Shown here piece by piece: positions 1-37,298 of a stretch of 37,298 nucleotides of DNA. The notes below the pieces were generated by a model. That model had not been told where the DNA came from. It did not search any database and saw only the letters and a list, made by a program, of their open reading frames with translations. Every line of letters starts with the position of its first letter. The first letter of the stretch is position 1. The position numbers were made by a program, and so were the translations under genes. The DNA lies in NCBI RefSeq assembly GCF_025210435.1, contig NZ_JAOART010000066.1, positions 1-37,298 of the forward strand, in the 5' to 3' direction. This stretch comes from Anaeromicrobium sp. GTDB taxonomy: Bacteria > Bacillota > Clostridia > Peptostreptococcales > Thermotaleaceae.

Positions 1-45
1 AACTCCATACCTGAAGATATCAGGCTGAAATCTGAATAAAATATC

Positions 46-95
46 AAAAGCATCACTTAACAAATATGATTTTGGAAAGTGATGCTTTTATTTTA
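46..95 (+). terminator. Rho-independent terminator
   Basis: Arms AAAAGCATCACTT (46-58) and AAGTGATGCTTTT (77-89) pair around an 18-base loop and are followed by a T-rich run. It ends whatever is transcribed from the left. If the molecule is circular, that would be the gene starting at 36608. It lies only about 23 bases before the first CDS, so no promoter is visible between them. Confidence 0.85.
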
Positions 96-117
96 ATAAA
101 TTTGAAGCTTTATTTCT

Positions 118-2127
118 ATGTGTATTAGGGTTTACGCTTACATTATATCAATTGCTCAGCTTCTTCTTAGTAGATTGATATACAATAAGAAAATATTTTT
201 AATTACATTAGTGTTGTTGGTAGTATATATTCCAGTTTATTTAAATAGTTTATTAAAAATTGGTTTAGCATTACAAATAATGATTCATATAATATTAGTG
301 ATATTAGTTGCTAGCTTTTTGAATTCAAATGATATAAAAACCTATGACGATATAACAGAAAAATTGCATGAGGTATTACTGTCAATAATCAATATACTTG
401 TTTTAACATACATCCCATTATATCTAAATAGTCTTTTGAAAATTGATTTAGCTCTAAAACTAATGATTTACATGTTATTAGGAATATTATGTGTTAGCTG
501 TATGAGAGTAAAGGATATAAAAATCAATGATATTATAGAAAAATTAAAGATTTTTGTATATATAGACTTTGATTTTAAGTTATTTGACAAGCGAATTGAG
601 GAAGATAACAAAGGGGATTTACAGGTTGGGATTAATAAAGAGAATAGAAAACCTGTCATTGTTCCACTCAAAGATAGATTTGTCCATAGCCTAGTTCTAG
701 GCCCTACGGGTTCTGGTAAAACATCCCAGACTATAATTCCTATGATTAACCAAGATATGCAGAATCCAGATTTCGGAATTACTGTAATAGAGCCTAAAGG
801 AGATTTAGCTGAAAAAATTTATGCTATGGCACAGCATTATGGAAGAAAAGCTATTTATTTTAATCCAATACTAGATGCTTGCCCAACATTTAATCCATTA
901 TATGGACCAGAGGATGATGTAATAGAAGATATCACTACTATATTTAAAATGTTAAATCCTGATTCTCCACAATTTTTCCAGGATATGAGTGAACAACTAT
1001 TAAGGAATGCTTTAAAAATATTGAAAAGATTAAAAGGAAATAGTGCCACTTTAATAGATTTAAATACTCTAATTTATGATGATGGAGGAAATGGAAAAGC
1101 TCTGATAAATCAATTTGAGGATTATAACAATGATAGGGTAAAAAATACATCACTCCAAAAGGAAAATAAAGAAATAATTAATTATTTCCGTGGAGACTAT
1201 CACAATGAGAATAGTAAGACCTATGAACACACTTCAGGAGTTCGTTCGCAAGTATCTAAGCTTGTTTCTAATAAATATTTAAGAAAAGTTTTAAACCCAG
1301 AAGATGGACAAAGTGATATAAGATTTGATGAACATTTAGATAGAGTGTATGAAGATGGAAAAGGTGAACAGTTAATTTTCTGTATTGCCACAGCACAAGG
1401 GAAATTAAGAGATTTAGGCTCATTTTTAGGATATTTTTTAATATTATCATATCAATCAGCAGTTTTTAGAAGAACGGGTTTAGAAGATACAAGGATGCCC
1501 CACACATTAATCCTCGATGAATCACAGAAATATGCTAACCAAGGAATGATAGATTTATTAACACAGGGGAGAAGCTATAGATGTGCTACAGTCCTTGCAA
1601 CTCAGTCATTGTCCTTATTTGAAGAAGAAGCAGGGAAAGGATTTTTAGAAACTGTAAAAACAAATGCACGTAACATTTTTATATATCCAGGTATTTCCTC
1701 AACAGATGCTAAATATTATTCAGATGAGTTTGGTGAAATACTTAAAAAGAGAGTAAGTAAAGGGGTATCTAAACAAAGATTTAATCTATTAAATCATAAC
1801 AATACAAGTTCACCAACAGATTCAATCAATATAGTTGAAGAAGAAAAGGCAAGATTTACTGCTTCAGAAATAATGTATCGTGAATTTGGAGAGATAACTA
1901 TTAAGTATATCAAGAAAAACACAGTTCAGATGCCTGTGGTGGCTGATATAGAATTTATTCCTATGGAACTCAACAAAAAACTAGATAAGATGGTTATTGA
2001 AAATAATGATTTGACGTCAAGAGGGGTAGATCCTAATAAATACAGAGATTTAGAAAATGCAGGAGAACTAATATATCCACTTAAAAAAATTATAGAGAAA
2101 AATATTGAATATGATGATGTAATTTAA
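118..2127 (+). CDS. VirD4/TraG-like type IV coupling protein (conjugation ATPase)
   Basis: Coupling proteins of this family are membrane-anchored ATPases that hand the relaxase-DNA complex to the type IV secretion channel. The Walker A motif GPTGSGKT is at residues 195-202. The Walker B region LILDES is at 464-469, followed by an ATQS motif (sensor-like) typical of TraG/VirD4 proteins. Length (669 aa) fits the family. The N-terminus is unusual: about residues 28-88 and 89-148 are two copies of one membrane-associated segment, with YLNSLLKI in both, 61 residues apart. The ATG at 118 has only a weak SD-like GAAG, and the gene starts right after a terminator, so its promoter is unclear. A relaxase and VirB4 ATPase, its usual partners, are not in the window. 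Confidence 0.9.
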   Translation: MCIRVYAYIISIAQLLLSRLIYNKKIFLITLVLLVVYIPVYLNSLLKIGLALQIMIHIILVILVASFLNSNDIKTYDDITEKLHEVLLSIINILVLTYIPLYLNSLLKIDLALKLMIYMLLGILCVSCMRVKDIKINDIIEKLKIFVYIDFDFKLFDKRIEEDNKGDLQVGINKENRKPVIVPLKDRFVHSLVLGPTGSGKTSQTIIPMINQDMQNPDFGITVIEPKGDLAEKIYAMAQHYGRKAIYFNPILDACPTFNPLYGPEDDVIEDITTIFKMLNPDSPQFFQDMSEQLLRNALKILKRLKGNSATLIDLNTLIYDDGGNGKALINQFEDYNNDRVKNTSLQKENKEIINYFRGDYHNENSKTYEHTSGVRSQVSKLVSNKYLRKVLNPEDGQSDIRFDEHLDRVYEDGKGEQLIFCIATAQGKLRDLGSFLGYFLILSYQSAVFRRTGLEDTRMPHTLILDESQKYANQGMIDLLTQGRSYRCATVLATQSLSLFEEEAGKGFLETVKTNARNIFIYPGISSTDAKYYSDEFGEILKKRVSKGVSKQRFNLLNHNNTSSPTDSINIVEEEKARFTASEIMYREFGEITIKYIKKNTVQMPVVADIEFIPMELNKKLDKMVIENNDLTSRGVDPNKYRDLENAGELIYPLKKIIEKNIEYDDVI

Positions 2128-2155
2128 AAGTCCTAGTTTTAGGGCTTTTTTCTTT
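2126..2155 (+). terminator. Terminator after the coupling protein gene
   Basis: AAAAGTCCTA and TAGGGCTTTT pair (one G-T) across a short loop and run into T-rich sequence. The hairpin overlaps the stop codon of the coupling protein gene. Confidence 0.8.
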
Positions 2156-2284
2156 TGAGATTAAACCATTATAAGACAAATAAAACTTATATTTCGCTTT
2201 ACCTTATCTATAATATAAAAAACATAAAAAATATATCAAGTAATGATATGTGTAAATTATAGTGAAAATTTTCTAGTTGAAAAT

Positions 2285-2298
2285 TTTGATTTTATAAC
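2285..2298 (+). promoter_or_regulatory. Recurrent upstream element TTTGATTTTATAAC, copy 1
   Basis: The same 14-mer recurs at 2746 and 3300, and with one change at 6045, each time shortly before an SD and start codon. TATAAC could serve as a -10 box, but no convincing -35 box sits at a constant distance. It could equally be an operator or an RNA-level signal. Confidence 0.4.
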
Positions 2299-2325
2299 CG
2301 AGATTGAAAGGAGTTGATATTTGAT

Positions 2326-2472
2326 ATGACAGACAAAGAGCTTAGTTTGAAATTAGATTATCTTTTGAAACTTAGAGAAGAACAGCAACAGGAGCAAAGA
2401 GAAATACTAGATTTGAGCAAAGAAATAATCATGAAAATTATGGAGAAATCGGAGGTGAAAAAAGATGAATAA
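2326..2472 (+). CDS. Small helical protein, 48 aa, unknown function
   Basis: An ATG follows the SD GAAAGGAG with normal spacing and opens a 48-codon frame. The protein is highly charged, rich in Glu, Gln and Lys, with heptad-like leucines between residues 6 and 32, suggesting one long helix or short coiled coil. Its end overlaps the start of the next gene (2465) by 8 bases, and that gene's SD (GGAGGTG) lies inside this one, so the two are probably translationally coupled. It lies between the coupling protein and the channel protein genes of the transfer module. I do not recognise the family. Confidence 0.6.
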   Translation: MTDKELSLKLDYLLKLREEQQQEQREILDLSKEIIMKIMEKSEVKKDE

Positions 2473-2692
2473 AATATTTGATGTATTAGAACAACTCAAG
2501 CAAATAGAGACAGAAATTGATGGAGGAAATATTTGTAGACTAAATGATTATGTAGAAAAGAGAGCTGAGTTAAATGAATTGATTCAAAAGAAAATAGATA
2601 ATGTTCCAGTCAAAGACATTTTAAATAGAAACATAGTAGAGGAATCATATAAAATCGTTCTACTTTTAGAAAACTGGGATAGAGAGAAATAA
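2465..2692 (+). CDS. Small hypothetical protein, 75 aa, transfer module
   Basis: This soluble, charged, predicted all-helical protein has no signal peptide or membrane segment. SD GGAGGTG is at 2451-2457, and the gene overlaps the preceding 48-aa gene by 8 bases. Residues about 5-45 alternate hydrophobic and charged positions as in a short coiled coil. Position suggests an accessory or regulatory role in transfer, but no family is recognised. Confidence 0.6.
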   Translation: MNKIFDVLEQLKQIETEIDGGNICRLNDYVEKRAELNELIQKKIDNVPVKDILNRNIVEESYKIVLLLENWDREK

Positions 2693-2714
2693 GCAAATAT
2701 ATACATAAATGATT

Positions 2715-2759
2715 TAACGATAATTTGAGTTTAAGACAACTAATGTTTGATTTTATAAC
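2715..2759 (+). promoter_or_regulatory. Compound regulatory repeat, copy A
   Basis: A 24-base segment (2715-2738) beginning TAACGATAATTTGA and ending TTTAAGACA is followed 7 bases later by TTTGATTTTATAAC (2746-2759). The 24-base part recurs with one mismatch at 3266-3289. It precedes the 46-aa gene at 2835. Likely a shared promoter or operator. The RHH protein encoded at 2982 is a candidate ligand, by inference. Confidence 0.5.
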
Positions 2760-2834
2760 AATCAACAAGAAGAAAGAAAAATTTCATTCTGAAATTCTGA
2801 ATTTAAGATTAACGATGGAAGGAGGATTGGTAAG

Positions 2835-2975
2835 ATGTTTACTTATAAAAACAAGAGATATAGTAATTTATCAAAAATTATAAGACAAATCAAGAAAGAT
2901 AATATAAATAAAAAATATTATATTTATTTAACAAAGGAAGACAAGTATTTTGTAATAAGTCCAAAGGAGGTGTAA
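2835..2975 (+). CDS. Small basic protein, 46 aa, unknown function
   Basis: ATG at 2835 lies 8 bases after SD GGAGG (2821-2825) in the run GGAAGGAGGATTGG. The product is short and strongly basic, with Lys/Arg clusters in the first 30 residues and a Tyr-rich middle. The GTG before its stop and the following AAAGG provide the SD of the next gene, which begins 6 bases later, so the two form one unit. No family recognised; a small nucleic-acid-binding accessory protein is possible. Confidence 0.5.
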   Translation: MFTYKNKRYSNLSKIIRQIKKDNINKKYYIYLTKEDKYFVISPKEV

Positions 2976-2981
2976 AGGTTT

Positions 2982-3176
2982 ATGAGAAGACATATAAGAT
3001 TAAAAAATTTAAATAGAGAAGATTTGAAAATATTATCATCAGAAGCTTTGAATCAAGAGATAACAATACAAGATTATTTTAAAAAAATTATAAGGAATGA
3101 GGCTAAAAAACTACGAGAAGAAAAGCAATATGAAGACAAAGATATAGTAGAACTATTAAAAGATATGGCAAAATAG
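2982..3176 (+). CDS. Probable ribbon-helix-helix DNA-binding protein, 64 aa
   Basis: Residues 3-45 follow the pattern of FitA/CopG/Arc-type RHH proteins: a short basic strand (RHIRLKNL), then a helix (REDLKILSSEALNQ), a turn (EITIQ), and a second helix (DYFKKIIRNEA). The charged tail of about 20 residues may bind a partner. RHH proteins commonly autoregulate transfer operons or act as antitoxins; no toxin-like gene follows directly. The SD (AAGGAGG) overlaps the end of the preceding 46-aa gene. The duplicated upstream elements at 2715 and 3266 flank this gene and are natural candidate operators. The fold call is by pattern only. Confidence 0.55.
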   Translation: MRRHIRLKNLNREDLKILSSEALNQEITIQDYFKKIIRNEAKKLREEKQYEDKDIVELLKDMAK

Positions 3177-3211
3177 CCCAAAAGATTAATATTTAGGGCT
3201 ATTTTTTATTT
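3170..3211 (+). terminator. Terminator after the RHH gene
   Basis: AAAATAGCCC and GGGCTATTTT pair across a 16-base loop and run into TTTATTTTT. The left arm overlaps the end of the RHH gene. Confidence 0.85.
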
Positions 3212-3265
3212 TTGATTATTTATTTAGATTATTAATAAATTATCTGAATATGTATGCAAATTATC

Positions 3266-3313
3266 TAACGATAATTTGATTTTAAGACATGAAAGTTAAT
3301 TTGATTTTATAAC
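3266..3313 (+). promoter_or_regulatory. Compound regulatory repeat, copy B
   Basis: A 24-base segment (3266-3289) matches copy A at 2715-2738 with one substitution. TTTGATTTTATAAC follows at 3300-3313, 10 bases on rather than 7. It lies after a terminator and 26 bases before the start of the channel protein gene, so it probably drives or controls that gene. Confidence 0.5.
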
Positions 3314-3338
3314 TACAACCATGAAAGGAGGAAAAATG

Positions 3339-5999
3339 ATGAATGAATTTATGAAAAGACAACACTTAAAAAGAATAGTTATTATATTTATTTTATTACA
3401 AATGATGCTATCACCACTAACAGTATATGCCCATGAAGCAGTTTATTTACAAGTTTTAATAGATCCAAATAACAAGAAATATGTGTCTGAGATTCTAACA
3501 GACCATCCTGGCTGGAGTAAAGAGGGACAACACATTGAGGCAAAAACTGGAAATTTTACTGATTTACAAAATGAAGCAGATAAACCTTTGAAAGGAGTAG
3601 TTTTGAATTCAAGCACTTTAGAAAATTTTAAAGAAGGAGAAATAACAAAACTAGATGAAAAAGATAACCGATTAACAGAGAATGGAGTAGACAATGGTTT
3701 AATATTTACATTCCCAGCGAAAGAAGAAGGCTGGTTTGGTGGAAAGAACAATGCTTCAGACGTAGATACTGAACGTGCCTATGAAATAGCAGAAAAATTA
3801 GTAGCTAGTTTAAATGGTATATTAAGAACAGTTAATGATGGTTATAAGTTTGAAAATGATGAACAATTAAGATTAACATCTATTTATATTAGACCTAATG
3901 ATTCTGGTATAGCTCTAGTTCCTGCTAAATCAGGAAAAACATATAAAATTGTATATGCTACTGAAATGGAGAACACAAATACAAAAACTACTAATGAACT
4001 TAATGAACAACTTAAAAATGGAGGTATTAATGAAGGTTCATTATTTGATTACTTCCCTCGTTCTGACTCAAATGGTAATTTATATGCTTATGTATATGAA
4101 TATAAAGACAGTAATACTCCAATAACTCAAATTCATGATTTTATATATGCTATGCCAAAAGGATATATAGAGGTTAATAGAAAACAAATAATTGAAAATA
4201 ATTATGATTTTATAAACAATAACCAAGATACAGCATGGATCAATATTCATCAACTTTCTCGTCAAGCCAATTTTAACCTTGTAAATCATGGTTTTATGGC
4301 AGGTAAATCTGGTTTTGAAAGTGCACAAAACTGGTTAGAGAAAACAGTTTATAGTTTAATATCAGGAATTTTCTATCAATTAAGAAGTTTATTAGGATTA
4401 TATGACACAGAAGAACTTGTATTTAACGAAGGTCTTCGTGGAACAAAACTTTATAATGATGGTATGATGTCACAAGATTGGTGGACTGTAGTTTTAAGAT
4501 ATCACCTAATCTTCCAAGCAATTGCTTGGACATTGATTATTGGGGCTGTTATAAAGATATTGATTCAAATGAACTTCAGCACAATTAATCCAAGTATGAA
4601 AATTTCAATAATGGAAACTTTACAGAAATTGTTTGTAGTAGGTTTCTTGTTAGTTACAATTATTCCTTTAACACAGTTGATGGCAAGTTTAAATAATGCT
4701 GTGGTGGAAATATTCGCAACACAGGTAGACTGGTCTGATTCGGCTCGTGTCGCCAATCATAGTGGTATGATAGCAGGGATAATTATAGAAGTAGTCTACT
4801 TCTTTATAAGTTTATATTTAAATTTTGTATATTTAATGAGAAGCCTTATGATAGCAGTATTAGTAGCAACAGGACCATTCTTTGTGGTTACAATGGCTTT
4901 CTTCGTAAAAGGTAAAGGTTTATTTGATAACTGGTCAAAAGAAATGGTTGCCAATATATTCTTACAAGCCTTTCATGCGTTTGCTTTCGCATTTGTATTA
5001 AATGTTCAAGGGGCAAGTCGTGGAATTGAAGAAATAGCCGTAGCGGCCAGCCTGATTCCACTCACGGAATTCTTTAGAACTATGTTATTTGGACAAGTAG
5101 GAAGTTTCGCAGTGCGTCAGGGCAAAGGGTTAGCAGTTCAATCAACAGCAGTAGCAACAAAGGGTCTAGAAACTTTTAGTAACTCGGCTAAAAACGGAAA
5201 TAGAAGTAGTAGCAAAGAAAATAATATGGACAAGTTAGACAACACAAATAATATTAAAGATAATTCATTAAAGTTAAAAGAAAAAAGCACGTTATCTAAA
5301 GGAGCTGTAGCTGGTGGAGCGGTTCAAAAAACTTATGATGCTGGATTAGCTACAGCAAAAATTGCAGGAGGACTAGCACTTGAAAATAATAGTTTATTAA
5401 TGGATGGAGCTACTGATTTTAGAAATATGATAGAAGGGCAGAAAGCTGATATTAAAGGTTTCTTTTTCAATATGGGAGGAGATATACCAGAGTGGGATAA
5501 GGACACTGGTGTTTTATTAACCAAGGAAACACAAGAGAAAAAAATTCCTATTCGGCCAAAAGAATATCTAAAAGATAGGGGATTAAATATTACACCGTAT
5601 GGAGCTAGAAAAAACGGCAAAGCAAAAGGATTCACAATGCAAATAAGTAATAGATCTAAGCTTCAAAACAATGATTTAGAAAATATCAAGCAATTTGAAG
5701 AAAAACTGCAAGACACTTCTATAAACCAAATGCAATTTAGGAAACAAAATGGTGTTGAGGATGTAGTATTCGATAATGCTGGACAAATAGATTCTATTTC
5801 GTTCAACAAGCTAGGTATGGAAAAAATGGGTCTTGAAGATATTAAGAAAAAAGATTATCAATTTAAAGATACTCTTTATAAAGATGTATTATTTGAAACT
5901 AGGAAAAACAACAGTTTAGATCCTACATATACATTTTCTCCGACATATACATTGCCAAAGGAAAAAGAAAAAGATAAATCAGAGAAGAAGGCCAACTAA
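3339..5999 (+). CDS. VirB6/TrbL-like polytopic T4SS channel protein with large extracellular N-terminus
   Basis: Proteins of this type form the inner-membrane part of the transfer channel. A signal-peptide-like segment (basic start, hydrophobic core, cut near VYA-HEA) is followed by about 300 exposed residues, then several membrane spans between roughly residues 380 and 590. A long hydrophilic, probably cytoplasmic, tail follows. The core phrase RSLMIAVLVATGPFF and the trailing amphipathic part are typical of VirB6/TrbL/CagW-like proteins of Gram-positive elements. An in-frame ATG at 3321 lies before the SD itself (AAAGGAGG, 3324-3331), so I place the start at the ATG at 3339, 7 bases after the SD, giving 886 aa. 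A single gene followed by its own terminator. Confidence 0.8.
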   Translation: MNEFMKRQHLKRIVIIFILLQMMLSPLTVYAHEAVYLQVLIDPNNKKYVSEILTDHPGWSKEGQHIEAKTGNFTDLQNEADKPLKGVVLNSSTLENFKEGEITKLDEKDNRLTENGVDNGLIFTFPAKEEGWFGGKNNASDVDTERAYEIAEKLVASLNGILRTVNDGYKFENDEQLRLTSIYIRPNDSGIALVPAKSGKTYKIVYATEMENTNTKTTNELNEQLKNGGINEGSLFDYFPRSDSNGNLYAYVYEYKDSNTPITQIHDFIYAMPKGYIEVNRKQIIENNYDFINNNQDTAWINIHQLSRQANFNLVNHGFMAGKSGFESAQNWLEKTVYSLISGIFYQLRSLLGLYDTEELVFNEGLRGTKLYNDGMMSQDWWTVVLRYHLIFQAIAWTLIIGAVIKILIQMNFSTINPSMKISIMETLQKLFVVGFLLVTIIPLTQLMASLNNAVVEIFATQVDWSDSARVANHSGMIAGIIIEVVYFFISLYLNFVYLMRSLMIAVLVATGPFFVVTMAFFVKGKGLFDNWSKEMVANIFLQAFHAFAFAFVLNVQGASRGIEEIAVAASLIPLTEFFRTMLFGQVGSFAVRQGKGLAVQSTAVATKGLETFSNSAKNGNRSSSKENNMDKLDNTNNIKDNSLKLKEKSTLSKGAVAGGAVQKTYDAGLATAKIAGGLALENNSLLMDGATDFRNMIEGQKADIKGFFFNMGGDIPEWDKDTGVLLTKETQEKKIPIRPKEYLKDRGLNITPYGARKNGKAKGFTMQISNRSKLQNNDLENIKQFEEKLQDTSINQMQFRKQNGVEDVVFDNAGQIDSISFNKLGMEKMGLEDIKKKDYQFKDTLYKDVLFETRKNNSLDPTYTFSPTYTLPKEKEKDKSEKKAN

Positions 6000-6010
6000 A
6001 GCCTTTTTCT
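5987..6010 (+). terminator. Terminator after the channel protein gene
   Basis: AAGGC and GCCTT pair around the stop codon region and run into TTTTTCT. The stem is short, so efficiency is uncertain. Confidence 0.6.
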
Positions 6011-6044
6011 CAATAACATTAGAAATAAAAATTCCTATCGAAAT

Positions 6045-6058
6045 TTTGATTGTATAAC
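6045..6058 (+). promoter_or_regulatory. Recurrent upstream element TTTGATTGTATAAC, copy 4
   Basis: One base differs from the copies at 2285, 2746 and 3300. It lies 23 bases before the ATG of the interrupted pilin-like gene, close to the spacing seen before 2326 and 3339. Confidence 0.4.
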
Positions 6059-6081
6059 ATTAAATGGGAGGTGAAATGGTT

Positions 6082-6504
6082 ATGAGAAAAATTTTATTTC
6101 TAGCAATTATATTTATAGTATTGTTGAGTTTAATACCAGTTTTTGCAGATGACATAGAACAAGATGATAAATTATTGATAACAGGAGTAAAATAACTAGA
6201 CAAAATCAATAGAGAAAGCGATTTTGCTATTAAAAATCCAAGTGATCCAGAAGCTCTTGAAAGAGTTACAAAGTATTTAGTAAGAAAACAAGAGGAAGTA
6301 ATTTGGACCTTACAAGTTGTAGCTCAACCAGCTTGTATCATAATGTTTATTATAAGTGCCTATGTTACAATGATTAGCAGTATAAGTAGTAACAAGACAA
6401 TAATGGTAGGGATTGCAGGTATGCTAACAAGTGTAGTGATTTATGCAGTTATTTTACATGTTCAAATTATTTTTAGTAATTCTATCAATTTCATATCTAC
6501 ATAA
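6082..6504 (+). pseudogene. VirB2/TrbC-like small membrane protein gene interrupted by an in-frame TAA
   Basis: From the ATG at 6082 (SD GGGAGGTG) the frame encodes a signal peptide ending near VFA-DD, then stops at TAA 6193-6195 after 37 codons. The same frame stays open for 102 more codons to TAA 6502-6504. It encodes a charged stretch and two hydrophobic helices (from VVAQPACIIMF onward and from MVGIAGMLTSV onward). Signal peptide, linker and two membrane helices in about 140 residues is the layout of VirB2/TrbC-type pilin or channel subunits, and the place next to a VirB6-like gene fits. Both halves look conserved, so this is a recent nonsense mutation, readthrough, or a sequence error. 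The second half has no SD of its own. Confidence 0.7.
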
Positions 6505-6514
6505 TTTAATGAGA

Positions 6515-6545
6515 AGAGAGCTTTACATTGGAAGCTCTTTTTTCT
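6515..6545 (+). terminator. Terminator ending the transfer module
   Basis: GAGAGCTT and AAGCTCTT pair across an 8-base loop, with a following run of six T. Confidence 0.85.
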
Positions 6546-6648
6546 TGCTTATAATAATGATAAAATTTAAGTATTGATGTCATTTAAACAAAATAAAAAG
6601 GATAATATAAATATTTATTTTCAGTTCAAGGAAATTATGCTAGTATAA

Positions 6649-6673
6649 AATTATATTTTGCCAAAATATAATT
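6649..6673. promoter_or_regulatory. Perfect 25-bp palindrome upstream of the SEFIR gene
   Basis: Arms AATTATATTTTG and CAAAATATAATT are perfect 12-base inverted repeats around one C (6661). The palindrome ends 57 bases before the ATG at 6731 and overlaps possible -10 boxes (TAGTAT or TATAAA near 6641-6649). There is no T-run, so it is not a terminator. A dimeric repressor site is the simplest reading. Confidence 0.55.
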
Positions 6674-6730
6674 AATATTTAATAGAATTATTCAAACAAA
6701 AGTAGTAATTTTCAAGCAGGGGGCGATAAT

Positions 6731-8182
6731 ATGGAAAATTGCAAAGAACATAATGTATTTATTTCGTATAGTTGGACATCAAAGGAGCATGCAACATGGG
6801 TCCGTAATTTGGCAGAAAGATTACTGGATGATGGAATAGAGGTTAAACTTGATCAATGGGATTTGAAACCAGGGAATGACAAATATGCTTTTATGGAAAG
6901 TATGGTTCAAGATGAAAGTATTGATAAAGTATTGATTGTTTGCGATTCTAAATATAAGGAGAAAGCAGATGCAAGAGATAAGGGAGTAGGAGTTGAAACT
7001 CAAATTATAACCCCAGAAATATACAACAAAACTACTCAACAGAAGTTTATACCTATTGTAGCAGAGGTAGGAGAAGAATTTGATTCGCACATGCCAAGTT
7101 ATCTTAAAGCTAGAATAGGAATAGATATGTCTTCTGAGGATAAATATGAGGAAGGTTATGAACAATTATTACGGTTAATATATGACAAACCTCAGTTTAA
7201 GAAACCATCCAAGGGCAAACCACCAGCTTTTTTATTTGAAGATAAAAATACTCATTTTAAGACATCAAATTTAAACAAACAATTAAAGCACTTTTTGATA
7301 GATAAGCCTAATCAAGCTGATTATGTAATAACCCAATTTATTGAGGAGTTTTTAGTATCCTTAGAACAATTCACAATAGAAAGCAAAGATTTTATAAAGC
7401 CATATGATGAACAAATCTATATAAACATTGAAAAAATGTTAGATTTAAGGAATGACTATATTAACTTCTTATCGATGCTTTGCAAGCTTAAAAAGCATTT
7501 TGACATAGATATAATAATTAATTTATTTGAGGAGTTATATAAGTTTACTGAATTTCAAGGAAGTGGAACATTTTATGATATACAAACTGATCACTATAAA
7601 CTTTTTATAAATGAAATTTTCTTATATACGACAGTAATATTAATAGAAAATGAAATGTTTGAAAAATTAAATACTATCTTATCAACAAAATATTTTGTAA
7701 AGTCCAAATATGATTATTATGAAAATGGAGCATCGTTCACAAGATTTAGATTTTATATTGCTTCACTAGATGAAGGTAGAAAAAAAAGATTGAATAGTAA
7801 TAAAATCAGCATTACAGCTCAACTATTAGTTGATAGGAGTAAGGTAAATGGAAAAGATTATAAGGAAAATCTATTAGATGCAGATTTATTATTACACTAT
7901 ATATCGGATATAAAGAATAAAGAGGACAGTGGCTATGGAAGGTGCTGGTTTCCAACAACTTATGTATATAAGGGATATAGAAAAATAAATTTATTAAAGA
8001 AAATAGTTAGGAAAAAGCATTTCGATAAAGTCAAATTATTATTTAATGTTGACAAATCAGAAGATATGAAAGAATTAGTAACTAATTATAAAGTAGCTTA
8101 TCGAGGTTATGATTCATGCTTTGAAAGCATACCAAATATATCCAACTATATAAATGTAGATGAGATTGCGAAATATGAATAA
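6731..8182 (+). CDS. SEFIR/TIR-domain protein with uncharacterised C-terminal region
   Basis: SEFIR domains are bacterial relatives of TIR domains. Related bacterial TIR proteins act as NAD-cleaving enzymes or nucleotide-signal makers in anti-phage immunity. Residues 8-125 carry the SEFIR signature: VFISYSWTSKEH strand, then DGIEVKLDQWDLKPG, then VLIVCDSKY, and GVGVETQII, in which Glu89 is the candidate catalytic acid. Residues 170-483 are mostly helical, soluble and unrecognised, with no membrane segment; they are presumably the sensor or oligomerisation part. SD GGGGGCG at 6718-6724. The gene stands alone behind a palindrome and before a 408-base gap, then a membrane protein gene. A defence role is inferred from domain type. 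Confidence 0.85.
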   Translation: MENCKEHNVFISYSWTSKEHATWVRNLAERLLDDGIEVKLDQWDLKPGNDKYAFMESMVQDESIDKVLIVCDSKYKEKADARDKGVGVETQIITPEIYNKTTQQKFIPIVAEVGEEFDSHMPSYLKARIGIDMSSEDKYEEGYEQLLRLIYDKPQFKKPSKGKPPAFLFEDKNTHFKTSNLNKQLKHFLIDKPNQADYVITQFIEEFLVSLEQFTIESKDFIKPYDEQIYINIEKMLDLRNDYINFLSMLCKLKKHFDIDIIINLFEELYKFTEFQGSGTFYDIQTDHYKLFINEIFLYTTVILIENEMFEKLNTILSTKYFVKSKYDYYENGASFTRFRFYIASLDEGRKKRLNSNKISITAQLLVDRSKVNGKDYKENLLDADLLLHYISDIKNKEDSGYGRCWFPTTYVYKGYRKINLLKKIVRKKHFDKVKLLFNVDKSEDMKELVTNYKVAYRGYDSCFESIPNISNYINVDEIAKYE

Positions 8183-8192
8183 AGTATTTACA

Positions 8193-8218
8193 TAGGGAGC
8201 TTCCAATGGAAGCTTCCT
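8193..8218 (+). terminator. Strong hairpin after the SEFIR gene
   Basis: AGGGAGCTTCC and GGAAGCTTCCT pair over 11 positions (one G-T) around AAT. No T-run follows, so it may act as a 3' end stabiliser rather than a classic terminator. The rest of 8219-8590 holds no gene I can support on the plus strand. Confidence 0.6.
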
Positions 8219-8237
8219 AATAATATGCAATTGATGC

Positions 8238-8326
8238 TTAGTTGACCAATTCATTAAGATATACTTGTAATGAAGCTTTAGCATTTTTAAGTGATTTAAA
8301 TTTAGTTCTATTAAGAGATTTTTTTT
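8238..8326 (-). pseudogene. Possible reverse-strand gene relic (C-terminal tail only)
   Basis: On the minus strand the frame ending with the stop at 8238-8240 reads about 28 residues including FKSLKNAKASLQ and LNELVN before an upstream stop. The phrase resembles the end of IS6-type transposases (FKxxKxAxAT), but similarity over so few residues is weak. No terminal inverted repeats were found nearby. Confidence 0.2.
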
Positions 8327-8590
8327 ACATTTTAATTTTATTCAAGCCTCTACTATACATATATCAACTTCAAAAGTTTTTATAGATAATATGTTATTGT
8401 CTATTATACTGAGTCTTATAGGAAGAAGGCTTACTAGATTTAGTTAAGATTGAGGATTTTAGTTTTGTTTAATTAAAAGATTTATATTTGGGATTTCAAA
8501 TAATAGTATATTTACAAGAAATATAGGACTTTAGAGAATAAAAGGTAGTGTTAGAATATTATTACAGTGTTATAAGGGGGAGAAGGGTAA

Positions 8591-9901
8591 ATGGAGAAGT
8601 ATTTACAAATAATAATAAATTTTAATGAACAAATAATTGAGAATTTTAATATAGGTATTCCATTATTTTTAAAGTATTATTTGTTATTTAAAGCTGAGAT
8701 TATATTTATTTCAATAATAATTTATATTGTTATTCGAGGTATTCATAATCTTAATCATAAATTTTATAGAGGAATCAAATATCAATTAGTCAAAAGATAT
8801 AAAATATTGATAGCTGTGTATAGGTTCCATACTGGTTTAGATAATATTATCTTTTTTTTAATTTATAAGGTTCTAAAAATAAGAGTTGGATATAGGTCAA
8901 TAGATGGAAAAGATTTAGCCTATCATATCTTTGATGATAATATGTTTGAAAAAATAAAACGAGTATTACTAGATTTATTTAATCCTATGAAAATTAACAA
9001 CTTGATTCCTTTTACATTAACTATATTTATATATTTTAATGGGTCTTTAAATGAGCTATTAGATAAATATTTTAAATTTATGAGTAATAAGGGAAACTTA
9101 TTAATAACAGTTGTATCTCTGCTACCAGCATTTGTTGTAATACTCATTATAATAATTGGGTGGAAATATACATCTCTTAGTGGAAGATTTCAGAGAGGAG
9201 CTAATAGGGTTAATCAAAATCTTATTGAAAAAACATTGGATATACATAGAAGATTGATTAAAGAGATATTACAAATTATTGATAAAGGAGGTTCTAATTT
9301 AGAACGTTGCTTAAAATGTATAGATTTATTAAAAGAAAATAGAGTAAAGTGTATTTCACCTTTAATAGAAAATATTGAAGAGAATAAAGTGATATGGAAG
9401 AAGACTAGATATTTTGGTGAAAACAATAAGAATTATTATATTCAACTTAATGATATTGAAGAAATTGATAAAATGGTAAAAATTTTAAAAGAAGCTAGAG
9501 AAAAAGGAATTATAGATGAACTATTTTGGATACGATTTCAAAACAGTAATATAATAAGAATTCGAGAATATTTGTGGAAGGAACCAGACAAGTTAGCAGA
9601 TTATTTAAAAAGAAATTTATTAACCCCTATTGGTTTAGAGGGACTTTATAAAAAAGATACGGATGAAATTTTGTATAAAGAAATACAAAATAGTATTCCT
9701 GATGAAAAAATTAAGGAGTATATTGAAAGAAAAATTATAAAAGACATTCAGGATTTCGAAAGAGGACTTAACATAATAATAGTTGAGTCTATAGAAATGT
9801 TAGTAGACATGAGTTGTTATCATAAAGCTGTATATAAATTATTACATTTTAATTCATATAGATTTGGTAGAACGTTAAGTTACTGGGCAGACAGAGAGTA
9901 A
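8591..9901 (+). CDS. Multi-span membrane protein, 436 aa, unknown function
   Basis: Hydrophobic segments lie near residues 31-49, 135-150 and 169-191. A basic loop separates the first two, and a long charged, helical, probably cytoplasmic domain runs from about 195 to the end. SD AAGGGGGAGAAGG precedes the ATG at 8591 by a few bases. No catalytic motif is evident. It follows the SEFIR gene, but after 408 bases and a hairpin, so they are probably separate transcription units. A membrane effector paired with the SEFIR protein is possible but only suggested by proximity. No family recognised. Confidence 0.65.
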   Translation: MEKYLQIIINFNEQIIENFNIGIPLFLKYYLLFKAEIIFISIIIYIVIRGIHNLNHKFYRGIKYQLVKRYKILIAVYRFHTGLDNIIFFLIYKVLKIRVGYRSIDGKDLAYHIFDDNMFEKIKRVLLDLFNPMKINNLIPFTLTIFIYFNGSLNELLDKYFKFMSNKGNLLITVVSLLPAFVVILIIIIGWKYTSLSGRFQRGANRVNQNLIEKTLDIHRRLIKEILQIIDKGGSNLERCLKCIDLLKENRVKCISPLIENIEENKVIWKKTRYFGENNKNYYIQLNDIEEIDKMVKILKEAREKGIIDELFWIRFQNSNIIRIREYLWKEPDKLADYLKRNLLTPIGLEGLYKKDTDEILYKEIQNSIPDEKIKEYIERKIIKDIQDFERGLNIIIVESIEMLVDMSCYHKAVYKLLHFNSYRFGRTLSYWADRE

Positions 9902-9979
9902 GAATTTATAAAAATTATTGTAAATATTTTTAAATATTAAAATAGATAACATAAAAAGAGTAGCCAGTGAGAGATGCAA

Positions 9980-10006
9980 GCCCCTTATAGGTAATCCATA
10001 AGGGGC
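9980..10006 (+). terminator. GC-rich hairpin after the membrane protein gene
   Basis: GCCCCTTAT (9980-9988) and ATAAGGGGC (9998-10006) are perfect 9-base arms around a 9-base loop. The trailing sequence (GATTTAAT) is only partly T-rich. The likeliest role is terminating the transcript of the 436-aa protein gene. Confidence 0.6.
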
Positions 10007-10104
10007 GATTTAATAACAAAAGATAAGACCATTTCTCATAATAATTTCCTTCTTACTCAATAGAATAGTAAAAACACTATTTTAAGAGGAAGGAGGATTT
10101 ATTT

Positions 10105-10383
10105 ATGCAGATAATAAATATTGATTTTGATAAATATGATAAGGAACTGTTGGAATTATCTTTTATGCCTAAACAGCAGAGGGATAGAGAATATTTAAAA
10201 GTGGCAGTAGACGAATTAACAGAAATTAGAGATGGATACATAAAAGAGTATGGTATTACTGCTGAATTATTAAGATTAGAAGAAAGAATATTGAATTATG
10301 CAATCTCTTTAAAAGAAGCAGAAGGAAAAGATTTTTTAGCAGAAAAGAAATCATTAGAATTTTTAATGACTCTTAAATACTAG
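10105..10383 (+). CDS. Small hypothetical protein, 92 aa
   Basis: A strong SD (GGAAGGAGG) precedes the ATG. The product is acidic, soluble and predicted helical, with two helices (about 25-50 and 53-75) and no recognisable motif. It has its own terminator at 10384 and stands alone before the structured leader of the next gene. Function unknown. Confidence 0.6.
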   Translation: MQIINIDFDKYDKELLELSFMPKQQRDREYLKVAVDELTEIRDGYIKEYGITAELLRLEERILNYAISLKEAEGKDFLAEKKSLEFLMTLKY

Positions 10384-10414
10384 AGGTTCGGTCGTATTTG
10401 ATCGAACCTTTTTT
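10384..10414 (+). terminator. Terminator after the 92-aa gene
   Basis: AGGTTCG and CGAACCT pair across a 12-base loop, followed by TTTTTT. Confidence 0.9.
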
Positions 10415-10530
10415 AGTTGTAGTGTTTTCAAATATGAATCATAATGCTAGTGCTTGTATATATAGGTTATATAAAACGTATATAGGCGAGTGTATTGAAT
10501 TTACTGTGTTATAACTTTGTAGATAATTCT

Positions 10531-10724
10531 TATAATATATCAATACGAAAAAGCCCCTGAAATTTGCGACAATTTCAGAGGCATAAGAGGAAGTCATTGA
10601 ATATTAAATTTTTGTTTTTACCTTAGTATTATAACAGTTAAAAGCAAAAGTATTACTAAGATGATGTCGAATGACTTCCTAATCGTGTTTAACTATCAAA
10701 ATGCGAAAAAGGAGGTCATTTTTT
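10531..10724 (+). promoter_or_regulatory. Promoter and leader with alternative SD-sequestering folds
   Basis: A -10 box TATAAT at 10531-10536 (no clear -35) would give a leader of about 180 nt. Three segments compete. AGGAAGTCATT (10588-10598) pairs perfectly with AATGACTTCCT (10670-10680), reinforced inside by CTTAGTA (10622-10628) with TACTAAG (10654-10660). The middle segment AATGACTTCC (10670-10679) can instead pair with GGAGGTCATT (10711-10720), which contains the SD, with one G-U. The first fold frees the SD and the second hides it. A further hairpin (10553-10582) is the terminator of the opposite-strand RNA. Confidence 0.7.
10548..10621 (-). ncRNA. Putative antisense RNA, about 74 nt, controlling the leader
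   Basis: On the minus strand an extended -10 box TGTTATAAT lies at 10636-10628, giving a start near 10621. The RNA ends in a terminator: 12-base arms (10582-10571 and 10564-10553, one mismatch), loop GTCGCA, then five T at 10552-10548. It is complementary to the first leader segment (10588-10598). Binding there would free the middle segment to cover the SD and shut off translation. This is the logic of antisense copy-number control in several Gram-positive plasmids. The -35 box is poor; expression is untested. Confidence 0.6.
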
Positions 10725-12191
10725 ATGGATAAATATGTAATAGAAGAAAGAGATAATATTTATGTTCTACACAATCTTGTAAAATCAACTCAAAAGACAA
10801 TAAAAAAATATATGTTTTTTAATAGATATAAAGAATTTGGATTTAAAAGCAAAGATGATTTTATTTTTAATTATATCCAGAAAAATATTACAACAGAGCA
10901 GAGGGAAAAAATAGACGAATTGATGAAACAGGAAAATAAGCTAATTGGATATAAGAGAAAGAAGTCAAACGAAAAGAAGATGAAAATCAGAGAAGAGATA
11001 AAAGAAAAACATGGAAATTTACTATACAAAGAAAGAGAAAAACTTGTAAAAAGAGCTTCAAAGAATCCTAGTGGTAGAGCTATACGAATGAGATTGTTGA
11101 AAGATTTGAAAGATGATGAGATAAAAGCTTTAAAGAGAAAGTTAAAATTAAAAAAGAAAGATATAAAGGATATTATAAAAAAAATAGAAATAGATGAGGA
11201 TGAATTTGAAACCATTCAAGAAGTATATAAATATTTTGGAGGTATGGTTGATCCGATGGATTATATAGAGGGTCTTAAAATAAATTGGATGGATTGTTCA
11301 ATTATTAAGGGAAACACGGCTCTTATATCAATCTATAATGATAAATATAAAATTTTAAGTTCAAATTTAAAGAAAGAGGAATGCTTGGCATTTGACTTAA
11401 TTGATTTATTTGGATTATACAACATAGATATCTTTCAGATTATAGAAATGAAAGAGTTAAAGGTAAAAGGATATGAACAAATAAAGGCAGGACAGAAAAA
11501 ATTAGAAGATGAGAGAAAGAGATATAAAAAAATGATTAAAGAAATACAGAGTAAAAAAATAGGTAATAAATATCCTAAACTTAGTAAATATCTAAAAAAC
11601 ATAATAGATGTCTATATCAAGCTATTGGAGAAAGGAATTGAAAATATAAATCATACAGGACAATTTTTAGGAGATAAGGGCATATATTTTGTTTCTATTA
11701 GGGATTTGGTTAAATTATTTAATGATGAAGGAATCAAAATAGAGAAGAGCAGTGTTTGTAACAAGATTAATCTACTGTGCTGTCTAGGACTTATAGAGAA
11801 GGTTTTTGCTTGGAGTCTTCCAGTAGCGTTAATACCTGATGATAAAAAGGTTTACAAAGCTAAAGATTGGTATGATAATAATTATTTTATTTTGCCAAAG
11901 GTAGATTTTAAAGAAGTGGAGAAAATAGCTTTAATCTTAAAAGAAAATAATATCACATTAAGAAATTTCAACAAGAAAACAGTAGAGGAAGTTTTTGGAC
12001 AAGATATGGTAGATAGAATATTTCAAAAGACTAAAAAAGAGAATGATAAGGAATTTGAAACAAAAATAGAAGAATTTAAAAATGGAAATAAAGAAATAGA
12101 GAAAGTAGATACGATAGAAAGTGATATGGAAACAGATGGATTTTCTACGATTTCAGCAGATGAAGTAGAATGCGATTTATTTGATTTTTAA
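10725..12191 (+). CDS. Putative replication/maintenance protein with winged-helix-like segment, 488 aa
   Basis: The true start is ATG 10725, 9 bases after SD GGAGG (10711-10715); the in-frame ATG at 10701 lies before the SD. The protein is very basic and Lys-rich in its first 180 residues, with long helical or coiled stretches. In the last third a winged-helix-like pattern appears (VSIRDLVKLFNDEG, then SSVCNKINLLCCLGLIEKV). The final 60 residues are acidic. It contains no polymerase, helicase or recombinase motif I can name. A Rep role is inferred from the antisense-controlled leader, basic composition and single-copy position. A transcription factor or an RNA-binding protein remain alternatives. 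Confidence 0.5.
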   Translation: MDKYVIEERDNIYVLHNLVKSTQKTIKKYMFFNRYKEFGFKSKDDFIFNYIQKNITTEQREKIDELMKQENKLIGYKRKKSNEKKMKIREEIKEKHGNLLYKEREKLVKRASKNPSGRAIRMRLLKDLKDDEIKALKRKLKLKKKDIKDIIKKIEIDEDEFETIQEVYKYFGGMVDPMDYIEGLKINWMDCSIIKGNTALISIYNDKYKILSSNLKKEECLAFDLIDLFGLYNIDIFQIIEMKELKVKGYEQIKAGQKKLEDERKRYKKMIKEIQSKKIGNKYPKLSKYLKNIIDVYIKLLEKGIENINHTGQFLGDKGIYFVSIRDLVKLFNDEGIKIEKSSVCNKINLLCCLGLIEKVFAWSLPVALIPDDKKVYKAKDWYDNNYFILPKVDFKEVEKIALILKENNITLRNFNKKTVEEVFGQDMVDRIFQKTKKENDKEFETKIEEFKNGNKEIEKVDTIESDMETDGFSTISADEVECDLFDF

Positions 12192-12268
12192 TAAAAAGAG
12201 CTTTTTGTAAAAAATATTTTTGAAAAATTGTTATATATAAAAAGCTTGTAATTAAGTAATAGAGAGGA

Positions 12269-12553
12269 GTGTATACCATTCTTAAAGATGAAAATGTTGG
12301 ACAATATATACCTAATAAAAGATTAGTAATGTAGTTTCTGAAATAAAGAAAACAGCACATTAAGAAGAAGAGAATATTATTTAAACGTAATATTAAAATG
12401 CAGATGAGAAATTGCAAGAGAACTACATTACACGGCATTAATTGTATTAAATTATTTATTGATAAACAAATTTCTATATATGCCTATTTGGGTGATAATC
12501 ATATTAATTGGGCATTTCTTCTAAGGATGGTAGTTAATTTATATATTGATTAA
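12269..12553 (+). pseudogene. Possible decayed ORF with two internal stops
   Basis: From GTG 12269, preceded by GAGAGGA, one frame runs 94 codons with only two stops (TAG 12332-12334, TAA 12344-12346) in a region where random AT-rich frames would show many more. Phrases such as ENVGQYIPNKR look protein-like. It may also be chance. The rest of 12192-12949 holds the structured patch at 12622 and a small ORF at 12744. Confidence 0.25.
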
Positions 12554-12621
12554 ATAGTTCTAAAAAACATTATAAGTAGATTATTAAAGAAGATAGTATT
12601 CTAAAAATCAAAAGAGCTAGA

Positions 12622-12680
12622 GGCTAAAAAATGCTAACTTGGTGGAATGCTCTGAGCGGCCGATGGCTACTTTTTTAGAA
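12622..12680. other. GC-rich structured patch of unknown role
   Basis: CTAAAAAA (12624-12631) pairs with TTTTTTAG (12671-12678), enclosing 39 bases that are far richer in G and C than the surroundings. The enclosed part contains the near-palindrome GCTCTGAGC and GCC-GAT-GGC. It fits neither a plain terminator nor a tRNA. A structured RNA, a recombination or nick site, or a replication-related site are possible. Confidence 0.35.
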
Positions 12681-12743
12681 ATTAAAACAAACAAGCTTTT
12701 ATTTACCTTTTAAAGCCTTAAAAATATATACAGGAGTATTATT

Positions 12744-12869
12744 ATGCCTTTCAAGTTTAAATGTATTCTAAAGGCTATTAGAAGCTTTTATAAACTAAAT
12801 AGAAGAGTGAATACAATAATGTTATTCTCTGGAAGTGTTGATTTTACTGAGGTTATAAGACATAATTAA
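12744..12869 (+). CDS. Possible small basic protein, 41 aa
   Basis: ATG 12744 follows AGGAG by 7 bases, a good ribosome-binding site, and opens a 41-codon frame with a basic first half. No homology is recognised and the length permits chance. It lies just ahead of the membrane and secreted protein cluster. Confidence 0.35.
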   Translation: MPFKFKCILKAIRSFYKLNRRVNTIMLFSGSVDFTEVIRHN

Positions 12870-12949
12870 ATTAAAAATATTATTATATTTTAGTTTACTT
12901 TATCTATAATAATATTAGAACTATAAATAAATGAGAGGAGGTCAAAAAG

Positions 12950-13681
12950 ATGAAGATTTACAATCCTTTTAAAGTAGATATTCCAGACAATGAACTAAGA
13001 TCTACTTACAACAGAAATCGAGTTGAAAGTTCTTTTAACAGAGAGTTGGGGATAATTCAAGCAATAGAGAACAAGATGAATTGGATTTTAATAGGTTACG
13101 TGATAATTGCGTATGCATTGATGAATAACCTATTTATAACACATCTGATTATAAGCTTTACAGCAGTTACAATCCTATATGGGGTATTATATAAGATATT
13201 TACGAACTCAGATGGAGTGTATTCTGTAACGAACTTTTTCATAAAGCAAAATATCTATTATACACCGATTAATAGCTTATTAACACATGCACCAGTGAGG
13301 AAGCTGGTATCATTAGCCGTATTACTACATCTTGGAGAAAAACTATATTTTACAAATTTCTACAAATTGTATTTTGGGGATTTTCCAGCACACACATTGT
13401 CCATATTAGTTTTGTTTGTAATAATACAGCTAGATTTTCATTTTAATCATTTGAAGAGATATCAAAAATTGAGCAGTATGCTTCAAGAAGCCGAAGAATT
13501 AGAGCAAAAGCAATATAGTTTAATGGAGCAAACAGATGAGGAAAGGGAACGTATACAAGAAGAAATAGAGAAATATATAGCTAAAAAATCTACAACTAAA
13601 GTTATAGAATTCAAAGCAAAAGCAGTTAAGAGGAGAAAACGAAATATAAATACACAAAATATAAAAGATGAAAATAACTAA
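12950..13681 (+). CDS. Membrane protein with coiled-coil C-terminus, 243 aa (surface/transfer cluster)
   Basis: SD AGGAGG precedes ATG 12950. After a hydrophilic N-terminus of about 45 residues come two closely spaced spans (about 47-85), another hydrophobic segment near 118-135, and a span near 150-167. A charged helical segment (172-220) and a basic tail (KRRKRN) follow. Small multi-span proteins with cytoplasmic coiled coils occur in Gram-positive transfer systems, but no named family is recognised. The stop is followed within 30 bases by the next start, so it probably forms an operon with the secreted protein at 13708. Confidence 0.6.
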   Translation: MKIYNPFKVDIPDNELRSTYNRNRVESSFNRELGIIQAIENKMNWILIGYVIIAYALMNNLFITHLIISFTAVTILYGVLYKIFTNSDGVYSVTNFFIKQNIYYTPINSLLTHAPVRKLVSLAVLLHLGEKLYFTNFYKLYFGDFPAHTLSILVLFVIIQLDFHFNHLKRYQKLSSMLQEAEELEQKQYSLMEQTDEERERIQEEIEKYIAKKSTTKVIEFKAKAVKRRKRNINTQNIKDENN

Positions 13682-13707
13682 AAAAATTGAAAGGAGATGA
13701 AAGTTTT

Positions 13708-14529
13708 ATGAAAAAACTTACACTATTTATAGTGACAATATTAATATTTACAATAATTACAGGAGTAGGGGTTCAGGCTCAAGAGAATAATACTTATAAA
13801 GGATATACATTTACAGAAGAGGTAAGTGAGGCGAATAGAGCTAAAATGATAAGTATTGTTGATCAAATAATTCATAAAGAGGCAGAGCTGAAAATTTTAG
13901 AGGAAAGAGCTAAAAAGCTACAATTAGAAGCTGATGAGTGCGAAAGTAAAGGGTATTTTGACGAAATGAATGATTTATACAATAAATTAAGTGATATAAG
14001 AAGTAATAAAATATTTCCTTTAAGATGGCAAATAGAAAATTTAACTAATACAGATGATGATTTGTTTATCAGATATATTAAAAATATAGATGTAGGAATA
14101 GAGAATAAGGAAATACTACAAGAGGTTAAAAAAATAAAAGAAAAAGAATACATACAGCAAGAAGAAAATAAAAGGGCCGCCCAAAATATAATCAGTAAAG
14201 AAGTTAATCTAGAGCCTGTAAGTGACAAAAGAAGAACGTATATGATTAATAGTATACATTTTCAAAGTGCTAAACCAATCCCAGCAGAAGCCTTCACAGA
14301 CGAAGTAATAGAGGGATTTTCTAAAATAAATGAGCTACAACAGCAAGTCGATATTATAGCAAATGAGATTGAACCAGAAGAATTTTTTAAAGATGAGAGA
14401 ATTCAAGAACTTTTAGGACAAATAAAATATATAAGAGAGACACATTTAAAAGAATTTATGCAGAAATACAACAATACAAACTATAAAATATGGGAAATTG
14501 ATAATATAATAGCATCATTGAGTGAATAA
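13708..14529 (+). CDS. Secreted helical protein, 273 aa
   Basis: The start is placed at ATG 13708, 8-10 bases after SD AAAGGAGAT; an in-frame TTG at 13687 lies before that SD. A signal peptide (MKK, hydrophobic core, cut near VQA-QE) leads an almost entirely charged, helical protein with coiled-coil potential around residues 45-80. It has no cysteine pair after cleavage apart from one Cys near residue 76, and no LPxTG anchor or lipobox. Probably exported and working outside the membrane with its upstream membrane partner; function unknown. Confidence 0.65.
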   Translation: MKKLTLFIVTILIFTIITGVGVQAQENNTYKGYTFTEEVSEANRAKMISIVDQIIHKEAELKILEERAKKLQLEADECESKGYFDEMNDLYNKLSDIRSNKIFPLRWQIENLTNTDDDLFIRYIKNIDVGIENKEILQEVKKIKEKEYIQQEENKRAAQNIISKEVNLEPVSDKRRTYMINSIHFQSAKPIPAEAFTDEVIEGFSKINELQQQVDIIANEIEPEEFFKDERIQELLGQIKYIRETHLKEFMQKYNNTNYKIWEIDNIIASLSE

Positions 14530-14553
14530 GGGCTAAAACCCTTATTTTTTTAT
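14526..14553 (+). terminator. Terminator after the secreted helical protein gene
   Basis: AATAAGGG and CCCTTATT pair around CTAAAA with seven following T. The left arm overlaps the stop codon. Confidence 0.9.
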
Positions 14554-14591
14554 AGAAAAATGTTAATTATTTAACAATAAAGAAAAGCATA

Positions 14592-14624
14592 AAAATAGCA
14601 CCCTGATAGTGGATGCTATTTTAC
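14592..14624 (+). terminator. Second terminator-like hairpin
   Basis: AAAATAGCA and TGCTATTTT pair across a 13-base loop. A-rich before and T-rich after, so it could work in both directions. Confidence 0.6.
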
Positions 14625-15201
14625 GTGTGAAAAAATGTGTGATTAATGTGTATATATAAATTTTCTCCTTTTTACCTTACCATATTATTAAGAAAGAAAA
14701 AATAAAAAATGGTAAAAAAGAAAAAAGAAAGAACTGTTTTGTATAATACTATGTAGTTTGTTAAAAATTATTCTTTCGCTTGGTTTAATGATGGTAGTAA
14801 TATTGTTTGATTACATATCTACAATATAATAAGTTTTCTTAGATGAGAATCAAAATATAAATAAATGAAAAGGAGATAAATTTAAAAAGGTCAGGGGATG
14901 GTATGGTTTAGATTAAAAGGTATTTAGTGAAAAGGTTGGTTTTTAAATTATGGCATATAGAATAAATTTCCCTGTGGGAAATTCGATTTTAGGACGGCTT
15001 ACTATTTTAAGACATTTTGTGGTTATAAAACAGCGATAGTGCATTGAAAGGTTGAACTTATAGATCTCATATGCTATGTTGTTGGTAAGAATTGCTAAGG
15101 CAGTATTCGTATGATTTTTTATTGTAAATTACTTATAAATCACTTATATATAATCTATAATATAAAAATACGAATATAAAATTTAATGGAGGTGTAGAGA
15201 T
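14625..15201. other. Non-coding stretch before the secreted protein operon
   Basis: No gene is convincing here. An SD-like AAAAGGAGAT near 14871 has no usable frame after it. A perfect palindrome AATTTCCC-TGT-GGGAAATT lies at 14965-14983. A 29-codon frame (14950-15039) lacks a good SD. The segment 14984-15032 carries ATTTTAAGACA and GTTATAAAAC, reminiscent of the regulatory repeats of the transfer module. A hydrophobic frame near 14720-14830 lacks a start codon. Confidence 0.4.
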
Positions 15202-16137
15202 ATGAAAAAAACAATTACAATGTTTTTTATGGCAGTTATGTTAATGTTAGTTGGAGCTACAAATGCTTTTGCGGAAGAAATAGTTTTAGAAAATAATGTA
15301 AAGATATTTGTAGATAATCAGGAAGCAGAGTTCCCAGAAGGGGCAAAGCCTTTTATTGACACAAATAACCGAACTTTTGTATCTGTTCGCTTTGTAGCTG
15401 AAAAATTAGGATATGATGTTAAATGGCATGAAGAAGACTCTACAATAGACGTTTCTAAGAGAGATAAGAAAATTACCTTACAGGTAAATAGTAATATTGT
15501 AAAAACTACTCATAAAGGTATTAAGAAAATGGACACAAAGGTAGTAAAAATTGAAAATCGCTGTTTTGTTCCTCTTAGATTTGTAACAGAAATCTTGGGA
15601 GATTATAAAATTGATTACGAGCTAAAAGGTGGATACAATTGTATCTATATTATTTCTAATAGTTTGGATGCTACTGTTAAAGAAGAAGTAGAAGAGCAGA
15701 AAAATGGTTTTGAAAATTGGTTTACAAATAATAAAGAATTAGTAGATTTCTTCAAGAATAATTTCAGAAAAGAGCAGTATGTCATAGACGATACTCATAT
15801 TTATTTTGGAAATGATAAAGGTTTTTTTAATGGTGATATTAGTTTGATTTACTATGCTCCATATAAAGCAGAAAATGAATACTATCAAGATAAAGATGAT
15901 TATTATGAGTTAATTATTCACAATTTTACAGGTGATAATAAAACTACTGTTGAGCAGATGCTAATAAATATCACTGATAAAGAAATTGGAGAACATATAT
16001 TCCAAGAAATTGTTAAGGGTATGAAGAATAAAGGACAAGGAGTTATATCAAATAAATGGATTAAACACAAAGGAATAGAATATTACTTTAATACAGAAAA
16101 CCTTGGAATAGAAGTATTAGTTAGAGATAGCGAATAG
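15202..16137 (+). CDS. Secreted protein with copper-amine-oxidase-N-type domain, 311 aa
   Basis: The signal peptide (1-24, cut near AFA-EE) is followed by a copper amine oxidase N-terminal-like domain (about 30-150). Its marks are FIDTNNRTFVSVRFVAEKLG, VKWHEEDSTI, and a second VPLRFVTEILG. In Firmicutes this module is common on secreted and cell-surface proteins and is not itself an enzyme; the catalytic oxidase domain is absent. Residues 160-311 are a charged domain with no recognised family. SD GGAGGTG precedes ATG 15202. A hairpin (16123-16145) overlaps the stop and may reduce readthrough into the large surface protein gene 46 bases later. Confidence 0.8.
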   Translation: MKKTITMFFMAVMLMLVGATNAFAEEIVLENNVKIFVDNQEAEFPEGAKPFIDTNNRTFVSVRFVAEKLGYDVKWHEEDSTIDVSKRDKKITLQVNSNIVKTTHKGIKKMDTKVVKIENRCFVPLRFVTEILGDYKIDYELKGGYNCIYIISNSLDATVKEEVEEQKNGFENWFTNNKELVDFFKNNFRKEQYVIDDTHIYFGNDKGFFNGDISLIYYAPYKAENEYYQDKDDYYELIIHNFTGDNKTTVEQMLINITDKEIGEHIFQEIVKGMKNKGQGVISNKWIKHKGIEYYFNTENLGIEVLVRDSE

Positions 16138-16150
16138 CTATCTCTAAATT
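16123..16150 (+). terminator. Hairpin between the two secreted protein genes
   Basis: AGAGATAGC and GCTATCTCT are perfect arms around GAATA, followed by AAATTTTT. It overlaps the stop codon and could partially terminate, giving less of the downstream gene. Confidence 0.75.
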
Positions 16151-16183
16151 TTTCAATAGAAAAAGAGAAAGGAGGAAATTTTT

Positions 16184-19100
16184 ATGAATTATAAAACAAT
16201 TTGTAAAGTCTTTTTTATAGTGTTTCTTCTATTAAATATAATACCTATAATTTCATATGCTGAATGGGATGATGAAGCAATAGAGCGTTTTGGAGAAGGA
16301 ATATTAATAGAAGAAACAGGAGAAATAATATATCCACAATATAGATTTAAAGAACCAACTACAGGAAAACTATTAACGTGGTATCCTGTTCGTGTGACAG
16401 ATGGGAAAAAAGAAGCCTTAAAAATATTAGATTATACTATTTATGTTGAGGATGGACAATTAGCCCTAACCACGATAGATAATCAAGGCGACATTTATAA
16501 TATGGATGTGCTAAAAAAGCCTGAAAATTATAATAAAATGTTTGATATTTTTCAAAACTGTTGGAATCACACGGGGCAGAGCTACATCTCAAAGTTGGGA
16601 CGTAGATACCCCACTGTTTATGCAAAAGATGAAAGAATACCGAAGGATAATTGGGGAAAAACCAATTATAATGTAAAGGATACAACAGGTCAAAGAGATA
16701 CAAAACAAATAGATCCAGTGCCTAATAAAAACAAATTAATTTTCACTACTCCAGAAGGGCTAAAAGTCAATTTTAGAACGGCAATGACAAAAGATGGAGC
16801 TTATCAAGGTTTTTGTTTTTATACTAAGGATGTTGGATTTAAAGATTTTAAACCAAAGAGTAGCGTTGTGTTTAAACCGTGGGAAAAACATAGGTTTGGT
16901 ATAATGGAAGGTAAATTCAATAAGCTTTTTAATGAAGAATTTAGAAGAACAGGAAATATAGATGAAAAGTGGGTTAAATGGTATCAAATATTTTGCCAGC
17001 AAAATAAAGGTTTAGATGCAACGATGATATCAAAAGCAAAAATGCGAAGGTTAGAGCCTACAAAAGAAAATCAAGCTAGGATGTTTTATGAAGGATATTA
17101 TGCAGTTCATGATGTCACAACAAATCTTACTAATGGGGTGGCAATGGAAATTCATGGGAATTCAAGGTATTATGCTACCCTAACAACTTCTATAATAACT
17201 TCTCTTAAAAATCTACGTGTAGCTTCACCAGAAAATCCTATCGGACAATATAACAAAATAGACATTTTAGATGCTAAAACAAGAAGATTATTAAACCATG
17301 AAAAAGACATTTTAAATGCTGGACAGAAGATTTTAAAACGAACTTATGTGGGATTTGAAAATAGTGTAAATGCATCTACTTATAACAAGTCAATTCAAAT
17401 CAATTCTTTTGTTTTATACAATAATAATAAAGATTTTAGCCACACGGATGAGTTTTATCCATTGATTTCAAGTAAAAATTTCGGAAATGTAAGTTTAAAA
17501 TCAATTTCGGAGGGATTTACTTTTGGCAACGGTATGCATTTACAAAATGAAGAGAATGTAGCCATCTACGAAGAAGAGATTGTAGTTCCAGAATACACAA
17601 AAGGAGGAGAATTTTTAGAGCAAATCACATTTGGATCAGCACTACCATTTCAAACAAATTCATATACAAGTGAAGATATAGAGAAAAATGATAATCAAAA
17701 AACAGCCGATGATTTATCTACAATCATATTCAAAGTCAAACAGAAAAATGAAAATGATCTTATTATTTCTGATATGAAATTAACAGATAAAAAAGGGGAT
17801 ATAGTAGATAAAGTTATTAAAAACCAAGAATATATTTTACAGTGGAAGATAAAAAATATAGGACAAACTGATACAAAAACAGTGATAGACCATTCAATTT
17901 TTACAAATACCCTACAAGGGCAGTATTTTAGTGAATTAAGAGATGGGGGTATAGGAAATACAGTTAATAGCGATAATCCAAGAATCTTAAAAAAAGGAGA
18001 AGAAATCGAGTTTAAAACAAAGATACATATACCTGTAAATGTAACTGATAATATAATGAAAATTTCAGCATTTATTCCGAAAGCTTTTGATATAAGTGAC
18101 AATAAGTATATATATGAGGATGATGTAAAGACAATAAAATTCCCTATTATAAATCCAAGCGGTTCAAAAGAAAATTTAGCAGTTGTCGATATTAGATTAC
18201 TAGATTCACAGACACAAATACCTTATGAACAGCTAAATACAGATAATCTTTCTTATGATTTTGATTTAAATAAATCTTATGATATAGAGGTGTTGGTTGA
18301 GAAGAAATATGGAACAGCCGTCATCATTCAGCCTAAATTGGATTTATATATAAGAGATAGTCAACAAGCTGTTGAAGAGATACAATTAACAAGTAAAAAT
18401 ACATTATCAAAATCAGGGGATACAGCAGTATTCCGATTAAAAGGATACAGAACAGATGGAAATACGATAGATATTTTATCTCAAATACCTAATATGTATA
18501 GAGAACAAGGATTAAATGATATCCAATCAGATGATACAATGACTAAAATATGGAAAAAAGAAATCAATTTCACTGCTACAAATCTTAAGTTGAATCCGAA
18601 CCATTTGAGTATCGGAAAAAGAGAACGACTTCCAAAAGAAAATATAGGTTTTACGGTTAATCTAGGGTCAAGCATGACATCTAAGAAAAGTATAGATAAT
18701 GTTTTATTTGTAATATTAGATAAGAACAATAACGTAGTGTATGAAGATAAAAATATAGATTTTAGTGGAAATCTTATAAAATACCAAGGGACTATTAAGA
18801 ATTATAATTTAAAAGAAGGAAATAATCCATTTATGGCAGTTATTAATCACAATAAGGCAATTCAGGAATATGATGGCTCAAAAGATCCATATGATGATAA
18901 TACTTCTACTTCTAATGTTTTAGTTAAAAGAGATAAAGAAAATAAAGAAAAAGAAATGTTAAAGTGTAGTTCTTACAACCTACAGAATAATTGGAGTCAA
19001 ACGTTCCAAATGCATAGAAAAACTGGTTCTATGAAATCAAAGACAGTTTGTAGTAAGAAAAAAGGTTGTAGAACAGTAACCTATTGTCTAAATGTAAAAC

Positions 19101-19711
19101 ATAAGTATTGGAAAGAGACTAGAAGCTATTATGAAAGATTCAGAGTAGAGAAGGTTATGTTCCGTTCACTTAGCACCATAGAAAAATATGGTGGTGATGG
19201 ATGGGTCAACATCTTAGGTAATAACAATGGACAAGTAAGAGCTGGTCAATGGTATGAGGTCTACTTAGTTACACATTACGAAACAAATCGTCCTAGTATG
19301 CCTGATAGATGGAGAAGGAACAAGTGTAATTATCAAACAAGAAGTCCTGGTCTTTCAAGTTTACCAAACAGCCTTGAGTATATTAGTCTTAAAATTAGTG
19401 GTTATGGAGAAACAGAATATTACTCAAGATTATACCATTACAAAAGTGAAAATTCTTGGTATAATCACAAAAGATATTATCGTCCAGAGTTAAGAAGTGG
19501 AACTGATATCATGAATGAAACGTCTACCCGTAGATACATTCCTAAAACGGGGAAAGATGGAACAATTTTACTGAATGTAGTTACCAAAGAATTTAGAGGA
19601 TATGAATATGATGAGAAGCATCCAAGAAAACTTCTTCAAGATTGTAAGAATATTAAGATTTATGTAAATGATCCTTTAAATGTGAAAAGCCAAGTGATTG
19701 GAAATAATTAA
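16184..19711 (+). CDS. Large secreted/surface protein, 1175 aa
   Basis: SD AAAGGAGG precedes ATG 16184. A signal peptide (about 1-26, cut near SYA-EW) leads a long extracellular protein without a C-terminal membrane span or LPxTG anchor. Residues about 500-950 resemble serial beta-sandwich (CARDB-like) modules: phrases such as WKIKNIGQTDTKTVIDHS and IRLLDSQTQIPYEQL recur at domain spacing. The last 240 residues are Tyr/Arg-rich with a cysteine cluster (VCSKKKGCRTVTYC, later NKCNY and QDCKN) that could form disulfides. Its neighbours are three exported proteins. An adhesin or surface component of a transfer apparatus is plausible; no specific family recognised. Confidence 0.7.
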   Translation: MNYKTICKVFFIVFLLLNIIPIISYAEWDDEAIERFGEGILIEETGEIIYPQYRFKEPTTGKLLTWYPVRVTDGKKEALKILDYTIYVEDGQLALTTIDNQGDIYNMDVLKKPENYNKMFDIFQNCWNHTGQSYISKLGRRYPTVYAKDERIPKDNWGKTNYNVKDTTGQRDTKQIDPVPNKNKLIFTTPEGLKVNFRTAMTKDGAYQGFCFYTKDVGFKDFKPKSSVVFKPWEKHRFGIMEGKFNKLFNEEFRRTGNIDEKWVKWYQIFCQQNKGLDATMISKAKMRRLEPTKENQARMFYEGYYAVHDVTTNLTNGVAMEIHGNSRYYATLTTSIITSLKNLRVASPENPIGQYNKIDILDAKTRRLLNHEKDILNAGQKILKRTYVGFENSVNASTYNKSIQINSFVLYNNNKDFSHTDEFYPLISSKNFGNVSLKSISEGFTFGNGMHLQNEENVAIYEEEIVVPEYTKGGEFLEQITFGSALPFQTNSYTSEDIEKNDNQKTADDLSTIIFKVKQKNENDLIISDMKLTDKKGDIVDKVIKNQEYILQWKIKNIGQTDTKTVIDHSIFTNTLQGQYFSELRDGGIGNTVNSDNPRILKKGEEIEFKTKIHIPVNVTDNIMKISAFIPKAFDISDNKYIYEDDVKTIKFPIINPSGSKENLAVVDIRLLDSQTQIPYEQLNTDNLSYDFDLNKSYDIEVLVEKKYGTAVIIQPKLDLYIRDSQQAVEEIQLTSKNTLSKSGDTAVFRLKGYRTDGNTIDILSQIPNMYREQGLNDIQSDDTMTKIWKKEINFTATNLKLNPNHLSIGKRERLPKENIGFTVNLGSSMTSKKSIDNVLFVILDKNNNVVYEDKNIDFSGNLIKYQGTIKNYNLKEGNNPFMAVINHNKAIQEYDGSKDPYDDNTSTSNVLVKRDKENKEKEMLKCSSYNLQNNWSQTFQMHRKTGSMKSKTVCSKKKGCRTVTYCLNVKHKYWKETRSYYERFRVEKVMFRSLSTIEKYGGDGWVNILGNNNGQVRAGQWYEVYLVTHYETNRPSMPDRWRRNKCNYQTRSPGLSSLPNSLEYISLKISGYGETEYYSRLYHYKSENSWYNHKRYYRPELRSGTDIMNETSTRRYIPKTGKDGTILLNVVTKEFRGYEYDEKHPRKLLQDCKNIKIYVNDPLNVKSQVIGNN

Positions 19712-19712
19712 T

Positions 19713-19742
19713 AAAAAGTCCTTGAAATATAGGGCTTTTTCT
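19713..19742 (+). terminator. Terminator after the large surface protein gene
   Basis: AAAAAGTCC and GGGCTTTTT pair (one G-T) across about 9 bases, then T-rich. Confidence 0.8.
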
Positions 19743-19802
19743 ATTGAAAACAAATAAATATAGCAGTAATATGTAAGTAAGCATTAAAAAAGAGGTGAGT
19801 CA

Positions 19803-20837
19803 ATGGAAGATATTTCGTTAATTAAGAGCATTATTCTAGAAACTTTTGGTGAGAATTTTAAATCAAAATTTCAGAAAAGTTTTATTATGGATTATGACAA
19901 TTTTATTAATCAAATAATTTTTGAGTTATATTATGATGACTATACAGAAAATTGTGGAAGTATTAATCTAGCTGATTTTCATAAAAAAGAAAATTTAAAT
20001 GATAATAATATAAAAACCATAGAATGTATAGAAGACCCTGAATATAAACAACTTAAAAGGAGTTACAAAAAATATAGAACGCATAATGATAATAATGCTA
20101 AAACTATTTATGAAAAATCAAGTGAAACCAGTTTGAATGGATATGAAAAGGAGCACAATATTCAATATCAAGAACTAACAACTCCACAAGAAAGAGCAAA
20201 AGGACATAAATTAAGAGTGTATCAAATATTTCAGCAAAAAAATCTAATGAAATATAAAATTTTTAAACAGATAGAAAATGGTAGAATAGCATCTAGTAAA
20301 AAACTTAAGGACCCAGAGTTAATTGACATGTTAGTTGAATTTGAGAATATTTATGAAGAAATTAATAAGAAATTCAATACTAATTTCGAAAAATGTATAC
20401 AATATTATCAATTAGAAAATATGTGTGGGATAGAGATTAAGCATCTTATAGCAAAGGCCTTGAAGATGAGTAATAAAAAACTAAAAGAAAAAGAAATAGA
20501 TAAGAGGATTTTTAAATCACTTATGGCAGTAAGTTACATGGGCGAGGATTATCAAAATAGATTTGTAATTGGAAATCAAGAATATGTTAATAAATATATT
20601 GAAGGAAATTATAAAGACTTTGAAGAAATGCCGATGGAAATTCTTGAACTATGTAGATTGAAATTGATAGCTAAGAAAATTATTAAGGACAAGTTAAGTA
20701 AAAAAGGTTTTGTTTATAACTATATTAAAGAAGAAGATTTTTTTGAAAAATTTCTTGGTTCAGGACAACATATACATAATAAGGAATGGGAGAAAATAAA
20801 ATTAAAAGATTTTAGAGATTTTTATATAGGTAATTAA
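19803..20837 (+). CDS. Hypothetical protein, 344 aa
   Basis: SD GAGGTGA precedes ATG 19803. The protein is soluble, charged and largely helical, with a Lys-rich middle and no membrane segment, signal peptide or motif I can name. A low-complexity, hydrophilic part (about 60-125) separates an N-terminal acidic region from a helical C-terminal half. It opens the accessory island, after the terminator of the surface protein operon and before a hairpin at 20864. Function unknown. Confidence 0.6.
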   Translation: MEDISLIKSIILETFGENFKSKFQKSFIMDYDNFINQIIFELYYDDYTENCGSINLADFHKKENLNDNNIKTIECIEDPEYKQLKRSYKKYRTHNDNNAKTIYEKSSETSLNGYEKEHNIQYQELTTPQERAKGHKLRVYQIFQQKNLMKYKIFKQIENGRIASSKKLKDPELIDMLVEFENIYEEINKKFNTNFEKCIQYYQLENMCGIEIKHLIAKALKMSNKKLKEKEIDKRIFKSLMAVSYMGEDYQNRFVIGNQEYVNKYIEGNYKDFEEMPMEILELCRLKLIAKKIIKDKLSKKGFVYNYIKEEDFFEKFLGSGQHIHNKEWEKIKLKDFRDFYIGN

Positions 20838-20863
20838 AAAATATCCCGATTAGCGACCTCAGA

Positions 20864-20907
20864 AATAATTAGATTTTCTTTTATAATTAAAGAAAAAATT
20901 AATTATT
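20864..20907 (+). terminator. Long AT-rich hairpin just before an SD
   Basis: Arms 20864-20881 and 20889-20907 give two 8-bp blocks plus a G-U pair, broken by a small internal loop, around a 7-base loop. It ends only 2 bases before SD AAGGAGG (20910-20916). It may terminate the upstream gene, or limit access to the SD of the downstream one. Confidence 0.5.
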
Positions 20908-20924
20908 TTAAGGAGGACATAACA

Positions 20925-21215
20925 ATGCTAAATTTAAATTTTCAAAAGGAAACTTCAAAAGCTTTATTTTATGAAATAGGAGAGTATAGGATTAGGATTC
21001 CAAAGCAAGATTATTATGTTATACGAAATAGTAGTAATGAAAAATATGCTAGTTGGGATGATGAACAAGATTTTTTACCAGCATGTGATGTGAAAATAGA
21101 AAATATAAAAACAAAAGATTGTAGCATACATCGATGCTATCAACCTTTTGGTATTTTATTAGAAGATTTAAGAAGAGATTATAATAGTGATAAAAGCCAA
21201 TTTAGATGGAAGTAA
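20925..21215 (+). CDS. Small hypothetical protein, 96 aa
   Basis: A textbook SD (AAGGAGG) lies 8 bases before ATG 20925. The predicted fold is mixed alpha-beta, with a tryptophan/acidic patch (SWDDEQDF) and two cysteines (CD at about 54, RC at about 71). No family recognised. A terminator follows at 21228, so it is probably monocistronic. Confidence 0.55.
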   Translation: MLNLNFQKETSKALFYEIGEYRIRIPKQDYYVIRNSSNEKYASWDDEQDFLPACDVKIENIKTKDCSIHRCYQPFGILLEDLRRDYNSDKSQFRWK

Positions 21216-21227
21216 TATATTTTGAAA

Positions 21228-21252
21228 GAAGCCTCTTCATAGAGGCTTTTTC
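21228..21252 (+). terminator. Terminator after the 96-aa gene
   Basis: AAGCCTCT and AGAGGCTT pair around TCAT and run into TTTTTC. Confidence 0.9.
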
Positions 21253-21357
21253 ACTTGCTTACAAATATTTCATTAAAATTCTGCTGAACTATTGTAATAT
21301 GAATAAAAAAATGTCAGTATTAAGTAAAATGAATTTACAGCAAAGGAAGTGGAAAGA

Positions 21358-21774
21358 ATGATACATTTATTAAAAAAGACAAATAAAACACTTAACGATT
21401 ATATAGAAAATAAAAAACTGAAAAAGGAATTAAATTATCTTGAGAAAATAGGTATGCCAACGCTGGTTAATGAAATATTTAAGGGGATTATAAAAAAGAA
21501 GATTAAGATGGAGGAAGTTACCAAGGAATTAGGGACTGAAAAAGAATATGGATATGTGAGATTTTTAACCAATAAAGGTAATCAAGGAAGGTTATTTTAC
21601 TTGTATTCTGATTTTGATAGACAAGAGGATGTGGACTATATGATCGAAGGTTATTGTATATCAAAAGACAATAAAATAATCTTTAATTGTTTCGAGATAG
21701 AACATGGCGTAGGGAATATTGATAAGAATGTAGTATTTGAATTTGATCATAATGAAGATGGGCAGGCTTGCTAA
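21358..21774 (+). CDS. Hypothetical protein, 138 aa
   Basis: Two starts are possible: GTG 21349, or ATG 21358, which sits about 8 bases after AAGGAAG and is preferred. The N-terminal third is a basic helix rich in Lys. The rest looks mixed alpha-beta with YGYVRFLT and acidic turns. No family recognised. A decayed copy of its last codons plus the following terminator occurs at 29651-29730, so a paralogue once existed in this replicon. Confidence 0.55.
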   Translation: MIHLLKKTNKTLNDYIENKKLKKELNYLEKIGMPTLVNEIFKGIIKKKIKMEEVTKELGTEKEYGYVRFLTNKGNQGRLFYLYSDFDRQEDVDYMIEGYCISKDNKIIFNCFEIEHGVGNIDKNVVFEFDHNEDGQAC

Positions 21775-21788
21775 TAAATAGTCAATCA

Positions 21789-21829
21789 ATAAAACCTCAA
21801 CTACTTATAAGGGGATGGGGTTTTATTAA
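21789..21829 (+). terminator. Terminator after the 138-aa gene
   Basis: AATAAAACC and GGTTTTATT are perfect 9-base arms with a 22-base loop. A decayed version is recognisable near 29690-29730. Confidence 0.7.
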
Positions 21830-21854
21830 ATATCCATTATAGATATGCCGACAT

Positions 21855-21886
21855 ATTTGGTAACATTTGGTAACATTTGTTATAAT
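21855..21886 (+). promoter_or_regulatory. Promoter with 10-bp tandem repeats
   Basis: ATTTGGTAAC occurs at 21855-21864 and 21865-21874 and begins a third time at 21875. The partial third copy runs into TGTTATAAT, an extended -10 box (TATAAT at 21881-21886). TTGGTA in the first repeat can serve as a weak -35. Helically phased 10-bp repeats over a promoter suggest a regulator binding site. Confidence 0.5.
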
Positions 21887-21921
21887 GAAAGTAATAATCT
21901 AACAGAGAAAGGATGTATAAA

Positions 21922-22719
21922 ATGCCTTTTAAAATTAACGGATATTTAGGAAAACAAGTAGAAGGGATCTTAGAGGATAATTATACAAACCATAAACAAG
22001 TTTTTAAGACATGTGAGGAGATAAATAGATATGCACAGCAATTAAAATCTAAATTTAATATTAATTCATTAGATAGGCAAGGTGTTTTTTCAACTATATT
22101 ATATTTAAAAATACACAATGCTTTTCAGGGAGCAGTAATTATGTATAAGCATGGATTGAACAGTGAAGCAAAAGTAATTACAAGAACTGGTTTAGAATTT
22201 TTATTTATATTAAAAGCAATAGTAAAAGATGAAAAAAACTGTGATAAATTGTTTGAGGCAGATGATAAAAATAGAGAATTACTCTTAAAGAATATTAATT
22301 ATGATAAAAATAATATTTTCTCTGAACTAGCAAATAAAGTAGATTTAAGAGATTATTATAAATTAAAAAGTAAGAACAAAGATAACAATGTAAAGAAACT
22401 AAAGATCAAACAGTGGGCCGAGCTATCAGATTCATTGATTGATTATAATTATGCTTATTACTATTTATGTGGTGAAGTCCATGTAGATCTAAGAAGCTTT
22501 GAAAAGTATGTTGAAACTGATGAAGAAGGTCAGATAACGCAATTTAATCCTTTACCAAGCACAAAGGATATAAACTTGATTATGTTTACAGCTTCACATT
22601 GCATGTTAGGAGCAATTGAAGCGATGAGCAGATTAAAAAAGTTTGATAATGAACATGAAATAAAAGAAATTTCTGATCTAGTTTTATCCATTAAAGATAT
22701 GGATATTGAAATAGAATAA
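21922..22719 (+). CDS. DUF5677-like helical protein, 265 aa
   Basis: ATG 21913 abuts the SD (GAAAGG), so the start is ATG 21922, about 9 bases after it. The protein is all helical with the phrase AVIMYKHGLNSEAKVITRTGLEFLF around residues 73-97. A run of aromatics follows in the C-terminal half (YNYAYYYLCGEVH). The pattern (a helix with repeated small residues, then R-x3-E, and a conserved His near the end) is what I know as DUF5677, a family of unknown biochemical role often found beside defence genes. A 10-bp-repeat promoter lies directly upstream. The zinc-ribbon gene starts 21 bases after its stop, so they may be co-transcribed. Confidence 0.55.
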   Translation: MPFKINGYLGKQVEGILEDNYTNHKQVFKTCEEINRYAQQLKSKFNINSLDRQGVFSTILYLKIHNAFQGAVIMYKHGLNSEAKVITRTGLEFLFILKAIVKDEKNCDKLFEADDKNRELLLKNINYDKNNIFSELANKVDLRDYYKLKSKNKDNNVKKLKIKQWAELSDSLIDYNYAYYYLCGEVHVDLRSFEKYVETDEEGQITQFNPLPSTKDINLIMFTASHCMLGAIEAMSRLKKFDNEHEIKEISDLVLSIKDMDIEIE

Positions 22720-22740
22720 TAAAAGTGGGAGGAGATATAG

Positions 22741-23202
22741 GTGTCATACAAAACATTTGAAATTAGTATTCCTGCTGACGAAGATGGATATGTAAAATTT
22801 CAATGCCCATATTGTAATCAAAAGTTCAAATTAAATGCCAGTGAAATTGAGGAATCAGATGTAGTTGATTTATACTGCCCTGTTTGTGGATTAGCAAACG
22901 AAGTAAGCAATTTTTATAGTGATGAAGTAATGGAAAAAGCTATGAGTATTGCTGAAAATGAAGCTATGAATATGATATTTGATATGTTCAAAGATTTTGA
23001 AAGGAGCACAAGAAGCAACAAAAATTTTAATGTGAAAGCAGGAAAAAAGCCAGATGTTCCTATCAAGGAAATTTATGAAAACATTGATGAATTAATAGAG
23101 GTCAAACTAAACTGTTGTGATAAACATATTAAAGTTAGTGAACTAGATAGATTATTAGGGGTATATTGTTCATACTGTGGGGTGAAAGATTATGAAGAGT
23201 AA
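22741..23202 (+). CDS. Zinc-ribbon protein coupled to the TIR gene, 153 aa
   Basis: GTG start at 22741 after SD GGGAGGAG. Two zinc-binding sets are visible: CPYC (22-25) with CPVC (46-49), and a second set, CC near 124 with CSYC near 143-146. The middle is helical and Met-rich. The last codons overlap the next gene by 11 bases, a strong sign of translational coupling and of a working partnership with the TIR protein at 23192. It could be a sensor or adaptor, but this is inferred from position. Confidence 0.7.
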   Translation: MSYKTFEISIPADEDGYVKFQCPYCNQKFKLNASEIEESDVVDLYCPVCGLANEVSNFYSDEVMEKAMSIAENEAMNMIFDMFKDFERSTRSNKNFNVKAGKKPDVPIKEIYENIDELIEVKLNCCDKHIKVSELDRLLGVYCSYCGVKDYEE

Positions 23203-24298
23203 AAGCGAATTGAAAAAGATAGCTAGAGAATTTAGAATGTATGGCTCAAGACTATTATCTACAAAATATGGCAATGGTCTGGGTGACTTAAGCAGGTTCT
23301 TAAATTTTATAGAATCTAATGATGTGATATATAAATTTATTCAAGAAAATAATAAAGAAAGCTACGATATAGAAGAAATTTGTAGAAACAGAGGTTGGAG
23401 AAATAAATATCCTCTGCCAATAGAAAAAAACAAAGAAATAGCCTTTATATATCAGTTATTAAAGTATGGATAAGCTAATTTTGGTGACTATATACCATTT
23501 ACTCATGGGTATGGTTCAGGTAACAAATTTCAAGATCATATGGATGCATTTAACAATGAAGTTACTAAACATCTAATTGATTATATAAGAGAGTATTTAG
23601 AAGATGTAATTATAGATATGGAAGAAAATGAAGAAGAGCAAATTGATTCAAGTAAGGTATTTATCTCTTATTCATGGACTAATAAAGACATTGCTGATAT
23701 GATAGATGAAGATTTTAAAGGATTAGGGATTGACTTAACCAGAGATGAAAGAGATCTAAAATATAAAGATAGTATCAAACAATTTATGCAACAAGTAGGG
23801 AAACATGACTATGTTATTATGATTATTAGTGACAGTTACTTAAAGTCAGAGAATTGTATGTATGAAGTAATGGAGGTCATGAGAAATCGAGAATATAAGA
23901 ATAAGATACTTATGATTATATTAAAGGATGAAGATAAAAGATATTTTAAAGATTATGAAGAAAGAATTAAAAATGACCAAGAGTTTAGTAACTTAGCTAT
24001 AGGAGCTGACATTTATTCTACAACAGGTAGAATAAGCTATATTGAATACTGGGAAAGAAAAGAAGAAGAACTAGAAAGCTCTATTGCTAGAATTAAAACT
24101 GAGATTAATAAAATTCAGCCATTAAATGAGTTGAAACGGATAAACAACATTACTAGAGATATTGGAGACTTTTTAACTGAATTAAGTGATTGGATGAGTA
24201 TACCGTTAAAAGAGTTGAAAGAATCTGATTATAAGCCTTTGTTAGATGATATGAACATTTCTGAAGAGAAAATGGTGGTGAATAACACTGGTTTATAA
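23192..24298 (+). pseudogene. TIR-domain protein gene interrupted by a single in-frame TAA
   Basis: ATG 23192 opens a frame that stops at TAA 23471-23473 after 93 codons. The same frame continues without any stop from 23474 to 24298. The product would be 367 residues plus the interrupted codon. The joined text (KYG, stop, ANFGDYIPFTHGYG, then FQDHMDAFNNEV) reads as one helical N-terminal domain, then a TIR domain at about 155-270 (VFISYSWTNKDIADM, VIMIISDSYLKSENC). Glu near position 225 (in MYEV) is at the catalytic place of TIR NAD-cleaving enzymes. ATG 23540 could restart translation of the TIR part, but no SD precedes it. A gene coding for a cell-suicide type effector may be inactivated, read through, or mis-sequenced. 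Confidence 0.75.
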
Positions 24299-24556
24299 CA
24301 ATAAAATGCCACAAAACATACAACACTTATTGATGGAAATAGGAGAAAATCTGCTTTATTTATACTATTTCTATTAACTAAACTATATCCAAATTGTAAG
24401 GTGTTTCAGAATTTAAGTGGTGTAGGGTATGATATTCTTTTTATTAACGGAAAGCAAGAAGTTAAAATAGAAGTTAAAACGAGATAAAGATTATATATGA
24501 TTTCTAATGAAAATAAAAGAAAATAGCTAAATTTACTGTAACAAAAAATAAATTAT
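24298..24556 (+). pseudogene. Decayed copy of the PD-(D/E)XK-like gene at 34552
   Basis: The sequence aligns base by base with the first half of the intact gene at 34552-35016; blocks such as ATACAACA, GATGGAAATAGG and GGATATGATATT-like stretches correspond. A one-base deletion in the GAAAATCTG region shifts the frame, and CAA has become TAA in the ACGAGATAAAGA stretch. The right half is missing. It begins directly after the TIR stop codon, with no start signals of its own. Confidence 0.8.
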
Positions 24557-24560
24557 TAAG

Positions 24561-24588
24561 AGACACTAATAAAATTTAGTGTCTTTTT
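24561..24588 (+). terminator. Terminator after the TIR region
   Basis: AGACACTAA and TTAGTGTCT pair around a 6-base loop with five following T. Confidence 0.9.
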
Positions 24589-24660
24589 GTTATAATCATT
24601 TGGAAATTGGCATAATTTGGAGGTATAATATAGATATTAACCTGAAGAGGAGGAGCATTA

Positions 24661-25347
24661 GTGTATTGTCATAGCTGTGGTGAGAAAATAGTTGATGAAG
24701 GGTATAAATTTTGCCCAAAGTGTGGGGCAAACTTGGTTAAAGGTATTTCTAAAAGTCAATCTATTAACACTGGTAATAATAGTGTTAATATTGGAGGAAA
24801 TGGGGATAACCATCAGTATCACATTGATAATATAAATTATAATGTAGATAATCAACAGAACTATATTAAATATAATATGGATAAGATTAAAAAAATACCG
24901 TTAGATATTAAAAAAGCATCTATGTTTAGTGGATTTGTAGGACTAATAGGTTTTATTGGAAGCATAGCATCTGTTGTAAGCTTATTTAAAGACTTTACAG
25001 CATTAAGAAGTAATTCATGGATACCATATGTGACCTCATTGTCTATGTTATTAGGATTTGGATCGCTATATATATTAGGAACTCTTAAAAAACAAGGGTT
25101 TAAGGGAGTAAACACTTTTTTAGGTGATTTTTTATTTTTACTGGATAAAGAAGGAAAAGTTTCTTTAATTAAAGCGTATTCAGATTGTCCTGAATGTGAT
25201 GGGAAAATTAATGTAATAAAACTAAAAAATAGTGAAAGGTATATTGGTGTTTGTAACAAAAATTCTGAACACGCTTTTAGTTTCGATTACACAAATTTTA
25301 CAGGGAAACCAGTTGCTATACAGGAATTTGAATTTAAAATTTCTTGA
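24661..25347 (+). CDS. Zinc-ribbon membrane protein, 228 aa, likely frameshifted near its end
   Basis: GTG start 24661 after SD GAGGAGGAGC. An N-terminal zinc ribbon (Cys 3, 6, 18, 21) is followed by an Asn/Gly-rich linker (30-70), two membrane spans (about 88-109 and 120-141), and a C-terminal metal site (Cys 176, 179, 198, His 204). After the four-A run at 25336-25339 the present frame ends within three codons. Dropping one A lets it continue 41 residues (FLENEEIIFKLGM and on) to TAG 25460-25462, which looks like the native end. Membrane-tethered zinc-ribbon proteins with such linkers occur among bacterial conflict genes; the exact role is unknown. Confidence 0.7.
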   Translation: MYCHSCGEKIVDEGYKFCPKCGANLVKGISKSQSINTGNNSVNIGGNGDNHQYHIDNINYNVDNQQNYIKYNMDKIKKIPLDIKKASMFSGFVGLIGFIGSIASVVSLFKDFTALRSNSWIPYVTSLSMLLGFGSLYILGTLKKQGFKGVNTFLGDFLFLLDKEGKVSLIKAYSDCPECDGKINVIKLKNSERYIGVCNKNSEHAFSFDYTNFTGKPVAIQEFEFKIS

Positions 25348-25628
25348 AAATGAAGAAATAATATTTAAGCTTGGCATGAGTATTATAGGAGAGTGTAAAT
25401 TAAAAAGAAATAGCAAGGAAGTAATTTACAGAGCTTTAATAGTTGTCGGGATTATACATTAGTATGACAATAAACAGTAGTGTTATACAATATATGGTGA
25501 AAAAATTATATTATATACTATATATTGACAAATACAATAGATAAGAATACAATCTAATTAGCATTTTATGGATATATATTATGGATAAAAATTCAGAAGA
25601 GGATAAGAACTACAAGGGGGAAACTGAA

Positions 25629-26183
25629 ATGAAAAAGAACTTTGCACAAAGATGTGACGTTTTTAAGAAGAGAAGTGACATACTATACCAATTAGTTGAT
25701 GATTTAAGTGAAAGAATTATTATATCTGATTTGACTAAAGCGTTAGGGGGCTCTATTCAAAAAGGGGATAATTTAATTTCAAATGCTAAATTTGAAGAAA
25801 TACGAATAGAGGGTTCAACGTTCAATTTAATGAATAGGAGCAAAAGTATATATAAAGCTTATGTTTTGCATTTGGAGAAAGAATATAATTTTCCATACCT
25901 TGGATTTAAATATAAAGGGGAAATAGTATCTCCACACATAGAAGGTCAAGCGGATAAGTTAATAGAGAAATATAGTGAGGCGGAACTCGTTGAGATTGTA
26001 AATGAGATTGAAACTAGAATTGAAGCTATTAATAATGATATAGAGTATTTAAAAGCTAATACTGATTTGAATAACCATAAATTCTACTATAGGAATTATG
26101 ATGGTCTATTTGATGGGAATGAAAAATATATAGATTTAAAATCAGTATTTAATGATTATGAATTATTGATAAATTCTAAATAA
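25629..26183 (+). CDS. Hypothetical protein, 184 aa, upstream of the HD/Hsp90-type gene
   Basis: The start is ATG 25629, 8 bases after SD AAGGGGG (25614-25620); an in-frame ATG at 25581 precedes that SD. The protein is soluble, helical and charged, with coiled-coil tendency at about 110-145 (ELVEIVNEIETRIEAIN) and no recognised motif. The gap to the next gene is 161 bases, so membership in the HD/Hsp90 unit is possible but not shown. Confidence 0.55.
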   Translation: MKKNFAQRCDVFKKRSDILYQLVDDLSERIIISDLTKALGGSIQKGDNLISNAKFEEIRIEGSTFNLMNRSKSIYKAYVLHLEKEYNFPYLGFKYKGEIVSPHIEGQADKLIEKYSEAELVEIVNEIETRIEAINNDIEYLKANTDLNNHKFYYRNYDGLFDGNEKYIDLKSVFNDYELLINSK

Positions 26184-26344
26184 CATAATGTGAACTGTCG
26201 TAATTATATACTTTAGCAAAAGATTAGTATAGTGTATAGGAGCGTGTAATCATTTATTGTAGCTTTATCAGATTCATTAACTGTTACAATTTTTGATTAT
26301 TATTAATTTCTTAAATGTTTTGTTTAAGAGAAAGGGGATAACAG

Positions 26345-26779
26345 TTGCAAAGACAAATTGATGGTTATACATTTAAATGTGAGATGTCTAAGAATAGACA
26401 TAGGGAATATAAAGTTACTTGTTTGGAAAATGGAATAACAAAAGAGAGTGGAATAAGTTTTGATGATGCAATAGGATTAATTAAAGGAATAATTGACTGT
26501 AATACATATCAGCTGTCACAGAAAAGTTCAGATATAGAATATGTTAGAAGCCTGTTTGAGGATAAGTTAATTGGCGAAAAGTTATCAAAACTTGATGATA
26601 TAATTAAAGAAGAAATAGCTGGAAAGATAAAGGGCACGATTTATTCTATACCTCGTCAGAAGATGGCTATTGAACAGATATATAAGACTGATAATTTTGT
26701 TATCACGGCAAAATGTGAAAAAGGAAAAGCAAGAGGTGTTACATCAATTGATATTAGTGAGAAAAGCAAAATATATTGA
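26345..26779 (+). CDS. Hypothetical protein, 144 aa, next to the HD/Hsp90-type gene
   Basis: TTG start 26345, 6 bases after GGGG of the SD AAAGGGGATAAC; no better ATG lies nearby. A compact alpha-beta start (GYTFKCEMSK, YKVTCLENG) is followed by helices. The gene ends 31 bases before the HD/Hsp90-type ATPase gene, and both have good SDs, so the two are probably one operon. Family not recognised. Confidence 0.55.
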   Translation: MQRQIDGYTFKCEMSKNRHREYKVTCLENGITKESGISFDDAIGLIKGIIDCNTYQLSQKSSDIEYVRSLFEDKLIGEKLSKLDDIIKEEIAGKIKGTIYSIPRQKMAIEQIYKTDNFVITAKCEKGKARGVTSIDISEKSKIY

Positions 26780-26810
26780 AATCCTATGAAGTATACTAGG
26801 GGGATAAAAA

Positions 26811-29495
26811 ATGAAAGAAATAAAAATACCAAAAGTCTTTGATGAGAAACTTAAAAGCGGTTATAAAGGAGATATTTTAGTTATATTTGATAAATACAAG
26901 AATTTTCTTTTAGAACAAATGCCTCTGTTTGCGGAGTATACGGATCATTCAAATGAACATATACAGTATGTGTTAGATACAGGAGAAAAATTAATCACCA
27001 AGGAATGTTGGAAGGTATTAACAAGTGAAGATATATTTGTATTGTTATTAGCTATTTTATTTCATGATTTAGGTATGCACATATCAATTGAAGGGTTTAA
27101 AACATTATTAAGATCAGGGAATATAATTGAGAGTTATGATACAAAATCTTGGAAAGAAGAATGGGAAAAATATATTAATGAGGTTAGCAAATATGATGAA
27201 GAAAAACAACGAAGATTTTTCAATCAATCATATATGAACATAAAGGACAAACAAGAATTTGAAACACTAGGGGAAAATGAGAAAGAACTAATAGGAGAAT
27301 TTATTAGAAGGCAACATGGAAGACTAGCACATGAGATTGCTATATATGGATTTCCAGTAAGAGATGATAATTTCGAAAATTATAATGAAAAAAAATATAT
27401 ACATCTATATGATTTGGCTGGTTTTATAGCTAGAAGCCATTCTATGGACTTAAGGGAAACATACCCATATTTACAGGATAAATATTTCGATGTATGGAAG
27501 AGACCTTATAAAGTGCATGTGATGTTTTTAATGGTAGTATTAAGGGTATCAGATTATTTACATATAACTAATGATAGAGTAAATCCTTATAAATTCAAGC
27601 TGATTAAATTTAAGAATGAAATGTCTATTTTGGAATTTAAAAAACATCTATCTGTTTATGATATTCAACAAGTCATAGATAATCCAGAAAATTTATTTGT
27701 AACATGTAATCCGAATGAATTGAAAACTTATCTGAGCATGGAAAACTTAATTAATAGTATACAGAATGAACTGGATAATTCTTGGGCTGTCTTAGGAGAA
27801 GTCTATGGTATTAGTAAATTAGGGATTGCGATAAGACGAATTGATAGTAATATATTTAAAAAACAATGGCTAGACAAATCAACATATGTAACAGAAGATA
27901 TTACTTTTAAGCTAGATTCTAGACTGAAAAATTTACTTATAGAACCATTATATGGAGATAATCCATCGTATGGAGTTCGAGAGTTAATTCAAAATGCAGT
28001 AGATGCTTGTAAATCAAGAAAAAATAGGAGTTCTAAGATTGATATTGAATTAGAAGGAGATTATTTAATTATAAAAGATAATGGAATAGGTATGGATATT
28101 GATATAATAAAAAACTATTTCTTGAGTATAGGGTCACCATTTGTAGAAAGTTCGCAATGGAAAGAAGTTAATAATGATAAAGATATAGTGAGAAATGGTA
28201 GGTTTGGGATTGGTATTTTGTCGAGTTTTTTATTAGGTGATAAGATAGAGGTAACAACTTATAAAAAAAGTGATAAAAGGAATAAAAATGAAAAATATGG
28301 CTATGTATTTAAAATTGTAAAAACCGTTAGTGAAATACCAATATATAAGAAAAAGTATGAGGAATTAGAAAATATTATAAGTGATGGTTCAGGAACACAA
28401 GTTAAAATTTTATTAAAAGAGGAAGTTAAAAAGAGTTTAATTAATAACAATATTATAATTGATCAATGGTATAAGATGTCTGATGTGGATTTTCAAATAA
28501 ATATACAAAATTACAATGAAGATAGCAATAAAATAAATTTCGAAGAGGAAAATTGGAAGGAACTATATTGTAATGAATTTAATAAAGTTAGGTGGACGTA
28601 TGATTATAAAATTGATCCTCTAAAGTGGAAAAGTGAAAAAAGTGAGGAGTATAGTTCTGTATTAAGCCCAAATTTGATTTGCAATGGAATAATAATACCT
28701 GAAAAATATGATTTGAATTTAGAAAATGTTTTTATAAAGAATTGGCCAATAATTCATATTGATGATATGAGTGGTAGTTTAGAATTAGATTTAAGTAGAT
28801 TTAAGGTAACCAAACCTCTGCCATTTTTAAAAGAATTAGAAGAGCAGTTGTTGGAGGATTTTTTTCAGGAATTAAATGAAATGAAAGTTTTAAATACGAA
28901 AACTAATAGAATTACTTTAAAAGAAATTGTTACAAACAACTTCAAAACTCAAGAACTAATGTTTTTTAAAGACGGATACACATTATATAATGACTATATA
29001 ATTGAAAAAATGAATCCTAAATGGGTTGTGGAAATATGGGATACTTCTCTCAATGTAGATTGGCTAGAAGAGAATGTAGCATACATTTTACATGGATATA
29101 GAAGCCATCCAAATTTAAAATATGAGCTTTATGAAAGAAAAATTAGAAATACAAACATATACATACCTTCATATAATTACAATGTTTATATGAATGATGG
29201 TAGTAGCTATTATAAGTTTAGAAATGACTATAAAGATAGAATAAAATATTCAAGTAAAGAAATGCAAATAAAAGATTATGCAGTTATAAAAACTTGTGAG
29301 AACTTATTGATGAAAGAAAAACTTGAGCTGTATAAAAATCAAATACCATTGATTATTGAAGAAAGTTTTTCTAATTTCAAAGCCAATACATGTAAAAGGG
29401 AAAAAGAAATTATTGATAAGTATATTAATAAAAATTATTTATATCCGTATAATAACTCAAAACAAGTTTTGAGTTCGATATCAGTAGTTGGTTAA
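26811..29495 (+). CDS. HD-domain and Hsp90-type (GHKL) ATPase fusion, 894 aa
   Basis: Two catalytic modules are joined. Residues about 40-260 carry HD-phosphohydrolase marks: DHSNEH (45-50), LFHDLGMH (83-90), RRQHGRLAHE (166-175) and LRVSDYLHI (244-252). Residues about 365-545 carry the GHKL ATPase set: N-box ELIQNAVDA (391-399), DNGIGMD (423-429), glycine box GRFGIGIL (463-470) and DGSGTQV (525-531). The remainder, 545-894, may be a middle domain with an Hsp90/MORC-like role, but its family is unclear. HtpG-like proteins lack HD domains; fusions like this are seen among putative defence ATPases, so nucleotide-dependent hydrolysis of a nucleotide or nucleic acid is likely. SD GGGGGA precedes ATG 26811. 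Confidence 0.85.
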   Translation: MKEIKIPKVFDEKLKSGYKGDILVIFDKYKNFLLEQMPLFAEYTDHSNEHIQYVLDTGEKLITKECWKVLTSEDIFVLLLAILFHDLGMHISIEGFKTLLRSGNIIESYDTKSWKEEWEKYINEVSKYDEEKQRRFFNQSYMNIKDKQEFETLGENEKELIGEFIRRQHGRLAHEIAIYGFPVRDDNFENYNEKKYIHLYDLAGFIARSHSMDLRETYPYLQDKYFDVWKRPYKVHVMFLMVVLRVSDYLHITNDRVNPYKFKLIKFKNEMSILEFKKHLSVYDIQQVIDNPENLFVTCNPNELKTYLSMENLINSIQNELDNSWAVLGEVYGISKLGIAIRRIDSNIFKKQWLDKSTYVTEDITFKLDSRLKNLLIEPLYGDNPSYGVRELIQNAVDACKSRKNRSSKIDIELEGDYLIIKDNGIGMDIDIIKNYFLSIGSPFVESSQWKEVNNDKDIVRNGRFGIGILSSFLLGDKIEVTTYKKSDKRNKNEKYGYVFKIVKTVSEIPIYKKKYEELENIISDGSGTQVKILLKEEVKKSLINNNIIIDQWYKMSDVDFQINIQNYNEDSNKINFEEENWKELYCNEFNKVRWTYDYKIDPLKWKSEKSEEYSSVLSPNLICNGIIIPEKYDLNLENVFIKNWPIIHIDDMSGSLELDLSRFKVTKPLPFLKELEEQLLEDFFQELNEMKVLNTKTNRITLKEIVTNNFKTQELMFFKDGYTLYNDYIIEKMNPKWVVEIWDTSLNVDWLEENVAYILHGYRSHPNLKYELYERKIRNTNIYIPSYNYNVYMNDGSSYYKFRNDYKDRIKYSSKEMQIKDYAVIKTCENLLMKEKLELYKNQIPLIIEESFSNFKANTCKREKEIIDKYINKNYLYPYNNSKQVLSSISVVG

Positions 29496-29573
29496 AAGTA
29501 GTTGTTTATTTTAGAATATTACATAGGTGTATATGAAGCTTAGTCATATGGATAAGAAAGGAATTAATAATAC

Positions 29574-29602
29574 AAAAGACACTTATTTCAAGTGTCTTTT
29601 TA
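29574..29602 (+). terminator. Terminator after the HD/Hsp90-type gene
   Basis: AAAAGACACTT and AAGTGTCTTTT are perfect arms around ATTTC, followed by more T. Confidence 0.9.
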
Positions 29603-29650
29603 AGTAAATTCAATATTTTTAGGCTACAAAAGAAATTTTATAATAAAGTG

Positions 29651-29730
29651 AAGATTGGCAAGCTTATTAATAAATAATTAATCAAGAAACCTCTATCCGC
29701 TTATATAAAGGGAGTGATGGGTTAGTTATT
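29651..29730 (+). repeat. Decayed copy of the tail and terminator of the gene at 21358
   Basis: The run from AAGATTGGCAAGCTT to GGGTTAGTTATT aligns with 21755-21828 (end of the 138-aa gene and its terminator), with many substitutions. No coding part before this is recognisable, so only the 3' end survives. It suggests that a paralogue stood here. Confidence 0.6.
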
Positions 29731-29950
29731 ATCTAGGACCAATAAATCTATCACCGTTCATATGTATTATGTGTTCAGGCATATCGGCAATCCAGATTTC
29801 ACTTTCACAAGCAATATAATCAGCATATTTTTTATAGGTTTTAATATCTAAAAAACAGCTCACATAGATAGAATGATTTGAGTAGAAAAGAAATTTTAGA
29901 ATATACAAAAACGTATGTTCTGTATAATTAATTGACAGATTTGTTGGGAA
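29729..29950 (-). pseudogene. Reverse-strand C-terminal gene remnant
   Basis: On the minus strand a frame of 73 codons without a usable start runs from 29950 to the TAA at 29731-29729. Its second half is clearly protein-like (YKKYADYIACESEIW, then HIIHMNGDRFIGPR before the stop). The first half is AT-rich and may be random. It is the best-supported reverse-strand coding remnant in the window. I cannot name the family; the parent gene has lost its beginning. Confidence 0.55.
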
Positions 29951-30002
29951 TTATTACAATTATATTAAAATCAAAATTAATATAAAAAAATGAGGGAGTT
30001 AT

Positions 30003-30209
30003 ATGAATTTAAATGATATTTTGAACCCATCCACTATAATAGGAGCTTTGTTAATAAGCATTATCGGAGGATTTATAGTGTTCTTTTTCACTAAAGATGA
30101 TAACCAGTCTAAAAAGAATAGTATTAAAACGAAAGATAATCATGGATTTATTTTTCAGGATACTAAAATAGAGGGGGAATTTAATGTCAAGTCAAAAAAT
30201 AAAGAATAG
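30003..30209 (+). CDS. Small single-span membrane protein, 68 aa
   Basis: SD GAGGGAG precedes ATG 30003. One membrane span (about 13-29) is followed by a charged linker and the tail KTKDNHGFIFQDTKI. The last 26 bases overlap the next gene, so translation is coupled. The tail shares the pattern Asn-x-Gly-Phe/Leu-Ile followed by Gln with the start of the next protein (RDNFGLIAQNSNL), which suggests a common interaction motif. It looks like the membrane anchor of a small multi-protein system. Confidence 0.65.
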   Translation: MNLNDILNPSTIIGALLISIIGGFIVFFFTKDDNQSKKNSIKTKDNHGFIFQDTKIEGEFNVKSKNKE

Positions 30210-31518
30210 AGACAATTTTGGACTGATAGCTCAAAACTCAAATTTGGCATTTAATTCTTATAATTATGATTTAATGAATTCTATATCAGAATTATTAAGT
30301 GAAGGAAAAATAGATGAGGCTATAGATTTATTAAATAACTTAAGAAAATCGGTAGTAGGACACCATCCTTTATACCCTTATTATTCTACAGAAATTGAAA
30401 ATAGAAATGGAAAGTTGGTATTTGTAAGTAAACCTAATTCAAGAGAAGCTATTGAAAAATATCCTCCACGATATGTAGGGAAGATAACTATACCAAAAAA
30501 ATATAAACATTTTTCTTCTATAAATGAATTGATAACTTATTCATATAGAAATCAAGAAGATATAGAAATAAATGTTAAAGAGGTTGGAAGAGTTTTAGGT
30601 GATGTTGTTGATCCTTATCAAGAAGATATATTTAGTCCTGAAAATATTCAAAATATGAAATATAAAATAGAACATAAAGAGTTTCCTCCAGCAAGACCTT
30701 ATAAAATTATATTCTCAAATAGTAAATTCACAATGGATTATGTATTGTTAAGGGTTATGAAAATTACTGATAAAGGTGAACTAATAATAAGTAATGCTGA
30801 GCAGGATACAAGATTATACTTTGAAATGAAAATGGATACTCAGAATAAGAAATGTAATTTCAATTTAGAAGTCAATGAAAAATATAAAAGAGATGTAACA
30901 GCTAATTTAATGTGTATATCTTTTATGACGAGTAAGAAGAAAGAAAATGAAATAAAAATTATTTCTCTAGAATATGGAGAAGAGCTTATAAACGGATTAC
31001 TGGATAATCTTAGTTATAATTCTGATTTTGGAGATGTAGAAAAGGAAAAAAAGTTTCTTGAAAATTTGAAAACAATAGAAGATTTTTATGATATGAAAAT
31101 CGAAATACCTGATGAGGTATTTAATTATGATATGAACAATGCAGAAATTCTAGCAGAGGGAATAAAGAATAAAAAAGTTAGTGGAAAATTTACTAGATGT
31201 AAAATAGAATTTAAGATTAACAAGAAATTTAAAGAGGATACGATTAAACTATGTAATAATAATGAAGCTTTTTCATTAACTTATGAAATGATAGATGTAA
31301 GTATTAGTATATTTGGACAAGCATTTGAAATTGGTAAAGTAATAAGACGATTTGGTAAAGTGAAAATAGCAGATAGTAAAAAAGTAATGAAAAAATTAGA
31401 AGTGCTAGAAATAGGAGATAAGATAAGTATTCGATATGCACCAGCAGATAAAGAAGTAGGTGAATGTATTGATGAGCTATGCTTTGATTTAAAAAACATA
31501 GAGGAAGATATTGAATAG
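30184..31518 (+). CDS. Hypothetical protein, 444 aa, second gene of a membrane-linked trio
   Basis: SD GAGGGGG lies in the previous gene and the two overlap by 26 bases. The N-terminal segment (RDNFGLIAQNSNLAF) echoes the tail of the upstream membrane protein. Next comes a helical stretch (SELLSEGKIDEAIDLLNNL, about 36-55) with a TPR/EAD-like look, then a large predominantly beta, soluble region to residue 444. No catalytic motif seen. The third gene follows 9 bases later. It may be the sensor of the set, by analogy with effector-associated proteins; function unknown. Confidence 0.6.
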   Translation: MSSQKIKNRDNFGLIAQNSNLAFNSYNYDLMNSISELLSEGKIDEAIDLLNNLRKSVVGHHPLYPYYSTEIENRNGKLVFVSKPNSREAIEKYPPRYVGKITIPKKYKHFSSINELITYSYRNQEDIEINVKEVGRVLGDVVDPYQEDIFSPENIQNMKYKIEHKEFPPARPYKIIFSNSKFTMDYVLLRVMKITDKGELIISNAEQDTRLYFEMKMDTQNKKCNFNLEVNEKYKRDVTANLMCISFMTSKKKENEIKIISLEYGEELINGLLDNLSYNSDFGDVEKEKKFLENLKTIEDFYDMKIEIPDEVFNYDMNNAEILAEGIKNKKVSGKFTRCKIEFKINKKFKEDTIKLCNNNEAFSLTYEMIDVSISIFGQAFEIGKVIRRFGKVKIADSKKVMKKLEVLEIGDKISIRYAPADKEVGECIDELCFDLKNIEEDIE

Positions 31519-31527
31519 GGTGAAAAT

Positions 31528-32229
31528 ATGGAAAAATGGATTACAATATTAATTATCGTATGTATTTGTGTCATTGGTATTATAAAGATAATATTAGAGC
31601 ATAGAAGACTATCAAGCAAAAGAGATTTTTCAATTGAATTTACTAATAAATATAGAGAATTTTGTGATGAATTATTTGAAAAGAATATAGATGGAGAGTT
31701 GTATCAATGGCTTAGAATGAAATCAGCTAAAATGCAAAATATGATGGGACGATATGGTGTTACAAGTATGTTTCAGCCACCATTTTCAACTATAATGTAT
31801 CAAAACTATCCAATAATATATAATGGTTTATCAGAAATTATGAAGGAGTATTCGTTATCACGAAATTTATTTAGCAGAAGCTTCTCTTTTGATGATAATT
31901 TGGGGCAGTTAATTAGAATGATAGATGATAGCTTAGTAACATATATTGGGGTTTTAGAAAACTCTGAAGAAAATATGAATTCCAAAATAAAGAATCCGAT
32001 AGTATGGCTTAGGGAAGGTATAAGATTTTTGGTAGTATTACCTATATCTTTCGTGTATTGGTCTGGACTGATAAAATATCATACATATAATAGGTTATCA
32101 GATAATTTCTTTGTAAAGATAATTGCTATGTTTATAACATTGATTGGGTTGATTAGTTCTGTAATTACTATTATATTAGGGTATGAACCTTTGATTGATA
32201 TTTACATTAAAATCAAAGATATTTTTTAG
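31528..32229 (+). CDS. Membrane protein, 233 aa, third gene of the trio
   Basis: SD AGGGTG precedes ATG 31528, 9 bases after the previous stop. One N-terminal span (about 5-23), a cytoplasmic helical region with Arg-rich and Tyr-rich parts, and two C-terminal spans (about 168-185 and 193-217) are visible. A candidate membrane effector acting with the two genes before it. Family not recognised. Confidence 0.6.
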   Translation: MEKWITILIIVCICVIGIIKIILEHRRLSSKRDFSIEFTNKYREFCDELFEKNIDGELYQWLRMKSAKMQNMMGRYGVTSMFQPPFSTIMYQNYPIIYNGLSEIMKEYSLSRNLFSRSFSFDDNLGQLIRMIDDSLVTYIGVLENSEENMNSKIKNPIVWLREGIRFLVVLPISFVYWSGLIKYHTYNRLSDNFFVKIIAMFITLIGLISSVITIILGYEPLIDIYIKIKDIF

Positions 32230-32281
32230 TTGTAAAGGAATGGATATATAGGAATTGATAAAATCAAAGGGGGGTAGTGAA

Positions 32282-32713
32282 ATGAGGATTGTTAAAATGT
32301 CTGGGGATGTATTTGGATTTGATAGTATTGAGGCTTGTAAAGCATACTTTGAAAATGTCTTACCTTGGCAAAGGGGGAATTTTTATTTTGTAGGAGAAAG
32401 AAATAAAATAGCTAAAGATAAATTAAATACAGGGGAAAATGTAGTGTTTTCATTTAATGGCTGTTTAATAGCAATAGCAAAAGCTAAAAGTTTAATTATT
32501 GATGAAGATGATAAGGCTAGTGGAATTAAAATAGATATGGAAACGCTAAAGATGTTTAAAATAACAATTTCTACATTAGAACTAGAAGAAGAATTAAGAA
32601 ATAGTGGATTTAACGATTCTATCTATGCAAGTCAAGGTTGGAACATTTTAGAAGGAGAAATTGAAAGGAAAACAGTGGAATTTTTGAAAAATAAAGAATG
32701 GGAAATATATTAA
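32282..32713 (+). CDS. PUA/EVE-like small protein, 143 aa
   Basis: The start is ATG 32282, 7-8 bases after SD AAAGGGGGG; an upstream in-frame TTG at 32255 precedes the SD. After an N-terminal part, the phrase GENVVFSFNGCLIAIAKA matches the central strands of PUA/EVE/ASCH-type nucleic-acid-binding folds (G-D/E-x-V-hydrophobic, then I/A-A-K-A). Similar proteins read modified bases or RNA. The neighbouring gene 27 bases later encodes a PD-(D/E)XK-like protein, so together they may form a modification-sensing nuclease pair. Confidence 0.5.
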   Translation: MRIVKMSGDVFGFDSIEACKAYFENVLPWQRGNFYFVGERNKIAKDKLNTGENVVFSFNGCLIAIAKAKSLIIDEDDKASGIKIDMETLKMFKITISTLELEEELRNSGFNDSIYASQGWNILEGEIERKTVEFLKNKEWEIY

Positions 32714-32740
32714 CATTAGTATTTAAGGATGATGAGAATA

Positions 32741-33169
32741 ATGGCAATAAAAGAACAACAAGCTTTCGATGGAAAATCAGCAGAACATATGGTTATCACA
32801 GAACTTTTAAAAAGAAATTATGTCCCTTTTATTCCAGTTTTGGATAGAGGAATAGACCTTTTGGTAAAGTCAAAAACAGAAGAAAAATATTATGAAATAC
32901 AGGTGAAATCCAATAATTCTCCAATAGAAAAAAATCAGAAATGGTTTATATTTAGTGGAGAGCTTCAAGTAAGAAAAAATCTAATATATGCTCTTGTAGA
33001 TATGATAAATAATGAGATTTGGATAGTTCCTTCAGAGATAGTGAAAAAATATGGGAATCAATGCAAAACACAATTTGATTTACACTTGAAGCAACGAAAA
33101 AGAGGAGATGAAAAAAGAAGAGGCGAACATTTAGAACCTTATAAAAATAACTGGAATATATTAAGATGA
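32741..33169 (+). CDS. PD-(D/E)XK-like nuclease-fold protein, 142 aa
   Basis: The start is ATG 32741; ATGs at 32729 and 32732 are too close to the SD-like AAGGA (32725-32729). The helix GKSAEHMVITELLKRNY leads to the strand pair VLDRGIDLLV and YYEIQVKS. Asp39 with Gln54/Lys56 (or Glu52) form a D-(E/Q)xK set. Such small proteins are known as group I intron-type or restriction-related PD-(D/E)XK nucleases. The C-terminal 40 residues are very basic and may bind DNA. It follows the PUA/EVE-like gene and precedes an unknown 247-aa gene. Confidence 0.65.
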   Translation: MAIKEQQAFDGKSAEHMVITELLKRNYVPFIPVLDRGIDLLVKSKTEEKYYEIQVKSNNSPIEKNQKWFIFSGELQVRKNLIYALVDMINNEIWIVPSEIVKKYGNQCKTQFDLHLKQRKRGDEKRRGEHLEPYKNNWNILR

Positions 33170-33215
33170 TATAAACATATTAATGATTCTTATGTTCAGA
33201 AGTGGAGGTAATTGA

Positions 33216-33959
33216 ATGAAATATGATAATATACTAATTCCTTTTGTAAGAAAAAACAATCAATATATAGATACTCAATTTGGCTTTATAATTCAGCCTA
33301 TGCATGGATATAAAATAGGGATTAATGCAGGATATATTATAATGAGTAGTGATCCTTCTCTAAAGGCAAATATCTTTTTTAGATTCTTTAAAGTAGGTGG
33401 GGATAAGGATTTTTATGAATATAGAGGACAAGTCATATCCATACAAGATTTGAAGAATATTTCTTATGAAAACTTTAATTTGGTAAATAATCTTGTTTTT
33501 TCAACGATTAATCAGTTTTATAATCCACAATGTTGTATTAGTAGCACCCAATATAATTACTTGATTGAAGTGATAGAGTATATTGATGCTATAAGCTTTA
33601 ACTGTGGTTTTGATAATAGGTCAATAACAAAAGATTATGAGACACAGGTGGGTTATGAAGGGAAAGTAGCTATTAATACTTTCACTGAAGGTAGAGGAAA
33701 AAGTATTGATGAAATTGTTAGAATGTTAAAAAATGAATATGGATTATCTAAAATGACAAGGAATATTTATAAGTTTTTTTTAAGTAATAAAGGACTTAAT
33801 TATTTGATAAGTAGGATAATAGGAAAAAAAGAAACCGATATCTTTGCTACTGCTAATGGAGGGCGTGGCTATAGCAATAACACAACATATTTATTTAATT
33901 CAATTTATAATCAGAGTGAGATAGAGGAACTCAGGCGTCTATGTGGTGGTTTGAGATGA
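33216..33959 (+). CDS. Hypothetical protein, 247 aa, between the nuclease genes
   Basis: SD GTGGAGG precedes ATG 33216. Mixed alpha-beta, no membrane span or signal. Visible traits are an N-terminal aromatic-rich part (GFIIQPMHGYKIG), a middle with CCISSTQYNYLIEV, and a C-terminal basic part with Gly-rich GGRGYSNN. No catalytic motif is evident. It sits between a PD-(D/E)XK-like gene and a PUA/EVE-like gene in a row of closely spaced genes, so it may belong to the same defence or modification-sensing system. Confidence 0.6.
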   Translation: MKYDNILIPFVRKNNQYIDTQFGFIIQPMHGYKIGINAGYIIMSSDPSLKANIFFRFFKVGGDKDFYEYRGQVISIQDLKNISYENFNLVNNLVFSTINQFYNPQCCISSTQYNYLIEVIEYIDAISFNCGFDNRSITKDYETQVGYEGKVAINTFTEGRGKSIDEIVRMLKNEYGLSKMTRNIYKFFLSNKGLNYLISRIIGKKETDIFATANGGRGYSNNTTYLFNSIYNQSEIEELRRLCGGLR

Positions 33960-33987
33960 TTTTGACTTTTGAAGGGGGAAAATATTC

Positions 33988-34386
33988 ATGGCAAGAGTTT
34001 ATATAATAAATACAAATTTTAACAATAATACAATTTGTGAAAATGATATGATATCGAATAAAAAATGTTCGGCTTATTGTGATCCTTGGAAATATTATAT
34101 TGATGAAATTGAACCGAATGATATAGTTTTTTTATATAAAAGTGGAGAAGGAATAATAGCTAGAGGAGTTGCTACTGGAATAGTTGAAAAGGCAGACTAT
34201 GATGGAGTAGAAAATGATGAGCATTATATGCATTTAGATAGATTTCAGGTTTTAGGCAAACCACTGGAGCCTTCGAAGATAACTGAACTAATAGGACATA
34301 AAATTCATTATAGACAAACAGTTATATCTGTGGCTTATAGATTTGGTATAAATGTATGGCAATACATAACAAAGAATAATATTTGA
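33988..34386 (+). CDS. EVE/PUA-like domain protein, 132 aa
   Basis: SD GAAGGGGG precedes ATG 33988, 28 bases after the previous stop. Residues about 35-60 carry the EVE/PUA pattern IEPNDIVFLYKSGEGIIARGVATG: a strand with the D-hydrophobic core, then a Gly-rich turn and an A/G-x-G end. Later strands include YMHLDRFQVL. EVE-type domains bind modified bases or RNA, which fits a role in sensing modified phage DNA. A terminator (34412) follows, separating it from the second nuclease-like gene. Confidence 0.6.
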   Translation: MARVYIINTNFNNNTICENDMISNKKCSAYCDPWKYYIDEIEPNDIVFLYKSGEGIIARGVATGIVEKADYDGVENDEHYMHLDRFQVLGKPLEPSKITELIGHKIHYRQTVISVAYRFGINVWQYITKNNI

Positions 34387-34411
34387 ATTTAAAGACTTAA
34401 AAGCTAATTAG

Positions 34412-34438
34412 GGATGCTCAACAGAGAGCATCTTTTCT
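34412..34438 (+). terminator. Terminator after the EVE-like gene
   Basis: GATGCTC and GAGCATC are perfect arms around AACAGA, followed by TTTTCTT. Confidence 0.9.
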
Positions 34439-34551
34439 TATATTAATGATTTAAAAACTTGTGGACTCACAAAATTTGTATTAATATGGTATATATTAGG
34501 CAATGAAAGAATCGAGTATTTTAATAAGATAGTAATAACGAAGGGAAGACA

Positions 34552-35016
34552 ATGATGAAAAACAAAAATAAGTTACCCCCAAATATACAACATTTACTTA
34601 TGGAAATAGGGGAAAAGTCTGTATTGTTTAGATTGTTTCTTTTAACAAAGGAGTTCCCTGATTGTAAGGTATTTCAAAATCTAAGTGGAGCAGGATATGA
34701 TATTTTGTTTTTAAATGGAAATAAAGAAGTAAAAGTAGAAGTAAAAACAAGACAAAGATTGTATACCACTTCAAATGAAAAACAGAAGAGAACAGTTCAG
34801 TTTACTGTAACAAAGAATGAATATGATAATTGTGATTATGTTATAGCTTATTGGTATGAAAAAAATTATTATTTTATTGTTCCAAAAAAAGATTTGAGAG
34901 AAACATCTAGTAATGGAAAGGCACTTTATAAATTTGTAGTCAGAGAACTAGCAAATGGAGAAATAGACGATAACAGTTATAAATACCTAGATGAATGGGA
35001 ACAACTCATAGTTTAA
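34552..35016 (+). CDS. PD-(D/E)XK-like nuclease-fold protein, 154 aa (intact paralogue)
   Basis: SD AAGGGAAG precedes two adjacent ATGs (34552, 34555); either could start it. Asp50 in GAGYDILF, then VEVKTR with Glu63 and Lys65, and a later strand (VIAYWYEKNYYFIVP) form the PD-(D/E)XK core. The fold suggests a restriction- or intron-type nuclease. A decayed copy of the first half lies at 24298-24556, directly after the TIR gene, so this family has been carried in at least two places here. It is preceded by a terminator and followed by the PIN gene after 60 bases. Confidence 0.7.
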   Translation: MMKNKNKLPPNIQHLLMEIGEKSVLFRLFLLTKEFPDCKVFQNLSGAGYDILFLNGNKEVKVEVKTRQRLYTTSNEKQKRTVQFTVTKNEYDNCDYVIAYWYEKNYYFIVPKKDLRETSSNGKALYKFVVRELANGEIDDNSYKYLDEWEQLIV

Positions 35017-35076
35017 TTTTTACATAAGGATTATAATAATTTAAAGGGTGTTTTATAGAGAAGAGGGGGATGGAAA

Positions 35077-36414
35077 GTGATAGGTTATGATAAATATGAA
35101 GAGCTAATTAATGACGAAAATAATACAATTATATTGGATGCTAATATATTTCTGGAACTATATAGGTTATCAACAAATTCCAGTAAAGATATATTAAACT
35201 TACTTTGTGAAATAGAACATAAGGTATGGATACCTAAACAAGTATATGAAGAGTATTATAATAATAAAGATGTAGAAAAAAGAAAGCAACATAATAAATA
35301 CAAGAATATAAAAATTGAATTAAATGTTCCTATACAAAAATTGGAAAGTGATATAAAGAAAAAATTTTATAGATATAGGAAATTTCATTTTCCTAATGTA
35401 AGCAATTTAGAAAATGACTATAAAAATAAAGTAGATGAACTTAGAAATATGATTACAGAGTATATGAATACATTGGATGATGAAGTAAAAGACAATAATA
35501 AACTTTTAAAAGAGGACAAAGTAGAAGAATATATTGAAATGATAAAAGATAATGATAAAGTTGGAAAAGGGTTTGATATTGTAGATAAAATTAAAATAGT
35601 TAAAGAAGGGGAAACAAGATATAAGTATCATATACCACCAGGATACGAAGATGCAAAAGAAAAAAGCGGATTGAGGGCATTTGGAGATTTATTTGTATGG
35701 AAAGAAATAATAAGATATTCAAGTAGTAATAATGGAGAGATAATATTTATAACAAATGATGAAAAGCCTGATTGGTGGGAAATAGAGAATGACAAATTAA
35801 TTGGACCTAGAAAAGAATTGATTGAGGAATTTAAAAGATATAATAACAACAAAAATATTCATTTTTTAACATTAAGAGATTTTTACTCCTCGACTTCTAA
35901 ATATTATAATGTGCTTTCGTATATAACAGAACTAGAATTAAATGCTGAAAGATATGTTGAGGAACATCTTATAAAGGAAGTAGATGAAGAAATAACAGAT
36001 ACAATAGCATATCATGAATATAATTATGAGAGTTACATTGATTATTCCTGCAATGATTCTGATGTTTCGTATGTAGATTATGAAGTAAAAGATGTAGATT
36101 TTGAAGTTATTGAAAAAGAAGCAGTGTATTATGTGACATTAGAAGGCATAGTAAATGTTTCACTTTCCCATAAAGATGAAGAAGATGATGAATATGATAT
36201 GGGAAGTATTGAATTAAAAGTATTAATAGAGCTTGACATTAGAAAGACAATTGATGTAGAAAAAATGGAGTTGGAAGAAGATACTAGAGTTACGGTAGAT
36301 TCATTTCAAGTGATAGATTATGAATATAAAGATCCATTTGAAGAAGAAGCAGAAGCTAGGGAATTAGCAGAAGCAGATATGATGGATGCATTAGAGGAGT
36401 ATTATAGGCACTAA
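35077..36414 (+). CDS. PIN-like RNase domain protein (PIN_8-type), 445 aa
   Basis: GTG start 35077 with SD GAGGGGG 7 bases before. The PIN core spans about residues 1-270, interrupted by a Lys-rich coiled insertion (about 60-170). It has LDANIFLELYRLS (Asp21), WIPKQVYEEYYNN (Glu58/59), SGLRAFGDLFVWKEI (Asp204), and FITNDEKPDWW (Asp228). Asp21, Glu58/59, Asp204 and Asp228 form the usual acidic metal site of PIN RNases. The last 170 residues are very acidic (many Asp/Glu) and may be an inhibitor or binding region. PIN_8 proteins are inferred to act as defence or regulatory RNases. The gene stands alone before a terminator at 36526. Confidence 0.8.
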   Translation: MIGYDKYEELINDENNTIILDANIFLELYRLSTNSSKDILNLLCEIEHKVWIPKQVYEEYYNNKDVEKRKQHNKYKNIKIELNVPIQKLESDIKKKFYRYRKFHFPNVSNLENDYKNKVDELRNMITEYMNTLDDEVKDNNKLLKEDKVEEYIEMIKDNDKVGKGFDIVDKIKIVKEGETRYKYHIPPGYEDAKEKSGLRAFGDLFVWKEIIRYSSSNNGEIIFITNDEKPDWWEIENDKLIGPRKELIEEFKRYNNNKNIHFLTLRDFYSSTSKYYNVLSYITELELNAERYVEEHLIKEVDEEITDTIAYHEYNYESYIDYSCNDSDVSYVDYEVKDVDFEVIEKEAVYYVTLEGIVNVSLSHKDEEDDEYDMGSIELKVLIELDIRKTIDVEKMELEEDTRVTVDSFQVIDYEYKDPFEEEAEARELAEADMMDALEEYYRH

Positions 36415-36525
36415 ATAAAATTGAAAAACTGAGTTTATCATCTTACTATTTAAAAGGGTGAACTTGTATTTGTATAAATATTAGATAAAAATTTTGATCT
36501 TATTGGATGATATTTTTAGGTAGAG

Positions 36526-36553
36526 AAAAGGACTCTTGATTTAGAGTCCTTTT
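36526..36553 (+). terminator. Terminator after the PIN gene
   Basis: AAAAGGACTC and GAGTCCTTTT are perfect arms around TTGATTTA. Confidence 0.9.
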
Positions 36554-36607
36554 GATACTAGAGAATCTATTGCAGACGAATATAAATATTACGTGAGGAG
36601 TGATAAA

Positions 36608-37298
36608 TTGAAGTGGATTGGGACAAATGCAGATATTTATAAAATTGATAATGGTAAAATCATCAAAATAGAAAATAGTAACGACTTAGGTATTTTATTG
36701 AAGTTGTATGCTGAGAAATTTCAATTATCGGCATATAAACTTACTGAGTATTTACTTAAATCAGCTAGCATAAGTAAATTGGATAATTACTTTTTCGCCG
36801 TTGCTTATTTGTTTAGACACAGTATCGAGTTGATTTTAAAAGCAATTGCATTTAAATATATTACCAATATAGAAGACAGAAGTGAGTTTCTTAAAAGAAC
36901 AAAGCATAATTTACACAATTTATTACTTGAAATAAGGCCATATATTGAATCAGATATTAGAGTAGATGAAGATTCATTTTGCTGGTTATTAGAGCTATTC
37001 GGTGACATTAATGATATTGATAGAGAATCGGACTCATTTAGGTATCCATTTGGAATTTCAACTAAAAAGGATTGGCTTGGTAATAAAATATATTCAATAC
37101 ATCCCGTTTTTACAGAACAAACACATATAGATTTAGTTAAGTTTGGAAATAAGATGATTATAGCATACAAAATATTGGATTCGCTATATAAGGATACTTA
37201 TGGTGAATATAAGAGGGATGAAGAACTAAAACCAATTTTTCTTGAAGAAGGCGGAAGTTATTATGGGCAAAGTGTTGTTGGATATAAGTATAATTTTA
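36608..37298 (+). CDS. HEPN-like protein, truncated by the window edge
   Basis: TTG start 36608 lies 7 bases after SD GAGGAG (36595-36600); an in-frame GTG (36593) overlaps the SD and is less likely. 230 codons are visible. Helices such as AVAYLFRHSIELILKAIAF followed by KHNLHNLLLEIRPYI match the HEPN-type helical bundle, whose members include RNases and RNA-binding proteins in toxin and defence systems; the classical R-x4-6-H motif is not clear here. If the window is circular, three further codons follow to a TGA at 12-14, ahead of a terminator at 46. Confidence 0.65.
   Translation, partial: MKWIGTNADIYKIDNGKIIKIENSNDLGILLKLYAEKFQLSAYKLTEYLLKSASISKLDNYFFAVAYLFRHSIELILKAIAFKYITNIEDRSEFLKRTKHNLHNLLLEIRPYIESDIRVDEDSFCWLLELFGDINDIDRESDSFRYPFGISTKKDWLGNKIYSIHPVFTEQTHIDLVKFGNKMIIAYKILDSLYKDTYGEYKRDEELKPIFLEEGGSYYGQSVVGYKYNF

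Follow-up and report, generated by a model that had tools for sequence, protein, structure and literature searches.

A putative antisense-controlled leader before the gene of a primase-related, Rep-like protein in Anaeromicrobium sp.

The leader of a gene for a 488-aa putative Rep protein in Anaeromicrobium sp. carries three segments that compete for pairing and, on the opposite strand, the predicted elements of a small antisense RNA. The gene lies on contig C18, whose full length of 37,298 bp was analyzed and is called the window here. Judged as sequence, this antisense RNA device is very likely real. A replication function of the protein is probable, and we give cautious preference to the combination of RNA device, replication function and attenuation mechanism. 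The features of the locus are as follows, with the basis for each in brackets.

10531-10536, plus strand: TATAAT, likely −10 of the rep promoter, without a good −35 (sequence)
10553-10582, plus strand: leader hairpin I at the 5′ end of the rep mRNA, antisense target loop (sequence, fold)
10588-10598, plus strand: segment 1, AGGAAGTCATT, pre-emptor or anti-terminator arm (sequence, folds)
10670-10680, plus strand: segment 2, AATGACTTCCT, arm common to both pairings (sequence, folds)
10669-10721, plus strand: SD-hiding, terminator-like hairpin 2:3, into the U run 10719-10724 (sequence, fold)
10710-10715, plus strand: SD AGGAGG of the putative rep gene, 9 bases 5′ of the ATG (sequence)
10711-10720, plus strand: segment 3, GGAGGTCATT, which carries the SD (sequence)
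10725-12191, plus strand: gene for the 488-aa putative Rep (ORF list, profile comparison)
10636-10628, minus strand: extended −10, TGTTATAAT, of the putative antisense promoter (sequence)
10621-10548, minus strand: predicted antisense RNA of 74 nt, with a 12-bp terminator hairpin and a 40-nt unpaired 5′ tail (sequence, fold)
10582-10548, minus strand: intrinsic terminator of the predicted antisense RNA (terminator scan)

The segments, the extended −10 and the minus-strand terminator agree in letters and coordinates with the original prediction, and segments 1 and 2 pair perfectly over 11 bp, as it had claimed. The pairing of segments 2 and 3 is also real, but its description had to be corrected. 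Instead of 10 pairs with one G-U, the helix has 12 bp with two G-U pairs (10669-10680 with 10710-10721), plus an 8-bp inner stem. Six U's (10719-10724) stand right before the AUG, three of them past the full 12-bp stem. Hairpin 2:3 is absent from the list of our intrinsic-terminator scan, whose rule requires an unbroken stem. The TATAAT at 10531-10536 fails the two-hexamer promoter filter.

Nested helices that compete with each other and end at the start codon occurred in none of 1,000 dinucleotide shuffles at a minimum helix length of 10, in two of 1,000 at a minimum of 9, and in none of 1,000 at a minimum of 8. The search at first allowed one G-U pair and missed the feature itself, because the 2:3 helix has two, and it was then loosened to two G-U pairs. 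Nested three-segment pairing was not found before the other genes of the window (0/30). At any position and on both strands, it appeared in 3 of 3,712 sliding windows, and these three overlap, all at the rep leader. The rep leader folds to −49.9 kcal/mol (z = −5.6). The 56 nt 5′ of the rep start codon alone reach −21.3 kcal/mol, versus −9.2 kcal/mol for the next of the 22 SD-bearing starts in the window, and a fold this low was seen for 1 of 185 starts from other contigs. Rfam gave no family at gathering score across the window. With E values up to 1, the region 10480-10780 matched a microRNA model alone, far below its gathering score.

Matches to the leader DNA on two other contigs of the same genome, C117 and C40, were set aside as short SD and start-codon likenesses 5′ of other genes. 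On C117 (L002, 1501-1600), an SD within a hairpin (GCACCTCCAAAT / ATTTGAGGTGC) was seen by eye 5′ of a start codon, and the first bases of that gene at its start codon are like those of the putative rep gene.

The original prediction had called for a minus-strand RNA of about 74 nt, complementary to segment 1 and with its own terminator. As a prediction from sequence and fold, this is supported. The RNA would cover segment 1, and its tail has the same 11 letters as segment 2. The minus-strand terminator consists of 12 pairs, five of them G-C, followed by five T's. Two terminator-like sites are present in the 421 bases from 10380 to 10800, where shuffles give 0.1; the second is located on the plus strand (10382-10411), 3′ of the upstream gene. 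All window ORFs of at least 140 aa are on the plus strand, so that a minus-strand terminator is not required by any listed gene of this length. On the other side, the whole window has 15 terminator-like sites, 7 of which belong to the minus strand, and therefore the minus-strand terminator alone proves little. Extended −10 motifs are common in the window (12 versus 6.8 expected), and the putative antisense promoter, which has a weak −35 and relies on the extended −10 alone, fails the two-hexamer filter. Promoter motif, terminator and segment 1 have the order and strand that fit an antisense RNA.

A further role, in which the antisense tail would act in trans by pairing to the SD 5′ of the gene starting at 12950, was considered and rejected, as it is not separable from chance with 22 window starts. 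The tail pairs with this SD over 14 bp (−21.9 kcal/mol, the best of 33 window starts), and the background of 185 starts reaches down to −21.1 kcal/mol. The SD word itself, GGAGGTCA (12937-12944), has three occurrences versus 0.23 expected.

Folds of the rep leader, which assume an mRNA start at about 10543, indicate how the segments may compete. In the growing chain, the minimum is the 1:2 pairing for transcript ends 10676-10716, and the 2:3 pairing from 10720 on. For the full-length leader, the 2:3 state has −49.9 kcal/mol versus −45.6 kcal/mol for the best state with 1:2 forced. When 10548-10622 is covered, as by the antisense RNA, 2:3 is fully formed and the SD is closed. The unpaired probability is about 0.00 for five of the six SD bases, in the free and in the antisense-covered leader alike, and the SD opens (0.68 to 0.88 unpaired) only when 1:2 is forced.

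These folds bear out one half of the switch first envisaged, the competing segment and the SD-hiding hairpin, and a lower-energy fold with a free SD, which the original prediction had named as evidence against itself, was looked for and not found. The other half did not hold, as the antisense RNA leaves the equilibrium fold unchanged. Whether or not this RNA is present, the SD-hiding fold has the lowest energy, and a purely translational equilibrium switch is excluded by this energy model. Since 2:3 is the minimum either way, the antisense RNA would act only during synthesis, and the decision must be kinetic. Such a kinetic decision fits attenuation plus SD masking.

In the mechanism that we propose, a constitutive 74-nt minus-strand RNA (10621-10548) would pair with the 5′ part of the rep leader. 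When the antisense RNA is absent, segment 1 would capture segment 2 (11 bp) in the growing transcript before segment 3 is made. With 1:2 formed, the RNA polymerase would pass the U run and a ribosome could start. When the antisense RNA sits on segment 1, segment 2 would be left free and fold onto segment 3. The resulting 2:3 hairpin, with its 12-bp and 8-bp stems, would hold AGGAGG and run into UUUUUU, where transcription would stop. In messages that are read through nonetheless, the SD would be hidden in the same hairpin. More copies of the element would give more antisense RNA, and more antisense RNA less protein. We infer both transcripts, the kinetics, and the respective shares of termination and SD masking.

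Other readings of the leader have to be weighed against this one. A chance pairing is highly improbable. AT-rich sequence forms many helices, and the initial test setting did not detect the feature and was loosened afterwards, yet the zero and two cases per 1,000 shuffles, the single place in 3,712 windows, the z of −5.6 and the lowest fold of 22 window starts all speak for a real structure. The leader might also act in cis, as an attenuator or riboswitch that needs no antisense RNA, and the minus-strand terminator would then be incidental. The surplus of extended −10 motifs, the lack of a −35 box and the 7/15 minus-strand share of terminator-like sites are what one would cite for it, but no Rfam family reached its gathering score in the window, and promoter motif, terminator and segment 1 follow each other in the right order and on the right strand, which makes this reading quite unlikely to us. 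Closer to our own reading is the same RNA device with SD masking as the main effect and little transcription termination, of the type known from pSK41. The SD is inside the 3′ arm and almost never free once 2:3 forms, only three U's are left past the full stem, and hairpin 2:3 is not in the terminator list. However, this hairpin (−21.3 kcal/mol) runs straight into six U's, and if the pairing is slow to change, equilibrium masking would take place without the antisense RNA as well. We consider a device that works mainly by masking unlikely, and keep attenuation together with SD masking as the preferred mechanism.

The protein encoded downstream of the leader is, by profile comparison, a shortened relative of a Bacillota family whose members combine a primase domain with a CHC2 zinc finger and a winged helix. 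Pfam, NCBIfam and PHROGs gave no match of note for the 488 aa. With Pfam E values up to 0.1, PF12655 was the only match, and no Rep_trans, PF06970 (RepA_N) or AEP domain was found. The kinship is indicated by alignments between profiles. A1, built from the short set, and A3, built from five long members, match with an hhalign probability of 100 (E 9.9e-43), and the window protein alone matches A3 with a probability of 97.7 (E 1.6e-12) over residues 153-435. Two regions can be delimited.

Residues 178-254: zinc-finger remnant (profile comparison)
Residues 255-440: winged-helix region (profile comparison)

Over residues 153-435 the window protein is homologous to PHROG_25531 and the AEP-CHC2-winged-helix primase-type proteins. 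Unlike this family, it is without an AEP domain, and its basic, helical N-terminal part is particular to it. Furthermore, the zinc ligands of A3 are C343, H346, C367 and C372, and the first alone has a Cys in the window protein (C191).

The winged-helix-like nature of the protein, already suggested by the original prediction, is supported. For the winged-helix model, RepA_N structures rank first, with a weak likeness, and Fur/Zur regulators follow at almost the same Z. We take 4pql to be a RepA_N structure. According to PMC7145576, 4pt7 and 5kbj are RepA_N structures. When solved structures were searched by sequence with A1 and A3, nothing better than E 0.06 was found. Foldseek, with either model or against BFVD, gave no match at E 0.001 or better, the best BFVD row being an uncharacterised Lactobacillus phage protein (E 0.022).

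Relatives of the protein are spread thinly over the Bacillota. Genomes with relatives found by A1 numbered 6/394 in the order, 11/391 in the class and 10/398 in the phylum, counts that include the own genome each time. On the genome-contig set, A1 found seven loci. A scan of genome contigs with the single sequence returned 94 stretches, none of which was confirmed as a close relative. No close relatives were found in phages, and no second copy in the same genome. With tblastn, relatives at 24-26% were found in five plasmid records at four different places, on Paenibacillus, Aneurinibacillus and Jeotgalibacillus plasmids of 360-722 kb.

Many of the relatives have 600-700 aa and a primase-type N-terminal part. 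RepB_primase matches were found for L022 (1.7e-4) and L032 (2.5e-4), both just below the cut-off, and a CHC2 zinc finger match above the cut-off for L025 (4.4e-7). PHROG_25531 matches went down to 4.7e-90 (L021). The short L024 has a "replication initiation O-like" match (7.8e-5) and adjoins a RecD-like helicase, and in L029 (1556-4849) one frame of 1097 aa encodes a fusion of the relative with a RecD2-type helicase. An AEP-type motif is present in 13 of the 41 family rows and the C-x-F-[HN] zinc motif in 17, and the 11 short rows, the window among them, have neither. A tree was computed from 31 of the 41 rows, excluding L045, L046 and segments shorter than 200 aa. With the labels long and short as assigned by us, it places the 11 short forms on one side of a branch with a support of 98/98. 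The branch of the window itself is long (2.8). We read this as a single event in which the catalytic part was lost and the winged helix retained.

Both types can occur in one genome. In Alkalithermobacter thermoalcaliphilus (G089), one contig of 1.86 Mb encodes the short, AEP-less L008 (6211-7575) and the long-type L025 (7088-8935), whose primase part is encoded by a frame of its own further upstream.

In the 400 nt upstream of the 41 family rows, none of the relatives showed the RNA device. Minus-strand terminator-like sites in the same 400 nt are limited to the window, L051, L043 and the internal fragments L032 and L046, and those of L051 and L043 are two-way, serving as plus-strand terminators too. 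In the Bacillales relatives L009-L012 and L028, GACTATA- or CTATAGTC-like words were seen by eye 5′ of the gene, possibly operators or other binding sites.

The name Rep, given by the original prediction, is backed in part. A remote kinship to primase and replication-initiation families and a weak likeness to the RepA_N fold support it, but there is no direct family match. That the protein initiates replication we likewise infer. No iterons worth the name were found before, in or after the gene, and no DnaA boxes at the locus; three DnaA-box-like sites are located elsewhere in the window, fewer than expected. Support for an initiator was also sought in the GC skew of the megaplasmids and failed in all four. 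On them, the distance between the relative and the cumulative GC-skew minimum is 53, 62, 178 and 128 kb, with the skew based on bins read for 71/72 (W03), 80/103 (W01), 80/145 (W02) and 80/121 (W04) and the rest interpolated. The gene of an initiator can also be away from its origin. RepA_N was not found in the four megaplasmids (0/4), but 0/14 control genomes matched either, so this comparison is uninformative.

The RNA device could be real and the protein still no initiator. It might instead serve a conjugative or integrated element as a regulator, or as an accessory DNA-binding protein derived from primases. Consistent with this are the distances from the skew minimum in four megaplasmids, the locus without iterons and DnaA boxes, the relatives in chromosomes (for example L008 and L025), and the Fur/Zur regulators among the winged-helix matches at almost the same Z as the RepA_N structures. 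The kinship to primase and replication-initiation profiles and the helicase-fused forms argue for replication instead. In addition, it is from rep genes that this kind of antisense control is best known, according to PMC5703833. On these grounds we regard a non-initiator as somewhat unlikely and continue to favor a replication protein.

The contig itself is likely a mobile element. C18 is one of 148 contigs of a draft genome, and its ends share no overlap. It encodes a VirD4/TraG-type coupling protein and a TrbL-like protein (Pfam), and its G+C content is 27.6%, versus 29.9-35.6% in 18 stretches of other contigs. A relaxase of PF03432, the one family searched, was not found in the genome, and neither was a clear VirB4. 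A PF12846 match was rejected as a conjugation partner, because in our reading it is an FtsK-like protein among housekeeping genes. For the left 20 kb of the window, plasmids gave no near match.

The window is also rich in genes of the defence type. A bSEFIR-type defence protein (PADLOC PDLC03957, E 4.9e-101; Pfam SEFIR) is encoded at 6731-8182, just upstream of the putative rep gene. A run of such genes at 23540-36414 includes a TIR protein (23540-24298), an HD-CE plus HSP90-like ATPase protein (26811-29495), an AbiGii-like protein (30184-31518) and a PIN_8 protein (35077-36414). The putative rep gene is followed by about 760 bases (12191-12950) without a plus-strand gene, after which the next gene starts.

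Taken to its full extent, our reading would describe a new replicon class, which we put forward only tentatively. Its initiator would be a catalytically dead, zinc-less descendant of an AEP-CHC2 primase with a winged helix, and its copy number would be set by an independently arisen antisense attenuator similar to those of pT181 and pSK41, with a message that can be started only if it is made before the leader relaxes into the stable off fold. If true, the same antisense logic would be found on unrelated replication genes, and copy control would be a module to be plugged in, not something that belongs to one Rep family. This reading would also give a testable function to PHROG_25531, which has none assigned, and to its AEP-less branch, which are present in Bacillota chromosomes and in large Bacillales plasmids without a named initiator at that gene.

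A literature search found no report of such an RNA device on this protein family. The parts of the device have counterparts in three plasmids, all compared here as PMC5703833 describes them. The closest in layout is pT181 repC with its RNAI and stem-loop IV, in which a pre-emptor holds off a terminator stem-loop that is directly 5′ of the start codon and contains the ribosome-binding site. The rep leader shares with it a predicted antisense RNA to an untranslated leader, the pre-emptor for the 5′ arm, and the SD-holding, terminator-like stem-loop directly before the start codon. Unlike pT181, the window protein has no Rep_trans match (Pfam up to E 0.1), and the predicted 74-nt RNA has one hairpin.

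In pSK41, the SD is sequestered without termination by an antisense RNA of about 83 nt. This RNAI is complementary to a leader stretch about 100 nt 5′ of the initiation region, and the stem-loop that it induces sequesters the ribosome-binding site, as we propose for the rep leader. The RNAI of pSK41 has two stem-loops, whereas one is predicted for the RNA of the window, and unlike the RepA_N protein of pSK41, the window protein has no PF06970 match up to E 0.1 and its sequence ties are to primases. The proposed antisense-induced terminator in the rep leader is reminiscent of RNAIII and RepR of pIP501. Family scans show no relation between RepR and the window protein, no Cop repressor was identified in our case, and the long leader of about 320 nt, described for staphylococcal relatives of pIP501, is not present. 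The leader described here is a variant, in which a known antisense logic is set before a gene of a family for which our literature search found no earlier report of it.
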